IMG/VR virus record: IMGVR_UViG_3300032236_000747 | Location: 186,001-250,000 of that record | DNA length: 64,000 nt | Strand: one strand, 5' to 3' | DNA from: a virus | Part shown: positions 1 through 64,000 of the stretch, one piece after another | Layout: every line of letters starts with the position of its first letter | Numbering within the stretch: position 1 is the first letter of the stretch | Program-made: the position numbers and the translations under genes | The notes under the pieces: generated by a model | Database searches by the model: none | Told to the model about the DNA's origin: nothing | What the model saw: only the letters and a program-made list of their open reading frames with translations

Positions 1-2
1 TT

Positions 3-749
3 GTCTTAGCCTCAGGCAATGGAGCAAATATTGGATTATTCTTTAATGCCAATAGTGCTGTAAGTTTTGGTTCATCAACTGGTTTTGGTATTGCTGGTCA
101 ATCATTAATAAGTAACGGACCAAGCGCACCGCCAAGTTGGAGTTCTGCAGCCAGCGGTAGCTTAACCACTGGTACATTAAACATCAGTGAACAAACAGTT
201 ATAGCAACCACAAACACATTCAGCGTTGTTGGCGGATATGTTCCCGGACAAATACAGGTATTTGCCAACGGTATTTTACTAGGTTCAACTGATTATACAG
301 CGTCAATTAGTCCAACTGTTGTAACAAATAGATCTAGAAATCCAGGCGATGTCATGCGCTTCCAAGCATTGACAACAAACTTCTACAGCACTACAACATA
401 TGCTTATAGTGTAAAAGAAATAACTGCTAGCTCAAATAATCAAACGGTGTACACAGTAAGTGGCGGTTACAACACAGGAACTAGCCAAATATTCTTAAAT
501 GGTATTCAGCTACACAGCGCAGATTATACAGCAAATGATGGTTCTACCGTGGTATTAACTACTGGAACTGGTATTACCATAGGATCTATAGTGAGAGTTA
601 TCAGTTTTAATAGCTTTAACGTATCAGGCGCACTACCACTCAGCGGCGGAACTGTTAACGGGGTAGTTAATGTACAAGGTACAATCAGACAAAATAACGT
701 TCCTATCATAGCATTGAATGCTGCCATGAGCGTAGCACTGGGTGCGTAA
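3..749 (+). CDS. Tail-fibre-type structural protein, C-terminal part (5' cut by window edge)
   Basis: The reading frame is open from base 3 to a TAA at 747-749, so the gene begins before the window; an ATG at 354 is internal. About 248 residues are visible. The first ~50 contain the AVSFGS...G.AGQ.L...GPSAPP.W linker that recurs three times in the 2665-residue fibre further right, so this is a member of the same fibre family. Two tandem copies of a ~75-residue beta-rich unit follow (FSVVGGYVPGQIQVFANG and YTVSGGYNTGTSQIFLNG, each leading to an L...DYTA segment), a layout common at the C-termini of aquatic T4-like fibres. The last ~35 residues (LPLSGGTVNGVVNVQGTI) resemble fibre tips. Exact role (long fibre, short fibre or baseplate spike) cannot be told from the visible part. 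Confidence 0.75.
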   Translation, partial: VLASGNGANIGLFFNANSAVSFGSSTGFGIAGQSLISNGPSAPPSWSSAASGSLTTGTLNISEQTVIATTNTFSVVGGYVPGQIQVFANGILLGSTDYTASISPTVVTNRSRNPGDVMRFQALTTNFYSTTTYAYSVKEITASSNNQTVYTVSGGYNTGTSQIFLNGIQLHSADYTANDGSTVVLTTGTGITIGSIVRVISFNSFNVSGALPLSGGTVNGVVNVQGTIRQNNVPIIALNAAMSVALGA

Positions 750-754
750 ACAAC

Positions 755-774
755 ATAAATAGACAATATCGGAG
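755..774 (+). promoter_or_regulatory. T4-late-like promoter box plus Shine-Dalgarno
   Basis: ATAAATA at 755-761 matches the T4 late -10 box and is followed by GGAG at 771-774, 12 nt before the ATG at 787. The predicted start site falls near 767, giving a short leader with a ribosome binding site. Inferred by motif match only. Confidence 0.5.
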
Positions 775-786
775 ATCTAAGAACAA

Positions 787-3700
787 ATGGCCAAGCAACT
801 ACAACGGATTTATAGTTTCACCCCAGGAATAGCGGGTGCTGGAACGATTCAGATTCCCGGAAAAGTAGATTTAAATCAACTATTATTGATCACTAATGCT
901 ACGACTAACGGATTTTTATACAACTTCGCAGATCCCACATATGCAGGAACTACAATAACCTTTACTAGGGGTAATAGCACAGCTTTTCCGCAGACTGTTC
1001 AAAACACCGATGGTTATACAACCATCACCCTAGCTGTTGATACTAGTTCAATGTTGTCTAGCCACAACATTCAGATCTTTACAGAACGTCCTGAGATTAT
1101 CACACGCCCCTGGGCCATGGGCACAGACGCCTTTGAACGTACTCGTGTTGCAGCTCCACAGTCCATGCTTGACGCTGACTTTGAATATGGACTACAACCA
1201 ACCAAATGGCAACAGATTGAAACCATGCGTGGTTATCCTAGTATCTATGAAGTTCCGGGTACTGACCAGACTATTCTTAGTATTACCACTGACGCTAGCG
1301 GCGGCGGGGGTAATGATATACAAAGTTTGATTACAATTACCACTCAGTTCCCTCATAACCTAACGGTTGGTGGTGCTGTTACTGTTAATAATTTACAATC
1401 AACTATCACAGCATATGCTAGAGCACAAGGCAACTTTATTATCAATAGTACACCTAGTCCTAACACGTTGACCTACTATGCCAAGGGCAAGGTAGGTGTT
1501 AACAACGGTGATAGATTAGACAACGTCTACACTATTGTACGTAAAGGATTGTTCTACACTGGTTCTAGTATCGGAACTAGCACGTTTGTTACTGCTGGCA
1601 GTGGAGCAAGTACCACGGGTACAATAACCGTTACATTTGCTGCTAACCACGGATTAATACCTGGCGAAACGATTATCACTATTATTAACTCAGACAACGG
1701 CAGTAATAATCATAACCTATGTCAAGGTAGTTTTTACATTACATCAACACCTACTCCTACCACACTAACATATAATGCTCGCAACGTGGGTACTATTACC
1801 GGTACTCCTATCGGCGGAATATATGCTCGTCCTGATGCGTTCTTTGTACATAGACCCCTCGATGGCGGTGTTATGTTAGGCACAGGCGGTCCAAGTCATG
1901 GCTATCATGCGATACGTATGAGTAAGAAGTACATACGTTATCAGTCTGGTAAAGCAGTTAACTATAATACTGCGGCTCTGTTTGCTCCTAACTATGACCT
2001 ACGTGCTCTTACAGCTACCAATACCACAGTAGGATCTACTATCTATATTACCATGGATGACGTTGATCACGGACTACAAGCAGGCGCTGGTATATTAGTC
2101 AGCGGTGCAATAACATCTGGGTATAACGGATATTATGCGGTAAACTCCGTTATTGACGAACGTAACATTACAGTTATTAGTACAAGCACGCTAGGTTCTA
2201 CTTCCGCAGCTTTTGCTGCACCTGCTACACTACAACATATTTCGTGGCACGGAAGCACAATCCGTTCAGGAACATTTGATGATCAAAACGGAATGTACTG
2301 GCAGTTTGACGGTATACAGATGGCAATTGGTCAACGTAGTTCAACTTTCCAAACTGCGGGCACAGTTAACGTTGTTCCAGACAGCAACTTGGTCACAGGA
2401 AACAGCAGCAGATTTGATAGTCAAATGGCAGCAGGTGATCGTGTTGTTATCAAAGGTATGACGCATGTTATCACTGCTATTTCTAGCGCAACTTGGATGT
2501 ATGTAAATCCTGACTATCGAGGAACCACAGCGTCTGGTGGTGTTAAGATGGTTAAAGTAACCGACAAAGTAGTCCCTCAAAGCCAGTGGAACGTGGACCG
2601 CTGTGACGGTACCAATGGTCCATTTAATCCTAGCGGATACTATCTACAACCTAACAGATTACAGATGATCGGCTTACAGTGGACATGGTACGGAGCTGGA
2701 TTTATTGATTGGATGCTACGTGGCCCAGACGGTAACTATATGACAGTTCATCGTATGAAGAACTCGAACATAAACACAGAAGCTTATATGCGTTCTGGTA
2801 ATCAACCTGTTCGTTACGAAGTTCAAAATGAAGGTGCACGCAGTACATTGAACACCGACCTCAGCACAGTTGGCACAGTAATGACTGTTACGGATATTAC
2901 CTATTTCCCAAGCACAGGCACTGTTTACATCGACAACGAACTTATTAACTTCAGTGGTAAGACTGGTACAACTGGTATAGGTCAACTAACCGGACTAACA
3001 AGAACAGGTAACTTAACTTACTTTGCCGGCGGCGCAACACGTACATTTACTGCTACTAACATAGCACAAACACACGCAACAGGCGTTGGGGTTGTATTGA
3101 TAAGTCAAACATCTAGCCCAAGTATTAGTCACTGGGGTAGTGCATTCTTAACAGACGGTGGCTTTGATCAAGACCGTGGATATATCTTTAACTATCAAGC
3201 TAACAATATTACTATTTCAACCAAGAAATCTACAGCGTTTGCTATTCGACTAGCACCAAGTGTTAGTAACGCGGTTACTGGCGACCTAGGGGTTCGTGAC
3301 CTGATTAACAGAGCGCAGTTGTTGCTGCAAGGTCTTGAAAACACAGCAGGTGGATCAACACAGACCAACCAGGCTATTGTTATTGAAGGCGTATTGAATC
3401 CTAGTAACTTCCCATCTAACCCAGCAAGTATTACCTGGTATAACCTACAAGGTAGTGTAAGCGGTGGTAACTTGTTAGGTTCAGGTCAGCCAAGTTTTAC
3501 ACAGATTTCTCCAGGTTCGTATATTAACTTTGACGGAACTGCTACATACACAACTACGGCTGCTCAAACAATTGCTGCAGGTAGTGTAAATATACAAGTT
3601 AACTCAACTGCTACCATGCAGGTTGGAGATGCTGTAGTTTCTCCAGCTACTACTTTTGTTTCTATACCGGGAAATACCTTAATATCTAGCATTGGTAACG

Positions 3701-3993
3701 GTGTAATATCCATTACTAACCCGCTAGTTGGTACACTACCCAGCGGGTCGACACTTAACTTCTATCGTAATCAATGGGCTGTACCGGGCGAAACTATTTT
3801 CTCAACAGTTTCTAACCCAGGTTCAAAGGATATATTAGACTTATCACCGTTGAAAGAACTTACAAATACTCCGCTAGGTGGAAGAGGAACATATCCAAAC
3901 GGTCCAGATACCTTGTTTATTAACGTCTATCTAACCCAAGGTAATCCGATTTTGACTAACTTAGTACTACGTTGGGGTGAAGCTCAGGCTTAA
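787..3993 (+). CDS. Large virion structural protein, paralogue A (DFEYGLQPTKW family)
   Basis: A 1068-residue beta-rich protein of the large structural family found beside fibre genes in aquatic T4-like phages. The N-terminus (MAKQLQRIYSFTPG...LNQLLLITNAT) and a block around residues 129-142 (DADFEYGLQPTKW) are shared with the 945-residue protein at 12082-14919; both also share a central WYGAG...MRSGN.V.RYE block (about residues 625-680) and end in W.EAQA. Between these lie several Ig-like or beta-sandwich repeats with the pattern T...HGL..G....I. The role is probably a baseplate or fibre-attachment component, judged by family and by its place next to the giant fibre; no enzymatic motif is visible. 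It starts at an ATG preceded by GGAG and a late-type box. Confidence 0.72.
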   Translation: MAKQLQRIYSFTPGIAGAGTIQIPGKVDLNQLLLITNATTNGFLYNFADPTYAGTTITFTRGNSTAFPQTVQNTDGYTTITLAVDTSSMLSSHNIQIFTERPEIITRPWAMGTDAFERTRVAAPQSMLDADFEYGLQPTKWQQIETMRGYPSIYEVPGTDQTILSITTDASGGGGNDIQSLITITTQFPHNLTVGGAVTVNNLQSTITAYARAQGNFIINSTPSPNTLTYYAKGKVGVNNGDRLDNVYTIVRKGLFYTGSSIGTSTFVTAGSGASTTGTITVTFAANHGLIPGETIITIINSDNGSNNHNLCQGSFYITSTPTPTTLTYNARNVGTITGTPIGGIYARPDAFFVHRPLDGGVMLGTGGPSHGYHAIRMSKKYIRYQSGKAVNYNTAALFAPNYDLRALTATNTTVGSTIYITMDDVDHGLQAGAGILVSGAITSGYNGYYAVNSVIDERNITVISTSTLGSTSAAFAAPATLQHISWHGSTIRSGTFDDQNGMYWQFDGIQMAIGQRSSTFQTAGTVNVVPDSNLVTGNSSRFDSQMAAGDRVVIKGMTHVITAISSATWMYVNPDYRGTTASGGVKMVKVTDKVVPQSQWNVDRCDGTNGPFNPSGYYLQPNRLQMIGLQWTWYGAGFIDWMLRGPDGNYMTVHRMKNSNINTEAYMRSGNQPVRYEVQNEGARSTLNTDLSTVGTVMTVTDITYFPSTGTVYIDNELINFSGKTGTTGIGQLTGLTRTGNLTYFAGGATRTFTATNIAQTHATGVGVVLISQTSSPSISHWGSAFLTDGGFDQDRGYIFNYQANNITISTKKSTAFAIRLAPSVSNAVTGDLGVRDLINRAQLLLQGLENTAGGSTQTNQAIVIEGVLNPSNFPSNPASITWYNLQGSVSGGNLLGSGQPSFTQISPGSYINFDGTATYTTTAAQTIAAGSVNIQVNSTATMQVGDAVVSPATTFVSIPGNTLISSIGNGVISITNPLVGTLPSGSTLNFYRNQWAVPGETIFSTVSNPGSKDILDLSPLKELTNTPLGGRGTYPNGPDTLFINVYLTQGNPILTNLVLRWGEAQA

Positions 3994-4007
3994 TCTTTTT
4001 TAAATAC

Positions 4008-4030
4008 AAGCCCGCAACCTGCGGGCTTTC
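4008..4030 (+). terminator. Hairpin after structural paralogue A
   Basis: AAGCCCGC-AACCT-GCGGGCTT forms an 8-bp stem with a 5-nt loop, followed by a pyrimidine run TCCCTT. It lies 15 nt after the preceding stop codon. The U-tract is weak, so it may act as a processing or partial termination site. Confidence 0.6.
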
Positions 4031-4077
4031 CCTTGAACATATTTAGGTAAATACAAATACTTGGATATATATTACAC

Positions 4078-7000
4078 ATGTCAATAGCAGAAAGCCTAAG
4101 TTTTTTCCTCTCAACCGCAACTACTACTGCGACCATATTCACCTATTCTCCGGAAAGCATTCTTAACCCTGCTGCGAGTACTAGTACCAATACAGGTGCT
4201 CTAACTGTAGTAGGCGGTGTTGGTGTAGGCGGCAGCATTTATGCGGGAAACATTTACAGTAATGGTACATTAATTACTTCCGGTGGTAGCGGAACTACTG
4301 CTACTAACACAGCCAGCGGATTGTTAATAGGTTATACAAATACTGCAACTTATAACGCAGGCTTAGGTTATCAGTCGGGTAACTTGACCATGACTGGCGC
4401 TAATAACCTGGCTATTGGTCGGTGTGCTCTATGCATTAATACTACTGGCACTAATAATACTGCTTTAGGATATGGCGCATTATATTGTAATACATACGGC
4501 AACAATAATTTTGCTATAGGTTATAATGTCCTTAAGTGTAATACTACTGGTTTTAATAATATCGCAATTGGCTGTAATGCTCTATGCGGTAATACCACAG
4601 GACAAATGAACATTGCCTTTGGTACTTGTGCCGGCGGAAGTGGAAGCTACAATTTTGCCGCAGGTTGTAATGCAATGTATAGCGCCAACGGTAACAGTAA
4701 TATTGGTATTGGACCTTTTGCACTAACAATTGTTTCGGGAAGCTATAATGTAGCACTCGGTCCTTATACTATGCAAAGTGCTTCTAGCGCCTGTAATAAC
4801 TTTGCAGCAGGGTTTCGCTCACAACAATGTGTAACCACTGGTTGCAATAACTTTTCACAAGGCTTATGTGCTCTCTACGGTAATACTACCGGTTGCAATA
4901 ACTTTGCTGTAGGTTATCAATCTATGGGATGTACTAACGGCGGTAGCAATAATATAGCTATTGGACAATGTACTTTACGTGCCAACATTACCGGCTCTTT
5001 TAATATTGCATTAGGATGTGGTGCTCTTCAATCTAATACAGCCAGTAATAATATTGCTGTAGGCTATCAAACATTGTATTGTAACACAGCCGGAACCTAT
5101 AATATTGCGCTAGGTTATAACGTATTATACAATAACAGTGTAGGTTGTGGAAACTTTGCAGGTGGCACTTCGGCTCTTTACAGTAATACTACCGGTTGCA
5201 ATAACTTTGCTGTTGGAAACTTATCACAGTATTCTAGCACTGTTGGATGTAATAATATTTCTGTTGGATTTGATTCTCTTTTTTCTAATATCAGCGGTTC
5301 TAATAATATTGCGCTTGGTTATTTTACTTTATTTTGCAGTACAGCATCTAACAATATTGCTATTGGTGGCTCATCTCTAAGATACGCTAGCTACGGTGCA
5401 AATAATATTGCACTAGGTTGTAACACATTATATTGTAATTCTACGGGTTGTAATAACCTTGCTCTAGGTATATGTGCTCTTTATTGCAATACCGGTAGCA
5501 ACAACATAGCACTAGGTACTAGTGCAGGTTCTTCCCTTGCTATTGCCTGCAACAATGTAATCATAGGTGGCTATGGTGCTGTTAACTTTGCTAACAGCAA
5601 CAGTAACATCATCTTAGCCACAGGCGCAGGAGTAGTTCAACAACTACATAATGCCCAGGGTGCTGTTAGCTTTGGTTCAACAAGCTCATTTGGTGCAGCC
5701 GGCCAGGTACTATTAAGTAATGGTCCAAGTGCTCCTCCTACATGGGTTAATACTAGTTCGCTTGGATTAGGTGGTGGCGGCGGAGGTGCTGGCGCAAGTT
5801 TAAACACTTACTGCTCATTGATTATTCAAGGCGCAACTGCTGGTTCAAGCACAGGTCTAAATAACTTTGCCGTTGGATGTTGCGCATTATTTGCCAATAC
5901 TACTGGTGTTAATAATGTAGCGTTAGGTATATATACTCTTAAACTTAACACCTACGGTAGTAATAACTTTGCTGCTGGCTGCGTAGCTCTATGCGCAAAC
6001 ACCAGCGGATGCCATAACGTTGCGATTGGTTTTGGCGCACTAACTGCAAACTTAACTGGTTCCAATAATACAGCGATTGGGTGCGGTGCTCTTAGAAGTA
6101 ACACTTCCGCATGCCATAATACTGCTATTGGCTGTCAAGCTCTTGCTTGTAATACCATTGGTGGTAATAACACCGCTATAGGTGCCACAGCACTCAAATG
6201 TACTTCAACTGGTTGTAACAATATTGGTATAGGCTATGCTGCCCTAACATCTAATGTTACTGGTTGCAGTAATATAGGTATGGGATACGGTGCCCTTTAC
6301 AGCAATATTACTGGCAGTCAAAACATTGCTCTCGGTCAAAGTACCTTATGTTGTAGCCTTACTGGAAATAATAATACCGCGATTGGTCAGAATGCTGGCT
6401 GCGCTATTATAGGCGGTTCAAATAACACTATTATAGGTGGTTATGGTGCTGTTAACTTTGCTAACAGCAATAGTAATATTATTATAGCCACCGGTACAGG
6501 TACAGTTCAACAACTACATAATGCCCAGGGTGCTGTTAGCTTTGGTTCAACAAGCTCATTCGGTACTGCTGGTCAAGTATTATGTAGTCAAGGACCTAGT
6601 TTACCACCTGTGTGGGCTACAGTAAGTGCCGGCGGAGGTAGTTCGGCAACTTCTATCAGTTTAGGCACAGTATATGCATATACTCCGTCTGCTCTTGGTA
6701 ACTCAAATCTAGGATACCTAGCTGGCAACTCAACAATGACCGGATGTAATAACATCAGCATTGGATGTTGTGCTAACTGTTCTTTAACTTCAGCGTGCCA
6801 TACTATTGCTATTGGCGGTTACGCACTAAAATCTGGAACTACCGGCTATGGTAATATAGCAATTGGTTACAGTTCTGGATGTTTAACCAACGGCGGTCTT
6901 AACAACGTTGCAGTTGGTGCGTGTGCGCTGAGATGCAATATTACTGGTAATCAATCTATTGCGATTGGCGGCGGCGCACTAAACTGTAGTACTGCTAACT

Positions 7001-10000
7001 ATAACGTTGCAGTTGGTAGTTGTGCTGCCACAAACACAACAGGTGCTAATAATACCGCAATAGGTCACTCTGCCCTAAGTCAAAGTGCTACTAGCTGTTC
7101 TGCTGTTGCTGTTGGATTCTGTGCGTCATACGCAAACTTTTTATTCAGGGGTGTGGCCATTGGTGCTTACGCAATGGCTCAGGGCGTAGGTAGAAGTTTT
7201 AACAACGTGGCTATTGGCTACGGTGCTATGTGTAATAACACAACTGGTAGTCAAAATACTGCCCTCGGCACACGAGCGCTAGCTGCTAATACCTGTGGTT
7301 GCGGTAACTTTGCCACTGGTTACCAAGCATTAGTTTCTAATACCTACGGTAATAATAATATAGCATTTGGTTACGGTGCTGTGTGTAGCAACACTTCGGG
7401 ATGTAATAACATAGGTGTCGGTGTTTGTTCGTTATACCTTAGCCTCACAGGAAATAATAACATCGCCCTAGGTGCATGTTCGGGAAACTGTATTACTACA
7501 GGTAGTAATAACGTTATTGTCGGTAGCTATGGTGCAGCTAACTTTGCTAATAGTAATAGTAATATTATCTTAGCCACTGGTGCTGGTGTAGTTCAACAAC
7601 TGTTTAACGCCACTGGTGCTGTCAGTTTCGGTTCAACAAGTTCATTTGGTACTGCTGGTCAAGTATTAAGCAGTCAAGGACCTGGATTACCTCCTGCCTG
7701 GGCCGCAGCAAGTGGCGGTAGTGCTATTCCTATTGCTACAGCAACTACACTAGGTCTTGTCTACGCATTTACAACTGCTACTTGTTTTAATACAAGTCTA
7801 GGATACAGTGCTGGTAATAATACAATGACCGGTACCTATAATGTAGCCATAGGTTATCGAGCTCTTATTGCTAACACTACAGGTTGCGGAAACATTGCAG
7901 CTGGTTATCAAGCACTATGTACTAATACCATCGGTGGTAATAATATTGCTTTTGGCGGACGTGCCCTTCAATGTAACCTTACAGGTAACTATAATATTGC
8001 GTTAGGATACGGTGCGTTACTTCAAAATACCTGCGGTGTTCAAAATATTGCGATTGGTCAAAGTGCTCTTAACACAAATCAACTAGGTTGTAGTAATATA
8101 GCGTTAGGCTGCAGGGCACTGGGATTTAGCACAACAAGTTTTAATATTGCAATCGGATCATTCTCGCTTGCTTGTAATATTACTGGTAGTTGTAATGTTG
8201 GTATTGGATATGGTACATTATACGGTAATCTTGCTGGAAATGGTAACTTTGCCGCAGGATATAAGGCCTTGTATGCTAACACCGTTGGTAACTATAACGT
8301 AGCTATTGGTTTTTGTGCATTAAAAGTTAATACCTCAGGCGCCAATAATACCGCAATAGGACTTTACGCACTTACATGCAATACCACTGGTTGTTCTAAT
8401 ATAGCTATTGGTCCGTATGCTCTTTATTGTAATATTACAGGCAGTCAGAATATTTCCATTGGATGTTGCGCACTTTTATGTAACTCTGGTGGTTCCTCTA
8501 ATATTGCTATAGGTGTACTTGCTCTTTACTGTAATACAACTGGTCTTGCTAATATTGCTATAGGATGCGGTGCTCTTAGGTCTAACTCAGCCGGCCAAAA
8601 CAATATTGCGTTGGGATCAGCTAGCCTTTACGGAAATACTTTTGGTACTAATAATATTGCGTTTGGCAATAGGGCATTAAACATTAATACCTATGGATGT
8701 GGTAATATTGCCATGGGTGCGTGTTCACTTCGTTGTAACATTACTGGAACAAATAACATTGCCCAAGGTTGCGGTACACTTTTCTGCAATACCTGCGGAT
8801 GTGGTAATATTGCCCAGGGATATAGTGCGCTTCGTTGCAATACTTACGGCAATCATAATACTGCCGTAGGTTATGCTGCTCTTAATAATAACTCTACCGG
8901 TAATAATAATATTGCCTTTGGTTATTGTGCACTTTACGGAAATAGCACCGGATCTAATAACTTTGCTGCGGGTTGTTTATCTCTTTTCTGTAACTCCAGC
9001 GGTCAAAACAATATTGCCGTTGGATTTTGTACTCTTTTCTGTAATGTCAGTGGTAACTGTAACATTGCGCTAGGTTATACTGCTCTTCGAAATAATCAAG
9101 GCGGCACTAATAATACAGCTATTGGCTCTGGCGCATTATCTAATAACACTATAGGCAATGAGAACGTGGCCTTTGGCTGGATGGCAATGGGTTGTAATGT
9201 TCTTGGCACAGGTAACATTGCTCTTGGTTCTTGTGCTATTGGATTAGGAACAGCTGGCTGTCAAAATATTGCTATGGGGCAAGCTGCATTATATTACAAT
9301 CTTTGCGGAGGCTACAATATAGCGGTTGGGCAAGCTTCTTTAAGATGCAATACCTATGGAAATCATAACGTGGCCTTAGGCTACGGAACTATGACTATTG
9401 GTACATGTGGTAACTGTAACGTTGCTATTGGTCGCTGTGCTTTATCAACTAACACTTGCGGAAGTTCTAACGTAGCAGTAGGAGCCGGCGCATTACTTGC
9501 TTCTCCGTGTTCGTTTGGTAACATAGCAGTAGGATATAACGCAGCATATTGCCAAGGTTCTATAGGTAACGTGGCCATGGGCTACGGTGCTATGCAATAC
9601 GGCATTTGTGGTTGTCAAAATATTGCCATCGGCTTTGCAGCAATGAAACAGTGCGCTACATCGGGATATGCACCGATTAACGGAAATCAATGTATTATAA
9701 ATCCCGGATCTGGTTGGACTGCGTATGCCATGAATCCTAGCACAGTGCTGGTAGCAAACTATGGAGGTTTCCAGCCTTCAATATGTAATGTTCTAGTAAG
9801 TATTGATCCGTTCGGATCACTGATGCAGGTATGTTCTCCGGTACCGTTAGTTGCAGGGTGTTTTTACTTTGTACAAGGCAATCCTTGTATTGGATACGGT
9901 AGCACTGCTAATATATGTGCTTCGTATGGGTTTGCTTCATCGCCAAGACACGGCGGATGTCTTAACATAGCAATAGGAACATGCAGTATGATGGCAGTCG

Positions 10001-12075
10001 ATTGCGGCTGTAATAACGTAGCGATTGGTGCTTATTCTCAGGTATGTACCTGCAACGGATATGGTAACGTTTCGTTTGGAACTCAATCATTACAGTGCAA
10101 TACCAGTGGTAACTATAACATTGCTGTTGGGTATAGCGCATTGCAAGGTAACATTACTGGCTGTAATAACATTGCGATGGGATATAAATCACTGTATAAC
10201 AACTGCTTTGGAAACGATAACTTTGCCGTTGGATATCAAGCACTATATGGTAATACCTACGGAAGTAGAAATATTTCTATAGGATGTATGGTGTTGAAAG
10301 CAAATTGTCACGGCTGTGAGAATATAGGCCTCGGATCAATGGCGCTGTATCAGAACACCAATGGATGTGGTAATATTGCAATCGGTTGCAATGCGCTATG
10401 CATGAATTATTACGGTAACAGTAATATAGCTATTGGTTACGGTGCTAGTGGATGTAATACCGGTGGCACCTGTAATATCGCAATAGGAAACCGTGCTCTT
10501 CTAAATAACGCCACTGGCGGTCAAAACATAGCAATAGGCTATGGTGCTGGCTGTTGTATTTTAGGCGGAAATAACAACATAATATTTGGTAACTACGGCG
10601 GTTCTGCAAACCTATCATGTACATTTGCTGTAACAGCAGGTACATGCGAAAGAATAAAAGTTAACGATAATGGATTATATGTTAACGGCTCGGCGTTTAA
10701 AGTTGGGTTAAATTCTTGTAACAGTATATACCTACAGGGAACAAGTCCGATTGTTTGCAATACTGGTGTAACAACAACTGTAACTGCTGCTAACTACAGC
10801 GGTAGTAACGGAGCAAGATTACCTACTAGCTCTGCACTAAGTTTTGGTTCGGGCAACTTTACCGTTGAATTCTGGATTTGCGCCCAATCAGCTCAATCAA
10901 CATATGCTACTGTTGCTGATGCCAGCACAAACAATACTGCAATCGGTATCGGAGTTGGAATTAACAACGGAGGTACTGCCGGCAAACTAAGTTTTGTACC
11001 TCAAGGTTCTGCATACGGAACCTTGAACAGTACTACAACAGTAACCGACAGTACCTGGAGACACGTAGCTGTTGTTAAGTCGGGATCAAATGGTTATATA
11101 TTCATCAACGGTGTATTAGAAGCTAGTACTGCCGGTTGGGGCAGCGTAACAGCAGCAACGCTAAGTGACGGCCAAATTGGTAGATCTAGATTTGGTACTG
11201 GTACTGGTGTTGACAACACACTTATTGGTAAAATAGCATATTTTAGAGTATCTAATATTGCAAGATATACAGCAGCGTTTACTCGTCCGTCGTTTGTTCC
11301 TCTATCATCTGATGCTAATACCGCACTATTAATGAACGTAGTAAACAGCGGAAGTATTCTAACAGACAGTAGCTCGAACGCACTTAGCATAACTGGTAAT
11401 ACTAGTCCGACATTTGCTACTGAGAGTGCTACAATAGGTGCATCTTCATCAGGCGGAACTGCTTATACTAGTTTTTCTACAGGAACCAACGATATAGCTA
11501 TAGGCGCAGGCGCACTAGTATCAGCTACATCTGGTTCTAATAATATAGCTATAGGTCGTACTGCAGGTTATTTCATAACAACCGGATCAAATAACACTAT
11601 TATTGGTGCACTAGCTGGTACATCTACGTTGTACAGCACGGTATTAATAGGAGCAGATTCTGCAGAACGTATAAAAGTAAACAGTTCTGGACTATATATC
11701 AATGGAACATCAACTGACCCTATTGTATTAAATGATATTAGTTCCGGGTTTGATGGAGTAACAACTGTGTTTAATCTCCTGCAGGATCAGACCTCTATAA
11801 ATACAATCGTTGATTCAAAAGATTTAGAAGTTGTAGTTAACGGGAACAGATTGACACCGTATGTTGACCTAGCAACATATCCGTGGTTAACACCCTATGA
11901 TGTACAACCAAAGGCATTTAGAGTGAAAACCAGTACCAGCACATCGCAAGTTGTAATATATAACGCACCTAACCCAGGTGATAGTGCGTTCATGATGGTA
12001 CGAGGTCTAGTATCTACTGCTAGACAAAAGAAAAAATACCCGTATTCAGCGACTACAATCGCATTTGGAGATTAA
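4078..12075 (+). CDS. Giant cysteine-rich repeat fibre with a LamG-like lectin domain
   Basis: A 2665-residue adhesin-like fibre. After a ~80-residue N-terminus, most of the protein is a long array of 17-residue repeats of the form x-NN-IAIG-xx-AL-xx-N-T-x-G, akin to the head repeats of trimeric YadA/Hep_Hag-type adhesins and expected to fold as a beta-roll or beta-helix. The array is broken by three near-identical linkers (NFANSNSNII.ATG.G.VQQL, then AVSFGSTSSFG) and by a short non-repeat insert near residues 1875-1960. Residues ~2235-2450 look like a LamG/concanavalin-type domain (FTVEFWI, TWRHVAVVKSGSNGYIFING, GKIAYFRVSNIARY). Cysteine is very frequent: I count 15 in the first ~195 repeat residues. 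No S74 chaperone is present at the C-terminus, unlike the two fibres downstream. Host recognition is inferred from these features. A late-type box TAAATA lies at 4048-4053; no clear Shine-Dalgarno is seen. Confidence 0.8.
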   Translation: MSIAESLSFFLSTATTTATIFTYSPESILNPAASTSTNTGALTVVGGVGVGGSIYAGNIYSNGTLITSGGSGTTATNTASGLLIGYTNTATYNAGLGYQSGNLTMTGANNLAIGRCALCINTTGTNNTALGYGALYCNTYGNNNFAIGYNVLKCNTTGFNNIAIGCNALCGNTTGQMNIAFGTCAGGSGSYNFAAGCNAMYSANGNSNIGIGPFALTIVSGSYNVALGPYTMQSASSACNNFAAGFRSQQCVTTGCNNFSQGLCALYGNTTGCNNFAVGYQSMGCTNGGSNNIAIGQCTLRANITGSFNIALGCGALQSNTASNNIAVGYQTLYCNTAGTYNIALGYNVLYNNSVGCGNFAGGTSALYSNTTGCNNFAVGNLSQYSSTVGCNNISVGFDSLFSNISGSNNIALGYFTLFCSTASNNIAIGGSSLRYASYGANNIALGCNTLYCNSTGCNNLALGICALYCNTGSNNIALGTSAGSSLAIACNNVIIGGYGAVNFANSNSNIILATGAGVVQQLHNAQGAVSFGSTSSFGAAGQVLLSNGPSAPPTWVNTSSLGLGGGGGGAGASLNTYCSLIIQGATAGSSTGLNNFAVGCCALFANTTGVNNVALGIYTLKLNTYGSNNFAAGCVALCANTSGCHNVAIGFGALTANLTGSNNTAIGCGALRSNTSACHNTAIGCQALACNTIGGNNTAIGATALKCTSTGCNNIGIGYAALTSNVTGCSNIGMGYGALYSNITGSQNIALGQSTLCCSLTGNNNTAIGQNAGCAIIGGSNNTIIGGYGAVNFANSNSNIIIATGTGTVQQLHNAQGAVSFGSTSSFGTAGQVLCSQGPSLPPVWATVSAGGGSSATSISLGTVYAYTPSALGNSNLGYLAGNSTMTGCNNISIGCCANCSLTSACHTIAIGGYALKSGTTGYGNIAIGYSSGCLTNGGLNNVAVGACALRCNITGNQSIAIGGGALNCSTANYNVAVGSCAATNTTGANNTAIGHSALSQSATSCSAVAVGFCASYANFLFRGVAIGAYAMAQGVGRSFNNVAIGYGAMCNNTTGSQNTALGTRALAANTCGCGNFATGYQALVSNTYGNNNIAFGYGAVCSNTSGCNNIGVGVCSLYLSLTGNNNIALGACSGNCITTGSNNVIVGSYGAANFANSNSNIILATGAGVVQQLFNATGAVSFGSTSSFGTAGQVLSSQGPGLPPAWAAASGGSAIPIATATTLGLVYAFTTATCFNTSLGYSAGNNTMTGTYNVAIGYRALIANTTGCGNIAAGYQALCTNTIGGNNIAFGGRALQCNLTGNYNIALGYGALLQNTCGVQNIAIGQSALNTNQLGCSNIALGCRALGFSTTSFNIAIGSFSLACNITGSCNVGIGYGTLYGNLAGNGNFAAGYKALYANTVGNYNVAIGFCALKVNTSGANNTAIGLYALTCNTTGCSNIAIGPYALYCNITGSQNISIGCCALLCNSGGSSNIAIGVLALYCNTTGLANIAIGCGALRSNSAGQNNIALGSASLYGNTFGTNNIAFGNRALNINTYGCGNIAMGACSLRCNITGTNNIAQGCGTLFCNTCGCGNIAQGYSALRCNTYGNHNTAVGYAALNNNSTGNNNIAFGYCALYGNSTGSNNFAAGCLSLFCNSSGQNNIAVGFCTLFCNVSGNCNIALGYTALRNNQGGTNNTAIGSGALSNNTIGNENVAFGWMAMGCNVLGTGNIALGSCAIGLGTAGCQNIAMGQAALYYNLCGGYNIAVGQASLRCNTYGNHNVALGYGTMTIGTCGNCNVAIGRCALSTNTCGSSNVAVGAGALLASPCSFGNIAVGYNAAYCQGSIGNVAMGYGAMQYGICGCQNIAIGFAAMKQCATSGYAPINGNQCIINPGSGWTAYAMNPSTVLVANYGGFQPSICNVLVSIDPFGSLMQVCSPVPLVAGCFYFVQGNPCIGYGSTANICASYGFASSPRHGGCLNIAIGTCSMMAVDCGCNNVAIGAYSQVCTCNGYGNVSFGTQSLQCNTSGNYNIAVGYSALQGNITGCNNIAMGYKSLYNNCFGNDNFAVGYQALYGNTYGSRNISIGCMVLKANCHGCENIGLGSMALYQNTNGCGNIAIGCNALCMNYYGNSNIAIGYGASGCNTGGTCNIAIGNRALLNNATGGQNIAIGYGAGCCILGGNNNIIFGNYGGSANLSCTFAVTAGTCERIKVNDNGLYVNGSAFKVGLNSCNSIYLQGTSPIVCNTGVTTTVTAANYSGSNGARLPTSSALSFGSGNFTVEFWICAQSAQSTYATVADASTNNTAIGIGVGINNGGTAGKLSFVPQGSAYGTLNSTTTVTDSTWRHVAVVKSGSNGYIFINGVLEASTAGWGSVTAATLSDGQIGRSRFGTGTGVDNTLIGKIAYFRVSNIARYTAAFTRPSFVPLSSDANTALLMNVVNSGSILTDSSSNALSITGNTSPTFATESATIGASSSGGTAYTSFSTGTNDIAIGAGALVSATSGSNNIAIGRTAGYFITTGSNNTIIGALAGTSTLYSTVLIGADSAERIKVNSSGLYINGTSTDPIVLNDISSGFDGVTTVFNLLQDQTSINTIVDSKDLEVVVNGNRLTPYVDLATYPWLTPYDVQPKAFRVKTSTSTSQVVIYNAPNPGDSAFMMVRGLVSTARQKKKYPYSATTIAFGD
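5566..5750 (+). repeat. Fibre linker module, copy 1
   Basis: Encodes a ~60-residue linker beginning GGYGAVNFANSNSNIILAT and running through AVSFGSTSSFG to PSAPPTW. It is near-identical to copies at 6436 and 7521, and its end is also present in the truncated fibre gene at the left edge. Such islands are natural sites for recombination between fibre genes. Confidence 0.8.
6436..6618 (+). repeat. Fibre linker module, copy 2
   Basis: Second copy of the GGYGAVNFANSNSN...AVSFGSTSSFG linker, ending PSLPPVWA. DNA similarity to copy 1 is high across the VQQLHNAQGAVSFGS portion. Confidence 0.8.
7521..7704 (+). repeat. Fibre linker module, copy 3
   Basis: Third copy, with GSYGAANFANSNSN and VQQLFNATGAVSFGS in place of the copy 1/2 residues, ending PGLPPAWA. 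It is slightly more diverged than copies 1 and 2 are from each other. Confidence 0.8.
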
Positions 12076-12081
12076 AATAAA

Positions 12082-14919
12082 ATGGCAAAACACGTAATAT
12101 TAGAAAGCTATACCTTTACCCCGTCTACTAAGACCGTGGTTATCACAGGTAAAAACATTAGAAGAGAGCAGTTATTATTGATCACTAACGTTACCAGCAA
12201 CGTAGTTATCTATAACTTTTCAGACGCATCAGTTGGCGCCGCTTCTTACACTAACGCAGCTGATTCAATAACTGGTCAAGAAACAACTACCATTGTATTA
12301 AGTTATAACACAGCAGCTATGAGTGCCAGTGATAAGTTATCTATACTAGTTGAAGAAACTTATACTGAAATTATTCCTTCAGAAACTATGCGTGATCCAG
12401 TTGATAAACTACGTGTATCAACTCCACAAGCATTAATTGATACTGACTTTGAATACGGTACACAACCTACTAAATGGGAAGGTCTAAGTTTACTATCAAA
12501 TCGTCCGGGCACGTTCTATGATGTTACTACGCCAATCTCCAATACAACAATCACTAACATCACAGCGGCCGGCAGAGCTATTACAGTTACTCTAAACAAT
12601 ACCTCAATGGTATCAGTAGGACAACCGATCTTTATTATTGGTTCATTGGATACAGGTAACGTAGACGGATGGTGGGTTGTTGACAGTATTGTAGCTAACA
12701 CTAGCTTTACGTTCACTTCAACTAACATAGCGGCAACAAGTTTATTTGACGTACAAAAAACGTATGTATATCCTGCTAGTTTCTTTACAGGTGCCGGTAT
12801 TGGTGTTTCAAGTATTACTGTACTTAATAATACAGCAACAGTGACTACCTCGTTGCCACACGCACTTAACGTAGGCGACGGAATATATATTATAGGTACT
12901 ACTGGTGTAACAGGTCTCAACGGTTCATGGACAGTTGCTTCAACTCCTTATAACAACGTGTTTACCTATGTTGCTAGTCAGACACTGACAGGAACACCTA
13001 CATTAGCCAATGGACCTAACCAAACATTGTATCCAAGATCGTTGGGCTATATTCAACATAGAGCCTTTGACGGCGGAGTTCAGTTTAGTAACGTAACTCC
13101 TTATCATGGATATCAACTTGTACGTCAAACACGTCGTCAGTTCCGCTATCAATCGGGTAAAGGTATTCAGTTCTCAACTGGTAGTATCTTAAAACCAACA
13201 GTGAACCCAGATAGAATTACTAGTTCAGGTCAGGTAGTAACTGTGACAACAAAATATCCACATGGTCTATTACCTGGCGGTGTTATTAAAGTCAGCGGAG
13301 CCAACGAAACTGCATATAACGGTACGTTTACTGTAGTTTCTTCACCTTCGCCTACATCTTTTACCTATACAGCAGCTACTTCTCCTAGTGCTAGCCCTGC
13401 TACTGGATTCCCTATTACCATAAGTCCATTCAGCTGGTACGGTGGTAAGAACCGTGTAGGCATGTTTGATAGTCAAAACGGATTCTTCTTTGAATATGAC
13501 GGACAAACACTTTATGCCGTTAAACGCTCAAGCACCACACAGATTTCTGGTAACAGTCAAACTAGTCCATTAGGTTACATCGTAACTGGTACAAATACTA
13601 GATACAGTCAAGAACTTAAACCAGGTGACAACATTGTTATCCGTGGTATGACATATCTAGTAACAGGTATTATGAGCGATACTACAATGGCTATTAACCC
13701 TGAATACAGAGGTATGAATGCTACTACTGCTACAGTTATTAGTAAAACCATAGATCAACGTTATCCACAGAGTTCTTGGAACATTGACAAAATGGACGGA
13801 ACTGGTCAAAGTTTAATGAACCTTGACTTAAATAAAATGCAGATGTTCTACGCTGACTTTACATGGTATGGTGCTGGCGCTATACGTTTTGGCTTTAAAG
13901 ATAACCGTGGCCAAGTTATATACGCACATCGTATTCCAAACAACAACGTTAACACTGAAGCATATATGAGAAGCGGTAACTTAGTAGCACGCTATGAAAC
14001 AAACTCTATACCTCCAACTACGTATCTAACAGCTACCCTAGCTCAAGCAGCTACTACAGGTGCTGCTATCTATGTAGCTGATGCTAGTTTGTTCCCAAGT
14101 ACAGGTACTGTAGTAGTTACACAAACCGGTACTAGTTTTGCTTCTGTTGAATACATTAACTATTCTGCTAAAACAACTTCTACACTAACTATTTCCAGTC
14201 GTAACACATTTGGTGGTACGGGTACTGCGGCACAGTTTACACTAGTAGGAACATCGTCAACATTCCCAGGCGGAACAGCACCAACTATGGTCACATTGTT
14301 TAGCCCACAACAGGCTAGTTCTATTAGCCACTGGGGTTCAAGTGTTATCATGGACGGACGTTACGACGATGATAAATCACTAGTGTTTAACGTAGGTCAA
14401 AATACTCCATTTACCAACCTAACACAAAACGTTCGTGTTCCATTGTTGAGTATTCGTATTGCTCCAACAGTTGATAACGGTAGTATTGGATTGTTGGGTT
14501 ACAGAGAAATCATGAACCGTATGCAGTTAACACTACGTCAAATGGACGCCTATACAACAGGTACCGCTTTCCGTATAGAACTAGTATTGAACGGTCGTCC
14601 AACTCAGGGCGTGTGGCAAAACGTTGGTGGATCAAGTCTAGCACAGGTAGCATATCACTCAGGTGCTGGTACTATCTTGGGCGGTGAATCAGTATTTGGA
14701 TTCTTTACCAACATAGCAGCAGCAACATCACAAGACTTGTCACAGGTCCGAGACATTGGAACTAGTATTCTAAGTGGCGGAACTAGTACTAACGTAAGTA
14801 CCACAGTTAATAACGTATATCCAGATGGTCCGGACGTATTGACACTGTGCGCTACGGCTGTACAAAGTAGCAGTAACCAAATCTTTGCTCGTATAAGTTG
14901 GACAGAAGCTCAGGCTTAA
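12082..14919 (+). CDS. Large virion structural protein, paralogue B (DFEYGTQPTKW family)
   Basis: A 945-residue paralogue of the protein at 787-3993, sharing the N-terminal QLLLITN.TSN..IYNFSD region, the block DTDFEYGTQPTKWE (about residues 116-129), HGYQLVRQTRRQFRYQSGKG, WYGG.NR.GMFD.QNG, the WYGAG...VNTEAYMRSGN region and the W.EAQA terminus. It begins 6 nt after the giant fibre gene, with GGAG 12 nt upstream of its ATG, so the two are probably co-translated. Beta-rich; no catalytic motif seen. A baseplate or fibre-anchoring role is inferred from family and position. Presence of two diverged copies around one fibre suggests either a hetero-oligomeric anchor or a duplication that carried a fibre with it. 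Confidence 0.72.
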   Translation: MAKHVILESYTFTPSTKTVVITGKNIRREQLLLITNVTSNVVIYNFSDASVGAASYTNAADSITGQETTTIVLSYNTAAMSASDKLSILVEETYTEIIPSETMRDPVDKLRVSTPQALIDTDFEYGTQPTKWEGLSLLSNRPGTFYDVTTPISNTTITNITAAGRAITVTLNNTSMVSVGQPIFIIGSLDTGNVDGWWVVDSIVANTSFTFTSTNIAATSLFDVQKTYVYPASFFTGAGIGVSSITVLNNTATVTTSLPHALNVGDGIYIIGTTGVTGLNGSWTVASTPYNNVFTYVASQTLTGTPTLANGPNQTLYPRSLGYIQHRAFDGGVQFSNVTPYHGYQLVRQTRRQFRYQSGKGIQFSTGSILKPTVNPDRITSSGQVVTVTTKYPHGLLPGGVIKVSGANETAYNGTFTVVSSPSPTSFTYTAATSPSASPATGFPITISPFSWYGGKNRVGMFDSQNGFFFEYDGQTLYAVKRSSTTQISGNSQTSPLGYIVTGTNTRYSQELKPGDNIVIRGMTYLVTGIMSDTTMAINPEYRGMNATTATVISKTIDQRYPQSSWNIDKMDGTGQSLMNLDLNKMQMFYADFTWYGAGAIRFGFKDNRGQVIYAHRIPNNNVNTEAYMRSGNLVARYETNSIPPTTYLTATLAQAATTGAAIYVADASLFPSTGTVVVTQTGTSFASVEYINYSAKTTSTLTISSRNTFGGTGTAAQFTLVGTSSTFPGGTAPTMVTLFSPQQASSISHWGSSVIMDGRYDDDKSLVFNVGQNTPFTNLTQNVRVPLLSIRIAPTVDNGSIGLLGYREIMNRMQLTLRQMDAYTTGTAFRIELVLNGRPTQGVWQNVGGSSLAQVAYHSGAGTILGGESVFGFFTNIAAATSQDLSQVRDIGTSILSGGTSTNVSTTVNNVYPDGPDVLTLCATAVQSSSNQIFARISWTEAQA

Positions 14920-14932
14920 TAGGAGACCACTA

Positions 14933-17440
14933 GTGTCATCAAGAAATAGTGTTCAGCATTTTATATCAACTACTGAACCCAATAACGTACAGTTAGGTGA
15001 CGAGTGGTTAAATCCCACAACCGGTATTCTATACAAACGAACACTGGTCAATGGATCTGTTGCCTGGGCAGCTACCGGTCAAACTAACTCTAGTAATGTT
15101 ACATTGTTTAGTGGCGGTCAGTCTGGTCAAGTACTGCAGATAGTCAATAATACACCTACCTGGGTTAATACCAGTACTTTGATAGCGGTTGCTAGTAGTG
15201 GCGGCGGCGCAAGTTTAAATGCCAGCTGTTCTTTGATTATTAACGTATTTAATGCTGGTTCCGGTCCGGATAATATAGCAATAGGAGCCTATGCCCTTTG
15301 CTCAACTACTGCTGGCTGCAATATTGCACTTGGTCGTTCAGCACTGTTATCTAATACTACAGGTGTTTATAATTTTGCTGCCGGAGTCAACACTCTCGGA
15401 AGTAATACTTACGGTAATCATAATGTAGCCATTGGCGGAACAGCTCTTTACTCTAATACCAGCGGTGGATGTAATATTGCCATTGGCGTAAACACACTTT
15501 TTAAAAATACTAGCGGTTTTAATAATTTTGCTGCTGGCAGTAATGCGTTAACGTGTAATACTACAGGAAATAATAACACAGCTATTGGGTATTATGGACT
15601 GAAAAGTAACACCTATGGTATCAATAATACAGCGATCGGTTGCGGTGCACTCTGCTGCAATATTTCAGGTAATAGCAATACTGCTATTGGTTTTTATGCG
15701 TTAAGCAGAAGTAAAACATCAAATAATAACGTAGCAATCGGTTATTGTGCTTTATATTCGTTCAACGGCGGCGCAAGCTATGGAGGTTGTAATATTGCCA
15801 TAGGCACAGGTACCATGGCTTTAATAACATCTGGTTGTAATAATATTGCCATGGGCAATAATGCATTATGTTCCTCTCTTCTTAACGCCACATTTAATGT
15901 TGCTATTGGTAATAATGCAATGTCTACTACCTGTCTTTCTGACAGCAACGTAGCAATAGGACCTAGTGCTCTTAGGGGGGTTGTGGGAGTATGTAACGTT
16001 GCGTGTGATAGTGTTGCGATTGGTTCAGGTGCTTTAGGCTCTAGTGCTTGTTCTAAGTACGACGTAGCCATGGGCTATTCACCACTTAGTCAAAATACTG
16101 GTACAGGTAATGTTGCTATAGGACAGTTTGCTATGTATGCTAGTCTGTCGGCCTGCCACAGTATTGCAATCGGTAGTAATGCGTTAAGCTGTGCCTGTTG
16201 TGCTAACCTTAACATAGCACTAGGGTGCTATGCTCTAGCATGTTCATTATCGGGTACACAAAATATCGCAATCGGATCTACTGCTGCTTGCGCACTTGCT
16301 CAAGGCTACGGTAACGTGGCTATCGGATGTTGTGCTCTAGGTTTTTCAAATGTCGGATGTGATAATGTGTTCATTGGTCGAAATACTGGCCGAGGATCAA
16401 ACACTACCAGCAGCGCCGGCGTTCATAATCTGGCATTAGGTTATGGTGCATTAGTTAATAATAATGCTAATAGTTATAATATAGCCATGGGGTATCAAAG
16501 TCAGTATTGTGCTTCAAGCACATGTCAGAACATATCATTGGGTCGTTTATCAATGACGTGTGCGCTCACTGGCGCTAACAATATTGCCATTGGTTATTGT
16601 TCACTCTTTGCAAACTGCGGTCCTAATAACGTTGCCTTGGGATATGGCACAAACCCTGCCGGCGGAACTGGTAATATTTCTATAGGTAGCTATGCTAACT
16701 CTAACGTAAATGGAAACTACAATATAGCAATCGGCACATGTGCAAGCCTTGGCTGTAGCCTAGGTGCGCTATCTGGGTGTCATAATACTACTATGGGATT
16801 TAAAGCAGGATCCCTGTTGTGTTCAGCAGCCGTGCATAATCTTGCCATCGGCTGTGGCGCATTATGTAGTGCTTGTTTATCTTGTTGTAATATTGCTCTA
16901 GGTAATGGTACACTAATGTCAACTACTACCGGTAACAACAATACCGCAGTTGGTTATTGCGCAGGAACAACCAATACCTACGGAAATAATAATACATTTA
17001 TAGGTAGTGGAGCGTTTGGTGCTAGTGCTACTAGTTGTAATGCTATTACACTGGGTAATTCTAGTATTACCACAATTCGTGCTCAGGTAACTACCATTAC
17101 AGCACTATCAGATTGTCGTGATAAAACTAATATCTGCGGATTACCTATTGGACTTGATTTTATTCGTGCACTGCGTCCAGTTAAGTTTGACTGGAATATG
17201 CGAGATGGCGCCAAGGTAGGAATACCAGAAGCTGGATTTATTGCTCAAGAACTAGATGAAGTACAAACTAGATTTACAGCAACTGACTACCTAAACTTAA
17301 TCTTAAAAGAAAATACAGAACGATTAGAAGCTACTCCTGGTAAACTGTTACCAGTATTAGTAAAAGCAGTACAAGAACTAGCTCAAGAAAATGAAGATTT
17401 AAGATCTAGGATTGAAATCTTAGAAGGGAAAATAGTATAA
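14933..17440 (+). CDS. Repeat fibre with C-terminal S74 chaperone domain (first of two)
   Basis: An 835-residue fibre starting at GTG, with TAGGAG 8 nt upstream. The first ~90 residues (EPNNVQLGDEWLNPTTG...VNTSTL) are an attachment-type N-terminus. The middle is an array of 17-residue NNIAIG repeats, rich in cysteine (I count about 44 in the whole protein). The C-terminal ~120 residues match the S74 intramolecular chaperone of endosialidase-type fibres: LSDCRDKTNI, then FIRALRPVKFDWNMRDG, PEAGFIAQELDEV and a coiled-coil tail (LAQENEDLRSRIEILEGKIV). In this family the chaperone trimerises the fibre and then cuts itself off before the Ser, using a Ser/Lys pair five residues apart; S and K of S-D-C-R-D-K have that spacing. 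Confidence 0.82.
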   Translation: MSSRNSVQHFISTTEPNNVQLGDEWLNPTTGILYKRTLVNGSVAWAATGQTNSSNVTLFSGGQSGQVLQIVNNTPTWVNTSTLIAVASSGGGASLNASCSLIINVFNAGSGPDNIAIGAYALCSTTAGCNIALGRSALLSNTTGVYNFAAGVNTLGSNTYGNHNVAIGGTALYSNTSGGCNIAIGVNTLFKNTSGFNNFAAGSNALTCNTTGNNNTAIGYYGLKSNTYGINNTAIGCGALCCNISGNSNTAIGFYALSRSKTSNNNVAIGYCALYSFNGGASYGGCNIAIGTGTMALITSGCNNIAMGNNALCSSLLNATFNVAIGNNAMSTTCLSDSNVAIGPSALRGVVGVCNVACDSVAIGSGALGSSACSKYDVAMGYSPLSQNTGTGNVAIGQFAMYASLSACHSIAIGSNALSCACCANLNIALGCYALACSLSGTQNIAIGSTAACALAQGYGNVAIGCCALGFSNVGCDNVFIGRNTGRGSNTTSSAGVHNLALGYGALVNNNANSYNIAMGYQSQYCASSTCQNISLGRLSMTCALTGANNIAIGYCSLFANCGPNNVALGYGTNPAGGTGNISIGSYANSNVNGNYNIAIGTCASLGCSLGALSGCHNTTMGFKAGSLLCSAAVHNLAIGCGALCSACLSCCNIALGNGTLMSTTTGNNNTAVGYCAGTTNTYGNNNTFIGSGAFGASATSCNAITLGNSSITTIRAQVTTITALSDCRDKTNICGLPIGLDFIRALRPVKFDWNMRDGAKVGIPEAGFIAQELDEVQTRFTATDYLNLILKENTERLEATPGKLLPVLVKAVQELAQENEDLRSRIEILEGKIV
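15260..17050 (+). repeat. 17-residue cysteine-rich fibre repeats, second array
   Basis: NNIAIG-type coding repeats in the first S74 fibre. Spacing is less regular than in the giant fibre because of insertions of several residues between units. Confidence 0.8.
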
Positions 17441-17441
17441 C

Positions 17442-20400
17442 ATGACCATAGCTTTTAACATAGCTACTTTATTAAGTAGCACAGCTACTCAAACTATTGG
17501 TACTGCTACAAATAGTGCTGTTTCTGTAAACTTATCAGGCGGCGCCGCTGGCTCTTTACCCTACCAAAGTGCTCCTAATGCCACTGTATTTTTATCCGTA
17601 GGCACTAATGGACAGGTATTGCAGTTAGTTAGCGGAGTTCCAACTTGGGTTAACACCAGTACATTAATAGCAGCCGGCGCTGGTGGTGGCGCCAGTTTAA
17701 ACGCTTATTGTTCATTGATTATTCAAGGAGCAACTGTTGGGTCTAGCACTGGTCTAAACAACTTTGCCGTTGGATGTTGTGCTCTATTTGCCAACACCAC
17801 AGGTTGTAATAATATTGCCTTAGGTTTTAACAGTCTTAACGGAAATACTACAGGTAGTAATAATATTGGAATGGGCTACGGTTCTTTAAAAAATAGTGCC
17901 ACCGGCGTATGTAACATTGCTATCGGCATTCAAGCCATGTTCTGTAACTGTGGATATAATAATATTGCCATGGGCCAGGCCCTGGGTAGTAATGGTGTTG
18001 GTTCTATCAATGTTGCTATAGGTAATTTTGTTTTAAGCACAGCAGGTCATTCCGGGTGTTATAATATAGGTATAGGTAGCAACGCTCTTCAAAATAACGT
18101 AAGTGGTTGTAGCAATATTGCTCTTGGTTTTGCCTCTCTAATACTTAATAATGGCGGAAGCAATAACGTTGCGTTAGGACTGTGCGCCCTTTATAATAAT
18201 ACAGCAAGTAACAACATAGCCATTGGCAGCAATGCGCTAGTCTTAAATACTGCCAGCCAATTCAATACTGCAATAGGCATAGGTGCTGCTGCTGGACACT
18301 CTATTTTACTTAACTGTAGTAAAGGATGTAATACAGCAATAGGTTATTGTGCTTATAACTGCGTTGGCGGTTATGGTAATACTGCTATAGGTTTCTGTGC
18401 TATGAGTACAGGCACTGGCATAAACTATAATAATGTGGCACTGGGATACAAAGCTATGTCCTGTGTAGGTTGCTCAGCTAGCAGTTTTGGCAACGGATAC
18501 AATGTAGGCATCGGATATGGTGCAATGTCAAAGAGTGGTAACCAGGCCAACGTGGGCATTGGTTACCTTGCCTTAAATGGCGGACCAGCAGCTATTCCTG
18601 CTGATTTAGTAACAAATGCGTGTAATGTTGCCATAGGTACAACAGCAATGTCGTGTTCTACCGCAAGTATACATAATGTAGCAATAGGCGCCAGTGCATT
18701 AAAGGCAACAAAATGTGGGTGTTTTAATGTTGGTGTAGGAACCTGTGCAGGATACGGCATTGGTTCTCCGGCTTGTTTGAATACTTTTTTAGGAGCTTAT
18801 GCCGGTGGTGCTGGCTTGATTACCGGATGCTATAATGTTGGCATCGGTGCATGTTCAATGTATGCTGGTTCTTTTGCGGCAGGTTGTTTCAATATAGGTA
18901 TTGGGGCATGTACACACCGATTCGCTGTTAGTCCAGTTAATACCATAGCTATTGGTCAAACGGCCATGGGCGGCTCGTTGTGTACTACAGTTGATAATAT
19001 TGCTATTGGCTCATTTTCTATGTTTGGTTGCGGAATAAGTTCCAGCGGCGCTTGTAATATCGCAATTGGTTTGAACTCGATGTATACAAACTGTGCTGGC
19101 TATGGTAACGTAGCTATTGGTGCTAATACCATGGTCGGAGCTCCTTTTACTGGTTACACAGCATGCCTTAACGTGGCTATAGGACATTGTGCTCTAAATA
19201 CTGTTACTACTGCGATATCTAATATCGCTATTGGAGCTACTGCTCTAAAATCTAATACCAGCGGCTGTTATAATACAGCTATCGGATTGTGCGCATTGTA
19301 TAGTAACACTACTGGTCTTAGTAACGTAGCAATAGGAGTTAATACCTTACTTGGTAATACATACGGTTATAATAACTTTGCCGTTGGTCCAAACGCTCTG
19401 CGTTGTAATATCACAGGATGTAATAACATTGCTATAGGATATAGCGCCCTTTATAATAGCACTAGTGCCTTTAATATTGCTATTGGGTGTGCTGCCATGT
19501 GCTGTAACACTATCGGTACCTATAATGTTGCCATAGGAGACGGAGCAATACAATGTAACAGTACCGGTAAACAAAATGTAGCCGTTGGTGGTATAGCAAT
19601 GAACAGTAATACCAGCGGCTACGGTAATACTGCTATAGGTTATACTGCTATGGCATGTAATACTACCGGTGCAAACAACGTCGGAGTTGGGCGATATGCT
19701 TTATATGCTAATACTACCGGAAGTAATAATGTCGGATTAGGTGTCGGCGCACTATGCGGTAACATTACCGGAAATGCTAACATTGCTATTGGATATGATG
19801 CCCTTTATCAAAGTACAGGCGGTAACTGTAATATTTCGCTAGGTTCCTTCTCAATGCAGTCTAATACCAATGGTAGCTTTAATGTAGCACTTGGGTATCA
19901 ATCGTTGAGCTCTAATACCAGCGGTTGTTATAACATTATTATGGGATTTAACGCAGGGTATGCTAACACTGCTGGAAACTATAATAGTGCTATTGGATAC
20001 CAAGCTCTTAATAAAAATACCACTGGCTCTAATAATGTTGCTATAGGACCTAGTGCTCTTTATGGAAATACAACAGGTCAGCATAATATTGCTTTAGGGT
20101 TTAATACTTTAGTAACAGCGGGTTATGGATACTATAATGTAGCAATAGGATGTCAAGCACTATATCTTAATACTACTGGATGTAATAACGTTGCTATTGG
20201 TGGAATGGCAGGATGTACTAATACTACAGGCGTTAATAACGTATTCATAGGCTGTAATGCCAACGGTCTTGCTGCTACTTGCTCAAACACTATTACACTA
20301 GGTAATTCCAGTATCGCTACTATCCGTGCTCAGGTCACTACTATTACCGCGCTATCAGATTGTAGAGATAAAACAAATATTTGCGGATTACCAATTGGAC

Positions 20401-20675
20401 TTGATTTTATTCGTGCCCTACGCCCAGTTAAGTTTGACTGGAATATGCGAGATGGCGCCAAAGTAGGTATACCAGAAGCTGGATTTATTGCTCAAGATCT
20501 TGACGAAGTACAGAAGAAGTTCACAGCAACTGATTATCTAAACTTGATCATCAGCAACGAGGACGGGTCAAGATTGGAAGCAACGCCTGGTAAACTTTTA
20601 CCAGTTCTAGTACAAGCTGTTAAAGAACTAGCAGCCGAAGTAGATAGACTCCGTTTACTAGTAGAGCCACAATAA
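17442..20675 (+). CDS. Repeat fibre with C-terminal S74 chaperone domain (second of two)
   Basis: A 1077-residue fibre whose ATG follows the previous stop by 1 nt; GAAGGGA lies ~15 nt upstream. The N-terminus differs from that of the preceding fibre, but residues ~80-115 (GASLNAYCSLIIQGAT..., FAVGCCALFANTTG) are nearly the same as a segment of the giant fibre at ~5800-5910. A long cysteine-rich NNIAIG repeat array follows. The last ~140 residues carry an S74 chaperone almost identical to that of the first S74 fibre (LSDCRDKTNI, LPIGLDFIRALRPVKFDWN, GFIAQDLDEV) with the Ser/Lys pair kept, diverging again in the coiled-coil tail. Two S74 fibres in tandem suggest alternative or heteromeric tips. 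Confidence 0.82.
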   Translation: MTIAFNIATLLSSTATQTIGTATNSAVSVNLSGGAAGSLPYQSAPNATVFLSVGTNGQVLQLVSGVPTWVNTSTLIAAGAGGGASLNAYCSLIIQGATVGSSTGLNNFAVGCCALFANTTGCNNIALGFNSLNGNTTGSNNIGMGYGSLKNSATGVCNIAIGIQAMFCNCGYNNIAMGQALGSNGVGSINVAIGNFVLSTAGHSGCYNIGIGSNALQNNVSGCSNIALGFASLILNNGGSNNVALGLCALYNNTASNNIAIGSNALVLNTASQFNTAIGIGAAAGHSILLNCSKGCNTAIGYCAYNCVGGYGNTAIGFCAMSTGTGINYNNVALGYKAMSCVGCSASSFGNGYNVGIGYGAMSKSGNQANVGIGYLALNGGPAAIPADLVTNACNVAIGTTAMSCSTASIHNVAIGASALKATKCGCFNVGVGTCAGYGIGSPACLNTFLGAYAGGAGLITGCYNVGIGACSMYAGSFAAGCFNIGIGACTHRFAVSPVNTIAIGQTAMGGSLCTTVDNIAIGSFSMFGCGISSSGACNIAIGLNSMYTNCAGYGNVAIGANTMVGAPFTGYTACLNVAIGHCALNTVTTAISNIAIGATALKSNTSGCYNTAIGLCALYSNTTGLSNVAIGVNTLLGNTYGYNNFAVGPNALRCNITGCNNIAIGYSALYNSTSAFNIAIGCAAMCCNTIGTYNVAIGDGAIQCNSTGKQNVAVGGIAMNSNTSGYGNTAIGYTAMACNTTGANNVGVGRYALYANTTGSNNVGLGVGALCGNITGNANIAIGYDALYQSTGGNCNISLGSFSMQSNTNGSFNVALGYQSLSSNTSGCYNIIMGFNAGYANTAGNYNSAIGYQALNKNTTGSNNVAIGPSALYGNTTGQHNIALGFNTLVTAGYGYYNVAIGCQALYLNTTGCNNVAIGGMAGCTNTTGVNNVFIGCNANGLAATCSNTITLGNSSIATIRAQVTTITALSDCRDKTNICGLPIGLDFIRALRPVKFDWNMRDGAKVGIPEAGFIAQDLDEVQKKFTATDYLNLIISNEDGSRLEATPGKLLPVLVQAVKELAAEVDRLRLLVEPQ
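17720..20290 (+). repeat. 17-residue cysteine-rich fibre repeats, third array
   Basis: NNIAIG-type coding repeats in the second S74 fibre, most regular from about 19200 to 20250, where NTTG/NTSG turns and AL/A-M positions recur every 17 residues. Confidence 0.8.
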
Positions 20676-20688
20676 TTCTTCCAGGCCA

Positions 20689-20735
20689 TTGACTTCTTAT
20701 AATTAACTGTATATATTAGTATATCGTTAAGAGGA
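20689..20735 (+). promoter_or_regulatory. sigma70-like promoter of the sugar-modification cassette
   Basis: TTGACT (20689-20694), a 17-nt spacer, and TATATT (20712-20717) precede the GT9-like gene; GAGGA at 20731-20735 is its Shine-Dalgarno. A host-type promoter here, after late fibre genes, suggests the cassette can be expressed early and separately from the fibres. Confidence 0.6.
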
Positions 20736-20739
20736 TTCA

Positions 20740-21675
20740 ATGGCTAAAACAATAATCTATATCGACGGCGGCGCCGGTCGTGTTATCGCAGCAATACCTG
20801 CACTACTCAAATTCCACAGATTAAACCCGAACTTAGATTGGGCAATCGTTATCCCTGCTTGGGATTATCTGCTTTGGAGCATTCCAGAACTTCAAGATCG
20901 CGTCTATGGCGCAGATACGAAAGGTATTTGGGACAATGTAATCAAAGACGCAGATGAAATAATGACTCCAGAGCCCTACAGACTACCTGCTTATTTCCGT
21001 CAAGAAATCAGCTTAGTTGAAGGATTTGATCGTGAGATCAATGGTACCAAAGATCACAGCGATCTAGGTGTTCCAAAAATGATTTTCAACAAAACTGAAG
21101 AGAAATGGGCAGTAAACACCATTGCTGATGTCAAGCAACAACAGCAAAAAGCTAAGACTATTGTCATTCAACCATTTGGACGCGGCGCTACATTAGATCG
21201 CAATGACGTCATTGACAGCGCAAGTCGCAGTTTGAGTGCTGATGCGTATATCAGTTTAACTAAAAAACTTGCCGCAAGATATAACATGATCTTCTTTGGC
21301 GAACAACAACTCCAAATCACCACAGATAGTTACACAGTTAAACTACCTCCGCAGACTGATCTGCGTATGTGGGCATCATTGATTAGCTATGCTGATTACT
21401 TTGTTGGTGTTGATAGTGTGGGACAACACATGGCTCGTGCTACAGGTTGTCCAGGAACAGTTATTTTTGGATCAACATTCCCAGTTAACACAAGTTATCC
21501 TGATTATTTCCAGATCATTGAAAGAGCAGGACAAAAGAAATATAGTCCGATTCGTATCACTGGATTAGACAGTGTGTTAGCGGATCGTTACAATGATACA
21601 ATGATGGACTTTGAAGAAAGTGAAATTACTTCAATCTACAATCAAATTGTAGCGGACATTGAGAAAACAAAATAA
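20740..21675 (+). CDS. Glycosyltransferase family 9 (heptosyltransferase)-like protein
   Basis: A 311-residue protein with the layout of GT-B family 9 enzymes: an N-terminal GAGRVIAAIPAL loop (residues ~10-21) in the place of the GDxLxxxP motif, and a C-terminal VGVDSVGQHMARATGCP stretch (about residues 222-238) matching the GxDSGxxHxA nucleotide-sugar site of heptosyltransferases, then VIFGST. Family members move a sugar, often heptose, onto lipopolysaccharide or a protein. The acceptor here is unknown. First gene of the cassette; its stop overlaps the next start (TAATG). Confidence 0.7.
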   Translation: MAKTIIYIDGGAGRVIAAIPALLKFHRLNPNLDWAIVIPAWDYLLWSIPELQDRVYGADTKGIWDNVIKDADEIMTPEPYRLPAYFRQEISLVEGFDREINGTKDHSDLGVPKMIFNKTEEKWAVNTIADVKQQQQKAKTIVIQPFGRGATLDRNDVIDSASRSLSADAYISLTKKLAARYNMIFFGEQQLQITTDSYTVKLPPQTDLRMWASLISYADYFVGVDSVGQHMARATGCPGTVIFGSTFPVNTSYPDYFQIIERAGQKKYSPIRITGLDSVLADRYNDTMMDFEESEITSIYNQIVADIEKTK

Positions 21676-23357
21676 TGTATAACATACTAGCAATAAACCC
21701 CGGACACAATGGTTCTGCTGCGCTAATATCAGACGGCAACGTTGTGTTCTATGCTGAAGAAGAGCGCCTAAGTCGCATGAAATATGACGGTAATCCATTT
21801 CGTGCTATGCTTACAGTACTAGAAGAAACACACGTAGACGAACTAGTCATTGGCGGTACCAGTCCAGACCTAGTCAAACTTCCGTGGACCTACGAAGATG
21901 CCTATACAGCATTGGTTCGTAAGTTTAATCCTAGTGTAAAAGTTACGAACTTGGGTCATCAACACCACCTGGGACATGCTGCCGCCGCATTTTACAACAG
22001 TGGATTTACTACAGCAGTAGCAGTTATTGCTGACGGTGCTGGCAGTGTGCATCAAGCTAAAATGGGGGAAGATGATAATGCTCCAATGACTTCTGGATTT
22101 GAAACAGAAAGCATTTATAAATGTGCATATCCTGTGACTTTTGATACTGTCTATAAGCGTTACGCAGACGGCAACGCTAGATATTTTGACAATGGTGTAC
22201 AAGAGTTTGATAACTCTGTTACTATTACCAAAGCCTACGAAGCAGTTAGTAACTATCTAGGATTTGGTTTTATTGAAGCAGGTAAGACCATGGGGCTCGC
22301 ACCTTATGGAAAATATGATCCAAATATTCCTAACTTTTTTGTAGAAGGCAAAGGTAACAAAAACTTATTAGAACCTATGTATCCAGCGGGGGCACTAATA
22401 GATGAGAACAGATTTGCTTACCTTCGCAGAACACAAGACCCTAAAGTTTGGCATCATGATTTTAGTAAAGTGCGCGACATAGATAAAAATCTAGCATGGC
22501 ACATACAGCAAGAATCACAAGAGCAAATCGGCGATCTCATAGAACTAGCAGTTCAAAAGACAGGTGAAAAGAATGTAGTTATCGCTGGCGGATATGGTTT
22601 AAACTGTGTTGCTAACTATTACTACCTCAAACGTTTCCCCGATCTAAATATCTATGTAGATCCAGTTAGTCACGATGGCGGAACTGCCCTAGGCCTAGCA
22701 TTGTTAGCTTGGCACCTATACAGTAATAGTAGTGTTCCTAATCCTCTTACTTCTTTGTATCTAGGTATTGATCCTGATTTAACTGAAATCAATACAGCTG
22801 AATTTAAGGTGCAGGACGTTACCGCAGACGACATAGCAGAACTATTAGTAAATCAAAATATTGTTGCTATGTTTAATGGTCGTGCAGAAGCAGGTCCTAG
22901 AGCATTAGGTAATCGTAGTATCATGTTTGATCCACGTAGACCAGACGGCAAAGACTTTGTCAACAAGGTTAAAGGTCGTGAATGGTTCCGCCCATTTGCT
23001 GGATCGGTATTAGAAGAACACGCAGACAAATGGTTCGAGATGCGAGGGCTAAAATCTAGTCCGTTTATGATGTATGCTATCAATGTGTTGCCTGAAAAAC
23101 TCGGAGAGATTCCTGCGGTTACACACGTAGACGGTACATGCCGTGTTCAGACAGTTAGTAAAACTGACAACGAAGCATATTACAACTTAATCAATGCGTT
23201 TTATAAAAAGACAGGTGTACCGATGGTGTTCAATACTAGTTTTAATCTAGCAGGCGATCCTCTAGTAGAAACAGTTGACGACGCTATTGACACACTTCGC
23301 CGCTCGGATATAAAATATCTATATCTACCTGCGTTAAACAAACTAATATCAAAATAA
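21675..23357 (+). CDS. O-carbamoyltransferase, NodU/CmcH family
   Basis: A 560-residue protein matching the NodU/CmcH carbamoyltransferase family along its whole length. The N-terminus (NPGHNGSAALISDG, then EEERLSR) and HQHHLGHAAAAFYNSG (about residues 95-110) belong to the Kae1-like domain that makes carbamoyl-adenylate from carbamoyl phosphate and ATP and binds the metal through His residues. The C-terminal domain has GRAEAGPRALGNRSI (~400-415) and FNTSFNLAGDPLVET (~517-531), which line the transfer site. The product would be a carbamoylated sugar hydroxyl. Such genes occur in aquatic T4-like phages; acceptors there are unproven. The ATG overlaps the previous stop by one base. Confidence 0.9.
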   Translation: MYNILAINPGHNGSAALISDGNVVFYAEEERLSRMKYDGNPFRAMLTVLEETHVDELVIGGTSPDLVKLPWTYEDAYTALVRKFNPSVKVTNLGHQHHLGHAAAAFYNSGFTTAVAVIADGAGSVHQAKMGEDDNAPMTSGFETESIYKCAYPVTFDTVYKRYADGNARYFDNGVQEFDNSVTITKAYEAVSNYLGFGFIEAGKTMGLAPYGKYDPNIPNFFVEGKGNKNLLEPMYPAGALIDENRFAYLRRTQDPKVWHHDFSKVRDIDKNLAWHIQQESQEQIGDLIELAVQKTGEKNVVIAGGYGLNCVANYYYLKRFPDLNIYVDPVSHDGGTALGLALLAWHLYSNSSVPNPLTSLYLGIDPDLTEINTAEFKVQDVTADDIAELLVNQNIVAMFNGRAEAGPRALGNRSIMFDPRRPDGKDFVNKVKGREWFRPFAGSVLEEHADKWFEMRGLKSSPFMMYAINVLPEKLGEIPAVTHVDGTCRVQTVSKTDNEAYYNLINAFYKKTGVPMVFNTSFNLAGDPLVETVDDAIDTLRRSDIKYLYLPALNKLISK

Positions 23358-24176
23358 ATGCAACAACAATACTATTTTATATCAGGATTGCCGAGAAGTG
23401 GATCGACATTATTAACATCTATTTTAAAGCAAAATCCAAAGTTCACTGCGCAAATCAGTGATCCGTTACATGATTATGCTAGAAATATTTTAACAACAAC
23501 TCATGCGAGTGTAGGTATGGAAGCAGCAGTACCTATTCCTAAGAGACAACATCTTATTAAAGGTTTGTTTAACTCGTTTTATGAAGATGGCAACGAAGTT
23601 TGTTTTAATACAAACAGGGCCTGGACTGCTAATACTACTTTATTAAAAGACCTCTTTCCTTATACAAAGATTATTATTTGTATTAGGGATATTCCTTGGA
23701 TTTTAGATAGCTTCGAACAACTAAATGCTAAAAATCCGTATACCATTAAAGCATTGTATCACCACCAAGACCTTGGCACAGTTTATCATAGATGCGCTTC
23801 TTTAATGGATCCTAATAATGGTTATGTAGCAGGACCAATGACTTGTTTAAAACAAGCGTTGTTCAGTAATGAAAAAGAAATGTTGTGTATTGTTGACTAT
23901 GATGCCCTGGCTAAAAATCCAGAAGAGACAATGCGTAAAGTTTACAGCTTTATTAATCAACCATATTACAATCACGATTTTAACAATGTAGAAGATAGCT
24001 ATGATGAGTTTGACGAACAAACAAACATCAAGGGATTGCATACAGTACGCAAACAGGTGGAATACCGCCAAAGAAAACCAATCATACCTTCAGACCTGTG
24101 GCAACAAAATGTTGCTCAAAGTTTTTGGAAGTTTGATTTTGATCATATAAAGAGACAAATGTTATGGATAGAATAA
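23358..24176 (+). CDS. PAPS-dependent sulfotransferase
   Basis: A 272-residue protein with the 5'-phosphosulfate loop FISGLPRSGSTLL at residues 7-19 and a 3'-phosphate-binding strand/helix IIICIRDIPWILDSFEQ at about 104-120, both characteristic of sulfotransferases that move sulfate from PAPS to a hydroxyl of a sugar or tyrosine. Downstream, ...CIVDYDALAKNPEETM fits the family's usual Y(D)-L-xx-NP segment. It starts immediately after the carbamoyltransferase stop and its end overlaps the next gene. An APS-kinase-like gene 2.7 kb downstream could supply PAPS, linking the two. Confidence 0.8.
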   Translation: MQQQYYFISGLPRSGSTLLTSILKQNPKFTAQISDPLHDYARNILTTTHASVGMEAAVPIPKRQHLIKGLFNSFYEDGNEVCFNTNRAWTANTTLLKDLFPYTKIIICIRDIPWILDSFEQLNAKNPYTIKALYHHQDLGTVYHRCASLMDPNNGYVAGPMTCLKQALFSNEKEMLCIVDYDALAKNPEETMRKVYSFINQPYYNHDFNNVEDSYDEFDEQTNIKGLHTVRKQVEYRQRKPIIPSDLWQQNVAQSFWKFDFDHIKRQMLWIE

Positions 24177-24970
24177 GTAGAAAATTTAATAAACAACTGC
24201 AGGAACCACCTGCACCACAACAACAAGCACCCCAGCAACAACCACGCAGAGTACTAGTTGGTACTCCTTGTTATGATGGAAGGATTGAAGTTTGGTATGC
24301 AAATAGCCTTATACAAACTATTAGAGCAGGTCTGCAACTAGGTGTTGAAATTTTACCTATATGGTTAAGCTACGATGCTCTTATCCAACGAGCACGCAAC
24401 GACTTAATGGGTATTATGCATGAAACCGGGTTTGATGATATTGTTTTTATCGACAGCGATATAGAGTGGGCTCCCGAAGACTTCTTTAAACTACTAAATT
24501 ATCCAGTTGATGTAGTAGGCGGAACTTATCCCAAGAAAGGGGATATGGAACAATATGTGGCAAAAATTCTAGACCCTCAACGACAAAGAGATCCTAACAC
24601 AGGTTTATTACAAGTAGACGGTTTAGGCACTGGATTTTTACGTATGAGCAAGCGTGCTGTAGACTATCTATGGGATGTAAGCACACCATATGAAGAAAAA
24701 GACCAAGGAAAGGTCCGTCGTTGGATCTTTGATGTAGAGATTCAAAACGGGGAAATCTTTAGCGAAGATATACTAGTATGTCAAAAACTAAACAACGCAG
24801 GACTCAACGTATGGTTAGATCCTACTATTACTTGTGCTCACATCGGAACAAAAAGATATCAAGGAAACTTCGAAGCATGGTTTGGCAAATTACAAACAGG
24901 ACAACCTGCAGTTCCGTCAGGGTATGGCTTAACAGGAACTCCACCTGATATTAAATCACTTTACGAATAA
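24164..24970 (+). CDS. GT-A fold glycosyltransferase
   Basis: A 268-residue protein. A Pro/Gln-rich N-terminus (about residues 12-27) precedes a nucleotide-diphospho-sugar transferase domain: VLVGTPCYDG at ~31-40, RNDLMGIM, and the metal-binding DxD-type motif in FIDSDIEWAPED (~95-106), followed by GGTYPKKG and GLGTGFLRMSK. Similar proteins are frequent in phages that modify surface sugars or their own virion. The start overlaps the sulfotransferase gene by 13 nt. Donor and acceptor are unknown. Confidence 0.75.
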   Translation: MDRISRKFNKQLQEPPAPQQQAPQQQPRRVLVGTPCYDGRIEVWYANSLIQTIRAGLQLGVEILPIWLSYDALIQRARNDLMGIMHETGFDDIVFIDSDIEWAPEDFFKLLNYPVDVVGGTYPKKGDMEQYVAKILDPQRQRDPNTGLLQVDGLGTGFLRMSKRAVDYLWDVSTPYEEKDQGKVRRWIFDVEIQNGEIFSEDILVCQKLNNAGLNVWLDPTITCAHIGTKRYQGNFEAWFGKLQTGQPAVPSGYGLTGTPPDIKSLYE

Positions 24971-24972
24971 CT

Positions 24973-25620
24973 ATGGCAAGATTTAGTGTAGATAAAAACA
25001 TGGCCACTAACGCACCAGTGGCTCAACCAACGCTAGGGGTATACACTCCTTTACAAATGCCTGCTACATTTGACAAATATACCATTGCATTAGATAGAGA
25101 TGGTGTGCTAGTTGAATGTGCCGATGCTATTACAGGCCCGGAAACATTTAAACCTATTGACGGATCTTTTAGAGCAGTAGCTTTAATAAGAAGCAAAGGT
25201 CACAAAATTGTTGTGTTATTTGATCAACCAGGCGTAATACAACGAAAAGTTACAGTTGAACAAGTTGAAGATTGTAATCGTCATATGTTAAATCTATTAG
25301 GTCAAGCAGGTTGTACAAGTATCGACGGAATTTGGTATAATACAAGTAGTCGCAAAGACGACGCATATGCCAAACCTAACACAGGTTTATTTAAACATGC
25401 TGAAGCAAACAGTCCAGGTGTAAAACTTTCTGGAGGCGTGTATGTCGGTGATACCATTGACGATCTAGTAATGGCAGATAAAGCAGGGGCAACTCCTGTA
25501 TTAGTCCTTACTGGCAAAGGAAAAAAGACAGCAGAAATGTTAAAGAAGCCTATCTATCGTATGTTAGAACCCAAAGTTAAGATATTTGATAATCTATTAC
25601 AATACGCGGAGAGCCTATGA
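24973..25620 (+). CDS. HAD phosphatase resembling D,D-heptose 1,7-bisphosphate phosphatase (GmhB)
   Basis: A 215-residue HAD-superfamily protein. ALDRDGVLVE (residues 39-48; nucleophile D41, acid D43) is followed by a FDQPGVIQRKVTVE segment equivalent to the NQxGIxRG loop of GmhB, IDGIWYNT, AKPNTGLF, and the acidic motif VYVGDTIDDL (~156-165), ending with LVLTGKGKKT, all in GmhB order. The zinc loop of GmhB is absent: the Cys and His residues expected between DGI and KP are missing, so it is a zinc-less relative. With a GT9-like gene in the same cassette, a role in activated heptose supply is plausible but unproven. A second ATG at 25000 could be the true start. Confidence 0.7.
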   Translation: MARFSVDKNMATNAPVAQPTLGVYTPLQMPATFDKYTIALDRDGVLVECADAITGPETFKPIDGSFRAVALIRSKGHKIVVLFDQPGVIQRKVTVEQVEDCNRHMLNLLGQAGCTSIDGIWYNTSSRKDDAYAKPNTGLFKHAEANSPGVKLSGGVYVGDTIDDLVMADKAGATPVLVLTGKGKKTAEMLKKPIYRMLEPKVKIFDNLLQYAESL

Positions 25621-26531
25621 AACCGTTAGGCGGCAGTGAGTTAATGTATTACACAGTTGACAAACTGTTAAAACCGGGTTGGCAAGACAAAGTTAATCTC
25701 ATACTAAGTTTTTGCGATCATCAATATATCGATTCTACCAAGAAAAATGTAGTATGGCAACAACTTAATACAAATGAAGAAACTGTTGCTGCCATGTCTG
25801 ATCCTACGTTTATTGAAAAAGTAGACGCATTTGTTTGGGTCAGTTATTGGCAATATGAAAAGTTTAGAAAAGAGTTTAATGTTCCTGCATATAAAAGCAT
25901 AGTTATACGAAATGCTACTCAACCATGCCAGTGGATACCTAGAGAACGGGGAAAGTTTAAACTAGTGTACTCTTCAACTCCGTGGAGAGGTCTTGATATT
26001 TTAATCAAGGCTATTAGAATATTAAATAGACCCGACATCGAACTTGATGTATTTTCAAGTACAAAAATATATGGCCCTGCTTTTGAAAAACAAACGGAAG
26101 GCCAGTTTGATTGGTTGTGGGAAGAATGTAGGAAAACTCCTGGAGTAAACTATCATGGATATCAGCCCAACGATGTAGTCCGTGAAACAGTTAAAAAGGC
26201 ACATATAATGGCCTATCCTAACACCTTCGAAGAAACAAGCTGTATAGCTGCTATAGAAGCGTTAACGGCGGGTTGTAAGATGCTTACTACCGGTTACGGT
26301 GCACTACCAGAGACATGTGCTGGTTGGGCAGATTATGTACCCTATGGTCCTAATAGAGACGTTCTAGCCGAACGGTTTGCGTATGCTCTTAACAACACAC
26401 TCAACGAATATTGGACAAACAGTACACAAGAGCTGTTAAAAAGACAAAATGAATACTACAATGGATTTTATTCATGGAATACTCGTATGCCTGAATGGCA
26501 AAGTTTAATAGATAAGTTATCAAAGGGCTAA
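25617..26531 (+). CDS. GT-B glycosyltransferase, family 4-like
   Basis: A 304-residue protein with a GGSELM N-terminal motif, KLVYSSTPWRGLDILIKA at about 118-135 (the start of the C-terminal Rossmann domain of GT4 enzymes) and EETSCIAAIEALTAGC at ~203-218, which is the E-x7-E donor site region. The family moves sugars from nucleotide donors. The N-terminal domain is shorter than usual for GT4, and GGSE falls at residue 5, so the gene may be an N-terminally trimmed version. It overlaps the previous gene by 4 nt (ATGA). Confidence 0.78.
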   Translation: MKPLGGSELMYYTVDKLLKPGWQDKVNLILSFCDHQYIDSTKKNVVWQQLNTNEETVAAMSDPTFIEKVDAFVWVSYWQYEKFRKEFNVPAYKSIVIRNATQPCQWIPRERGKFKLVYSSTPWRGLDILIKAIRILNRPDIELDVFSSTKIYGPAFEKQTEGQFDWLWEECRKTPGVNYHGYQPNDVVRETVKKAHIMAYPNTFEETSCIAAIEALTAGCKMLTTGYGALPETCAGWADYVPYGPNRDVLAERFAYALNNTLNEYWTNSTQELLKRQNEYYNGFYSWNTRMPEWQSLIDKLSKG

Positions 26532-26532
26532 A

Positions 26533-26898
26533 ATGACTAAAAAATTTGATTGGAAGAAAGAGACTGTACAGATGTTAGGTCGCTGGCAACCATGGCATGC
26601 TGGACATAGAAAGTTATTTGACCGTGCTATTTCTAAAACTGGCCAAGTATGTATTATGATTCGTGATTGTGAAGGATGGAATGATAGCAATCCTTTTAAA
26701 AAAGAAGAAGTAGAAAACTTTATTCATGCAGATTTAAAGGAAACTTACGAAGGACAGTACTGCATTTTATTTGTACCTAACATTACAAATATCACTTATG
26801 GCCGTAATGTTGGTTATAAAATTGAAAACGAAGTTTTTGACGAAGACACACATGCAATCTCGGCAACAGAAATTAGAAAATCGATGGGACTCAAATGA
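26533..26898 (+). CDS. Small HxGH nucleotidyltransferase
   Basis: A 121-residue cytidylyltransferase/adenylyltransferase-fold protein with GRWQPWHAGHRKLF (residues 16-29, HxGH) and a C-terminal ISATEIRKSMG (110-120, the ISSTxIR signature). The family joins NMP to phospho-compounds (NMN, pantetheine-phosphate, glycerol- or sugar-phosphates). Inside this cassette the likely task is activation of a phosphorylated sugar or polyol as a nucleotide donor. An ATP-sulfurylase role would complete the PAPS route but the motif context does not support it. It overlaps the next gene by 4 nt. Confidence 0.75.
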   Translation: MTKKFDWKKETVQMLGRWQPWHAGHRKLFDRAISKTGQVCIMIRDCEGWNDSNPFKKEEVENFIHADLKETYEGQYCILFVPNITNITYGRNVGYKIENEVFDEDTHAISATEIRKSMGLK

Positions 26899-27515
26899 CC
26901 AAAAAGATATTAGTAATGGGACTTCCAGGCGCAGGCAAGACTACATTTACGCAAGAACTTGTTAAAAAACTAATGCTAACACATACTGTTAGTTGGTTTA
27001 ACGCAGACAGTGTACGTGAACAGTTTAACGATTGGGATTTTAGTCCAGAAGGTCGAAAAAGACAAGTAGAGCGTATGAGTAAAATGGCCAATGATGCTAC
27101 TGCTGATTATGCTATCTGCGATTTTGTATGCCCTACAGATGAACTAAGGTCTATATTCAACGCCGATGTTGTTATATGGTTAGATACTATCAAGGAAGGT
27201 AGATTTGAAGATACTAACAAGGCATTTGTTGCTCCTACAAAATATGATTTTAGGATCACTGATTGGAGCGATACATGGGTTAAAAGTGTAGCAGCAAGTT
27301 TAACTAAACCTGCAAGCGAAAGTCATTTACGCAGCATTGCTAAGGCTGTGAGCTGGAGAACACTAGGTACTGTTGATACTTTTATATTAAGTTTTATTAT
27401 CACAGGTCAGGCAAAACTTGCTCTAGCGATTAGCGGAGTTGAAATCTTTACCAAAATATTCTTATTTTGGGGACACGAACGCATTTGGCATAAGGTCAAA
27501 TGGGGAAAACAATAA
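26895..27515 (+). CDS. APS-kinase-like P-loop kinase fused to a DUF2061 membrane domain
   Basis: A 206-residue two-part protein. Residues 1-~130 form a P-loop kinase: Walker A GLPGAGKTTFTQEL (8-21) and FNADSVREQFNDWDFSPEGR (36-55), which closely follows the APS-binding segment of adenylylsulfate kinase (CysC), the enzyme making PAPS. The last ~60 residues (SIAKAVSWRTLGTVDTF, then two hydrophobic stretches and HERIWHKVKWG) match DUF2061, a small two-helix membrane domain. Together this suggests a membrane-tethered PAPS-forming or sugar-phosphate kinase. It closes the cassette that also contains a sulfotransferase. Substrate specificity is inferred from motif similarity only. Confidence 0.75.
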   Translation: MTKKILVMGLPGAGKTTFTQELVKKLMLTHTVSWFNADSVREQFNDWDFSPEGRKRQVERMSKMANDATADYAICDFVCPTDELRSIFNADVVIWLDTIKEGRFEDTNKAFVAPTKYDFRITDWSDTWVKSVAASLTKPASESHLRSIAKAVSWRTLGTVDTFILSFIITGQAKLALAISGVEIFTKIFLFWGHERIWHKVKWGKQ

Positions 27516-27532
27516 ATACTAGCATAAAGGAG
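27513..27532 (+). promoter_or_regulatory. Late-type box plus Shine-Dalgarno before the 100-residue gene
   Basis: TAAATA at 27513-27518 overlaps the end of the kinase gene; AAAGGAG at 27526-27532 lies 6 nt before the ATG at 27539. The leadered class of late box. Confidence 0.5.
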
Positions 27533-27538
27533 TCAAAT

Positions 27539-27841
27539 ATGACACAAATTACATTAAACACACCAGTAGAAGTATCGCCAGCGGTTGCTGCTGTAACTTC
27601 AAATCAAGTTACCGTACTAGAAGTTAGAGAAAACTTTGGTTGGGACTATGATCCAGCTCAACCAGGCGGATTCTTCGGACCAGGTCGTCCTCAATCAGTT
27701 GAAGTTACTGTTTTGCTAGACAAAGAACGTAATATTCAACGTACCTTGGTAGCATGGGAAGGCGAAGCTTATGTAGCAGTTCGCGGAACATGGACTGACG
27801 CAGATCTAGCTGCTCGTATTGCTACTATTCTCGGTGCTTAA
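27539..27841 (+). CDS. Conserved-looking small protein of unknown function
   Basis: A 100-residue protein; the ATG at 27539 is chosen because AAAGGAG sits 6 nt upstream, rather than an in-frame ATG at 27500 that overlaps the kinase gene. The middle reads ENFGWDYDPAQPGGFFGPGRP, then a beta-rich segment (VEVTVLLDKERN, AWEGEAYVAVRGTWTDADLAARI). No known domain is recognised. It has its own late-type box, so it may be a minor virion or assembly protein. Its stop overlaps the convergent Nudix gene by 4 nt. Confidence 0.65.
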   Translation: MTQITLNTPVEVSPAVAAVTSNQVTVLEVRENFGWDYDPAQPGGFFGPGRPQSVEVTVLLDKERNIQRTLVAWEGEAYVAVRGTWTDADLAARIATILGA

Positions 27842-28260
27842 ATTAAGTCTAATAATAACTCGATCTTAGTTTTTATAGATCGGTTATTTAGGCTAGTTTT
27901 CACGCCCTGGTGCAATGGTCTAGGCCATGCGTTTAAATCGCACCATGCATATCCCGAATGCTCTTCATTGAGCGTCGGGATAAACTCTTTTTCGACTATC
28001 AAAATATAGGTATTGTATTGAAACTGTTGATCGTTGCTAGTGAATAGTTCCAAGGGAACTACTTTTTTTATAGCAGGCGTCTTACCTACTTCTTCTTCTA
28101 TTTCTCTTTTTAGTGCGTCATACGGCGTATGATCTTCGGGTTCTTTTTTCCCGCCAACAAGACCCCAGGTTCCTGCTGTTTTACCTTGAGTTCTTAACAG
28201 GAATAAAAATCTTTTTGTATCTTTTGTTAGAAATAAACCGCCACTACAAACTATCTGCAT
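27838..28260 (-). CDS. Nudix hydrolase
   Basis: A 140-residue Nudix-fold protein. The Nudix box reads GGKKEPEDHTPYDALKREIE followed by EEVG; it keeps the two Gly, the upstream Glu and the RE..EE.G core but has one residue more than the canonical G-x5-E-x7-REUXEEXGU spacing. Nudix enzymes cleave nucleoside diphosphates linked to another group; T4 carries NudE, and phages use them for house-cleaning or RNA decapping. Here it is the last gene of the leftward gp14-gp15-Nudix unit, beginning directly after the gp15 stop. Confidence 0.82.
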   Translation of the reverse strand: MQIVCSGGLFLTKDTKRFLFLLRTQGKTAGTWGLVGGKKEPEDHTPYDALKREIEEEVGKTPAIKKVVPLELFTSNDQQFQYNTYILIVEKEFIPTLNEEHSGYAWCDLNAWPRPLHQGVKTSLNNRSIKTKIELLLDLI

Positions 28261-29643
28261 TTATAATACCAAACTCCAGGCACCTCTGTCATACACTCCT
28301 TCAAAGGATTTGGTCCATTGCTCACCGTCCCATTTGTATTGTATGCCTGTATATGTATTAGTTATATAGGTAGCTTCTGTAGTTTGTGCAGAATTGAAAA
28401 TAACAGACCAGTTAGTTCCATTAGTCTGTATAATATCGTTTGCGTTTGCTGTAAACTGTGTTGAATCAGCATTGCGCCAAGCGTGTGCCTCTGGCGGAAT
28501 ATCTTCTAGTATCAAATATCTAGTATTTGCTTTGAGGACTCCGGGGTTAAATGTTATTGGATTTATAATGGCATCTATAGTTCCTCTACCAGCAATAACA
28601 GTATTAGACGGAATAGTGTCTACGTCAAAGTTTAAATTTAACGCAAAATCATTTAATGGATTTAATGAAACAAACGCTACAATCTGTCCGCCACTAGGAG
28701 TAGTTAATCTGATTTGACTTAGTCCTGCTTTAAATTCGCCGGGATAGATATCTAGTAATGTTTGCCATTGTATACTGTGTACAGACGAAGGACTTGTTAG
28801 TCCATCATATATTGCTGGATCTTTAATAGGCAATAGTGTAGCAGTATTATCTAACACTAGTAAATCAAAGTTTCCGGGAGTAACTGTAGTGCGAGCAGTT
28901 GGGGTTTGTCCGTCAAACAAATCTATCAATCCACCATAAGTTGAGTAAGGTGCCTCTGCTAGTGATCCTGTTGGTTCTGCGTATATGTTAGCAATAATCT
29001 TAGTAATAATACCCATCTGTTTTACTTTAGCAGGAGGTGTGATCCAAATAGGACTAGTAAAACTTAGACTACAAACGCTGATGTCACTTTCTAATCCTTG
29101 TGGTATACTGCGACTTTCAAAGGTCATGCTAGATATTTCTAGATAACTTAAACTTGTCCAATCTAGATAGTTGTCTGAACTTTGTATTTCTAAAGCAGGA
29201 TTAAACAGTACAACTATCTGCTCCCATAGTTGTAGTTTTTGCTCAGTGTTTGTTGTCCATAGGTCGGCATTAAATGTAACCTTATATGGACTAGGCATAA
29301 TACGCTCTACGGTATAGTTCTTTCCTTGCGCATTATAATATTCAGTGCCGTCCGGTGTAGTAGCCCTTTCCCTGATTTGTATAGAATCAATGAATGTAGG
29401 ATCTTGGACTCGTTCTCTATCAAACTGTATGTCTTTAATATAGCAGCTAATAAAAGGTGCACTTTGAACTACGTTCTCGCTGTTCTTACTAACAATCTGC
29501 GCTACTTGCCTAGTCATGTCTCCATATCTTACAGGTACCTGTGTGAGATTGCCTTTAGCATCCTTGTAGCTAAAGTTACTCATTACACGAATAAACTGTG
29601 TAAGAAAACGTCTTACCTGTCCGTCATAAAAGAAATCACTCAT
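28261..29643 (-). CDS. 15: gp15-like proximal tail sheath stabiliser
   Basis: A 460-residue protein starting MSDFFYDGQVRRFLTQFIRV, which matches the start of T4 gp15 (FYNSSFRRY...) and the longer gp15 of aquatic T4-like phages, including VERIMPSPYKVTF, TSNTEQ-type helix (TTNTEQKLQLWEQI) and NPALEIQSSDNYLDWTSL. Gp15 caps the top of the tail tube and sheath and joins the tail to the neck. The C-terminal ~200 residues are an added beta-rich region not present in T4 (272 residues). Its ATG overlaps the gp14 stop (ATGA). Confidence 0.8.
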   Translation of the reverse strand: MSDFFYDGQVRRFLTQFIRVMSNFSYKDAKGNLTQVPVRYGDMTRQVAQIVSKNSENVVQSAPFISCYIKDIQFDRERVQDPTFIDSIQIRERATTPDGTEYYNAQGKNYTVERIMPSPYKVTFNADLWTTNTEQKLQLWEQIVVLFNPALEIQSSDNYLDWTSLSYLEISSMTFESRSIPQGLESDISVCSLSFTSPIWITPPAKVKQMGIITKIIANIYAEPTGSLAEAPYSTYGGLIDLFDGQTPTARTTVTPGNFDLLVLDNTATLLPIKDPAIYDGLTSPSSVHSIQWQTLLDIYPGEFKAGLSQIRLTTPSGGQIVAFVSLNPLNDFALNLNFDVDTIPSNTVIAGRGTIDAIINPITFNPGVLKANTRYLILEDIPPEAHAWRNADSTQFTANANDIIQTNGTNWSVIFNSAQTTEATYITNTYTGIQYKWDGEQWTKSFEGVYDRGAWSLVL

Positions 29644-30854
29644 AGGTTATCTGCTTTCGGTCTTAATGCTTTGCTTAGTGCTTGTTTTTCTTGTATTACA
29701 ACACCGCCAATGGTAGCAGTATTATTGTTATTAATAAAACTGCCTTTTTCTGTTTGATTGGTAGCTTTTCCTGCGTTTGCAGTACCTGGTGCTACATCCT
29801 TGGCGCCGAAGTTATCCAGCGTCATTCTTATACTTTTCTCTACAAATACCCAATGACTACCGTCCCATCTAAACATAGTATTTGGTACATAATCTATTCT
29901 TAGACAATACTGTCCTAGAACTGGATTACTTGGGAAAGTAATGCCCGATGTAATAGGAGCACCGTTCGGCGGTAACGCACCGTCTGTGAGATAACCCGCA
30001 TATTGTGTATGTGATGCTTCGGAGCTAGAACTTAATACAAAGCTAGCGTCAACAACATTGCCATCGGAACTAACATTTATATCACTGGTTGTATCACTAG
30101 CAGCTGATAATCCAGATTCAACCAACGGTACCACATAGTAAGCTGATGTATCATATCCGCTTCTCGGAACATCAAGCTCTGCCTGTTGTATAATAGCTTC
30201 GTTGATTTCTAAATTTTTATTGTATGTACTCAATACATCACGAAGAGTTTTATTACCATCACCGCTAGGAGAATCGAGGATTTCTTTAAACTCCTGACTA
30301 TCGACTAAAGGCTGGCATTTTGCTCTTAACAAATGCGGATACCAAGTTTGACTAAACCCTGTAGCAGCACGAGTAACGTCTGTAACAACGTAAAATCTCT
30401 TAAGAGCTACCATACTATCATCTAGCGCATATTCGTCTTTTAAATGCGGTAACTCTAATACATCGCCTGACATTATCTTACGTCCTAGCGCATCAAATGT
30501 AGTGCGTAAGTGAAACGTAATCATAATATTATCATTCTGTAAAAACAATCCAAACTGACTTAGATTAAAATCTATATCTGTCATTGAATATATTCCGCGC
30601 AGATGATAAACATCCGGATCGTAGTGCCTATCTCTATTTTCCATAAACAACAAATCTTGTATACCTAGTTCTGATATATAGTTTGCGTTATTAGGCACTG
30701 CTGCTGTGCTTTCTCCTTCTTGAGGATTAACAGGTCCCAGATATTTGTGAACAAAAATATCGGTTCCGCCAACTTGAAATTGTTCGTTGATTGTGCGGTC
30801 TAGGAATCTAAAGTCCGGACCTTTTTCTGGTTTGTAAAGTGATAGACGGGGCAT
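29640..30854 (-). CDS. 14: gp14-like neck protein
   Basis: A 404-residue neck protein (start MPRLSLYKPEKGPDFRF) resembling gp14 of aquatic T4-like phages: FQVGGTDIFVHKYLGPVNP, IQDLLFMENRDRHYD, DIDFNLSQFGLFLQND and VLELPHLKDEYAL. With gp13 it closes the packaged head and joins it to the tail. The ATG at 30854 is chosen over an in-frame one at 30905 because the latter lies inside gp13 and because TATAAATA ends 7 nt before 30854. The region after residue ~230 is a longer, Ser-rich extension. It runs opposite to gp13, unlike the T4 order. Confidence 0.82.
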   Translation of the reverse strand: MPRLSLYKPEKGPDFRFLDRTINEQFQVGGTDIFVHKYLGPVNPQEGESTAAVPNNANYISELGIQDLLFMENRDRHYDPDVYHLRGIYSMTDIDFNLSQFGLFLQNDNIMITFHLRTTFDALGRKIMSGDVLELPHLKDEYALDDSMVALKRFYVVTDVTRAATGFSQTWYPHLLRAKCQPLVDSQEFKEILDSPSGDGNKTLRDVLSTYNKNLEINEAIIQQAELDVPRSGYDTSAYYVVPLVESGLSAASDTTSDINVSSDGNVVDASFVLSSSSEASHTQYAGYLTDGALPPNGAPITSGITFPSNPVLGQYCLRIDYVPNTMFRWDGSHWVFVEKSIRMTLDNFGAKDVAPGTANAGKATNQTEKGSFINNNNTATIGGVVIQEKQALSKALRPKADNL

Positions 30855-30861
30855 AGTAGTA

Positions 30862-30869
30862 TATTTATA
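30862..30869 (-). promoter_or_regulatory. T4-late promoter box for gp14-gp15-Nudix
   Basis: A perfect TATAAATA on the minus strand, ending 7 nt before the gp14 ATG. No Shine-Dalgarno fits in the space. Confidence 0.65.
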
Positions 30870-30871
30870 GG

Positions 30872-30877
30872 TAAATA
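30872..30877 (+). promoter_or_regulatory. T4-late-type box for gp13
   Basis: TAAATA ends 5 nt before the gp13 ATG, placing the A of ATG at the expected +1. It lies 2 nt from the opposite-strand TATAAATA, forming a compact divergent promoter pair. Confidence 0.6.
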
Positions 30878-30882
30878 ATGGT

Positions 30883-31683
30883 ATGTCCGATTCAAATAAA
30901 AACACCAGAGAATACGAAGATTATCTAAAACAACTAGAAGTAGCACGGCAAGATGTTGTCGAATATATCCGTACCTTTTTGGCAGACGGAATGGTCGATG
31001 TTGAGTTAGATCCTAAACATTATAATATTGCTATTGATAGAGCGTTGGCAAAATATCGCCAGCGCAGCAGCAATGCCGTAGAGGAAAGTTTTGGATTTCT
31101 TACCCTAGAAATAGATCAAAATGAATATATTTTACCCAGCGAAGTAACTGGGGTTAGAGAAATATTCCGTCGTAGTATTGGTAGTAGAACAGGTGGCGGA
31201 GATGGCGGCAGTTTATTTGAACCTTTTAACCTGGCATATTCTAACACCTACTTGTTAAGCACAAGTAACATGGGCGGACTAGCAACCTACTATATGTTTG
31301 CTAGCTATCAAAAGGAAGTTGGTAAACTATTTGGTAGTTACATTCTATTTGATTTTAACCCAGTAACTAAAAAACTTCGCATAACACAACGCCCTAGGGG
31401 ACAAGAAAGTGTGTTGCTATGGATGTATAATCGTCGCCCAGATTTCCAGTTATTCTCGGATCCATATTCCGGTATTTGGTTAAAAGACTACGCACTCGCT
31501 AATGCTAAGATCATGCTAGGTGAAGCCCGCGAAAAGTTTGCTACCATTGCTAGCCCACAAGGCGGTACACAACTAAACGGTGCTGCCCTCAAATCTGAAG
31601 GGCTTGCTGCCATTGAAAAACTTGAAGAAGCACTTAAAAATAACGAAGATAATCAACAGCCAATGTGGTTCACAAGGGGTTGA
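30883..31683 (+). CDS. 13: gp13-like neck protein
   Basis: A 266-residue neck protein close to gp13 of aquatic T4-like phages: ARQDVVEYIRTFLADG, RALAKYRQRSSNAVEES, EVTGVREIFRRSIGS, FDFNPVTKKLRI, AGIWLK-type SGIWLKDYALANAK and GEAREKFATIASPQGGT. It binds the portal exit after packaging and with gp14 prepares the head for tail joining. No Shine-Dalgarno is present before its ATG; a late-type box ends 5 nt upstream, suggesting a leaderless message. Confidence 0.85.
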   Translation: MSDSNKNTREYEDYLKQLEVARQDVVEYIRTFLADGMVDVELDPKHYNIAIDRALAKYRQRSSNAVEESFGFLTLEIDQNEYILPSEVTGVREIFRRSIGSRTGGGDGGSLFEPFNLAYSNTYLLSTSNMGGLATYYMFASYQKEVGKLFGSYILFDFNPVTKKLRITQRPRGQESVLLWMYNRRPDFQLFSDPYSGIWLKDYALANAKIMLGEAREKFATIASPQGGTQLNGAALKSEGLAAIEKLEEALKNNEDNQQPMWFTRG

Positions 31684-31722
31684 CATTTACATCTAGTTGT
31701 AATAAATTATAGTATCGCAGGG
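31680..31722 (+). promoter_or_regulatory. sigma70-like promoter of the dNMP kinase gene
   Basis: TTGACA (31680-31685) overlaps the gp13 stop; a 17-nt spacer leads to TAAATT (31703-31708). A GCAGGGGA Shine-Dalgarno lies just before the ATG at 31729. Fits early expression of a nucleotide-metabolism gene embedded among late genes. Confidence 0.55.
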
Positions 31723-31728
31723 GATGCT

Positions 31729-32379
31729 ATGATTATAGGTTTTGTAGGTTTTATAGGCTCTGGCAAAGATACAGCCGCCGACTATTTGGTTAACTATCAC
31801 GGATTTAGAAGAGACAGTTTTGCTAATACATTAAAAGATGCTGTTAGCCAAGTGTTCGGTTGGGACAGGATTATGTTAGAAGGCCGAACAGCAGAAGCCC
31901 GTAAATGGCGAGAACAGGTAGATCCTTGGTGGTCAGGACGACTAGCTATGCCTAATCTTACTCCTCGATGGGTATTACAACAATGGGGTACCGAAGTATG
32001 TCGCGCAGCTTTTCATGACGACATTTGGATCGCAAGTTTAGAAAACAAAATGCGTAAAACAGAAGATAACATTGTTATCTCAGATGTACGTTTCCCCAAT
32101 GAAATAAAAGCCATACACAACGCAGGTGGACTAGTTATACGCATTAAAAGAGGACCTGACCCTGATTGGTATGATTCAGCGGTTAGTGTAAATCGAGGAC
32201 CTGCCGGAAACTCTACATGGTCAATAAGTTTAGAAAAACTTAAAAAACTAGGTATTCACGCAAGCGAAACAGCATGGGTAGGTGGTAATATTGATCACAC
32301 TGTTTCCAACGATTCTAGTGTTGACGACCTATTTGATCAAATTAAAAATCTGGTGTCAAATCGCCTTGACGCCACTTGA
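31729..32379 (+). CDS. Deoxynucleoside monophosphate kinase (T4 gp1-like)
   Basis: A 216-residue P-loop kinase: Walker A GFIGSGKDTAADYL at residues 6-19, RWVLQQWGTEVCR and WI..L (T4 gp1 has RRLMQALGTDL and WVKLF), IVISDVRFPNEIKAIHNAGG, and a C-terminal VSNDSSVDDLFDQI matching gp1 ITNDGSLEELF. The enzyme phosphorylates dNMPs released from host DNA or made from modified nucleotides. T4 gp1 handles hydroxymethyl-dCMP, dTMP and dGMP; specificity here is unknown. Its 3' end overlaps the convergent HNH-like gene. Confidence 0.82.
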   Translation: MIIGFVGFIGSGKDTAADYLVNYHGFRRDSFANTLKDAVSQVFGWDRIMLEGRTAEARKWREQVDPWWSGRLAMPNLTPRWVLQQWGTEVCRAAFHDDIWIASLENKMRKTEDNIVISDVRFPNEIKAIHNAGGLVIRIKRGPDPDWYDSAVSVNRGPAGNSTWSISLEKLKKLGIHASETAWVGGNIDHTVSNDSSVDDLFDQIKNLVSNRLDAT

Positions 32380-32680
32380 GGCCTTCGTCGTGTAGAAGCC
32401 TCTGACAGTTAGCACAAACTGTTTTGAGATTAGTATGTCGACAGTTATCTAAATCTCCGTCTAGGTGAAATACATTAAACTGCTTTGCATACCTGCTGGC
32501 AAATCCACATTTGTCGCATTTGAGTTTTAGTTTATAGCCTGCCTTGGCCCAACGAGGTACTCCGTCACTGTTACCCCTAGCACAGTGATCGCATTGACTT
32601 CTGTAGTAAGTCCTTCCTTCTTTGTGATAGTTGACTGCTCTAGGTCTACTTCCGCATTTTTTACACAATAATCTAGACAT
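32342..32680 (-). CDS. HNH-endonuclease-like zinc-ribbon protein
   Basis: A 112-residue protein with three cysteine pairs: CKKC (6-9), CDHC and CDKC, followed by the HNH-like block FHLDGDLDNCRHTNLKTVCANCQRLLH at about 72-98 (given in parts: FHLDGDLDNC, NLKTVCANC, LLH). The H-x-D-G-x3-N...N-L...C-x2-C arrangement is that of small phage HNH nucleases. It may nick DNA as a free-standing homing-type nuclease or take part in packaging; neither can be shown here. It overlaps the dNMP kinase gene tail to tail by 38 nt. AAGGG lies upstream of its ATG. Confidence 0.7.
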   Translation of the reverse strand: MSRLLCKKCGSRPRAVNYHKEGRTYYRSQCDHCARGNSDGVPRWAKAGYKLKLKCDKCGFASRYAKQFNVFHLDGDLDNCRHTNLKTVCANCQRLLHDEGLKWRQGDLTPDF

Positions 32681-32741
32681 TCGCGCCCTTTACCTGCCCT
32701 TTTGTACCAGTATTTAACCGGTAAAAAATCTCAGGAATCAC

Positions 32742-32772
32742 TAAATAATACAAAGTGATCCAATTTAGGAGA
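32742..32772 (+). promoter_or_regulatory. Late-type box and Shine-Dalgarno of the sheath gene
   Basis: CTAAATA with TAAATA at 32742-32747, followed by TAGGAG at ~32766-32772, 8-10 nt before the gp18 ATG. The most expressed tail gene thus uses the leadered class. Confidence 0.5.
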
Positions 32773-32779
32773 TTCGACA

Positions 32780-35700
32780 ATGGCAACAACACTACAATCA
32801 CCAGGCGTTAATGTAAGCGTAATAGACGAGAGTTTTTATACTCCAGCAGCACCTGGTACAGTTCCGATGATATTTGTAGCATCGGCAGCAAATAAAATAA
32901 ACAGTTCCGGAGTTATTGCTCAAGGAACTATCCCAGCAAATGCTGGAAAAGTATATACAATCAGCAGCCAGCTAGATCTAGCAAATACGTTCGGAACTCC
33001 GTTGTTCCCAACTGATAGTCAAGGCAATAGCATTAATGGCGGCGAACAAAACGAATACGGTCTACAAGCAGCTTATAGTTCTTTAGGTGTTAATAGCCAA
33101 GCGTTTGTAGTTAGAGCAAACATTGACCTAAGTCAACTAACCGCCAGTGCTAGTGTTCCTACAGGACTTCCTGTCAACGGAACATACTGGGTAGATACAA
33201 GTAATACACAGTTTGGCATCTACGAGTGGGATGCAGTAAACAAGGTATTCACATTACAAACTCCTCTAGTTATCGACGATAGCAACTCTGCTACTGATAC
33301 AGTCGACGGCATGACTCCTAGTGCTAGCTTTGGTACAATCGGTGCTTATGCTGTAGTTGCTACAAGTATGAACGAATGCCAAGTATGGTACAAAAACGCA
33401 GGCAATAATTGGGTTGTTGTTGGATCTAATGCTGAATCGTTGTTCGGTACAAGTATTTCCGGATACACATTTAAATCTACTTCATGGCAAACTAGCTACC
33501 CACTAGTAACTAGCACAGGTATTGTTGGCCTAACAGGTGGTTCAACATTTACTATTAACGGCACAACAGTTACTATTGGTTCGACATCAACTAACTCTGT
33601 TGCTACAACTATTAACACATTAATGCCACAACACGGCGTTGGCGCAAAAGTTAACAGCGACGGTCTTTTAGAGCTATACGCAGATGCTACAGCAAACAGT
33701 GGTGCAGGAACTATTGTTATTTCCGGTACTGCTGGAACTATTACTGCCCTAGGTTTAACAGCAGGTACATATGTACCTACAGCACTAACACTAGCACCAC
33801 ATACACAAGTTCCTAAATATGCTAGCCTAGGTGTACCAAGCGGTAGCGTTTACATCAAAACTACTTCTGCTAGCATTGGTGCAAACTGGGTTATCAAACT
33901 ATACAACAGCGTTACAGGTAGTTGGAGTACAAAATCTGCTCCTATATACAGCGGATCAGATAAAGCAATCTACGCACTTGATGCAGTAGGTGGCGGAGCA
34001 AATATTGCTGTTGGCACATTATTTGTTGAAAGCAACTATGATGGCGGAACCGGATCTGCCGGCAAGCCACAACTAGCAGAATTTAAAATACTACGTAGAT
34101 CAGCAGTCAAGCCTACAACAATCACTGGCGGCGCAAGTGTTAGTTCTTTTACTATTCACAGAGGCGCAAGCACAGTTACTACAGTTTATAGCTTTGCTAT
34201 TGAAGAAACTATTCCAGGAGTAGCCGGATATCAAAATACAGCAACAATCACCGTTGCTAGTATTCCTCCAACTACCGGAACAACAAGCGTAACAGTTAGT
34301 GGTTCTAGTATTGTTACTCAAATCAGCGCAGCAGGATTCCAAGAAGTTAGTGCAAGTATTAGCAGCAGCGGTTATATTTCGATTAACCATGCTACTGGAG
34401 GCGACTTCCACTTAACTGATAACGGAGCGGTTGCTATTCTAAACACTTTAGGATTTACAGCAACTGGAAATACTCCTACAGCTAATCTATATGCTGCCGG
34501 CGCTTATGACAGCTATACATTCAAAGCAAGTAACTGGGCACCGCTGGTGTTCGAAGCATCTACTACAGAACCAGTTACTGATCCAGCTAACGGACAGCTA
34601 TGGTACGGTAGCAATCTAGAAGAAGTTGATATTTTATATCACAACGGTACAACATGGGTTGGTTACCACTACGCTGGCGGCGGATTCCAAGGTGTTGACG
34701 CTGCGTTCCCTAACAGTGATCCTAACGGACCAATCGTATCAGCTACTCAACCTACTACACAAAGTGATGGTACTCCTTTAGTTGATGGAGATATTTGGAT
34801 TGATTCTAGTGCTACTCATACATACGGACAAACTATCTATGTTTACAACGGAAACTCCTTAACTTGGGTACTACAAGATCCTACTGATCATGTTACTCCT
34901 AATGGATGGGTATTTGCTGACGCACGTTGGGCAACAACTGGCCAAGCAATGGAACCAAGCACTATCAAAGCATTACTAGCTAGTAACTATCTAGATCCAG
35001 ACGCACCTGATCCTGCACTATACCCAGAAGGCACACGTCTATGGAACCTACGTCGTAGCGGATTTAACGTTAAGAAATACGAAGTAGGTTATATTGATAT
35101 CTATGCTAACAACGGTAAGAATATTCGTTATCAAAATGATCCAACTGATGGATCTAATGATACTATGCCTTACGCAACAAATCGTTGGGTAACTGTAAGC
35201 CCTAACGATCATCTAGGTCGTGGTTCATTTGGACGTCATGCGCAACGCGGTTTTGTTGTAGCAAGTCTAAAGTCGTTAATCGATACAAATGCAACTATCC
35301 GCGATACAGATACAGTTGTATACAACCTAATCACATGTCCAGGCTATCCAGAGACTATTCAAAATATGATAGGTCTTAATGCTGATAGAGGTTATACAGC
35401 ATTCGTAGTTGGCGATACTCCATTCCGTCTAGCTAGCGATGCAACATCATTGTCTAACTGGGGTAACAATACAGCTAACGCAGTTGATAACACTGAAGAA
35501 GGTTCAGTATCATACGATGATTACATGGGTATGTTCTATCCAAGTGGTTATACAAATGATAACACAGGAAACTATATCGTTGTTCCACCAAGCCACATGA
35601 TGCTACGCACTATTATTGAAAGCGATCAAAAGAGCTATCAATGGTTTGCTCCTAGTGGAGTTAACAGAGGCGCAATCAACAACGCAACAGCCGTTGGATA

Positions 35701-36211
35701 TGTTGACGTAGCTGGTGATTTTATCAAGGCAGCATTGCCACAAAGCACACGTGATGTAATGGCAAAGAATGGTAAGATTAATCCATTAGCTACGCTAAAC
35801 GGTGTTGGTATTGTTAACTACGGTAACTATACAAGATCACATGCAGCCAGCGCATTGGATAGAATTAACGTGGCTCGTTTAGTAGCTTATCTAAGACGTC
35901 AACTAAGCATCTTGGCTCAACCATACTTGTTTGAACCAAATGATGCCAGCACACGTCAAGCTATTAAGAACGCAGCTGATAGTTTGTTTATCGAACTAGT
36001 AGGACAACGTGCAATCTATGACTACATTGTAGTTTGCGATACAAGCAATAACACACCAGCAAGGATTGATAGATCTGAGCTATGGATGGATGTTGCTATT
36101 GAACCAGTTAAAGCAGTTGAGTTCATCTACATTCCGATGAGACTATTGAATACGGGTGCTATTGCTTCCGGTAATCTAGGCGCTGGATTCCCTGGATCGA
36201 AAAACGCTTAA
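32780..36211 (+). CDS. 18: gp18-like tail sheath protein
   Basis: The contractile tail sheath subunit: N-terminus SPGVNVSVIDESFYTPAAPG and C-terminal domain with LKSLIDTNATIRD, FNIITCPGYPE-type NLITCPGYPETI, RINVARLVAYLRRQLSILA, EPND..TRQ and FIYIPMRLLNTG are typical of gp18 in aquatic T4-like phages. At 1143 residues it is much longer than T4 gp18 (659); roughly residues 120-660 are inserted beta-rich domains (several with DG.IWIDSS and YNG..TWV motifs) that would lie on the outside of the sheath. It precedes gp19 as in T4. Confidence 0.9.
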   Translation: MATTLQSPGVNVSVIDESFYTPAAPGTVPMIFVASAANKINSSGVIAQGTIPANAGKVYTISSQLDLANTFGTPLFPTDSQGNSINGGEQNEYGLQAAYSSLGVNSQAFVVRANIDLSQLTASASVPTGLPVNGTYWVDTSNTQFGIYEWDAVNKVFTLQTPLVIDDSNSATDTVDGMTPSASFGTIGAYAVVATSMNECQVWYKNAGNNWVVVGSNAESLFGTSISGYTFKSTSWQTSYPLVTSTGIVGLTGGSTFTINGTTVTIGSTSTNSVATTINTLMPQHGVGAKVNSDGLLELYADATANSGAGTIVISGTAGTITALGLTAGTYVPTALTLAPHTQVPKYASLGVPSGSVYIKTTSASIGANWVIKLYNSVTGSWSTKSAPIYSGSDKAIYALDAVGGGANIAVGTLFVESNYDGGTGSAGKPQLAEFKILRRSAVKPTTITGGASVSSFTIHRGASTVTTVYSFAIEETIPGVAGYQNTATITVASIPPTTGTTSVTVSGSSIVTQISAAGFQEVSASISSSGYISINHATGGDFHLTDNGAVAILNTLGFTATGNTPTANLYAAGAYDSYTFKASNWAPLVFEASTTEPVTDPANGQLWYGSNLEEVDILYHNGTTWVGYHYAGGGFQGVDAAFPNSDPNGPIVSATQPTTQSDGTPLVDGDIWIDSSATHTYGQTIYVYNGNSLTWVLQDPTDHVTPNGWVFADARWATTGQAMEPSTIKALLASNYLDPDAPDPALYPEGTRLWNLRRSGFNVKKYEVGYIDIYANNGKNIRYQNDPTDGSNDTMPYATNRWVTVSPNDHLGRGSFGRHAQRGFVVASLKSLIDTNATIRDTDTVVYNLITCPGYPETIQNMIGLNADRGYTAFVVGDTPFRLASDATSLSNWGNNTANAVDNTEEGSVSYDDYMGMFYPSGYTNDNTGNYIVVPPSHMMLRTIIESDQKSYQWFAPSGVNRGAINNATAVGYVDVAGDFIKAALPQSTRDVMAKNGKINPLATLNGVGIVNYGNYTRSHAASALDRINVARLVAYLRRQLSILAQPYLFEPNDASTRQAIKNAADSLFIELVGQRAIYDYIVVCDTSNNTPARIDRSELWMDVAIEPVKAVEFIYIPMRLLNTGAIASGNLGAGFPGSKNA

Positions 36212-36234
36212 ATAAAAGAACAAGGAGCATTTTG

Positions 36235-36849
36235 ATGGCAATATCAAGTTTATTAAATTATACAGTACCAGGAGCAGACGGCACTAAAGGCCAAGGCCTT
36301 TTAATGCCTAAACTGAAATATCGTTTCAGGGTAAGCTTCATTAACTTTGGTGCTGACAACGCAACATATCAGATGACTAAGCAAGTTGTTAGCGCAGGCC
36401 GTCCTAGTGTTTCGTGGGAAAACGTAGAGCTTAACGTATATAACAGCAAAATTAACTATGCTGGAAAGTATACATGGGAAGCTGTACAAGTCGTTCTAAG
36501 GGACGATATCAACAACGAAGTTACTAAGTTAGTTGGCCAACAAGTTCAGAAACAGTTCGACTTCATGGAACAATCTAGTGCCGCTAGCGGTAGCGATTAT
36601 AAGTTCCAAATGAACATCGATATCCTAGACGGCGGTAATGGCGCACAAGCCGCTAACGTTCTAGAAACTTTTGAACTGTATGGTTGCTACATCCAAAAAG
36701 TAGCATATCAACAAGGCGATTACAAAGTCAGCGATCCAATGGATATTACAATGGATATCAAGTTTGATAACGCATTACAAACTAACACACCTGGCGGCAT
36801 TGGCACAGATGTTGGTAGAGCATTCGGTGGTGTTTTAGCTAGTAACTAA
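36235..36849 (+). CDS. 19: gp19-like tail tube protein
   Basis: A 204-residue tail tube subunit. The ATG at 36235 is chosen because AAGGAG ends 8 nt upstream; a TTG at 36232 is less likely. Sequence features (MPKLKYRFRVSFINFG, VVSAGRPSVSWENVELNVYNSK, WEAVQVVLRDDINNEV, YKVSDPMDITMDIKFDNA) fit gp19. It polymerises on the baseplate to make the DNA conduit inside the gp18 sheath. A strong terminator follows. Confidence 0.9.
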   Translation: MAISSLLNYTVPGADGTKGQGLLMPKLKYRFRVSFINFGADNATYQMTKQVVSAGRPSVSWENVELNVYNSKINYAGKYTWEAVQVVLRDDINNEVTKLVGQQVQKQFDFMEQSSAASGSDYKFQMNIDILDGGNGAQAANVLETFELYGCYIQKVAYQQGDYKVSDPMDITMDIKFDNALQTNTPGGIGTDVGRAFGGVLASN

Positions 36850-36861
36850 TATACCCAAAAT

Positions 36862-36888
36862 AAAAGGCCCTTCGGGGCCTTTTTTTAT
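36862..36888 (+). terminator. Strong intrinsic terminator after gp19
   Basis: AAAAGGCCC-TTCG-GGGCCTTTT: a 9-bp stem with a UUCG tetraloop and a T7 run. Separates gp18-gp19 from the following unit. Confidence 0.92.
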
Positions 36889-36891
36889 CAC

Positions 36892-36898
36892 ATAAATA
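36892..36898 (+). promoter_or_regulatory. Late-type box, leaderless class
   Basis: ATAAATA ends 5 nt before the ATG at 36904. There is no Shine-Dalgarno between the terminator and the start. Confidence 0.6.
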
Positions 36899-36903
36899 TT
36901 ATC

Positions 36904-38004
36904 ATGAGTGATTTAACTTCGTTTCTTTCAAGCGTACTGTCCGAAGGGTGGATGCGTGATCAACAACACGCAAGCAGATTATATAGACAAGATAATCTAT
37001 ACGATTTAGCCCCTAAAACAACTTGGATATATTATGTTTCTTTTAAAATAAATCCTGCCATTACAAAATATTTAGACCCGTCGTGGTATACTAGATATGT
37101 TACAAATAACGTAATAGGTCAGTTAGTTAAATCCGCAGACCTTCCTAAATATACCGTTACTACTGAAACTCTTAATCAGTATAACAGAAAAACACAGGTA
37201 CAAACTAAACTAGAATACCAACCAATATCTATCACATTACATGATGATATGGCAAACTCTACAAATGATTTGTGGTTCAACTATTTTAGATATACCAATG
37301 CCGATGGAACTTATAGCAAGCCATCTAAAGGTGCAAGTCAATATTCAGTAAAACCTGCTGAATGGGGTAATACAAAATACGATACTATGCCTAATAGATA
37401 TGGTTTTGATCCGGAAGCAAACGAACCATTCTTTGATAACATAACAATATACCTGTTAAACAAACAAAGGTATCTAAGTTTTACACTTGTTAATCCTATT
37501 ATAAAAGAGTGGCGCCACGGTGAAGTTGACCAAACACAGGCTAATAAACTTCTTGATAGTAGAATGACAGTAGTCTATGAAACTGTACTGTACGGCAAAG
37601 GTCATGCAGGAACCATGGAACCTGCGTTTAACAAGAATCACTATGATAAGACACCTAGTCCACTAAGTATTGCTGGAGGCGGTGCTGCTAACTTATTTGG
37701 TGCTGGTGGTGTGGTAGCAGGAGCTACAGGTATATTCGGCGAAGGCGGAAGTCTAGCATCGGCATCAAGTCCATGGGATTATGCCAAGGTAGCTATTCAA
37801 ACAGCAAACCTAGCAAAGAATGTTAGTAATCTAAATAGCAAGGCTAGCATTAATGAAGTTTTAGGTCTTGGAGTCAGTGCTATCACTGGCGCTGCTCAAA
37901 ATATTAGATCCGGTCAATCACCGACTGGTGGTGGCCTACAAATACTAACTCCAACGCTTAATAATACTATTCAAGCATCACGAACATCAGTTACTGGAAA
38001 ATAA
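36904..38004 (+). CDS. Tail-tube-like or baseplate tube-initiator structural protein
   Basis: A 366-residue protein directly after gp19. Residues ~1-230 have a tube-protein look: TTWIYYVSFKINP, QLVKSADLPKYTVTTETLNQYNRK, YQPISITLHDD and YETVLYGKG match the beta-barrel order of gp19-type and gp48/gp54-type proteins. The C-terminal ~130 residues are Gly/Ala/Ser-rich and predicted helical. It may be the gp54-like initiator or a second tube protein; the distinction cannot be made here. It starts without a Shine-Dalgarno, 5 nt after a late-type box. Confidence 0.65.
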   Translation: MSDLTSFLSSVLSEGWMRDQQHASRLYRQDNLYDLAPKTTWIYYVSFKINPAITKYLDPSWYTRYVTNNVIGQLVKSADLPKYTVTTETLNQYNRKTQVQTKLEYQPISITLHDDMANSTNDLWFNYFRYTNADGTYSKPSKGASQYSVKPAEWGNTKYDTMPNRYGFDPEANEPFFDNITIYLLNKQRYLSFTLVNPIIKEWRHGEVDQTQANKLLDSRMTVVYETVLYGKGHAGTMEPAFNKNHYDKTPSPLSIAGGGAANLFGAGGVVAGATGIFGEGGSLASASSPWDYAKVAIQTANLAKNVSNLNSKASINEVLGLGVSAITGAAQNIRSGQSPTGGGLQILTPTLNNTIQASRTSVTGK

Positions 38005-38006
38005 TT

Positions 38007-38381
38007 ATGACACTCTACAATAACGTTCCTAAAAGTTCTATCAAGTCTAGTTCTGATGCAACAGTTCAATACTTCAACACATTTTATCAAACGCCTATAT
38101 ATCTTAACGACGCTGATATAGCTGCGGTTACTGGTTTCTTTGAGACTAATGGGTTCGATCATCAAAGCGCAGATTCAGTTGCTATGATTATATTAAGTCA
38201 AGCAAAGTCCAGCAATATAAATGCTTTTCAACTTCTAGATAGTCTTAAACAACTAGACGGAGTTGGATTAAGCACACTAGTAGGGCAAGTTATGAACTAC
38301 AATAGATTTAAAACTAGTAGTCTAGGAACATCTAATATGTTATCTACTGCCGATGAAATACAAAGAAATATATTAGCATGA
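38007..38381 (+). CDS. Conserved small protein between tube-like protein and gp4
   Basis: A 124-residue mostly helical protein (DADIAAVTGFFETNGFDHQS, AFQLLDSLKQLDGVGL) without a recognised domain. It begins 2 nt after the previous stop and overlaps gp4 by 4 nt (ATGA), so it is translated with a structural protein and a head-completion protein. A structural or assembly role is inferred from position only. Confidence 0.65.
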   Translation: MTLYNNVPKSSIKSSSDATVQYFNTFYQTPIYLNDADIAAVTGFFETNGFDHQSADSVAMIILSQAKSSNINAFQLLDSLKQLDGVGLSTLVGQVMNYNRFKTSSLGTSNMLSTADEIQRNILA

Positions 38382-38818
38382 GCATGAAATTTAGTCAGGG
38401 ATTCTACAAACTTAAGAATCCAGAAAAATACATAGGCCTAGGTACACCACGTTTTCGTTCTAGTTGGGAATTCAGCGTAATGAAGATGTGTGATGAAAAC
38501 GAAGCTATTAATCAATGGGCCAGTGAAAGCATTAAGATACCTTATAGAGATCCTCTAACAGGAAAAGCTACAATATATGTTCCTGATTTTTTAGTTGTGT
38601 TTGTTGACAACAAAAAGAATAAGCGTGCCGAAGTATGGGAAGTAAAACCCGTTAATCAAACCCTAAAAGAACATGTAGGAAAGAACCCCTATAATCAAGC
38701 CCAGTATGTTAAGAACATGGTTAAATGGGCTGCTGCCAAAGCATACTGTAGTCAAAATGGAATGAAGTTTAGAATCATAACCGAACACGATCTTTATCAC
38801 TCTGGTAAGAAGATGTAA
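38378..38818 (+). CDS. 4: gp4-like head completion protein
   Basis: A 146-residue protein like T4 gp4: YIGLGTPRFRSSWEFSVMKMCDE, SIKIPYRDPLTGK, YVPDFLVVF, AEVWEVKP and AAAKAYCSQNGMKFRIITEHDLY parallel T4 segments such as YRSMWERKVM, IPYISPVD, YYPDFIV, LEIKP and AAKEFCDDRGWEFKILTEKDL. The PDF...EVKP pair resembles the PD-(D/E)xK nuclease core, in keeping with a proposed DNA-end-processing role at the end of packaging. Confidence 0.85.
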   Translation: MSMKFSQGFYKLKNPEKYIGLGTPRFRSSWEFSVMKMCDENEAINQWASESIKIPYRDPLTGKATIYVPDFLVVFVDNKKNKRAEVWEVKPVNQTLKEHVGKNPYNQAQYVKNMVKWAAAKAYCSQNGMKFRIITEHDLYHSGKKM

Positions 38819-38822
38819 CCGG

Positions 38823-38828
38823 TAAATA
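38823..38828 (+). promoter_or_regulatory. Late-type box, leaderless class
   Basis: TAAATA ends exactly 5 nt before the small-terminase ATG at 38834; no Shine-Dalgarno. Confidence 0.6.
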
Positions 38829-38833
38829 CCAGT

Positions 38834-39307
38834 ATGACAAAAAAGCTCGAAGAAATATTAGACATTAATCCTCTCAAAGAAGAACCCATTCCTTCACCGG
38901 AAACAGTTCCAGAATCTCCTATTATTAGTTTAGAAGAAAAGCTAGAAGAGTTTGATAAAATATCAGCAGCACTACCTAGAGTTCGAGGACTAGGTGATAT
39001 CAGCGATGCTGAACTTGATAAACTTGCTAAAAAAGCAGAAGAAGCATACGACGATATCATGGACCTAGGAATGCAGGTTGAGCCCAAATATAGCGCACGT
39101 ATGTTTGAAGTTGCTACTGGTATGCTAAACGCTGCTATTACTGCTAAAACAAACAAGATCGATAAGAAGCTAAAAATGGTCGATCTACAGTTGAAAAAAC
39201 TAGCCATTGATAAGAAGAGCGGATCTAAAGACGAAACTGTAGAAGGCGAAGGTTTTATCCTCACAGATCGCAATAGCATACTAGCAAAACTTAGAGATTT
39301 GAAATAA
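38834..39307 (+). CDS. 16: gp16-like small terminase subunit
   Basis: A 157-residue acidic N-terminus/basic helical core protein. EEAYDDIMDLGMQVEPKYSA, RMFEVATGMLNAAITAKT and KKLKMVDLQLKKL form the two-helix core seen in T4 gp16 (...[28 protein letters not shown]...). Gp16 rings recognise phage DNA and regulate the gp17 motor. Unlike T4, gp17 does not follow directly: two structural-type genes lie between. Confidence 0.75.
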   Translation: MTKKLEEILDINPLKEEPIPSPETVPESPIISLEEKLEEFDKISAALPRVRGLGDISDAELDKLAKKAEEAYDDIMDLGMQVEPKYSARMFEVATGMLNAAITAKTNKIDKKLKMVDLQLKKLAIDKKSGSKDETVEGEGFILTDRNSILAKLRDLK

Positions 39308-39320
39308 ATAAAGCATAGGA
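39305..39320 (+). promoter_or_regulatory. Late-type box with AGGA
   Basis: TAAATA at 39305-39310 overlaps the gp16 stop; AGGA lies at 39316-39320, before the ATG at 39328. Confidence 0.45.
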
Positions 39321-39327
39321 TACTCGC

Positions 39328-39912
39328 ATGACTTCATTCAAACAGATATTATCTGAAAGTGTTAAAAAATATGATTTCAAGGTCAAGATCGCAGGCGCGG
39401 TTGATAAAGACGTTGAAACAAAATTAGAATCACTTTTAGACAAATTTAAGGTTTCATCTTTTAAGAAAGCCGGTACAACTCCAGTACAAAGTTTTCCTTT
39501 AGATTTTCCTAAACTTAGAAATCAAAATGTAAACATCTACGAAGTTACATTAGAATACCCAACAACACAATTTGAACTAACAGAATATCTTGCTAGTGCT
39601 TTAGATGTTCATAAAGAGTCATTGGTTGTACGTAACCCAAATGAGCCAAGTGAAGAATACCAAAAACCTGTAGAAAAAAGAGAAGGTGCATTGTTAACAG
39701 ATAGTGAATACAAAGAATCAACTAATGCTAACTTTGATGATTACTACGGCGACAAATATAACTTAAACTTTGTTAAAGAACTAAATGATGTTCTGAAGTT
39801 ACAAAGAAAAGAAAGGGGAGAAGTAATCCCCGATGGCAATCAAACACAAATGCCACACTTCGAGCAGAAATCAAGTAGCCTTTTGAAACAAGCTACAGAT
39901 CCAAGGAAATAA
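39328..39912 (+). CDS. Conserved hypothetical, probable minor virion protein
   Basis: A 194-residue protein starting MTSFKQILSESVKKYDFKVK. Residues ~15-100 look like a compact alpha/beta domain (KVKIAGAVDKDVETKLESLL, VNIYEVTLEYPTTQFELTEY); the rest is charged and probably flexible. I recognise the type as one carried beside packaging genes in aquatic T4-like phages, but its function is unknown. Confidence 0.65.
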   Translation: MTSFKQILSESVKKYDFKVKIAGAVDKDVETKLESLLDKFKVSSFKKAGTTPVQSFPLDFPKLRNQNVNIYEVTLEYPTTQFELTEYLASALDVHKESLVVRNPNEPSEEYQKPVEKREGALLTDSEYKESTNANFDDYYGDKYNLNFVKELNDVLKLQRKERGEVIPDGNQTQMPHFEQKSSSLLKQATDPRK

Positions 39913-39916
39913 TAAT

Positions 39917-41485
39917 ATGAAAATGATCAACGTATTACAAAGACTAGCAGAGCTAGACGCAGGCAATCCTAACATTGCCAACCCACTAGCTGCTGGCCAA
40001 AAAAGGGTCATGGAAGCTGATCAAGTCGCACAACTACCTGACTTAACAGACATGGGCGACCTAAGGGCATTAAGCGGCCTTAAGCAGGTTAATGAATGCA
40101 TGCCAATGGGAATCGCAGAACTAGGCGGAATGTCAAGTAATCGTCCACCGGCTAGCTTTAGTATTAATGCTACAGCAGCAGACGGCGCAGAAGTTAGTTC
40201 TATGCTAAGTGATATTTTAAATCTAGCAGGCGTACATAAAGTTGGCCAAGAACACATGCCATCAGTAGACAGTCCTCAATCAGCAATGGTTCAACCACCT
40301 GCGATGGGAAATGCTAAAGATGCTATGAGATCTGCTTTAGACACAATGAACGGTGACGAAATGGGCGACGAAGTCGGCGAACCAGAAACAATCTCCGGCA
40401 TGGATGACGAAGCAGCTGAACCGATGGTCGGCATGGATGACATGGGCATGGGCGTAGGCGGTGACGACATGGGCGGAATAGCACAACCAGAAATGGGTGG
40501 CAGCATCGGTGGTGGAAGTCCAGAAATGGCGTCTATGGCTGATGAGATTCGTAACATGGCTGATCGTCTAAGTCAAATCGATAGCAAAGATGAACTACCA
40601 GGCGTCGACGGCGAAAGCGATGACGAAGCCAACGAATCGTATGATAACACTCCAGCAGACATGACAAGACATACATCATTTGATGCTAATAGTTTTGCTT
40701 ATAATGGAAACGCGGGCGGCGTTAATAAAGGCATTACAACACAGCCTACCGCTACAATGGAAGAGATTGAATCGAGTTTGTTTAAAGAATACAGTAACTT
40801 TGTTGCTGAATCAAAAAAAAAAGTAAAGTCAACAAATGAAGTAAAAGAAGGTCTTAACCACAGACCTTCTGGTCCAAAAATCGAAAAGAAAGATGTAGAT
40901 CGTGTGTGCGATGTAGCACATAAGTTAGGCATTCCTCTAGTACACGAAGACCAAGGATGCGTAATGGATTGCATGGCATCTTATCCTAAGTTCCACAAAC
41001 ACATAACAGGCAAGTACAACGAGTGCTGGGAAGATTTCCATCAAGCATGTTGTGATCATTATTCTACCAAGCACGGTCTCGGAATGAAAGACGAGCAAGC
41101 TATAACTGGTCCGGGTTCTATGAACGGTGGCGACGGCAGCTATGGTATGTTTGAAGCAAAAGAAAAAACTATGAGTCGTGCTGCTAAAGGTAACGAAAAA
41201 TATGGTAAGGCTGGTATGCAAGCATTAGCCAAGGCTGGTCGTGAAGGTAAAAGTCTAGAACCAATCAAAGCCAAATATAACAAATACGACGAAGGTTCGT
41301 CAAACACAAGTTTAAGCAAGGCTGCTAAGACTGTTAAAAAAGGCGCACTACACAAGCAAGAAGGTATTCCTCAAGATAAAAAGATTGGCGATGCCAAACT
41401 AAAAAGTCTAAAGAAAAGTGGTACACCTTTAGAAAAGAAACGTGCTAACTTTGCTTTAAACATTCAAGGCAAGGGTAAAAAATAA
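39917..41485 (+). CDS. Low-complexity acidic protein with a Cys/His-rich segment
   Basis: A 522-residue protein of unknown function. Residues ~110-240 are rich in Met, Gly, Asp and Glu with MDDMGMGVGGDDMGG-type runs and are probably disordered. Around residues 330-385 a Cys/His-rich stretch (VCDVAHKLGIP, CVMDCMASYPKFHKHIT, CWEDFHQACCDHYSTKH) could bind a metal. The last ~110 residues are Lys-rich (MSRAAKGNEKYGKAGMQALA, AKTVKKGALHKQ) and might bind DNA. It could be an internal head or core protein; this is inference from composition and from lying between gp16 and gp17. AAGGA lies 9 nt before the ATG; a terminator follows. Confidence 0.6.
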   Translation: MKMINVLQRLAELDAGNPNIANPLAAGQKRVMEADQVAQLPDLTDMGDLRALSGLKQVNECMPMGIAELGGMSSNRPPASFSINATAADGAEVSSMLSDILNLAGVHKVGQEHMPSVDSPQSAMVQPPAMGNAKDAMRSALDTMNGDEMGDEVGEPETISGMDDEAAEPMVGMDDMGMGVGGDDMGGIAQPEMGGSIGGGSPEMASMADEIRNMADRLSQIDSKDELPGVDGESDDEANESYDNTPADMTRHTSFDANSFAYNGNAGGVNKGITTQPTATMEEIESSLFKEYSNFVAESKKKVKSTNEVKEGLNHRPSGPKIEKKDVDRVCDVAHKLGIPLVHEDQGCVMDCMASYPKFHKHITGKYNECWEDFHQACCDHYSTKHGLGMKDEQAITGPGSMNGGDGSYGMFEAKEKTMSRAAKGNEKYGKAGMQALAKAGREGKSLEPIKAKYNKYDEGSSNTSLSKAAKTVKKGALHKQEGIPQDKKIGDAKLKSLKKSGTPLEKKRANFALNIQGKGKK

Positions 41486-41497
41486 GCAATATAACCC

Positions 41498-41525
41498 AAT
41501 AGCCCCTTAGGGGGCTATTTTTTTC
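41498..41525 (+). terminator. Intrinsic terminator before terL
   Basis: AATAGCCCC-TTAG-GGGGCTATT with a run of T's: 9-bp stem. Lies between the 522-residue protein and gp17. Confidence 0.9.
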
Positions 41526-41527
41526 AG

Positions 41528-41533
41528 TAAATA
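41528..41533 (+). promoter_or_regulatory. Late-type box, leaderless class
   Basis: TAAATA directly after the terminator, ending exactly 5 nt before the gp17 ATG at 41539; no room for a Shine-Dalgarno. Confidence 0.62.
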
Positions 41534-41538
41534 AAAGT

Positions 41539-43125
41539 ATGGCAAATAACTCCCCTGGTAACTTAGTCAAGACAGCCCACAGTAGACAAAGATATACTGA
41601 GCAGGATATCTTAGATCTTGAAAAATGCATGGATCCTATCAACGGTCCACATCATTTTCTTGATAACTTTTTCTACATTCAGCATCCCACAAAAGGTAGA
41701 TTGTTGTACGAGGCATTTGACTATCAACGTAGATTGATTGACAGTTATCACCAACATCGTTTCAATGTAAACTTATTACCTCGTCAAACAGGTAAGACGA
41801 CTACAGCAGCAGGATATTTGCTGTGGTACGCAATGTTTGTACCAGACGCAACTATTCTTATCGCAGCGCACAAATATACAGGTGCTCAAGAAATTATGAG
41901 TCGTATACGTTTTGCCTACGAACTATGCCCTGATCATATACGTTGCGGTGTTACAAGTTATAACAAACAAAGTATTGAGTTTGACAACGGTTCACGTATT
42001 ATCGCACAAACAACCACTGAAACAACTGGTCGTGGTTTGTCACTATCATTGCTGTATGCTGACGAATTTGCCTTCGTTCCGCCTAACGTAGCCACTGAGT
42101 TCTGGACATCTATTTCACCTACACTTGCTACAGGCGGTAAAGCGATTATTACTTCAACTCCTAACAGCGACGAAGATCAGTTTGCTACTATTTGGAAAGA
42201 AGCCAACAAACGCATTGACGAGTACGGTAATACACAAGAAGTCGGTCGTAACGGATTCTTTCCATTTAAGGCTCATTGGAGAGAACATCCTGATCGCAAC
42301 GACGAATGGGCAGCAGAAGAAAGATCGCGTATTGGTGAAGAAAGATTCCGTCGTGAACACGATTGCGAGTTCTTGGTATTTGATGAAACACTTATTAACA
42401 GTATATGCCTGGCAGAACTAGAAGGTGAAGAGCCATTGATAAAGATGGGTCAGGTACGTTGGTACAAAGATATTAATCCTGCCTCTACTTATGTAGTAGC
42501 ACACGATCCTAGCCTAGGCACCGGTGGTAACTACGCAGGTATAGAAATATTTGAACTACCTAGCCTAGAACAGGTCGGAGAGTGGCAACATAATCTCACA
42601 CCTATTCAACAGCAGGTTAAGGTGCTTAGAGAGATATGTAAGTACATAGATAACAAATGTCTAGAAGGCGGCAGAAACTCTACTATATATTTTAGTGTAG
42701 AAAATAATACCGTGGGAGAAGCAGCTCTAGTTGCCATTAACGAAATGGGAGAAGAAAGTATCCCGGGAATGTTTTTAAGTGAGCCTATGAAGAAAGGACA
42801 TGTGCGCCGTTTCCGCAGAGGCTTTAATACTACACACAACAGTAAAATATCCGCCTGTGCTAAAGCTAAACAGCTCATAGAGCAGCGCAAAATGAAGATT
42901 AATAGTAAGAGCTTGATCTCTGAACTTAAGACGTTTGTAGCGGCAGGTATTACATTTAAGGCCAAAGATCAACAATACGACGACCTAGTTTCTGCTCTAT
43001 TATTAGCAGTACGTATGATCGTTATGTTAGGTGATTGGGATCCTGTTATCTACAACAAGATGATAGAAGACGCCAAAATGGATGACTACGAAATGCCCAT
43101 GCCTATCTACGTCAGCAATTTTTAA
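41539..43125 (+). CDS. 17: gp17-like large terminase subunit
   Basis: A 528-residue packaging motor. The N-terminal ATPase has Walker A LLPRQTGKTTTA (about 78-89) and Walker B SLLYADEFAFV (~170-180), with coupling motif IITSTPNSDED (~200). The C-terminal RNase-H-like nuclease has VVAHDPSLGTGG (~318-329), YFSVENNTVGEAAL and DDLVSALLLAVRM (~480-492), the three acidic positions of the headful nuclease. It is shorter than T4 gp17 (610). Expressed from a late-type box 5 nt upstream, between a terminator and the start. Confidence 0.95.
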   Translation: MANNSPGNLVKTAHSRQRYTEQDILDLEKCMDPINGPHHFLDNFFYIQHPTKGRLLYEAFDYQRRLIDSYHQHRFNVNLLPRQTGKTTTAAGYLLWYAMFVPDATILIAAHKYTGAQEIMSRIRFAYELCPDHIRCGVTSYNKQSIEFDNGSRIIAQTTTETTGRGLSLSLLYADEFAFVPPNVATEFWTSISPTLATGGKAIITSTPNSDEDQFATIWKEANKRIDEYGNTQEVGRNGFFPFKAHWREHPDRNDEWAAEERSRIGEERFRREHDCEFLVFDETLINSICLAELEGEEPLIKMGQVRWYKDINPASTYVVAHDPSLGTGGNYAGIEIFELPSLEQVGEWQHNLTPIQQQVKVLREICKYIDNKCLEGGRNSTIYFSVENNTVGEAALVAINEMGEESIPGMFLSEPMKKGHVRRFRRGFNTTHNSKISACAKAKQLIEQRKMKINSKSLISELKTFVAAGITFKAKDQQYDDLVSALLLAVRMIVMLGDWDPVIYNKMIEDAKMDDYEMPMPIYVSNF

Positions 43126-43131
43126 TAAATA
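43126..43131 (+). promoter_or_regulatory. Late-type box, leaderless class
   Basis: TAAATA overlapping the gp17 stop region, ending exactly 5 nt before the ATG at 43137. Confidence 0.58.
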
Positions 43132-43136
43132 TAGCT

Positions 43137-45002
43137 ATGAAAACTATTGAAATAATCAGTCAAGATTTATTCGACAAAATACGCAGTCGCTTTGAAAATC
43201 TCCAAATGGGAGACGAACAAGGCGAAGTTACCATGGATCCTAGACAAGCTAGATTCTACGATTTTGATTTTACTGTTGAAGGTAAAGATCTAGGAAGAGT
43301 TAGTATTAGCATCAACGAGCTAGGAACACTTAAAATGTTTTATGGTAAAAGCATTTTAGAAGATGTTGATCCAGTTGGTAGAGATTATTGGTACGACTTT
43401 TTACGTGAGATGCGTAGTTTTGCTATGCGTAGATTGTTAAGATTTGATACCAGGGATATCACTAAATCAAACCTTAACAAAGATGATTTTCAATACTTGG
43501 CCGGCAAAGGCAACAAGGAAAACGGAATGAACGAATCAGCAAAATTTACAGGCGGAAAAATGACCAGTCATAGAGTACTAGAAAGAACTAAACTAGTCGT
43601 TAAACACAAAAAGGGAATCGAAGACGAAAGTTTTGGAGCTCGTAGCCGTAGTGCAAATATTGCTGCTATCTTTGTAGAAAACGAAGAAGGTGAAAGATTT
43701 AAGTATCCATTCATTCATATTGCAGGTGCCAAGGCAATGCAACGCCATGTAGCCAACGGTGGCCGACCGTATGATGAAAAAGGCAACGCCATTATTGATA
43801 TGAGCAGTAAGATTGCTCAACTAAGTGCGTTCCATCGCCACATGGGTAGACACGATGGCATGAACTCAGAGGTAAATGAGATTGCTAGCAAGACAACTTC
43901 TAAGTTAGAAAACCTAAGACACCAGTTACATTCTCTACACGGCCAGCGCGGCTACGAAGCATGGGCAGAAAGTTTCGATCCTGTTTCAACAATGCAAGGC
44001 ACTGTAGAAATGGACCAAGCTACCATGGAAAACTATAAATCTGCGTTCACAGTTAGTAGTTTTAAAGAAGACCTAGCTCAATATTTTCCATTAATACACA
44101 GCATCATGCAAGAAGCCGGAACTGTTGATCTAGAAGAATATGTTAAAGAAGGTACTACCTGCAAGGTGTGTAAAGAAGATCCGTGTTCATGTGATGACGA
44201 ATCTGTAAAAGAAAACGAGTTCGATATTTTCCGTAAGTGGACAGAATCTGTTGCTGAAGGAAGTTTAGAACCGGATACATTGGGCGAGCTTGTTGAACTA
44301 CTAGGCAGCGGACAAATTGCGCAAGTAGGCGTTGATGCTACAAGCACAGTCGAAGCATTGAATGGTATCGGAATTCAAGATGAGGATCTTCAAAACGAAC
44401 TTGAAGAACTTGCTAAACAAACTAACGGAACAGGTAATCCACAACACGCCATTCTAGCATGGTTGGAAAAAGTTGATCCAGAAGCTGCTGCTGAAATAGC
44501 ACAAAGTTCACAACAAGAACAACCGGCTCAACCTGCACCTGCTCCCCAACAACAACTAGTTCCTCAGCCTGCAGTACAAGAAGAGGAAGAAAATGAAGAT
44601 GAAGTTCACGGCCAAGAAGACGGCGGGCAAGAACAACCATCAATGCAAGACCTAGCACAATGGTTAGGTGCTTTCTATAATAAAGATTGGAAAGAGCAAG
44701 GATTCAACGGACCATGGCGTAAGGGTGTTACCGAACTAGGTATTATGGCCGAAAAGGAGTTCGGCGATCAATACGGCCATTTGGTAAAAGAACTCATGAG
44801 TCTTAAAGATGGTGAAACCAGACTTGAGCGTGTAACTCGTAAGAGCCACGAACGCAAGAAAGAAATGGAAAGTGGCGAAAGTGTTCTTAATAGATCAAAC
44901 GAACCAAAGATGGCTTCTGCACTACGCAAAGGACAGAACGTAGGCATGGCCGAAGATGAGCATTTTGAAGCCATTTTACGTCTTTCAGGATTGGCAAAAT
45001 AA
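43137..45002 (+). CDS. Large conserved protein with a CxxC metal motif, function unknown
   Basis: A 621-residue protein starting MKTIEIISQDLFDKIRSRFE; the first ~125 residues (RFYDFDFTVEGKDLGRVSIS, YDFLREMRSFAMRRLLRFDT) form the best-conserved-looking domain and I recognise the type from aquatic T4-like phages. Near residues 342-352 there is CKVCKEDPCSCDDE, a likely zinc knuckle. Residues ~455-500 are Gln/Pro/Glu-rich. The last ~110 residues include LAQWLGAFYNKDWKEQGFNG and a Lys/Arg-rich helix. Position between gp17 and gp32 bridges packaging and replication; no enzyme motif is visible. Confidence 0.7.
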   Translation: MKTIEIISQDLFDKIRSRFENLQMGDEQGEVTMDPRQARFYDFDFTVEGKDLGRVSISINELGTLKMFYGKSILEDVDPVGRDYWYDFLREMRSFAMRRLLRFDTRDITKSNLNKDDFQYLAGKGNKENGMNESAKFTGGKMTSHRVLERTKLVVKHKKGIEDESFGARSRSANIAAIFVENEEGERFKYPFIHIAGAKAMQRHVANGGRPYDEKGNAIIDMSSKIAQLSAFHRHMGRHDGMNSEVNEIASKTTSKLENLRHQLHSLHGQRGYEAWAESFDPVSTMQGTVEMDQATMENYKSAFTVSSFKEDLAQYFPLIHSIMQEAGTVDLEEYVKEGTTCKVCKEDPCSCDDESVKENEFDIFRKWTESVAEGSLEPDTLGELVELLGSGQIAQVGVDATSTVEALNGIGIQDEDLQNELEELAKQTNGTGNPQHAILAWLEKVDPEAAAEIAQSSQQEQPAQPAPAPQQQLVPQPAVQEEEENEDEVHGQEDGGQEQPSMQDLAQWLGAFYNKDWKEQGFNGPWRKGVTELGIMAEKEFGDQYGHLVKELMSLKDGETRLERVTRKSHERKKEMESGESVLNRSNEPKMASALRKGQNVGMAEDEHFEAILRLSGLAK

Positions 45003-45032
45003 ACCATATTATAACCCCCTTTTAGGTTGTAA

Positions 45033-45040
45033 GTATAAAT
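45033..45040 (+). promoter_or_regulatory. TATAAATA box upstream of the gene 32 terminator hairpin
   Basis: A perfect late-type octamer 95 nt before the gene 32 ATG, with a strong hairpin between. If active it would make a transcript with a structured leader; the sequence alone does not show that it is used. Confidence 0.4.
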
Positions 45041-45043
45041 AAA

Positions 45044-45081
45044 AGTGCGTATAGTTAACTATATGCACTTTTTCTTTTTAG
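45044..45081 (+). terminator. Intrinsic terminator before gene 32
   Basis: AGTGC-G-TATAGTTAACTATA-T-GCACT, an almost perfect 26-nt palindrome, followed by TTTTCTTTTT. A TATAAATA box (45033-45040) lies just before it, so a late start here would be cut off at once; the gene 32 leader of ~60 nt follows. Confidence 0.82.
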
Positions 45082-45135
45082 TCAGTGGGCTTTAAAGGAA
45101 TGGCACATAAAATACAACATTAAGGAAAAAACATT

Positions 45136-46122
45136 ATGGCAACTTTAGCAGAAATCAGAGCAAAACTACAAGCATCTTCACAACAAAACCAAGGCTCGGG
45201 TGGTGGAGACAACGCAATATTTCCACACTGGAACATTCAAGAAGGCGCTAACGCAACGATTAGATTCCTCCCAGATGCGGACCCAAACAACACATTCTTC
45301 TGGATCGAACGTAACATGATCAAGTTACCTTTCGCCGGTGTGAAAGGTGATACAGCTTCTAAGAAAGTCGAAGTACAAGTTCCTTGTATGGAGATGTGGG
45401 GTGAATCATGTCCAATCTTAACTGAGGTACGTCCTTGGTTTAAAGATAAGAGCATGGAAGAGTTGGGTCGTAGATATTGGAAAAAGAAAAGCTATCTATT
45501 CCAAGGATTTGTAGTTAGTACAGATCTAAAAGAAGATAAGCAACCAGAAAATCCAATCCGCCGCTTTATCATGAGCAGCCAGATTTTCAACATCATCAAG
45601 GCAGCATTGTTGGATCCAGACTTTGCTGAGCTTCCAACAGACTACGTTCGTGGTACTGACTTTAAAATCACAAAAACAACAAAAGGTGGTTATGCTGACT
45701 ACTCTACTTCAAACTGGGCTCGTCGTGAACGTGCTTTAGATGAAAATGAGTTGGCTGCTATTAAGCAACATGACTTGTTTAACCTGAAAGACTTTTTGCC
45801 TAAGAAACCAGGTGAAGTTGAACTCAAGGTTATGATGGAAATGTTTGAAGCAAGCGTTAACGGTGATGCGTTTGACATGGAACGTTGGGGTCAATACTTT
45901 AAGCCAAACGGCTATAAGGCACAAGGTAACGCAACGCCAGTAGCAAGCACACCAGCATCTACACCAGTAGCAAGCACACCAGTAGAACCTGATGAGCAAG
46001 ATGACGAACCGGCAAGTACTCCAGCATCAACACCGACACCAGCGGCATCAACAGGTGACGCAGGCAGTCGTGCTCAAGATATCTTGAACATGATTCGTAC
46101 ACGTAAGCAACAATCGGAATAA
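45136..46122 (+). CDS. 32: gp32-like single-stranded DNA-binding protein
   Basis: A 328-residue homologue of T4 gp32. The basic N-terminus (MATLAEIRAKLQASSQQNQG) is the self-association part; the OB-fold core has FPHWNIQEGANATIRFLPD, FFWIERNMIKLPF, VPCMEMWGESCPI, RRYWKKKSYLFQGFV and NPIRRFIMSSQIFNIIK. T4 binds zinc through one His and three Cys in this core; only two cysteines (C83 and C91) are seen here, so the site looks incomplete. The C-terminal tail has a PVASTPASTP repeat region with DEQDDEP, replacing the acidic tail of T4. TAAGGA precedes the ATG. Confidence 0.9.
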   Translation: MATLAEIRAKLQASSQQNQGSGGGDNAIFPHWNIQEGANATIRFLPDADPNNTFFWIERNMIKLPFAGVKGDTASKKVEVQVPCMEMWGESCPILTEVRPWFKDKSMEELGRRYWKKKSYLFQGFVVSTDLKEDKQPENPIRRFIMSSQIFNIIKAALLDPDFAELPTDYVRGTDFKITKTTKGGYADYSTSNWARRERALDENELAAIKQHDLFNLKDFLPKKPGEVELKVMMEMFEASVNGDAFDMERWGQYFKPNGYKAQGNATPVASTPASTPVASTPVEPDEQDDEPASTPASTPTPAASTGDAGSRAQDILNMIRTRKQQSE

Positions 46123-46133
46123 GGGGATAGACT

Positions 46134-47210
46134 ATGGCAAAGGCCTTCGATATTTCGAAGTTCCGCAAGTCTATCACTAAATCTATTGATGGCTTGGGAA
46201 TAGGGTTTAATGACCCAACCGATTGGATTTCAACCGGTAACTATGCCCTTAACTATCTTATCTCAGGGGACTTCTTCAAAGGAGTCCCTTTGGGAAAAGT
46301 AACAGTTTTTGCTGGCGAATCTGGTGCAGGTAAGAGTTATATCTGTTCAGGTAACATTATCAAAGCCGCACAAGAACAGGGCATTTATGTTATTCTTGTC
46401 GACAGCGAAAATGCTCTTGATCAGAAATGGCTTGAAGATCTCGGTGTTGATACAAGTGATGAAAAGCTTCTAAAACTTAACATGGCTATGATCGACGATG
46501 TAGCTAAAACTATTTCCGAGTTTATGAAAGAATACAAAGTTATGCCAGAGGAATCGCGTCCTAAGGTGTTATTTGTAATCGACAGCTTGGGTATGTTGTT
46601 GACTCCAACTGACGTTAATCAGTTTGAAGCAGGTGAAATGAAAGGTGACATGGGCCGTAAGCCTAAAGCACTTACATCACTTGTTCGTAACTGTGTAAAC
46701 ATGTTTGGTTCGTGGAACGTAGGTATGGTTTGTACAAATCACACATACGCAAGTCAAGATATGTTTGATCCAGATGATAAGATTAGCGGTGGACAAGGAT
46801 TCATTTATGCTAGCTCTATTGTAGTTGCTATGCGTAAGTTAAAACTTAAAACAGACGCAGATGGCAATAAAACATCAACTGTAAACGGTATTCGTAGTGC
46901 TTGTAAGATTATGAAAACTCGTTATGCTAAGCCATTTGAAAGTGTACAAGTTGAGATTCCATATACAACAGGTATGAGCCCGCACAGCGGATTGGTTGAT
47001 TTGTTTGAAGCTAAAGGTATGCTAACTAAAGAAGGTAATAGCCTTGTTTACACAACATCCGATGGCGAGATTATTAAGCAGTTCCGCAAGGCTTGGGAAA
47101 AGAATGAAAAAGATGGTTTAACAATCATGATGGCTGACATTTCCAAGAACGGAGAAAAACCTGAAGTTCTAGTAGTAACAGAAGATAGTGAGGAAACACA
47201 AAATGGATGA
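46134..47210 (+). CDS. uvsX: UvsX recombinase (RecA-like)
   Basis: A 358-residue RecA/Rad51-family recombinase. Walker A GESGAGKS at about 61-68, ILVDSENALDQKWL, Walker B VLFVIDSLGMLLTP (~144-157) and KISGGQGFIYASSIVVAMR are typical of T4-like UvsX. It coats ssDNA with the help of UvsY and drives strand invasion for recombination-dependent replication. GGGGAT lies before the ATG, 11 nt after gene 32. Confidence 0.95.
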   Translation: MAKAFDISKFRKSITKSIDGLGIGFNDPTDWISTGNYALNYLISGDFFKGVPLGKVTVFAGESGAGKSYICSGNIIKAAQEQGIYVILVDSENALDQKWLEDLGVDTSDEKLLKLNMAMIDDVAKTISEFMKEYKVMPEESRPKVLFVIDSLGMLLTPTDVNQFEAGEMKGDMGRKPKALTSLVRNCVNMFGSWNVGMVCTNHTYASQDMFDPDDKISGGQGFIYASSIVVAMRKLKLKTDADGNKTSTVNGIRSACKIMKTRYAKPFESVQVEIPYTTGMSPHSGLVDLFEAKGMLTKEGNSLVYTTSDGEIIKQFRKAWEKNEKDGLTIMMADISKNGEKPEVLVVTEDSEETQNG

Positions 47211-47451
47211 AGCATTGATTATGGAAATATGGGATACATTCAAAGAATATATCTCTGACAAAAATAAGGATATGGCTGCAACTCAATACGTAGATTACCT
47301 TCTAGGTAAAGATGTTGAAACTAGTATTCTTGAAGGACTTGTTGGTTATGACAGTCATTTAGACGATGCTATTAAACAAGCATTAGCAGATGAAGGTTAT
47401 GAAGACATCAGTGACGACGAAGAACACTATATCGACGACGAGGACTATTAA
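47203..47451 (+). CDS. Small acidic conserved protein between uvsX and uvsY
   Basis: An 82-residue acidic protein (MDEALIMEIWDTFKEYISDK ... SDDEEHYIDDEDY). The ATG at 47203 is preferred over an in-frame GTG at 47188 because GAGG lies 9 nt upstream of it. It overlaps the end of uvsX by 8 nt and uvsY by 1 nt (TAATG). I recognise it as a companion of uvsX in aquatic T4-like phages; function unknown. Confidence 0.75.
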   Translation: MDEALIMEIWDTFKEYISDKNKDMAATQYVDYLLGKDVETSILEGLVGYDSHLDDAIKQALADEGYEDISDDEEHYIDDEDY

Positions 47452-47909
47452 TGTCGCAATGGTATGCCAAGGTTAGCCAGGACATATCACATTTACCCGC
47501 TTGTATCGATTACTTCTACAAAGAGTTAACCGATGCTAGGTCTGAGATTAAGATTTATGGTGTTATCGAAAAAGCCAGTGCGTCATTGCCCGGAATAGTT
47601 GAACATCGTTTTAACCAGCTTCAAGAAATTGAAGCTGTGTTAGAATATCTTAACATCGAACTACGGCGTGTACGTTCTAAGACCTTTAAAAAATATCTCG
47701 AAAACTATCAACGTTCTCTTAGTTCACGCGATGTTGAAAAATATGTCGACGGTGAAGCAGATGTTGTTGATATGGAAAAGATTATCAACGAGTTTGCGCT
47801 TTTGCGCAATCAATGGTTAGGTATTGTCAAAGGCCTTGACATTAAACAATGGCAACTTTCAAATATTATTAAACTACGGGCTGCGGGACTAGACGACGCA
47901 TCACTATAA
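47451..47909 (+). CDS. uvsY: UvsY-like recombination mediator
   Basis: A 152-residue all-helical protein. RSKTFKKYLENYQRSLSSRD, VEKYVDGEADVVDMEKIINE and LLRNQWLGIVKGLDIKQWQL follow the order of T4 UvsY segments (ARLDYYSGRGD..., KTVLSADKDVLKVDT, and a C-terminal helix). UvsY loads UvsX onto gp32-covered ssDNA. Similarity to T4 itself is weak; the call rests on helix pattern, size and place between uvsX and uvsW. Confidence 0.72.
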   Translation: MSQWYAKVSQDISHLPACIDYFYKELTDARSEIKIYGVIEKASASLPGIVEHRFNQLQEIEAVLEYLNIELRRVRSKTFKKYLENYQRSLSSRDVEKYVDGEADVVDMEKIINEFALLRNQWLGIVKGLDIKQWQLSNIIKLRAAGLDDASL

Positions 47910-49144
47910 TGTATATAGAAGACATTCTTAGCAAACTAGTTGGGCATCACGCCATCTTTCATACTCAATATCCTCCTAAATTTCTTAGTCCTAATGAACT
48001 TGGGTTACTAACTAGTTTTGTATCACAAATAGAGAATCTCAACGGTCTAAGTGAAAAGCAGGCAACCATAGCTGAACGTATATTGAGAAGCAGATGCTTG
48101 GAAGTGTCGGCGTATATTGCTGTTGACATACTCAAATACCTAGAAAATCCTAGATATAGACTAGCTAGAAAAATGTTTAGTAAAAATAAAACAGCAAAAC
48201 TAGTAACAGAGGCCAACGGAGTTAAACAAATCGCCTTGTCGTTCCCCTACGACGAAGAACTTGTTCTTTCAATCAAAGCCAAGAAGGCAGACCTGTTTTC
48301 GAAGAAAAATCTCCCAGGTAGAAAAACTATATTATGGGACCCGGAAACTAGATCTTGGAAATTTGGCCTATACGAAGACCTCATTAGTTGGCTGAATCAA
48401 ACTCTTATCAATAGAGGATTTACTTTTGATGAAGATTTACAGACATATATGTCTGCCGTTAAAGAAATAGAAGAAAATGTAGAAAAACACATACCTATGG
48501 TAGTGTTCGAAGACAACGAATTCAAATATATTAACGTGCATAAAAATATTCCTCAACCCGTTAGTACACATTTGTTAGAAGTATTGTTTGAGGCGAGAAA
48601 ATACGGAATCAATACATGGGATGAACACATTGACCAAGCATTGAAAGACAAAATGATTGGAAAATTGTCTAGACATGTATTAGTTGACAGTGATTTCTTA
48701 AGGCATGATAAAGTTGCCAAGATAAATCCTAATGATTTTACGTTTTCCGACTTTGAAGATATAATAAAATATAATGATGCTGCGGTTATTGTTATCCCAG
48801 GTGGGGCTGAACTCGAATCCATGCGTTACTGCTACCAGCAACTGAAAAATTTAGGGTACACTAGTGAACAACTGGCGGCAATGTTTAGAGTAGACGGAGA
48901 AAAGGGAAAAGCGGCCAATGATTTTATCAAAGAAAACTACCTCAATAATCCTATCTCTGAAAAAGTAAAAATTTATTTTGTTAGTCAGAAGTATCCTAAG
49001 CCTATGATCAAGAATAAAGTAAAAGTTGGTACTGTGATAACCTTGGGAAATACAAATCCACACAATACGTTGAGAAATTTCATCAATAATCATAACACTG
49101 TATTTTCCTATGACCTAAAAAAAGAAAAAAATGGCAACCTGTAA
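47909..49144 (+). CDS. HARP-like / pseudo-helicase companion of UvsW
   Basis: A 411-residue protein. Residues ~105-170 include LPGRKTILWDPETRSWKFGL, which resembles the HARP motif (W-D-P-E-T-xx-W) of SMARCAL1-type annealing helicases. The C-terminal half (AAVIVIPGGAELESMRYCYQ, LGYTSEQLAAMFRV, KIYFVSQKYPKPMI) has the alternating strand/helix order of the second RecA-like lobe of a helicase but lacks Walker A and DExH motifs. It may guide UvsW or stand in for part of a remodelling complex; this is inference. It overlaps uvsW by 14 nt. Confidence 0.6.
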   Translation: MYIEDILSKLVGHHAIFHTQYPPKFLSPNELGLLTSFVSQIENLNGLSEKQATIAERILRSRCLEVSAYIAVDILKYLENPRYRLARKMFSKNKTAKLVTEANGVKQIALSFPYDEELVLSIKAKKADLFSKKNLPGRKTILWDPETRSWKFGLYEDLISWLNQTLINRGFTFDEDLQTYMSAVKEIEENVEKHIPMVVFEDNEFKYINVHKNIPQPVSTHLLEVLFEARKYGINTWDEHIDQALKDKMIGKLSRHVLVDSDFLRHDKVAKINPNDFTFSDFEDIIKYNDAAVIVIPGGAELESMRYCYQQLKNLGYTSEQLAAMFRVDGEKGKAANDFIKENYLNNPISEKVKIYFVSQKYPKPMIKNKVKVGTVITLGNTNPHNTLRNFINNHNTVFSYDLKKEKNGNL

Positions 49145-50594
49145 AGTTATAATAAAAGATGAAGTAAACGTTAAGATAGAAAATTTAGATCTTGACACAC
49201 GAAAGGCATTGGTTAAGAAATTTAAGTACGAAGACCCAACAGCACGCTATCGTCCGGCCTATAAATTGGGTCGATGGGACGGATCTATCCCATTTTTTGG
49301 TCTAGGAGGAACTACCTATCTTTCATTGATTGAGCGAGTCCTTGAAGAATTAGAAAATAGACATTATTACATTGAGATCGAAGATCTGCGAGTTAGCCCG
49401 GTCCTGGAATTTCCTGAAATTTCTGAGGATTTTTGGGGTGATGCAACGTGGCCAGAAGGGCATCGTTTCGCCGGCGAAAAGATTAGACTGCGTGATGACC
49501 AAGTTGAAGTAGTTAACATCTTTTTACGTAATCCACAAAGCATACAAGAGATTGCTACTGGTTTTGGCAAGACCATTACCACCGCAACTTTGGCGAAAAT
49601 TTGTGAAAAATACGGTCGTACAGTAACCATTGTTCCTAACAAAAGTTTAGTTGAACAAACTGAGGAAGATTTTGTTAACGTAGGTTTAGACGTAGGTGTT
49701 TATTATGGAGATAGGAAACAACTCAACAAAACACACACAATCTGTACTTGGCAAAGTCTCAATATTTTAGACAAAAATAGCAAAAATGCCTCAGAAAATG
49801 AGGAAATTTTAACCCTGGCAGAATTGCTTGATGGAGTTAAATGTGTAATGGTTGACGAAGTACACATGGCTAAGGCAGAAGTTCTAAAAAAGCTAATGAC
49901 ACACAACTTAGCCAATACTCCTATTCGCTGGGGATTAACAGGAACCATTCCAAAACAGGATTTTGAGGTGGAAACTATTAAAGCAAGCATTGGAGATATT
50001 GTAAATCATGTCAAGGCTCACACATTACAAGAAGCAGGTGTATTAAGTCAATGTCACGTTAATATTGTTCAAACAGCCGAGTGGAAAGAGTTTGGCAGCT
50101 ATCCTGAAGAGTTAAAATATATCGTCACAGATGAGAAAAGAATGAAGTATGTTAGCAACCTTATCGACGAAATATCTAAAACAGGTAATACACTAGTATT
50201 GGTTGACAGAATAGAGACAGGGCGTATAATAACAAGTAATATAGAGGATAGTGTTTTTGTTTCAGGTGAAGTAAAGACAACGAAACGCAAAGAAGAATAT
50301 GACGAAATTAAAACATCTGATAACAAGATTATTGTGGCGACTTACGGTGTGGCCGCTGTGGGTATTAATATTCCAAGGATTTTTAATTTGGTTCTTCTTG
50401 AACCCGGAAAGAGCTTTGTACGAGTTATACAAAGTATTGGGCGAGGTATTAGAAAGGCAGATGACAAAGACTTTGTCCAAATCTGGGACATAACTGCTGG
50501 TACAAAATATGCCAAGAGACACCTCACTGATAGAAAGAAATTTTATCGAGAAGCACACTATCCTTTTACGATAGAAAAGACAAAATACATATAA
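49131..50594 (+). CDS. uvsW: UvsW helicase
   Basis: A 487-residue superfamily 2 helicase. The N-terminal ~110 residues contain the UvsW-specific domain with the LGRWDGSIPFF loop. Motif I ATGFGKT (~142), motif II VDEVHMAK (~241), motif III LTGTIP (~268) and motif VI QSIGRGIRKAD (~432) are intact. In T4, UvsW unwinds R-loops and branched DNA and shifts replication from origin to recombination start. It sits in the uvsX-uvsY-HARP-uvsW unit and its stop overlaps the next start (TAATG). Confidence 0.93.
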   Translation: MATCKVIIKDEVNVKIENLDLDTRKALVKKFKYEDPTARYRPAYKLGRWDGSIPFFGLGGTTYLSLIERVLEELENRHYYIEIEDLRVSPVLEFPEISEDFWGDATWPEGHRFAGEKIRLRDDQVEVVNIFLRNPQSIQEIATGFGKTITTATLAKICEKYGRTVTIVPNKSLVEQTEEDFVNVGLDVGVYYGDRKQLNKTHTICTWQSLNILDKNSKNASENEEILTLAELLDGVKCVMVDEVHMAKAEVLKKLMTHNLANTPIRWGLTGTIPKQDFEVETIKASIGDIVNHVKAHTLQEAGVLSQCHVNIVQTAEWKEFGSYPEELKYIVTDEKRMKYVSNLIDEISKTGNTLVLVDRIETGRIITSNIEDSVFVSGEVKTTKRKEEYDEIKTSDNKIIVATYGVAAVGINIPRIFNLVLLEPGKSFVRVIQSIGRGIRKADDKDFVQIWDITAGTKYAKRHLTDRKKFYREAHYPFTIEKTKYI

Positions 50595-51097
50595 TGCAAA
50601 TATTAACACTAGACAACAAAACATTTTATCTCAACGATTTACCAGAAGAGATTGAAGACGATATGAGATTCGCTGTACTTGATAACAGCGACTCTAGCAA
50701 CCCTGATTACTTTTATATACCACTGATTTTTCTGGAGAGTTTTACTGGTCCAGCAGTAGTATTGAGAATAGGGAAACATGAACTTACTATGCCACTTGAT
50801 TGGTGTACTATTGTAGGAGACCCAGAAGGTCCTGACATGGAAGTGCTACCCATTACAAGTTTAAATGACCGAGGATTTAAAACATTTTGTTTCAATCCAC
50901 TGAGCAGTTTTAGGCCAGAATTTCATGAAATTGATATCATAAATGTTTACCAAGATGTTAAATGGTACTTTCCTAAAATGCGTCAAGGTCAACTGTTATG
51001 CACTCCCTTAGAGCCGGGAGAGAATCCTTTGTGTGCTTATTTTGTTAAAGAAGTTAGTAGACAAAGTGAGTTAGTAGATTATACTAAATGTTGGTAA
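50594..51097 (+). CDS. Conserved hypothetical downstream of uvsW
   Basis: A 167-residue protein with no recognised domain: an N-terminal LDNKTFYLNDLPEEIEDDMR segment, PAVVLRIGKHELTMPLDWCT (beta-rich) and FKTFCFNPLSSFRPEF. The order strand-rich core plus C-terminal PLEPGENPLCAYFVKE is of a type I associate with aquatic T4-like phages. Translationally coupled to uvsW by a one-base overlap. Confidence 0.68.
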   Translation: MQILTLDNKTFYLNDLPEEIEDDMRFAVLDNSDSSNPDYFYIPLIFLESFTGPAVVLRIGKHELTMPLDWCTIVGDPEGPDMEVLPITSLNDRGFKTFCFNPLSSFRPEFHEIDIINVYQDVKWYFPKMRQGQLLCTPLEPGENPLCAYFVKEVSRQSELVDYTKCW

Positions 51098-51109
51098 AAT
51101 AAGGAAAAT

Positions 51110-52210
51110 ATGAGTTATTTGTTTACAAGCGAAAGTGTGTCAGAAGGACACCCAGATAAAGTTGCTGATGCGATCAGTGACGCCATTCTAGACCTAGTAA
51201 TGGCACAAGAAAATCCTGCACTACGTTGTGCATGTGAAACATTAGTTACTACCAATCAAGTAGTAGTTGCTGGCGAATACAAAGGCATCTTACATAATGA
51301 AGATGTTGAATCAGCTATTCGCAAAACAATCAAAAATATTGGATATGAACAAGATGGATTTAACTGGGAAACAGTTAACATCACAAATCTATTACACGGA
51401 CAAAGCGCAGATATTGCCTTGGGTACAGATACATTTGGTGCAGGTGACCAGGGACTAATGTTTGGATATGCCTGTGATGAAACTGACAGTCTTATGCCTA
51501 GTGCGATTTACTGGAGCCATAAGATTGTTGAAAAGTTAACCGTTGAACGTAAGGCAGGTAGATTACCTTGGTTAGGCCCAGACGCAAAGAGCCAAGTTAC
51601 ATTTGAATATGATGATGTTGGTCGTCCATCTCGCATTGCTAAAGTTGTTTGTTCTACACAGCACAGCGAAGACATGCCTATTGAAGTAGTACGTGCGGCA
51701 GTTGAAGAAGTTATTCGCGGTGTGTTACCCATGGAGTATATTGATGATAGAACTAGTTTCCATATTAATCCTACCGGTCGCTTTGTTATTGGAGGGCCTG
51801 ATGGAGATACTGGACTCACCGGAAGAAAAATTATCGTTGATACTTACGGTGGTTATAGTCCTCATGGCGGAGGTGCCTTTAGCGGAAAAGATCCTACTAA
51901 AGTTGATAGAAGTGCTGCTTACATGATGCGTTGGATTGCTAAGAATATCGTAGACAGTGGAAGAGCACGTTGGGCAACTTGTCAGATTAGTTATGCTATC
52001 GGTCTAGCTGAACCTATGAGCTTTTATATTGAAACCTACGACCCTGTTGTGTCACGTAACCTAGTTAGTTGGATTCAAGACAACATTGACCTAACTCCCA
52101 AAGGTATCATTGAACGCTTTGATCTATTCCGTCCGATCTACAGTTCAACTACAAATTACGGTCATTTTGGTAAAAAAGATTTACCATGGGAAGAAACTAA
52201 TCTATTCTAA
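51110..52210 (+). CDS. metK: S-adenosylmethionine synthetase
   Basis: A 366-residue MetK (E. coli: 384) with all signature parts: LFTSESVSEGHPDKVADAIS at residues 4-23 (GHPDK with the catalytic His), GAGDQGLMFGYACDET, LPWLGPDAKSQVTFEYDD, NPTGRFVIGGPDGDTGLTGR, KIIVDTYGG, HGGGAFSGKDPTKVDRSAAY and a short C-terminal YGHFGKKDLPWEETN. It makes SAM from ATP and methionine. Shortening is at the C-terminus and in small loops, not in the active site. In a phage it could feed methyltransferases or radical-SAM enzymes, or restore a SAM pool. AAGGA lies just before the ATG. It lies inside the replication gene block. Confidence 0.93.
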   Translation: MSYLFTSESVSEGHPDKVADAISDAILDLVMAQENPALRCACETLVTTNQVVVAGEYKGILHNEDVESAIRKTIKNIGYEQDGFNWETVNITNLLHGQSADIALGTDTFGAGDQGLMFGYACDETDSLMPSAIYWSHKIVEKLTVERKAGRLPWLGPDAKSQVTFEYDDVGRPSRIAKVVCSTQHSEDMPIEVVRAAVEEVIRGVLPMEYIDDRTSFHINPTGRFVIGGPDGDTGLTGRKIIVDTYGGYSPHGGGAFSGKDPTKVDRSAAYMMRWIAKNIVDSGRARWATCQISYAIGLAEPMSFYIETYDPVVSRNLVSWIQDNIDLTPKGIIERFDLFRPIYSSTTNYGHFGKKDLPWEETNLF

Positions 52211-52477
52211 ATGCTGGTAGTCAACTCCATTGAAATGGTAATATTCCATTACAAAAACGGAAAACACGGTGCCTGGGCTAAACAAAAAGATGGCCCAGGT
52301 GTAGTGTATGGAAACTACAACAGAACTGAATGGAACCCTTGCGAAAATATTCTAGATCCGTTACAATATACAGAAGCTCTCGAACTATCAGAATCGGTAC
52401 CTGCTTTGAAAAAAGCACTAGAGCAAGTAGCACTTTTATATAAACTTAGTAACGACAATGGCAACCGCAAAACTTGA
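52211..52477 (+). CDS. Small protein of unknown function
   Basis: An 88-residue protein starting immediately after the metK stop; an internal ATG at residue 9 is an alternative start. Contains HYKNGKHGAWAKQKDGPGVV and a helical C-terminus. No domain recognised. Its 3' end overlaps the next gene by 20 nt. Confidence 0.55.
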   Translation: MLVVNSIEMVIFHYKNGKHGAWAKQKDGPGVVYGNYNRTEWNPCENILDPLQYTEALELSESVPALKKALEQVALLYKLSNDNGNRKT

Positions 52478-52922
52478 TATTAAACGTGAACTGGCTGCAG
52501 TAGACCTCAAAAACTATGAGTTTTATCAAAAGTTAGATCCAGACGAGCAAAAAGCGTTTAGTCCTTATATATTGATGCGTTACGTATCCAATGTACAAGG
52601 CGATGCCGATACACAAGAATGGTTTTTAGAAATGACCAATGAAATGGTTAATAAAAATCATTGGAATCTCAGCAAGGATCACAAAGGCCTTTTGTGGAAA
52701 CTGTTTGCTAGTGTAGGCACCGGTGCTACTGCGTTTCATCCATATCTAGCAGCAGGCAAGAAAGAAAAAGCAGTTAAGATTGAAAAACTTTTAGCCGAGC
52801 TTTATCCAGCACGCAAAATGGATGAGATTAAACTCCTAGCAAGTTTAATGGACAAGAACGACAAAGATGAGTTGTTTGATAAAATGGGGTTTGATAAAAA
52901 ACAACGCAAGGAATACGAATGA
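52458..52922 (+). CDS. Helical protein, possible clamp-loader small-subunit counterpart
   Basis: A 154-residue helical protein: DLKNYEFYQKLDPDEQKAFS, PYILMRYVSNVQGD, TNEMVNKNHWNL, HKGLLWKLFASVG, KKEKAVKIEKLLAELYP and MDEIKLLASLMDKND. I recognise the family as one conserved in aquatic T4-like phages; a gp62-like clamp-loader role has been suggested to me only by size, helicity and place among replication genes, and the usual T4 gp62 motifs are not seen. Function should be taken as unknown. It overlaps the next gene by 4 nt. Confidence 0.55.
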   Translation: MATAKLDIKRELAAVDLKNYEFYQKLDPDEQKAFSPYILMRYVSNVQGDADTQEWFLEMTNEMVNKNHWNLSKDHKGLLWKLFASVGTGATAFHPYLAAGKKEKAVKIEKLLAELYPARKMDEIKLLASLMDKNDKDELFDKMGFDKKQRKEYE

Positions 52923-53401
52923 CTGAAACAATTTTTTACGTAAAGAAAGGCCGTCGCTATGTTCCCGCCAGCACCTACTCTACTGAGTTCTGTGACAGTT
53001 TCCCTAAAGGTACTCATCTTGTGCAAAGTTATCCTGGTGGTAGCAGCCGTAGGTACAATATTGATCCTGCGTATGCTCCCATGATTGCCGCAGGGCGTGT
53101 TGCTGAAGATGTTATTAGCAAACGTATTATGGATGCTACAGAGATTCGCCGCAACTCACGTAGTAGAGAAACACCACTTACGCCCGAACAAAAAGCAGCT
53201 TGGGACCATCTTGTAGAAGTTTTTGGACCCGATGCTAAACAACTAGAATGGCCCAGCGCTCGTGAGTGTGCAGAAGCGGCTGTTGAAGCAATGACCAAGG
53301 AAGCAGAGAAACTTTTAGCCAATCCTGCGGTTCGTAAGGCCTATGATCATTTTCTATGTGTTGCTGCACTAACAAAAGAAAATGTTAAGGACACTGTATG
53401 A
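52919..53401 (+). CDS. Conserved hypothetical protein
   Basis: A 160-residue protein beginning with FYVKKGRRYVPASTYSTEF, an opening that occurs in several phage proteins of unknown role, then SGIPKGTHLV-like FPKGTHLVQSYPGGSSRR, and a helical C-terminal half with LTPEQKAAWDHLVEVFGPD. It overlaps its neighbours by 4 nt at both ends (ATGA), in a coupled run of small genes. Confidence 0.62.
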   Translation: MTETIFYVKKGRRYVPASTYSTEFCDSFPKGTHLVQSYPGGSSRRYNIDPAYAPMIAAGRVAEDVISKRIMDATEIRRNSRSRETPLTPEQKAAWDHLVEVFGPDAKQLEWPSARECAEAAVEAMTKEAEKLLANPAVRKAYDHFLCVAALTKENVKDTV

Positions 53402-53628
53402 AAGACATGAAAGGATTTGCATTTAATGTAGGCTGCAAAGTTGCTCGCGCTGTACTATGGTCGAGTCAAAGTCCTCGCATTGAAATCTGTGAAGTGACTG
53501 CTATCAAAGACGGAAAGATCTACTTAGACGATAGTAAACAAGCATTAAAATTTCCGGAACGCCTTTTAATCATTGAACAAGACCCATTGTACAGAATGGT
53601 TAAAAACTATAAGAAAGATGAAGAATGA
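53398..53628 (+). CDS. Small beta-rich protein of unknown function
   Basis: A 76-residue protein (GFAFNVGCKVARAVLWSSQS ... EICEVTAIKDGKIYLDDSKQ ... PERLLIIE) with an SH3-like or small barrel look. ATGA overlap with both neighbours. No assigned role. Confidence 0.58.
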   Translation: MKDMKGFAFNVGCKVARAVLWSSQSPRIEICEVTAIKDGKIYLDDSKQALKFPERLLIIEQDPLYRMVKNYKKDEE

Positions 53629-53810
53629 AAGAGTTATCTCGCTTTACAAAAGATGATAAAACTGCTATCGTTAAAGGTGATGGCGGTAGTTATGTTGTTG
53701 AGTTATTTGTTAATAATCAACTAGTTGAAACAAAGGTCTTTGCCGAACATACTCTACGTATTGTTGAAAACAACGCCAAGACTTGGATTGAGAATGATAG
53801 CATTGGTTGA
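53625..53810 (+). CDS. Small protein of unknown function
   Basis: A 61-residue beta-rich protein (LSRFTKDDKTAIVKGDGGSY, VVELFVNNQLVETKVF). The next gene's start lies 17 nt inside its 3' end. Real by coupling and composition; role unknown. Confidence 0.55.
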   Translation: MKELSRFTKDDKTAIVKGDGGSYVVELFVNNQLVETKVFAEHTLRIVENNAKTWIENDSIG

Positions 53811-54489
53811 TCAACCTTTTACCTGTGTTCACTGTAGCAAGAGTTTTATGCAAGAGAAAACTCTCTATGCCCACATGTGTGAAAACAAACGCAGAGCCAT
53901 GCAGAAAGACGAGAAGCGTGTTCAGGCAGGCCTTCTAGTCTTTAATAGATTTTTTAGACTTACACAAAACGCCAAGAAAGACAAGACCTATGAGGACTTC
54001 ACTAAGAGTCCTTACTACAATGCGTTTGTTAAGTTTGGATCATTCATTTGTAATGTCAATCCTTTGTACCCTGACAAGTTTATTGACTATGTTATTAAGA
54101 GTGGCGTTAAGTTAGATCATTGGGCCAGTGATTCATTGTATGACAAATATCTCTATGACATCATCAAAACTGAACCAGTTGAATCAGCAGTTCAACGAAC
54201 TGTTAATCACATGATGGATTGGGGTGATACCAGCGGAGCACAGTTTAATCATTACTTTAACTATGTTAATATAAACAGATCTGTACAAGACATACGCAAT
54301 GGAAAAATAACTCCTTGGATATTGTTGAATACCAAAACAGGCAAGGAACTTTTATCAAAGTACAGCGACGAACAGTTAGAACTTATTGCTCCTGCCCTAG
54401 ACATTCCATATTGGTCGAGAAAGTTTAAACAGGTACCGGCGGATGTTGCGTTGGTGAAAGAAATATGCAAAGAGGCAGGCATAGAATGA
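53794..54489 (+). CDS. Zinc-finger protein conserved in aquatic T4-like phages
   Basis: A 231-residue protein (start MIALVDQPFTCVHC at the ATG 53794; an earlier in-frame start at 53725 would overlap the previous gene by 86 nt). The N-terminus holds a C2H2/C2HC-type finger, C-V-H-C-x12-H-x2-C (CVHCSKSF...LYAHMCENKRR). Then LLVFNRFFRLTQ, KDKTYEDFTKSPYYNAFVKF and a helical remainder. I recognise the family but no function is assigned; a nucleic-acid-binding role is likely from the finger. Confidence 0.68.
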   Translation: MIALVDQPFTCVHCSKSFMQEKTLYAHMCENKRRAMQKDEKRVQAGLLVFNRFFRLTQNAKKDKTYEDFTKSPYYNAFVKFGSFICNVNPLYPDKFIDYVIKSGVKLDHWASDSLYDKYLYDIIKTEPVESAVQRTVNHMMDWGDTSGAQFNHYFNYVNINRSVQDIRNGKITPWILLNTKTGKELLSKYSDEQLELIAPALDIPYWSRKFKQVPADVALVKEICKEAGIE

Positions 54490-54797
54490 ATCAAGATGTG
54501 TTATTGAAAAAGTTATGTCAGGAATTTGGCGGAACTGCAACTGTTAGTGAACAAAGATTTGTAAGGATCCACCCGCCGGGCTCCTGGGATTTTATGAGCA
54601 CCATTGCAGATTATAAATCCACAATAATAGAAGGTGTTGCTATACATATTCCGAAAGATAGGCTCGACGATTTTTTAAGTGTGTTTGATGAACAGAAGTA
54701 TTTAGAAATGCAAATAAGGGAAAACATACCTGCTGTAAAAATAGCCTACGAACGCTATCGAATGTTGTTAAAAATGTGTGGGAGCGACTATGCCTGA
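54486..54797 (+). CDS. Small protein of unknown function
   Basis: A 103-residue alpha/beta protein (FGGTATVSEQRFVRIHPPGS, IIEGVAIHIPKDRLDDFLSV). ATG overlaps the previous stop (ATGA) and its own end overlaps the DnaE-like gene by 8 nt. No domain recognised. Confidence 0.58.
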   Translation: MNQDVLLKKLCQEFGGTATVSEQRFVRIHPPGSWDFMSTIADYKSTIIEGVAIHIPKDRLDDFLSVFDEQKYLEMQIRENIPAVKIAYERYRMLLKMCGSDYA

Positions 54798-55368
54798 TGT
54801 TGATATCGACTTCTTAAATAGGTTAGATGTACTTGATATAGTCAAGCATGTTCCCGCAAGACTTGAAGACGGTAAAAAACATAACACAGGCGTTTATTGT
54901 CAATCCATTCCAGTAAATCCCCTAACCGGACTTGCTAATATAAACTACACAGAAGCAGAAGCTAGGGGATATTTTAAGATTGACTTTTTGAATGTAAGTG
55001 CCTATTCAGGCATCAGAAATGAAGATCACATCAAAGAGTTACTAGCAGTTGAACCTCTATGGGATCTGTTATATGAGAAAGATATTTGTGATCAACTATT
55101 TCATATCAACGGTTATCATACATTATTAGCAACGCTAAAGCCTACTAGTATATTAGACCTAGCCACTGTGCTAGCGTTGATTAGACCGGGTAAAAAGCAC
55201 TTAGTTGACCAGTGCGTAAAGGAAGGATTTGGTAGTATACAGAAGGAAGTATGGACCAAGACTGACGAAGGATATAGTTTTAAAAAGAGTCATGCTGTAG
55301 GCTATGCCCACGTTATTGTTATGCAGTTAAATTTAATCTGCGAAAATATCAGCCTCGGGTTTTCTTAG
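54790..55368 (+). CDS. Miniature DnaE (DNA polymerase III alpha)-like protein
   Basis: A 192-residue protein whose motifs follow bacterial DnaE in order but with nearly everything between removed. MPDVDIDFLNR at residues 1-11 equals the PDxDxDF catalytic pair; FKIDFLNVSAYSGI (D65) equals the third catalytic Asp segment (KFDFLGL...); LKPTSILDLATVLALIRPGK (~118-137) equals the kPxsfxDLxAxxALxRPGP block; FKKSHAVGYAHVIVMQLNLI (~163-182) equals the FNKSHAxAYxxxxYQTAYLK block. PHP, fingers and clamp/ssDNA-binding parts are absent, so it cannot be a normal replicase. GGAG lies 5 nt before the ATG. See the separate finding. Confidence 0.65.
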   Translation: MPDVDIDFLNRLDVLDIVKHVPARLEDGKKHNTGVYCQSIPVNPLTGLANINYTEAEARGYFKIDFLNVSAYSGIRNEDHIKELLAVEPLWDLLYEKDICDQLFHINGYHTLLATLKPTSILDLATVLALIRPGKKHLVDQCVKEGFGSIQKEVWTKTDEGYSFKKSHAVGYAHVIVMQLNLICENISLGFS

Positions 55369-55732
55369 GATTTTTGACTAGTTGTATTGAACGTCTTTTG
55401 ATTCGTTTTTCTGCTATGTCCCCTAGATTTACAGTGGGTCCGAAAACGATTTCTATGTCTTTGCTATTAAATGTTTTGATATAGGGCCGGTAATAGATCA
55501 TTGTATCTTTTAGGAAAATATTAATAGGTATGCGTCTATTTGACTCCCACCACCAAGTTTCTCCTAGTTCTAAAAATACCTTTTTCTCATCGTCCGATTT
55601 CATGCATTCCAGATCATAGATACTGGTAACATAATCGTCGTAGTTGATAACAATTCCTACATATTCCACGTCGTTTGACTTGACGCAGGTAATAAATGGA
55701 AACTTTTCCTGAAACGTGTTCTTGATTGTCAT
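55349..55732 (-). CDS. Conserved hypothetical protein on the opposite strand
   Basis: A 127-residue protein (FPFITCVKSNDVEYVGIVIN, WWWESNRRIPINIFLKD, FGPTVNLGDIAEKRIKRR) that I recognise as a small, widespread aquatic T4-like phage gene of unknown function. It runs leftward, its 3' end overlapping the DnaE-like gene by 20 nt. The basic C-terminus could bind nucleic acid. Confidence 0.65.
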   Translation of the reverse strand: MTIKNTFQEKFPFITCVKSNDVEYVGIVINYDDYVTSIYDLECMKSDDEKKVFLELGETWWWESNRRIPINIFLKDTMIYYRPYIKTFNSKDIEIVFGPTVNLGDIAEKRIKRRSIQLVKNPKKTRG

Positions 55733-55741
55733 GAGTTAAAA

Positions 55742-55747
55742 TAAATA
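55742..55747 (+). promoter_or_regulatory. Late-type box, leaderless class
   Basis: ATAAATA (TAAATA at 55742-55747) ends 4 nt before the ATG at 55752. Confidence 0.55.
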
Positions 55748-55751
55748 CATA

Positions 55752-56609
55752 ATGCTAAAATGCCCAGTCTATTTATATCCCAATTCGTTTGACGTAATAT
55801 TGGATTTGGACCAAAACAACAGGATTTATAATATCATGTACCAACGCGAGCTACAGATCCAGAAAGGTCTGAAAAACAAAATACAGTTCCAATTCAAGAA
55901 CAGCGATCAAAAGTTAGTTAGTATCAACGCAGGTGTTTACACCTTTAAAATGTTTGATGCCATTAACCAACGCCAACTAGTATCTAAGCCATTAACGGTA
56001 TTAGATGACGGTGCTACTACTTCTACTAGAGGGCTTGCTGTGCTAGAAATACTAGACGGGGATACCATAAACCTAGACAACGGGAAGTATCAGTTTACTA
56101 TCAGCGCACTTGATGCCGATGGTAGTTACGAACCAACCTATGCCAACACCTACTACGGTATGGCAGGTACCCTTGAACTTCGCAGCGACAGTTTCCCAAC
56201 TCTTCAACCTAGCTATGAAGTATTTGAGTTCCAACCTCAATACGATTATACCCAAAGTGCCTATGTGTACTACAGTGGCAATATCCCTAGTCACCCAGAG
56301 TTCAGCGGCGACAATGCTCTACACACAGTATCATATCATCTAAGCCTGTTCCGTGGTCAAGTTTGGGTCGAAGGAACCTTGGACAATAGTCCAGGATACT
56401 TTGGTAGCTTCTCAGAAATCCAAGGCACACGTAAAACCTATGGACAAGGTTTGATGGGTGTCAGTGGCAATGACTACGTAAACTTCCAAGGCGTGTGGAG
56501 TTACATCCGAATCAAGTATCAACCAACTAAAGATCCGTTTACACACAACAACGATTCTTCGGCTATCCCGTATCGCGGAAAATTTGACAAAGCTATATAT
56601 AGAAGTTAA
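55752..56609 (+). CDS. Probable virion structural protein
   Basis: A 285-residue beta-rich protein (VYLYPNSFDVILDLDQNNRI, MYQRELQIQKGLKNKIQFQF, GVYTFKMFDAINQRQLVSKP, YQFTISALDADGS), with two Ig-like domains and an FSGDN...VWVEGTLDNSPGYF C-terminal part. Its own late-type box 4 nt upstream of the ATG, within early-type replication genes, supports a late, structural role. I recognise the type from aquatic T4-like phages. Confidence 0.7.
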   Translation: MLKCPVYLYPNSFDVILDLDQNNRIYNIMYQRELQIQKGLKNKIQFQFKNSDQKLVSINAGVYTFKMFDAINQRQLVSKPLTVLDDGATTSTRGLAVLEILDGDTINLDNGKYQFTISALDADGSYEPTYANTYYGMAGTLELRSDSFPTLQPSYEVFEFQPQYDYTQSAYVYYSGNIPSHPEFSGDNALHTVSYHLSLFRGQVWVEGTLDNSPGYFGSFSEIQGTRKTYGQGLMGVSGNDYVNFQGVWSYIRIKYQPTKDPFTHNNDSSAIPYRGKFDKAIYRS

Positions 56610-56618
56610 ACTATAAGC

Positions 56619-57611
56619 ATGAGTTTCATGCTGAACGCTTTGCTAGCGGTCTTACCTCCAAATAGAAAACAAACACCCAGTGGATGGATGAGTTTTGATG
56701 CACCTTGTTGTCATCACAGGGGAGAAACTCGTGATGACCGCAAACGTGGCGGAGTAATGATATCCGGTGACGCTTTTAGCTATCATTGCTTTAACTGTAA
56801 CTTCAAAGCAGGATGGAGTCCGGGTAAAACTCTAAGCACCAACACACGCAAGTTGTTCAGTTGGTTGGGTGTATCAGACACAGAAATAGCCAGACTGGCC
56901 ATGGATGCACTGCGTGCGCATGAGTCGTTGCCTGTTAAGAAAAGAGAATACAGTTTTGAACTCAAAGAAGTTGAGCTTCCAGAAAACTGTCTACCCATAT
57001 TAGATCCTAGTCTAGTTGACAGGGCCGATACTAGATGGTTAGATGCTGTTATGTATCTAGCTGATCGCAAAATAGATCTTGATTGGTATCCATTTATGTG
57101 GGCAGATGCCGATGGTTATAGAGATCGTGTTATCATACCCTTTTACCAAGATAACAAGATAGTCGGTTATACAGCACGTAAAATCAAAGAAGGCAAGCCC
57201 AAATACCTAGCACACAATCAGCCTGGGTATGTGTTTAACCTAACTGGTCAACCTCGTGAAAGAAAGTATGTTATAGTAGTTGAAGGACAGTTTGATGCCA
57301 TATCTATAGACGGTGTGTGCGTAGGTCACAATGATCCCAACGAAACGCAAACATCGAGAATAAACGCACTGGCCCGTGAAGTTATAGTTGTACCAGATAG
57401 AGACAAAGCAGGCGCACAACTTCTTAACTCTGCGCTTGCCAATGGCTGGAGTGTGAGCTTACCACCCTGGGGCGATGACATAAAAGATGTAGCAGACGCA
57501 GTTAAGAGATATGGTAGATTATACACGCTAGCCGCGATATTAGAATACAGAACCGCTAATCAGCTAAAAATACAAGTAATGCAAAAGAAACTACAAGGAC
57601 TACATAAATGA
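56619..57611 (+). CDS. 61: gp61-like DNA primase
   Basis: A 330-residue primase (T4 gp61: 342). The zinc-binding N-terminus has APCCHHRGE and YHCFNCNFKAGW. The catalytic RNA-polymerase/TOPRIM part has VIVVEGQFDAIS (~217-228, with the catalytic Glu) and IVVPDRDKAG (~255-264, the DxD pair). It makes pentaribonucleotide primers on the lagging strand together with gp41. Its end overlaps gp41 by 4 nt. Confidence 0.92.
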   Translation: MSFMLNALLAVLPPNRKQTPSGWMSFDAPCCHHRGETRDDRKRGGVMISGDAFSYHCFNCNFKAGWSPGKTLSTNTRKLFSWLGVSDTEIARLAMDALRAHESLPVKKREYSFELKEVELPENCLPILDPSLVDRADTRWLDAVMYLADRKIDLDWYPFMWADADGYRDRVIIPFYQDNKIVGYTARKIKEGKPKYLAHNQPGYVFNLTGQPRERKYVIVVEGQFDAISIDGVCVGHNDPNETQTSRINALAREVIVVPDRDKAGAQLLNSALANGWSVSLPPWGDDIKDVADAVKRYGRLYTLAAILEYRTANQLKIQVMQKKLQGLHK

Positions 57612-59071
57612 TCAAACAAGACAAAGACAAACCTAACTACGATATTGAAATACAAAAACTCTACTTGGAAATGTTTCTCAGCGATGCTGAAACGTTTAGT
57701 CGTTGCCAAAGCATATTTGACCCTGATAATTTTGACCAAAAGTTACAGGAGACAGCAAGGTTTATTACCACATATGTAGACGAGTATAAACTTATTCCGG
57801 ACGTTAGTATTGTCAATGCTACTTGTAAAAAGGACCTACAGATAGTATCTTTGCCCGCTCAAAACTATGAATGGCTCAAGGATGAATTTGAGCAATTTTC
57901 CAGGCACAAGGCCTTGGAACGTGCGATCATGAAGAGCTTTGATTTGCTGGAAGAAGGCGAGTATGGGCCAGTTGAAAAGCTGGTCAAGGACGCTATTCAA
58001 ATCAGTTTAACCAAGGACATGGGCACTGATTACTTCGAAGATCCCAAAGCACGTCTAACTGCGCTCAAGGACGGAAATGGTCAAATTTCCACTGGTTGGC
58101 CCAGCATTGACAAAAAATTGTATGGGGGCTTTAATCGAGGTGAACTCAATATTTTCTGTGCTGGATCAGGCGGTGGTAAGAGTTTGTTTCTTGCTAACAT
58201 GGGCGTAAACTGGGCCATGCAGGGTCTAAACGTGCTTTACTTGACCTTTGAATTAAGTGAAAAATTAGTGGCCATGCGCCTGGATTCTATGGTCACAGGT
58301 ATCACAACCAGAGACATCTTTAAGAGCATTGATGATGTTGAATTAAAGGTTAAAATGATCGGAAAAGCTTCGGGAAGCATACAAATCAAGTATATGCCCA
58401 GCGGAAAAAATTGTAACGATATTCGGTCATATTTGAAGGAATATCAGGTCAAAAAAGGCCTAAAACCTGACGTAATTTTAATAGATTACCTGGATTTAAT
58501 GATGCCACTAAATGTGAAGGTATCGCCCAGCGATCTCTTTGTTAAAGACAAATATGTGTCAGAAGAGATACGTAACTTGGCCATGGAAACACAGTGTATC
58601 ACTGTAACAGCTAGTCAGCTAAACCGCGCTGCCGTTGAAGAAATTGAGTTCGATCACAGCCATATCAGCGGTGGCTTGTCAAAGATCATGACAGCGGATA
58701 ACGTTATTGGTATCTTTACCAGTCGTGCTATGCGTGAGCGTGGACGCTATCAAATCCAGTTTATGAAGACACGTTCCAGCTCAGGCGTGGGTCAAAAGGT
58801 AGACTTGGAATTTAACGTGGAAACCCTGCGTATCAGTGATCTAGGTGATGAAGGCGATGTGGGTGCAGGCAGCAACAATAGGCCTGGATCAAACACTACT
58901 CAGGGCAGTGTATATGCTGGACTCAAGCGTACCAGCACAGTCACAGCAGATCCAGAAACAGGTGAAATCGCAGATCCCACAGTGGGCATAAATGCTCCAA
59001 AAATACGTGCTGAAGTAGGTGGTTCGCAACTGCGCAGTATGTTGGCTAAACTTAACTCAGAACGAGATTAA
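57608..59071 (+). CDS. 41: gp41-like replicative DNA helicase
   Basis: A 487-residue DnaB-family hexameric helicase (T4 gp41: 475). The N-terminal ~150 residues are helical; the RecA-like core has STGWPSIDKKLYGGFNRGEL, Walker A GSGGGKS (~186-192), LYLTFELSEKLVAMRL, Walker B VILIDYLDLMMP (~289-300), ITVTASQLNRAA and an arginine-finger region GRYQIQFMKTRSSSGVGQ. It unwinds the fork and activates gp61. Convergent with the AlgH-like gene (4-nt overlap). Confidence 0.93.
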   Translation: MIKQDKDKPNYDIEIQKLYLEMFLSDAETFSRCQSIFDPDNFDQKLQETARFITTYVDEYKLIPDVSIVNATCKKDLQIVSLPAQNYEWLKDEFEQFSRHKALERAIMKSFDLLEEGEYGPVEKLVKDAIQISLTKDMGTDYFEDPKARLTALKDGNGQISTGWPSIDKKLYGGFNRGELNIFCAGSGGGKSLFLANMGVNWAMQGLNVLYLTFELSEKLVAMRLDSMVTGITTRDIFKSIDDVELKVKMIGKASGSIQIKYMPSGKNCNDIRSYLKEYQVKKGLKPDVILIDYLDLMMPLNVKVSPSDLFVKDKYVSEEIRNLAMETQCITVTASQLNRAAVEEIEFDHSHISGGLSKIMTADNVIGIFTSRAMRERGRYQIQFMKTRSSSGVGQKVDLEFNVETLRISDLGDEGDVGAGSNNRPGSNTTQGSVYAGLKRTSTVTADPETGEIADPTVGINAPKIRAEVGGSQLRSMLAKLNSERD

Positions 59072-59631
59072 AACCAGTTAGCAACTTCTTGCTTGCCCGC
59101 AACGTCAATGGCGTGCAGCCACTGTTCGTCTAGCGTACCCTTGAATATGAGATCAGCAGTGGCGGGCACAGTTAACCAACGATGACCGGGTTTCCAAGGA
59201 TGTGCGCCCGACATTTCCCCTTCTAGGCCTCCGCTGCTTACCACACGTTGTCCCATGACGCAGCGCCACTTTTCCGGCCCTTCGTCAGTGGCTATGGCAG
59301 CAAGTATGCTGGTTTCGCTGGTTATGCCAAGCTCGTCATTGATTTGTCGAGTATTGGGCACAGCCCAGTCTAGGGTGTGTATAAACTGTACACGATGCGG
59401 CTCGTCTGGACCACCGTAGAATACAGGATCATTGTTATAGGCAGCAATACCTGCGTTGCGCAGCACAGCAGTAACAGGTATGTTGTTGACCGCGGGCTTG
59501 TTGATCATGATCATGCTGGAACCTGCACTCCAGTGGCTGGTCACCAACATAATACCACGATTGTATTCCGTGTGATCAGTGTTGGGTATGGCCACCAGTA
59601 CTTGTCCCATATAGTTGTCTCTTTGTCGCAT
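59068..59631 (-). CDS. AlgH / UPF0301 (YqgE) family protein
   Basis: A 187-residue protein, the usual family length, with GQVLVAIPNTDHTEYNRGIM, LVTSHWSAGSSMIMINKPAV, VFYGGPDEPHRVQFIHTLDW and GGLEGEMSGAHPW in family order. AlgH-type proteins are widespread in proteobacteria with unclear function; they are rare in phages outside the aquatic T4-like group. The ATG at 59631 is preferred over a TTG at 59634; a late-type box ends 4 nt upstream. Confidence 0.82.
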   Translation of the reverse strand: MRQRDNYMGQVLVAIPNTDHTEYNRGIMLVTSHWSAGSSMIMINKPAVNNIPVTAVLRNAGIAAYNNDPVFYGGPDEPHRVQFIHTLDWAVPNTRQINDELGITSETSILAAIATDEGPEKWRCVMGQRVVSSGGLEGEMSGAHPWKPGHRWLTVPATADLIFKGTLDEQWLHAIDVAGKQEVANWF

Positions 59632-59635
59632 CAAG

Positions 59636-59641
59636 TATTTA
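59636..59641 (-). promoter_or_regulatory. Late-type box for the AlgH-like gene
   Basis: TAAATA on the minus strand, ending 4 nt before the ATG at 59631. It faces another late-type box 6 nt away. Confidence 0.55.
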
Positions 59642-59646
59642 TTGGT

Positions 59647-59652
59647 TAAATA
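59647..59652 (+). promoter_or_regulatory. Late-type box for the nucleotidyltransferase gene
   Basis: TAAATA on the plus strand, ending 7 nt before the ATG at 59660. Confidence 0.5.
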
Positions 59653-59659
59653 CTAGACC

Positions 59660-60352
59660 ATGAACATCCGTGAGTTTACCCCCGGTGTAGAAATACACCA
59701 AGAACTAAATCCCCTACTTTGGCAAGGCGATCAACTGAAACCAGAAGTACGCCTAGCCCTGCTGCACATAGCCCACAAGTTTGAAATCTTCCTGGGCATT
59801 GATATAGTGGTCAGGGACCGTATTATCACGGGCAGTCAAACCAGTTTTACCTATACAGAAGCCAGCGACATTGACCTGCACATTATTGTTGATTACTCTG
59901 CTATCACTGACTGCGCAGTGCCCGTGCACGAGCTTTTTGACACCAAACGCAAGCTGTGGAAAGAGCAGCACAGCATAGATATCCACGGTATACAAGTAGA
60001 GTGCTATGTAGAAGACACTGCTCAACCTGTGCGGGGACATGTCTACAGCTTGGATGAAGACGCTTGGGTATCACATCAGCCCACACAGGCTTCGGTGCAG
60101 AGCCTACCTCCAGATGTGGTCAAACAAGCAGCATGGTGGACTGATCGCATCAAAACAGCCATAGCCAGTCGCAATCTAGCTGTGATGATTTCCACGGCAC
60201 GTCTACTGCGTGATTATAGGGGCCGCGGCTTGGGCAAGGAAGGCGAAATGGGCACTGCCAATATAACCTATAAAACCCTGCGCAACAATGGTGTTATACA
60301 TGATCTAATCAAGGCTGTGCGCCGCCTAGAAGACAGGGCAATGAGCCTATAA
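59660..60352 (+). CDS. Pol-beta-fold nucleotidyltransferase
   Basis: A 230-residue protein with the signature hG-[GS]-x-[D/E]-h-[D/E] site: GSQTSFTYTEASDIDLHII at about 58-76 (metal-binding D72, D74) and the third acidic position in VECYVED (~113). This belongs to the minimal nucleotidyltransferase superfamily, which includes aminoglycoside-modifying, tRNA-adding and toxin-type enzymes. The C-terminal helical part (KTAIASRNLAVMISTARLL) could be substrate-binding. I know of similar proteins in aquatic T4-like phages; the substrate is unknown. Coding GC content is noticeably higher from here rightward. Confidence 0.8.
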   Translation: MNIREFTPGVEIHQELNPLLWQGDQLKPEVRLALLHIAHKFEIFLGIDIVVRDRIITGSQTSFTYTEASDIDLHIIVDYSAITDCAVPVHELFDTKRKLWKEQHSIDIHGIQVECYVEDTAQPVRGHVYSLDEDAWVSHQPTQASVQSLPPDVVKQAAWWTDRIKTAIASRNLAVMISTARLLRDYRGRGLGKEGEMGTANITYKTLRNNGVIHDLIKAVRRLEDRAMSL

Positions 60353-60356
60353 ACTC

Positions 60357-60385
60357 TTGACCTGCACACTCCGGGGCTGTATAAT
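60357..60385 (+). promoter_or_regulatory. Consensus sigma70 promoter giving a predicted leaderless mRNA
   Basis: TTGACC (60357-60362), 17-nt spacer, perfect TATAAT (60380-60385). The ATG of the next gene begins 6 nt later (60392), at or next to the expected +1, with no Shine-Dalgarno. Confidence 0.75.
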
Positions 60386-60391
60386 ACTAGT

Positions 60392-60892
60392 ATGCATACA
60401 CTATACTTAGACATGGACGGCGTAGTAGCCGATTGGGACCGAGCAGCCACTGAACTAGTGGGTAAACTGCGTAAAAGCATTGACGGACGTTGGAGTCACG
60501 AAGACTGGCAGACCATACGTCAAGATCAGCGATTCTACCGCAATCTCCCCCTCATGGATGGAGCTCATACACTAGTCAGCGTGTCCCGTGAGTTTAGATC
60601 CCGCGGTTGGCAACTCTTGTTTCTCACAGCCATACCACATGACAACGATCACCCTTGGGCATTTCATGACAAGATGTCCTGGGCACGTGAACACTTTCCA
60701 GATATTCCTGTGCACTTTGGACCCTACTCAGAAGACAAACAAGACCATACCCTACCCGGTGATATACTAGTAGATGACCGTGGCAGTAACTGTGTAGAGT
60801 GGGAATCCCGGGGTGGAATAGCTGTACATGTTACCAACAATGACTTGAAACCCACCATTGAGAAACTCCGGGAGCTGCTCGCCGAAGCCTAA
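60392..60892 (+). CDS. 5'(3')-deoxyribonucleotidase-like HAD phosphatase
   Basis: A 166-residue HAD protein of the NT5C type: LDMDGVVADWDRA at residues 6-18 (nucleophile and acid Asp), LLFLTAIPHDNDHPW and GDILVDDRGSNCVEWESRGG (~122-141). The family dephosphorylates dNMPs, often dTMP/dUMP. In the phage it could recycle host nucleotides or balance pools with the dNMP kinase. Starts directly after a sigma70 promoter. Confidence 0.85.
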   Translation: MHTLYLDMDGVVADWDRAATELVGKLRKSIDGRWSHEDWQTIRQDQRFYRNLPLMDGAHTLVSVSREFRSRGWQLLFLTAIPHDNDHPWAFHDKMSWAREHFPDIPVHFGPYSEDKQDHTLPGDILVDDRGSNCVEWESRGGIAVHVTNNDLKPTIEKLRELLAEA

Positions 60893-60896
60893 CCCA

Positions 60897-60909
60897 GGCG
60901 CGAAGCGCC
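60897..60909 (+). terminator. Short GC hairpin after the nucleotidase gene
   Basis: GGCGC-GAA-GCGCC directly follows the stop codon; a short A/T-rich stretch comes ~12 nt later rather than a proper U-tract. Possible mRNA-end stabiliser or weak terminator. Confidence 0.4.
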
Positions 60910-60938
60910 AGCGGTGCAAAAAGATTTTCCGGGTATAT

Positions 60939-60944
60939 TAAATA
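60939..60944 (+). promoter_or_regulatory. Late-type box
   Basis: TAAATA ends 8 nt before the ATG at 60953; no Shine-Dalgarno. Confidence 0.45.
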
Positions 60945-60952
60945 CGTATATT

Positions 60953-61129
60953 ATGCTCCTACCCCTGCTAGTAGACCTTAAAATACATCCAGAGTGGAGA
61001 GTACTTAAACGATTCAAAGATTCACGCCTGGCACGCATCTACTACTTGAGTCTTGATGATCGTAGACAGGTTAACATCGTGTTTAAACCCAAACATCCAC
61101 TACAATGGTGGGTAATAGAAAAGAAGTAA
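60953..61129 (+). CDS. Very small basic protein, function unknown
   Basis: A 58-residue protein (MLLPLLVDLKIHPEWRVLKR, RIYYLSLDDRRQVNIVFKPK, QWWVIEKK) with a beta-rich, basic C-terminal half. The ATG at 60953 is preferred over an in-frame GTG at 60914 because a late-type box lies between them. Directly followed by another small gene. Confidence 0.55.
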   Translation: MLLPLLVDLKIHPEWRVLKRFKDSRLARIYYLSLDDRRQVNIVFKPKHPLQWWVIEKK

Positions 61130-61133
61130 TAAC

Positions 61134-61400
61134 ATGGCACAAATCAAAATAATATGGCGCATGGGCCTACACAGTGAAATCAAAGAGGGCAACAAGCGTC
61201 TAAGCAAGCTGCACAGTGAGCTAGATCGTTGGTGTCAAGCTAATAAGGTAAGTAGAGACTACTTTAAACTGCGTATGACTGCTCCATATGTCTATGAGTG
61301 TGAACTAGATGAAGACAATGATACCACGCTGATATTCATGACAACATGGTATGGAACACCCTATAAAACGGCTTCAACTCTAACAAACTCTTCCTTGTAG
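61134..61400 (+). CDS. Small protein of unknown function
   Basis: An 88-residue protein (MAQIKIIWRMGLHSEIKEGN, KLHSELDRWCQANKVSRDYF, TTLIFMTTWYGTPYK) with an alpha/beta look. It starts 4 nt after the previous stop. The last ~13 codons overlap the convergent small gene. Confidence 0.55.
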   Translation: MAQIKIIWRMGLHSEIKEGNKRLSKLHSELDRWCQANKVSRDYFKLRMTAPYVYECELDEDNDTTLIFMTTWYGTPYKTASTLTNSSL

Positions 61401-61519
61401 AGACTGCGAGCGTGCTCCGCTGCGAGTGATTCTGTGTGAGCTAGCACAATACCAGTACTTGTAGTACCAGTGCGCACATGCTCCTGTGTGATGATTCTAA
61501 ATTGTAGATATTCTTGCAT
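61361..61519 (-). CDS. Small protein of unknown function (leftward)
   Basis: A 52-residue protein (MQEYLQFRIITQEHVRTGTT, VLAHTESLAAEHARSLYKEE). The ATG at 61519 is chosen because a minus-strand TAAATA ends exactly 5 nt before it; a longer in-frame reading would start at 61597 inside the upstream gene. No domain recognised. Confidence 0.5.
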   Translation of the reverse strand: MQEYLQFRIITQEHVRTGTTSTGIVLAHTESLAAEHARSLYKEEFVRVEAVL

Positions 61520-61523
61520 GCAG

Positions 61524-61793
61524 TTATTTACTGAGCTGATCACTGTAGCGCAGTAAAAACAGAGTAGAGTACTTTTCCAGCTTGAAGCTAACAGCACATA
61601 TACTGGAGTTGTGTAGGGCCCAAGTATCCCAACACCATTCTCTGTAGTGTGGACCTATAGTGGATTCTAACCATGATTCCACTGTGTAGACACTTTCTAT
61701 CCAATCTATTTGCCCATGGTGTTCTACGAGGGGCCAAGGTGCGGCAGCACGATAGGGCAAGCGTAGACTGGGATGATCGTAGAGTGCTAGCAT
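61524..61793 (-). CDS. Small Trp-rich protein of unknown function (leftward)
   Basis: An 89-residue protein (HHGQIDWIESVYTVESWLES, HYREWCWDTWALHNSSICAV, SFKLEKYSTLFLLRYSDQLS). The last ~25 residues read as two beta strands, a plausible real fold. Its TAA stop is part of the TAAATA box serving the next leftward gene. A TAAATA box (61803-61808) lies 9 nt before its ATG. Confidence 0.5.
   Translation of the reverse strand: MLALYDHPSLRLPYRAAAPWPLVEHHGQIDWIESVYTVESWLESTIGPHYREWCWDTWALHNSSICAVSFKLEKYSTLFLLRYSDQLSK
61525..61530 (-). promoter_or_regulatory. Late-type box overlapping a stop codon
   Basis: TAAATA on the minus strand ends exactly 5 nt before the ATG at 61519 and includes the stop codon of the gene upstream. 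Confidence 0.5.
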
Positions 61794-61802
61794 ACTAGTA
61801 CA

Positions 61803-61808
61803 TATTTA
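61803..61808 (-). promoter_or_regulatory. Late-type box of the Trp-rich gene
   Basis: TAAATA on the minus strand, 9 nt before the ATG at 61793. Confidence 0.4.
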
Positions 61809-61820
61809 CACAGGATACTA

Positions 61821-61856
61821 AGGAGTCAGCGGACTCCTGCCCGGGGGGCGTTTTTT
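61821..61856 (+). terminator. Double hairpin with T-run
   Basis: AGGAGTC-AGCG-GACTCCT is a perfect 7-bp stem-loop, followed at once by GCCC-GGG-GGGC and GTTTTTT. Reads as a rightward intrinsic terminator for the short plus-strand genes; the first hairpin alone also faces the leftward genes. Confidence 0.7.
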
Positions 61857-61958
61857 AAGACTGGGCGCCGAGGGTTAGGGGTTATGTAAAAAATTGCTGT
61901 GCAAAAATTCGTGGCCTTGGAGATCTCGGCCTATGGTGGATCTAATCTAAGTCACTTT

Positions 61959-62585
61959 TTATTTTGGGGGATTTTGCACGCCAAAGTTGCTTTTTAGCAA
62001 CAAGTTTTCAAATGCACTCCCGGGTACCCCCTCGGGGTCTCGGCCACCACTGTGTTCACTGCACGCTGCGTGCGACGCACGTGAGTAGCCCCGGGGTCTA
62101 GCCATATATCGGCCTTGACCCCAGCCTCTGCGAAGATAAGAATTATTATCTCCTTGGGCGGCTTCCCCGGGGTCTGCCCCAAGAGTATGTGCACGCTGCG
62201 TGTGTAGTATAGCGTGGCTACAGCTAGCAGCAGTGTAACAGCCCGCTCCCGCAGCAGTTCTTTCACGAGTGCAGAGTGAATGCTGCGTGGGGAGGGCCCG
62301 TGAGTGTGTACTATATACGTAGCCTAGCACACTAGTGTAGTACACATGTACTAGTGCTAGCAGCTTACCATACAGCGATATATCTAGGAGTGCAATCAAC
62401 TCTGCGTGGGGTTGTAAGGGAGCTATCCGTGTGTAGACCGCTGTGCTGCTGCTCGCTGCGGGGAAGATCATGCTAGGATCCCGGGGCAGCTCCTTGACAT
62501 TTGTGGCCGGGGTCTCTGTGTTACCCCAGGAGCTACCGCGAAGGTAGTGCATGGTGGTTAGCAGCAAAAGTATTAGCAAAAGCAC
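61959..62585 (-). CDS. Possible small exported/membrane protein (leftward); 3' half doubtful
   Basis: A frame of 208 codons from a GTG at 62585. Support: AAGGAG 6 nt upstream of the GTG and a sigma70-like promoter with operator just beyond. The N-terminus MLLLILLLLTTMHYLRG is a hydrophobic signal or anchor, followed by a plausible stretch up to about residue 90 (LIALLDISLYGKLLALVHVY). After that the composition (Arg, Ala, Gly, Ser, His-rich) looks like out-of-frame translation, and another frame (61994-62266) reads better. Either the gene is shorter in nature, there is a frameshift, or two genes overlap. Confidence 0.4.
   Translation of the reverse strand: MLLLILLLLTTMHYLRGSSWGNTETPATNVKELPRDPSMIFPAASSSTAVYTRIAPLQPHAELIALLDISLYGKLLALVHVYYTSVLGYVYSTHSRALPTQHSLCTRERTAAGAGCYTAASCSHAILHTQRAHTLGADPGEAAQGDNNSYLRRGWGQGRYMARPRGYSRASHAACSEHSGGRDPEGVPGSAFENLLLKSNFGVQNPPK
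61994..62266 (-). CDS. Alternative overlapping small membrane protein (leftward)
   Basis: A 90-residue frame from a GTG at 62266 (MKELLRERAVTLLLAVATLY, LLGQTPGKPPKEIIILIFAE, AGVKADIWLDPGATHVRR). Its amino-acid make-up looks more natural than that of the overlapping frame, with a likely transmembrane segment near residues 8-22. No Shine-Dalgarno is visible. Low certainty. Confidence 0.28.
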   Translation of the reverse strand: MKELLRERAVTLLLAVATLYYTRSVHILLGQTPGKPPKEIIILIFAEAGVKADIWLDPGATHVRRTQRAVNTVVAETPRGYPGVHLKTCC

Positions 62586-62591
62586 AGTGAG

Positions 62592-62597
62592 CTCCTT
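62592..62597 (-). promoter_or_regulatory. Shine-Dalgarno supporting a GTG start
   Basis: AAGGAG on the minus strand, 6 nt before the GTG at 62585. It decides the start of the leftward gene. Confidence 0.55.
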
Positions 62598-62599
62598 GT

Positions 62600-62670
62600 T
62601 GTGTACTGACAGAGTCAGTATAGCATAACTTTAGCTCTTGTCAACCATTATTTTGATTTATTTTGGTAGA
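62600..62670 (-). repeat. ~70-bp promoter/operator block, copy 1
   Basis: Nearly identical to 63636-63708: TACTGACAGAGTCAGTATAG through CATAACTTTA and GTCAACCATTATTTT, differing at a handful of positions. Confidence 0.8.
62605..62644 (-). promoter_or_regulatory. sigma70-like promoter with palindromic operator, copy 1
   Basis: On the minus strand: TTGACA (62639-62644), 16-nt spacer, TATACT (62617-62622), and the perfect inverted repeat ACTGAC-TCT-GTCAGT (62605-62619) overlapping the -10 end and the expected start site. The same arrangement occurs at 63641-63680, so a common repressor is likely. Confidence 0.68.
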
Positions 62671-62777
62671 CCCCGGCCAGGTCCTTAACTGCGTAGCACT
62701 GTGGTCTTGTAAAACCCCGGTCAGGTCAACGATTGATCATCTGCGTGGTCTGCTGTTTAATTTAAAACCCCGGCCGC
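62668..62777 (+). repeat. Three CCCCGG(T/C)CAGGTC-type elements
   Basis: AGACCCCGGCCAGGTC (62668-62683), AAAACCCCGGTCAGGTC (62711-62727) and AAAACCCCGGCCGC (62764-62777) are spaced 43 and 53 bp apart. Related ACCCCG words occur at 63725 and throughout the G+C-rich segment. Function unknown. The 220 bp between the promoter and the next small gene otherwise holds nothing recognisable. Confidence 0.55.
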
Positions 62778-62805
62778 AAATTGTGCAGTAGTGCAGGGTG
62801 ATCTC

Positions 62806-62943
62806 TCAGGGATATATCTCGTGATATAACCGTTGTAGCTCAAACTGGTCTACCTCGTAGGCCGCCACGGTATCCTTGACCGCTTGTATATAATCGCAGC
62901 CAAGGTCTAGGAGCTGTTTAAAGTGGATCACAGCCTCTGTCAT
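62806..62943 (-). CDS. Micro-protein, 45 residues (leftward)
   Basis: MTEAVIHFKQLLDLGCDYIQ ... VDQFELQRLYHEIYP: an acidic, amphipathic, probably all-helical protein. The ATG overlaps the stop of the 29-residue gene (ATGA), with AGAGG 9 nt upstream. Last gene of a three-gene coupled unit. No homology recognised; coding status is supported by the coupling, Shine-Dalgarno and clean amino-acid composition. Confidence 0.55.
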   Translation of the reverse strand: MTEAVIHFKQLLDLGCDYIQAVKDTVAAYEVDQFELQRLYHEIYP

Positions 62944-63029
62944 TTGATGTACCTCTCTATATACCACACCTTAGCAGCAAAGATCACCACCACGGCTAGG
63001 GAGATCAAGATCACTTGTAGATCGCTCAT
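62940..63029 (-). CDS. Micro-protein, 29-residue transmembrane peptide (leftward)
   Basis: MSDLQVILISLAVVVIFAAK followed by VWYIERYIK: one transmembrane helix with a basic C-terminal end, the look of a small membrane peptide. ATGA overlaps with both neighbours. Possible holin/antiholin-like, host-membrane-modifying or superinfection-exclusion peptide; all are guesses. Confidence 0.5.
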   Translation of the reverse strand: MSDLQVILISLAVVVIFAAKVWYIERYIK

Positions 63030-63178
63030 CGTGCTAGCCTCACGGTGATGTCTGCGGAATAACCATCGTGTTTGATCAGTGCGCTGCGCACATCGTGTAA
63101 GGTCATGTCGCGGTCAAAGAACACGGTATCCACGATCTGACCGTTGCGGATAATGTCCCAGGCTTGCTGCTTGCTCAT
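63026..63178 (-). CDS. Small protein, 50 residues (leftward)
   Basis: MSKQQAWDIIRNGQIVDTVF ... DMTLHDVRSALIKHDGYSAD. The ATG at 63178 has AAGGAG 6 nt upstream, which decides it over longer in-frame readings. The sequence reads as a small alpha/beta protein (a 'name-and-value' type phage orphan with an N-terminal helix then two strands). First gene of the ATGA-coupled micro-operon behind a consensus promoter. Confidence 0.6.
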   Translation of the reverse strand: MSKQQAWDIIRNGQIVDTVFFDRDMTLHDVRSALIKHDGYSADITVRLAR

Positions 63179-63280
63179 CGTTGCTCCTTGAGGTGAAAAA
63201 GACCGCTGAGGGGAAGAACCACGGTTGCGGTACTGTGTACAGCACGGGCGGTGTGGCCCTAGGCCCCCAGCAGCAGAGTT

Positions 63281-63309
63281 ATTATAACACGGTTTTACCA
63301 AGTTGTCAA
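63281..63309 (-). promoter_or_regulatory. Perfect-consensus sigma70 promoter of the micro-operon
   Basis: On the minus strand: TTGACA (63304-63309), 17-nt spacer, TATAAT (63281-63286). Both hexamers and spacer are ideal. No ACTGAC operator is present, unlike the two flanking promoters. A ~95-nt leader follows. Confidence 0.82.
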
Positions 63310-63367
63310 CTGTGTTATTAAAATACTTGCTGACCTTGTCAAGGCCAGCGAGCACGTTAAGCGGGGT

Positions 63368-63619
63368 CTAGCAATCTGCGTCAAAATCTGCCCACTCCTG
63401 CGCTTCGTCGGGCTGACCGTCCCAGGCGCAATCTCGCTCGCGATCGCAGACCAATTCCCAGTAATCCTTGAGGGCGGCCATGGCGGCGGACAAGTTGCCG
63501 TTTGCCTCTGTGAGATACTGATCGTAGTCCTCAGCGCCAAAACACTCGTAGACCCAGTGCCCGCCGGCCTCGTAGTTGTCCAGTGCGTATTGCTCTAACA
63601 GTTTGATAGCTTGTGACAT
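63368..63619 (-). CDS. Small acidic protein (leftward)
   Basis: An 83-residue, strongly acidic protein (LLEQYALDNYEAGGHWVYEC, DYDQYLTEANGNLSAAMAAL, KDYWELVCDRERDCAWDGQP). The NYEAGGHW...F...DY...L.EA.G pattern is of a kind I have seen in phage orphans; no function is assigned. Acidic small early phage proteins often act as DNA mimics or host-factor inhibitors, but that is only a possibility. AAGGAA precedes the ATG; the operator-bearing promoter copy 2 drives it. Confidence 0.65.
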   Translation of the reverse strand: MSQAIKLLEQYALDNYEAGGHWVYECFGAEDYDQYLTEANGNLSAAMAALKDYWELVCDRERDCAWDGQPDEAQEWADFDADC

Positions 63620-63635
63620 AGCGTTGTTCCTTGTT

Positions 63636-63708
63636 TGTTTACTGACAGAGTCAGTATAGCATAACTTTAACGTTTGTCAACCATTATTTTAATTTATTTT
63701 TAGCCTAG
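63636..63708 (-). repeat. ~70-bp promoter/operator block, copy 2
   Basis: Second copy of the block at 62600-62670, 1.04 kb away, same orientation. Confidence 0.8.
63641..63680 (-). promoter_or_regulatory. sigma70-like promoter with palindromic operator, copy 2
   Basis: On the minus strand: TTGACA (63675-63680), 16-nt spacer, TATACT (63653-63658), and ACTGAC-TCT-GTCAGT at 63641-63655 covering the expected +1. Confidence 0.7.
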
Positions 63709-63724
63709 CAAAAACCATGCTTTT

Positions 63725-63764
63725 AGACCCCGAGACGATTTCTCTGGATTTGCTCCGGGGTCTT
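63725..63764. other. Long inverted repeat AGACCCCG...CGGGGTCT
   Basis: AGACCCCG and CGGGGTCT form an 8-bp stem around a ~23-nt loop just after the stop of the truncated GcrA-like gene. There is no proper U-tract in either direction, so it may be a protein-binding or RNA-processing site related to the CCCCGG elements. Confidence 0.4.
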
Positions 63765-63768
63765 TGAA

Positions 63769-63999
63769 TTAGATCTCTTCAGCCTCTAATTCGTCTGCAG
63801 CAGCGATGAAATCGTCGATGAGATCAGCAATGCTGTTCTTACGTCGTTCGCTGCGCTTGCGTGGTTTGACCGAGGTGCCCTCTTGGTAGACCTTCCATAC
63901 ATGGTCTTTACAGTAGCTCTTACCTTCGATGCTAGCTTGGCAGCAGGTGGGATGATGACTCTCTGTGTTGTCCCCGATGAACTGGCAGAGTGGTTCGTG
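63769..63999 (-). CDS. GcrA-like cysteine-rich protein, C-terminal part (5' cut by window edge)
   Basis: The frame enters from the right edge and ends with TAA at 63769-63771; 76 residues are visible. HEPLCQFIGDNTESHHPTCC followed by SIEGKSYCKDHVW resembles the C-terminal Cys/His part of GcrA-type regulators (CxWPxGDP...FCGxxxxxGxPYCxxH), which in alphaproteobacteria bind sigma70 and methylated promoters. A basic linker KPRKRSERRKNS and an acidic helical tail follow. If correct, it would be a phage-borne transcription regulator. Confidence 0.55.
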   Translation of the reverse strand, partial: HEPLCQFIGDNTESHHPTCCQASIEGKSYCKDHVWKVYQEGTSVKPRKRSERRKNSIADLIDDFIAAADELEAEEI

Positions 64000-64000
64000 A

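Follow-up and report, generated by a model that had tools for sequence, protein, structure and literature searches.

The window analysed here is a 64,000-nucleotide stretch (positions 186001-250000) of a virus record of 354,680 b, and at 20740-27515 it holds eight genes whose predicted products would assemble and decorate a sugar. The window's list of open reading frames confirms all eight on a single strand, with gaps of no more than 2 b and overlaps of no more than 13 b, in agreement with a first-pass annotation that had described them as tightly packed. That annotation also placed them directly after fibre genes, and the two genes upstream do carry S74 domains as well as tail-spike family matches. 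On the 3' side come a nudix gene and genes encoding a tail-sheath stabiliser and a head-tail adaptor; among cultured phages, the closest sheath stabilisers belong to jumbo myoviruses, Sinorhizobium phage Phosso and Agrobacterium phage Atu_ph07 among them, with 33-36% identity. The features, in window coordinates, are:

14933-17440, + strand: fibre protein with YadA-like repeats and an S74 chaperone domain; flanking gene and candidate substrate
17442-20675, + strand: another repeat-bearing fibre protein, again with an S74 chaperone domain; likewise a flanking gene and candidate substrate
20689-20717, + strand: promoter-like sequence of sigma70 type, TTGACT-17-TATATT, with a comparable pair at this position in four to five relatives
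20740-21675, + strand: g1, GT9-type glycosyltransferase with heptosyltransferase fold (Pfam GT9, AlphaFold/Foldseek)
21675-23357, + strand: g2, NodU/TobZ-type O-carbamoyltransferase (Pfam N and C domains)
23358-24176, + strand: g3, predicted PAPS-dependent sulfotransferase (ST; Pfam Sulfotransfer_3, 4e-15)
24164-24970, + strand: g4, GT-A-like glycosyltransferase with a DSD motif read from the sequence (PHROG)
24973-25620, + strand: g5, HAD phosphatase resembling GmhB, its motif II altered (PDB GmhB, 3e-12)
25617-26531, + strand: g6, GT4-type glycosyltransferase (Pfam Glycos_transf_1, 6e-11)
26533-26898, + strand: g7, HxGH nucleotidyltransferase of 121 residues, proposed here as a minimal ATP sulfurylase
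26895-27515, + strand: g8, APS-kinase-like domain fused to a DUF2061 membrane domain
27500-27841, + strand: g9, small protein, conserved at the cassette end

Low dN/dS values against the viral relative L003 (0.02-0.09 for g1, g2, g4, g5 and g8) indicate that these are real genes; dS was saturated for g3 and g6, and g7 is absent from that relative. The only gap of note, 64 b immediately 5' of g1, contains the promoter-like pair. A promoter of the cassette's own had been claimed at first pass with more assurance than the evidence carries: the site is present and, by eye, a similar pair sits at the equivalent place upstream of the GT9 gene in L002/L003, L066, L068 and L119, but promoter-like sites are no more frequent in the region than in shuffled sequence (25 versus 24.4).

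Predicted enzymes for sugar transfer, carbamoylation and sulfation

The first gene exceeds the Pfam GT9 cut-off (29 bits against 22), and its AlphaFold model (mean pLDDT 75) is placed by Foldseek nearest to GT9 enzymes, WaaC, WaaF and TibC. It falls below the NCBIfam cut-offs for heptosyltransferase I, heptosyltransferase III and RfaQ, the best being heptosyltransferase III at 28 of 170.2 bits, and no bacterial relatives of g1 were found in the bacterial genome contigs searched. With the autotransporter O-heptosyltransferases TibC and Aah it shares the GT9 fold and a location beside genes for repetitive surface proteins; unlike them, it matches TIGR04414 only marginally (E 0.005), and heptose is its putative sugar. 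The carbamoyltransferase g2 resembles NodU and TobZ in being full length with both Carbam_trans domains of Pfam (75.4 bits for the N and 206.9 for the C domain) and matches carbamoyltransferases in the PDB, including TobZ and GdmN, at E 1e-51 to 1e-44, yet its 144 bits are far short of the 1000 required of a NodU equivalog. For g4, which had no match in the Pfam search, family assignment comes solely from a weak match to a PHROG glycosyltransferase (4e-5). The phosphatase g5, confined in a synteny search to the closest relatives, matches NCBIfam PRK08942 at 7e-25 but below its cut-off (87.6 of 178 bits); HAD motifs I, III and IV are retained, and the Thr of motif II is replaced in every relative aligned.

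That the sugar is derived from heptose, as suggested at first pass, has partial support. The fold of g1, the GmhB-like character of g5 and an HldE-adenylyltransferase-like gene elsewhere in the genome (55407-55871) speak for it; against it, neither a PfkB kinase nor a SIS-type GmhA (SIS_2) was found in the genome, and a full heptose pathway was rejected on that ground.

In g3 the 5'-PSB and 3'-PB motifs are present, with P12, R13, G15, R110 and S118 invariant across 16 aligned sequences, and no other ST gene was found among the ~388 ORFs of the 354-kb genome. Could it sulfate tyrosines of the fibres directly, the sugar genes serving a separate purpose? Sets of fibre, ST and APS kinase genes without glycosyltransferases do occur, on a Rhodoferax plasmid (in the order fibre assembly, ST, APS kinase) and as a minimal set in the viral locus L018, and g3 has weak PDB matches to tyrosylprotein sulfotransferase 1 (E 0.014). 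That match, however, spans little besides the PAPS-binding motif, mostly Ser or Thr occupies in g3 and its relatives the position that we take to be that of the TPST catalytic Glu, and the ST here has glycosyltransferase genes around it; direct tyrosine sulfation appears improbable.

A further alternative is that the glycosyltransferases and the carbamoyltransferase act on hydroxymethylated bases of the phage's own DNA. Carbamoylated and glycosylated cytosines occur in other phages, but here the cassette is located among structural genes, the sole gene of the thymidylate synthase family gives a strong full-length Pfam match and by eye looks like canonical ThyA, and a Tet_JBP search returned no match, the control of that search being silent too. 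DNA base modification was rejected on the ThyA and Tet_JBP results, and we regard it as the least credible of the readings considered, with very little probability left to it.

A candidate sulfate-activating pair

The last two genes of the cassette, g7 and g8, both fall in one PHROG family, and in many viral relatives a single kinase-nucleotidyltransferase protein corresponds to the two. The kinase half is APS-kinase-like by several measures: g8 meets the Pfam cut-off for APS_kinase (32.9 bits against 21.1), with DUF2061 scoring 67 bits, the best Foldseek matches of its modelled kinase domain are APS kinases, and the P-loop (G8-K14) and the APS-site residues D59, R62, F70 and R75 (a DGDxxR...F..DR pattern) are invariant and align with the APS kinase 2yvu. 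It lies under the NCBIfam apsK equivalog cut-off (24.4 of 138.7 bits) and has a shorter lid region than the canonical haloarchaeal APS kinase domains. Its partner g7 belongs to the Pfam family CTP_transf_like and is closest to NadM-type NMN adenylyltransferases; against PF01747, the Sat-type ATP sulfurylase family, it reaches 13.4 bits, short of the cut-off of 24.3, and six of 20 members of the g7 family match PF01747, the best at E 0.0015. A sugar-activating role for the nucleotidyltransferase, as put forward at first pass, was not borne out, g7 being the partner of the APS-kinase-like gene and fused to it in relatives. A purely NAD-related role was also rejected, as a distinct NadM-Nudix protein is encoded in the same genome (337122-338141).

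The pair extends beyond phages. A plasmid search recovered the kinase-g7-type fusion from haloarchaea, with a canonical APS kinase as its kinase domain and the g7 motifs GRWQPxHxGH, NP, GRxVGY and ISxTxxR in its C-terminal part; an ST lies immediately upstream of the fusion in all eight plasmid loci read. In a genome scan, many SAR11 genomes, which belong to some of the most abundant bacteria in the ocean, held the pair as two adjacent genes. We sampled 40 marine genomes, all of them bearing the pair: 38 Pelagibacterales, one SAR86 and one other gammaproteobacterium, of 0.7-1.3 Mb, the SAR11 ones mostly partial single-cell assemblies. Neither Sat nor CysD was found in any of these partly incomplete assemblies (0/40 for each); as the completeness of the SAR11 assemblies is not given, single absences weigh little, and the forty together weigh more. 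All 40 have an APS_kinase match, which in 32 is the sole one, and 26 have a Sulfotransfer_3 match; in these sulfotransferase-bearing genomes the g7-type gene is the only candidate ATP sulfurylase. No ST was seen within 6 kb of the pair in the SAR11 neighbourhoods, and the link between pair and ST there thus rests on gene content. By gene names read by eye, the SAR11 pair stands in a C1/betaine-type neighbourhood.

The simplest account is that g7 and g8 form a minimal split PAPS synthase that would supply the ST with PAPS, a reading prompted by the fusion in relatives, the haloarchaeal APS kinase-ST loci and the marine genomes free of Sat and CysD. In PAPSS, which joins ATP sulfurylase to APS kinase, an APS-kinase domain is likewise paired or fused with an HxGH nucleotidyltransferase and linked to sulfotransferases; g7 differs in its length of ~120 residues, its NadM-like character and its want of an ATP-sulfurylase domain by Pfam cut-off. 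The pair might instead, like NadR or HldE, be a kinase and adenylyltransferase that activate a phosphorylated small molecule, for which the NadM-type affinity of g7, the occurrence of the fusion in phages without an ST and the C1/betaine-type surroundings in SAR11 can be cited. We consider this rather unlikely: the kinase resembles APS kinases rather than ribokinases or NRK, its haloarchaeal version is canonical and adjoins an ST, and the genome already has its NadM-Nudix protein. Returning to the PAPS synthase, g7 probably serves sulfate activation. The broader proposal is that it represents a third kind of ATP sulfurylase, minimal in size (NadM-like, HxGH, ~120 residues), that with its APS-kinase partner would make PAPS for sulfotransferases in jumbo phages, in plasmids of haloarchaea and in SAR11 bacteria without either known ATP sulfurylase; we give this an even chance of being correct.

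Conservation, target and precedent

Of the representative viral loci with GT9, 21 in all, 17 have GT9, NodU and ST in this order, a share that is biased as many of the loci were retrieved with the ST as query. When g1 alone was the query, three of six loci showed the order (L119, L128 and L130) and two more had an ST nearby (L142 and L143). In most loci with the order, fibre genes precede it and nudix and tail-sheath-stabiliser genes follow further on. Related phages share GT9-NodU-ST as a conserved syntenic core, and the co-inheritance of cassette genes that the first-pass annotation had named as a check is observed across viral loci. Around the core the neighbours vary, by eye comprising a second ST, an aminotransferase, an epimerase and a GT-methyltransferase. 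For the kinase, an association with the ST favours the PAPS synthase: with the kinase alone as query an ST lay within four genes in 12 of 30 loci, compared with the single ST gene found in this entire genome. Counting against the PAPS synthase, besides the NadM-like character of g7, its sub-threshold PF01747 score and the SAR11 pairs with no ST nearby, L005, L014, L016 and L034 have kinase and NodU with no detectable ST, Stenotrophomonas phages carry the kinase-nucleotidyltransferase fusion without an ST, and L003 has kinase and ST with no g7 found on its 193-kb contig.

From the computed families, folds, conservation, synteny and context we infer the reactions, their order and their target. 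The glycosyltransferases g1, g4 and g6 would transfer sugars, g1 from an ADP-sugar donor, most likely of heptose or a similar sugar, to which g2 would attach a carbamoyl group and g3 sulfate. For the latter, g7 would convert ATP and sulfate to APS and PPi, and g8 would use APS and ATP to form PAPS, the donor for g3. With the repeat-rich fibres encoded just upstream as the target, the outcome would be virions bearing acidic, carbamoylated sugars. The first-pass idea of a fibre-side cassette that modifies sugars and adds carbamoyl and sulfate groups is supported by family matches and position; that it builds a fibre-linked glycan with its own sulfate activation by g7 and g8 has, in our estimate, an even chance of being right.

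The same enzymes could alternatively act on the host envelope (LPS or capsule), altering a receptor sugar and thereby blocking superinfection or sparing progeny from loss on debris. In bacteria, LPS core and Nod-factor sugars are substrates of the GT9 and NodU families, fibres bind receptors and so receptor-changing genes also tend to adjoin them, and the sigma70-like promoter is compatible with expression by host polymerase. Nevertheless, the GT9-NodU core is kept from cyanophages to this jumbo group though host glycans differ, and the cassette yielded no acyltransferase, flippase or polymerase, leaving the host envelope a possible but less probable destination. The fibres are favoured because the cassette lies beside fibre genes in phages of very different hosts; we rank them first as target, with roughly half of the probability, and the host surface next.

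The first-pass annotation knew of no precedent for this combination, and the titles and abstracts listed in searches of open-access papers contained no description of it, nor of a small ATP sulfurylase or of SAR11 sulfate activation. Annotated genomes show that the plan is not wholly new: in the cultured cyanophages P-SSM2 (PSSM2_307-313), S-CAM1 (SXBG_00222-00216) and S-SSM7, adjacent GT9 and NodU genes adjoin tail-fibre genes, with genes for a kinase, a nucleotidyltransferase and a HAD protein coming after them as they do here. The single-virus record AG-345-O18 has a sulfotransferase besides GT9-NodU. The cyanophage version differs in its PfkB kinase, its HldE-type nucleotidyltransferase and, in P-SSM2 and S-CAM1, an epimerase, whereas the present cassette has the sulfotransferase, two extra glycosyltransferases and the APS-kinase-type pair. 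The new part is therefore g7, a possible minimal ATP sulfurylase, together with g8, the fibre-side GT9-NodU plan being known already. If this is true, phages encode every step needed to sulfate their fibres or their hosts, which would be an uncommon chemistry for virions, and the small pair would account for the presence of sulfotransferases in SAR11 without any known ATP sulfurylase. The 'carbamoyltransferase' of cyanophages has been read as belonging to pyrimidine or antibiotic synthesis (PMC9146016, PMC5705922), a reading called into question by the position of the NodU-type gene of P-SSM2, S-CAM1 and S-SSM7 within a fibre-side sugar cassette.

Kinase and nucleotidyltransferase genes in other genomes

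Among the loci read from SAR11 and other marine genomes (L158-L235), a nucleotidyltransferase gene of the g7 type adjoins the kinase gene in many SAR11 genomes, which lack both Sat and CysD, often encode sulfotransferases, and surround the pair with genes of C1/betaine type. Another type of cassette (loci L005, L014 and L016) combines radical-SAM-like, SGNH-like and NodU genes with a kinase-DUF2061 gene, and no sulfotransferase was detected in it.

Related genes elsewhere in the phage genome

The phage also carries the following genes (numbering of the whole virus record, G000:C1):
28213-29139, NAD-dependent sugar epimerase/dehydratase, resembling UDP-glucuronate decarboxylase
54307-54774, another P-loop kinase, accompanying the next gene
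55407-55871, HldE-type adenylyltransferase-like gene, at a great distance from the cassette
337122-338141, NadM-Nudix fusion protein, a candidate separate NMN adenylyltransferase

Fibre proteins, P-SSM2 and base composition

The NIAIG-type fibre repeats (window 14933-20675) have an unusually high cysteine content, and so do the fibre-side proteins PSSM2_304 and 306 of cyanophage P-SSM2. In the same cyanophage, PSSM2_311 (locus L146, 13015-13359) is annotated as a phosphoheptose isomerase, but judged by its sequence it looks like a small HAD phosphatase. Towards the window's end (58000-64000), G+C rises from ~0.40 to 0.47-0.51.

Follow-up and report, generated by a model that had tools for sequence, protein, structure and literature searches.

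A probable minimal core of DNA polymerase III alpha, split over two genes, in an uncultivated virus that also encodes a family B polymerase

Why should a virus with a family B DNA polymerase of its own carry, in addition, a small protein that resembles DnaE? The protein in question, 192 residues long, is encoded in the window (i.e., the whole stretch of 64,000 nucleotides analysed here), which corresponds to positions 186001-250000 of a virus genome of 354,680 bp; the searches of this genome were made family by family and stretch by stretch. An earlier note on this DNA described the protein as a "mini-palm" and offered three readings for it: (i) a mimic that draws off host polymerase III partners; (ii) a small nucleotidyltransferase; and (iii) part of a repair complex. 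The family B polymerase on which the puzzle depends is indeed present, as a PF00136 match (E 4e-32) in a frame of 904 amino acids.

The open reading frame and its immediate surroundings are as follows:

54790-55368, plus strand: C-terminal half (C-half) of a split minimal family C polymerase, 192 aa, open from ATG to stop, with the catalytic strand MPDVDIDF (D3, D5, D7), the KIDFLNV strand (D65) and a fingers fragment containing LFHINGYHTLLATLKPTSILDLATVLALIRPGK and FKKSHAVGYAHV
54780-54784, plus strand: Shine-Dalgarno-like GGGAG, 5 nt 5' of the C-half ATG (consensus reading)
54465-54797, plus strand: upstream ORF of 110 aa, sharing 8 nt with the start of the C-half

From its sequence, the 8-nt overlap makes translational coupling between the upstream ORF and the C-half possible. 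In the translation, all four motifs pointed out previously, MPDVDIDF among them, are found in DnaE order, and the length is, as had been stated, about one sixth of that of DnaE. The likeness to DnaE was upheld by profile searches, in which the C-half was matched by phrog_11778, annotated as "DNA polymerase" (E 1e-60), by phrog_405, the full phage DnaE family (E 1e-8), by TIGR00594 (E 6e-5, with a score far below the cut-off of that model) and by the fingers family PF17657 (E 7e-4, just under its cut-off). As judged from these matches, the likeness is not due to chance. Weak matches to arginine succinyltransferase and lipase were taken as chance.

In alignments with E. coli alpha, D3 and D5 correspond to D401 and D403, while D65 corresponds to the aspartate of the KMDFLGL/KFDFLGL strand; that is, the counterparts of the three catalytic aspartates of family C (D401, D403 and D555 in E. 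coli) are D3, D5 and D65, and all three are invariant. Across 58 distinct homologues, the invariant positions include D3, D5, D7, D65, K63, R11, H31, G34, Y36 and H168, so the metal-binding aspartates are kept and their loss in homologues, which would speak against a DnaE-like palm, did not occur. In a second alignment, of 41 rows, conservation likewise extends to two finger motifs of family C, IRPxK and FKKSHAxxYA. The homologues read are nearly constant in length (187-203 aa) and begin at the catalytic strand (M-PDVDIDF) or a few residues earlier. In an unsaturated pair of relatives, dN was 0.037 and dS 0.78, i.e., a dN/dS of approximately 0.05, a value that indicates strong purifying selection.

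The AlphaFold model of the C-half (pLDDT 89.5) matches the palm and fingers of family C, and the other outcome that would have weighed against the initial reading, a fold unlike the C-family palm, did not materialize either. Against the Taq family C polymerase, the model gave a Z of 10.4 with an rmsd of 3.4 over 186 residues; residues 1-190 align to E. coli alpha 400-781; and structural matches above Z 5 are confined to family C polymerases, in agreement with Foldseek. Several parts of the enzyme are absent, nevertheless. In DnaE, a helix and a loop with the GS motif (GRGS) precede the catalytic strand, and the C-half lacks this motif because its chain begins at that strand. The thumb (E. coli alpha ~420-510) has little or no counterpart, and a 110-residue fingers segment bearing the LRRAMGKK motif (E. 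coli 642-751) is mostly missing, so that synthesis directed by a template may be poor or may not take place. By alignment, the regions known to bear the clamp, tau and epsilon sites are also absent. Hence, the "mini-palm" holds insofar as the palm is DnaE-like, but not as a self-contained unit: its GS-motif part is encoded by a separate, distant gene.

This second gene was the single match to PF07733 in the genome, approximately 187 kb from the C-half:

53219-53740 of the virus genome (G000:C1:53219-53740 = L090:1222-1743), outside the window: N-terminal half (N-half), 173 aa, with the GS motif, ending in GVGRGSSVASYILYLLGVHKVDSIKYDLDITEFLK

The N-half belongs to PF07733 (E 2.5e-13) and to phrog_11127 (E 2e-44). 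That the genome might encode a complete DnaE at another locus was considered and rejected, since PF07733 finds the N-half alone. In profile alignments, N-half residues 100-172 correspond to E. coli alpha 320-392 and the C-half starts at 399; by this sequence comparison, the end of one chain and the start of the other fall at a single point of DnaE. The AlphaFold model of the N-half (pLDDT 88.0) matches E. coli alpha 279-393 through residues 79-173, with Z values of 8.5-9.7 for most E. coli entries and of 10.3 for the best chain, while residues 1-78 were assigned no counterpart in the fold comparison. The models of both halves thus show the polymerase-beta-type palm fold, with only family C chains exceeding Z 5, and both lack the PHP domain and anything past E. 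coli alpha ~781. The invariant positions are complementary: G141, R142, G143 and S144 in the N-half alignment, and D3, D5, D7 and D65 in the C-half. N-halves measure 168-181 aa and nearly all end at EFLK/EFLR or a few residues later. No natural fusion was found among the C-half frames or the N-half frames examined.

Relatives of the C-half were recovered by tblastn from 63 phage records, with carriers including the PA5oct group, the RaK2/121Q/GAP32/CBB group, Atu_ph07, Phosso, XacN1, SCTP-2 and RAS14; identity to the jumbo isolates is ~37-47%. Both halves occur together in 60 of the 60 phage records compared, the C-half records listed being the same 60 that have a close N-half match (three further C-half records lie outside that list). 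In the 14 phage records measured, the halves are 11-224 kb apart, and long IMG/VR records that have the pair place the C-half 146-188 kb from the N-half. The pair is also found in Slickus01, a 142-kb Alishewanella phage, at ~32% identity (C-half 203 aa, N-half 170 aa). In IMG/VR, the totals are similar (446-460 stretches for the C-half, 465-488 for the N-half), and long contigs with the N-half alone end, from their coordinates as read, short of the place expected for the C-half. In the marine branch, no free N-half was found in C-half contigs (up to 88 kb, all fragments), nor a C-half in N-half contigs (again all fragments); the pairing is not visible there because the contigs are too short.

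Outside phages, the search of plasmids with the C-half gave a sole, partial match, the DNA polymerase III alpha of a Lysinibacillus. In cellular genomes, the mini version turned up twice, in each case on a contig of an archaeal MAG (L349 and L350, binned as Natrialbaceae and Pacearchaeota), and these two are probably mis-binned phage contigs; the remaining matches, ~25-34% identical, were read as ordinary DnaE as a group rather than one by one.

The following genes of the window surround the C-half:

46134-47210, plus strand: UvsX-like recombinase (translation, with P-loop GESGAGKS, and the UvsX-UvsY-UvsW order of relatives)
47451-47909, plus strand: UvsY-like recombination mediator (phrog_231, E 3e-16)
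49131-50594, plus strand: UvsW-like helicase (translation; position and order as in relatives)
53725-54489, plus strand: C2H2-zinc-finger-like protein, phrog_11058, the conserved upstream neighbour of the C-half
55349-55732, minus strand: phrog_11637 gene, tail-to-tail with the C-half
56619-57611, plus strand: DNA primase (phrog_47, E 2e-34)
57608-59071, plus strand: gp41/DnaB-like replicative helicase (translation; order as in relatives)

This arrangement is a conserved cluster, which runs through uvsX, uvsY, a DnaQ-like gene in some relatives, uvsW, genes of no assigned function, the zinc-finger protein and the C-half, and continues 3' with the tail-to-tail gene, a virion protein, primase and helicase. 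The opposite-strand neighbour occupies the same place in Phosso, Atu_ph07, PAC2, GAP32, Hallingskeid, SCTP-2, Slickus01 and marine contigs. The N-half, for its part, has a GroES-like gene and a gp44-type clamp loader downstream of it in this virus (where the clamp loader was read from its translation), GAP32, PAC2 and Atu_ph07. Relatives do carry a DnaQ-like proofreader; none was detected by PF00929 in the present genome, in which a divergent one is possible.

Other features of these regions can be recorded. An S-adenosylmethionine synthetase-like gene (51110-52210, plus strand; by translation, with a match to phrog_1569, E 5e-118, which gives no function) sits within the recombination and replication cluster, and a T4-late-promoter-like TATAAATA is found at 55777 on the minus strand, just upstream of the phrog_11637 gene. 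In Slickus01, the Walker A region (ATNAGK/T) of the UvsW-like helicase (L186:3276-4991, minus strand) is interrupted by what appears, from its sequence, to be a mini-intein (ending ..ILTHN before TFICTAL). Nearer the beginning of the window (4078-12075 and 14933-20675, plus strand), three very long proteins (2665, 835 and 1077 aa) contain NxAIGxxAL-type repeats, and two of them end in a chaperone-like stretch (RDKTNICGL..GFIAQ); their sequences are suggestive of tail fibres or adhesins.

An arrangement of this kind has already been described. A split minimal Pol III alpha, accompanied by a family B polymerase, was reported for group 2.2 jumbo phages by Iyer et al. (2021; PMC7824862), who propose that it models the ancestral state; earlier papers on CBB and Atu_ph07 had noted one half only. 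That system consists of two stand-alone proteins encoded by distant genes (PHROG 11127 and PHROG 11778), an N-part which binds the nucleotide (GS) and a C-part which binds Mg2+ and the template. The following features of it are present here: a C-part of ~190 aa whose chain opens with the catalytic strand, a distant gene for the GS part and a family B polymerase. Nothing essential differs; the carrier is an uncultivated virus in which PF00929 found no DnaQ-like exonuclease. The virus is, therefore, a further member of the split minimal Pol III alpha system. In the literature searched, we found no report of a biochemical test of its function.

With DnaE/PolC, the halves share the palm fold, the GS motif, the three catalytic aspartates and, in the fingers, IRPGx and FKKSHAxxYA, all in the same order. 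In contrast, they are split at E. coli 393/399, add up to ~365 residues versus 1,160, and are devoid of PHP, thumb and OB parts, of the finger segment with LRRAMGKK and of the parts that bind clamp and tau. In cyanobacteria, DnaE also comes from two separate genes (DnaE-n and DnaE-c), whose pieces are joined by a split intein. Unlike these, the phage halves have no intein-like sequence at their facing termini (the C-terminus of the N-half and the N-terminus of the C-half); intein-mediated joining was thus rejected, and the assembly proposed below would be non-covalent.

The C-half and the N-half probably constitute a two-gene minimal Pol III alpha core whose products assemble into a nucleotidyltransferase. 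According to this proposal, the two chains would bind each other and rebuild one polymerase-beta-fold active site, where the GS loop of the N-half would hold the nucleotide phosphates and the aspartates of the C-half would hold two metal ions. Lacking the PHP domain, the thumb, some of the fingers and the parts that contact clamp and tau, the assembly would probably be distributive, and it could act in gap filling, primer extension or end processing. Since the genes sit among uvsX, uvsY, uvsW, primase and helicase, and near the clamp loader, it may help the family B polymerase and the UvsX/UvsY/UvsW machinery in the recombination-dependent replication or repair of phage DNA. The "small nucleotidyltransferase" and "repair complex" readings of the earlier note may then apply to the two-chain assembly, not to the C-half alone.

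The alternative that survives best is that the two-chain complex is a nucleotidyltransferase that does not follow a template, such as a terminal transferase or an RNA- or end-modifying enzyme which reuses the family C palm. The loss of the thumb and of the large fingers segment, together with invariant GS and Asp motifs, would suit such an enzyme, as would a phage that already owns a family B polymerase. Nevertheless, the closest folds are all replicative polymerases, the finger motifs IRPxK and FKKSHAxxYA are conserved and the neighbouring genes belong to replication and recombination; we regard this alternative as unlikely. A more specific version, in which the halves form a non-template nucleotidyltransferase in trans and their separate expression gates its activity in recombination-dependent replication, seems somewhat less likely still; if it is true, the family C fold would gain a new function.

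Alternatively, the pair could be a non-catalytic structural or regulatory subunit of the replisome, with a dead polymerase fold as scaffold, in keeping with the strong reduction of the fold, its division into two chains and its position next to clamp-loader and helicase genes. Yet few residues are as conserved as the metal ligands and those of the GS motif, which makes a scaffold improbable. The decoy suggested in the earlier note, by which a palm mimic would halt host replication by drawing off Pol III partners, draws on the likeness to DnaE and on the seeming redundancy of a second polymerase beside that of family B. In alpha, the PHP and C-terminal regions carry the epsilon, clamp and tau contacts. 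These partner-binding parts are absent by alignment, while catalytic residues that a decoy would not need are invariant, the genes lie within phage replication and recombination clusters and the pairing with a second half is constant; the decoy is, accordingly, very unlikely. Finally, a decaying remnant of a full DnaE, to which the short length might point, can be practically dismissed, given the dN/dS and near-constant length that rule out decay, the joint retention of both halves and a reading frame lost in no sampled relative.

A different compact relative was observed in the marine branch. On contigs that also carry the C-half family, single-chain DnaE proteins without PHP were found (L183:3158-4834, plus strand, and L187:700-2391, minus strand; 558-563 aa), and the same type is present on contigs of L024, L029, L036, L068, L191 and L216, with open frames of 548-582 aa overall. 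Like the split halves, they are PHP-less family C cores with the GS motif and the aspartates; in contrast to them, they form a single chain, read LPDVDIDF at the catalytic strand and keep a thumb-like segment and a YRRAFAKKNEE motif. Among phage records, LR756508, which is unannotated and 484 kb long, comes nearest to them (38%). From sequence, they are possibly an undescribed compact family C polymerase.

What is new here is (i) the pairing counts; (ii) the 142-kb carrier phage; and (iii) the ~560-aa PHP-less DnaE in marine carriers of the C-half. These results correct annotations that name one half as truncated, hypothetical or a membrane protein. In general terms, many giant phages with another polymerase keep, in two pieces, a much reduced form of the enzyme core by which bacterial chromosomes are copied. 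If active, this pair would indicate how small a part of DNA polymerase III suffices for catalysis; the split core also bears on the origin of this enzyme family.
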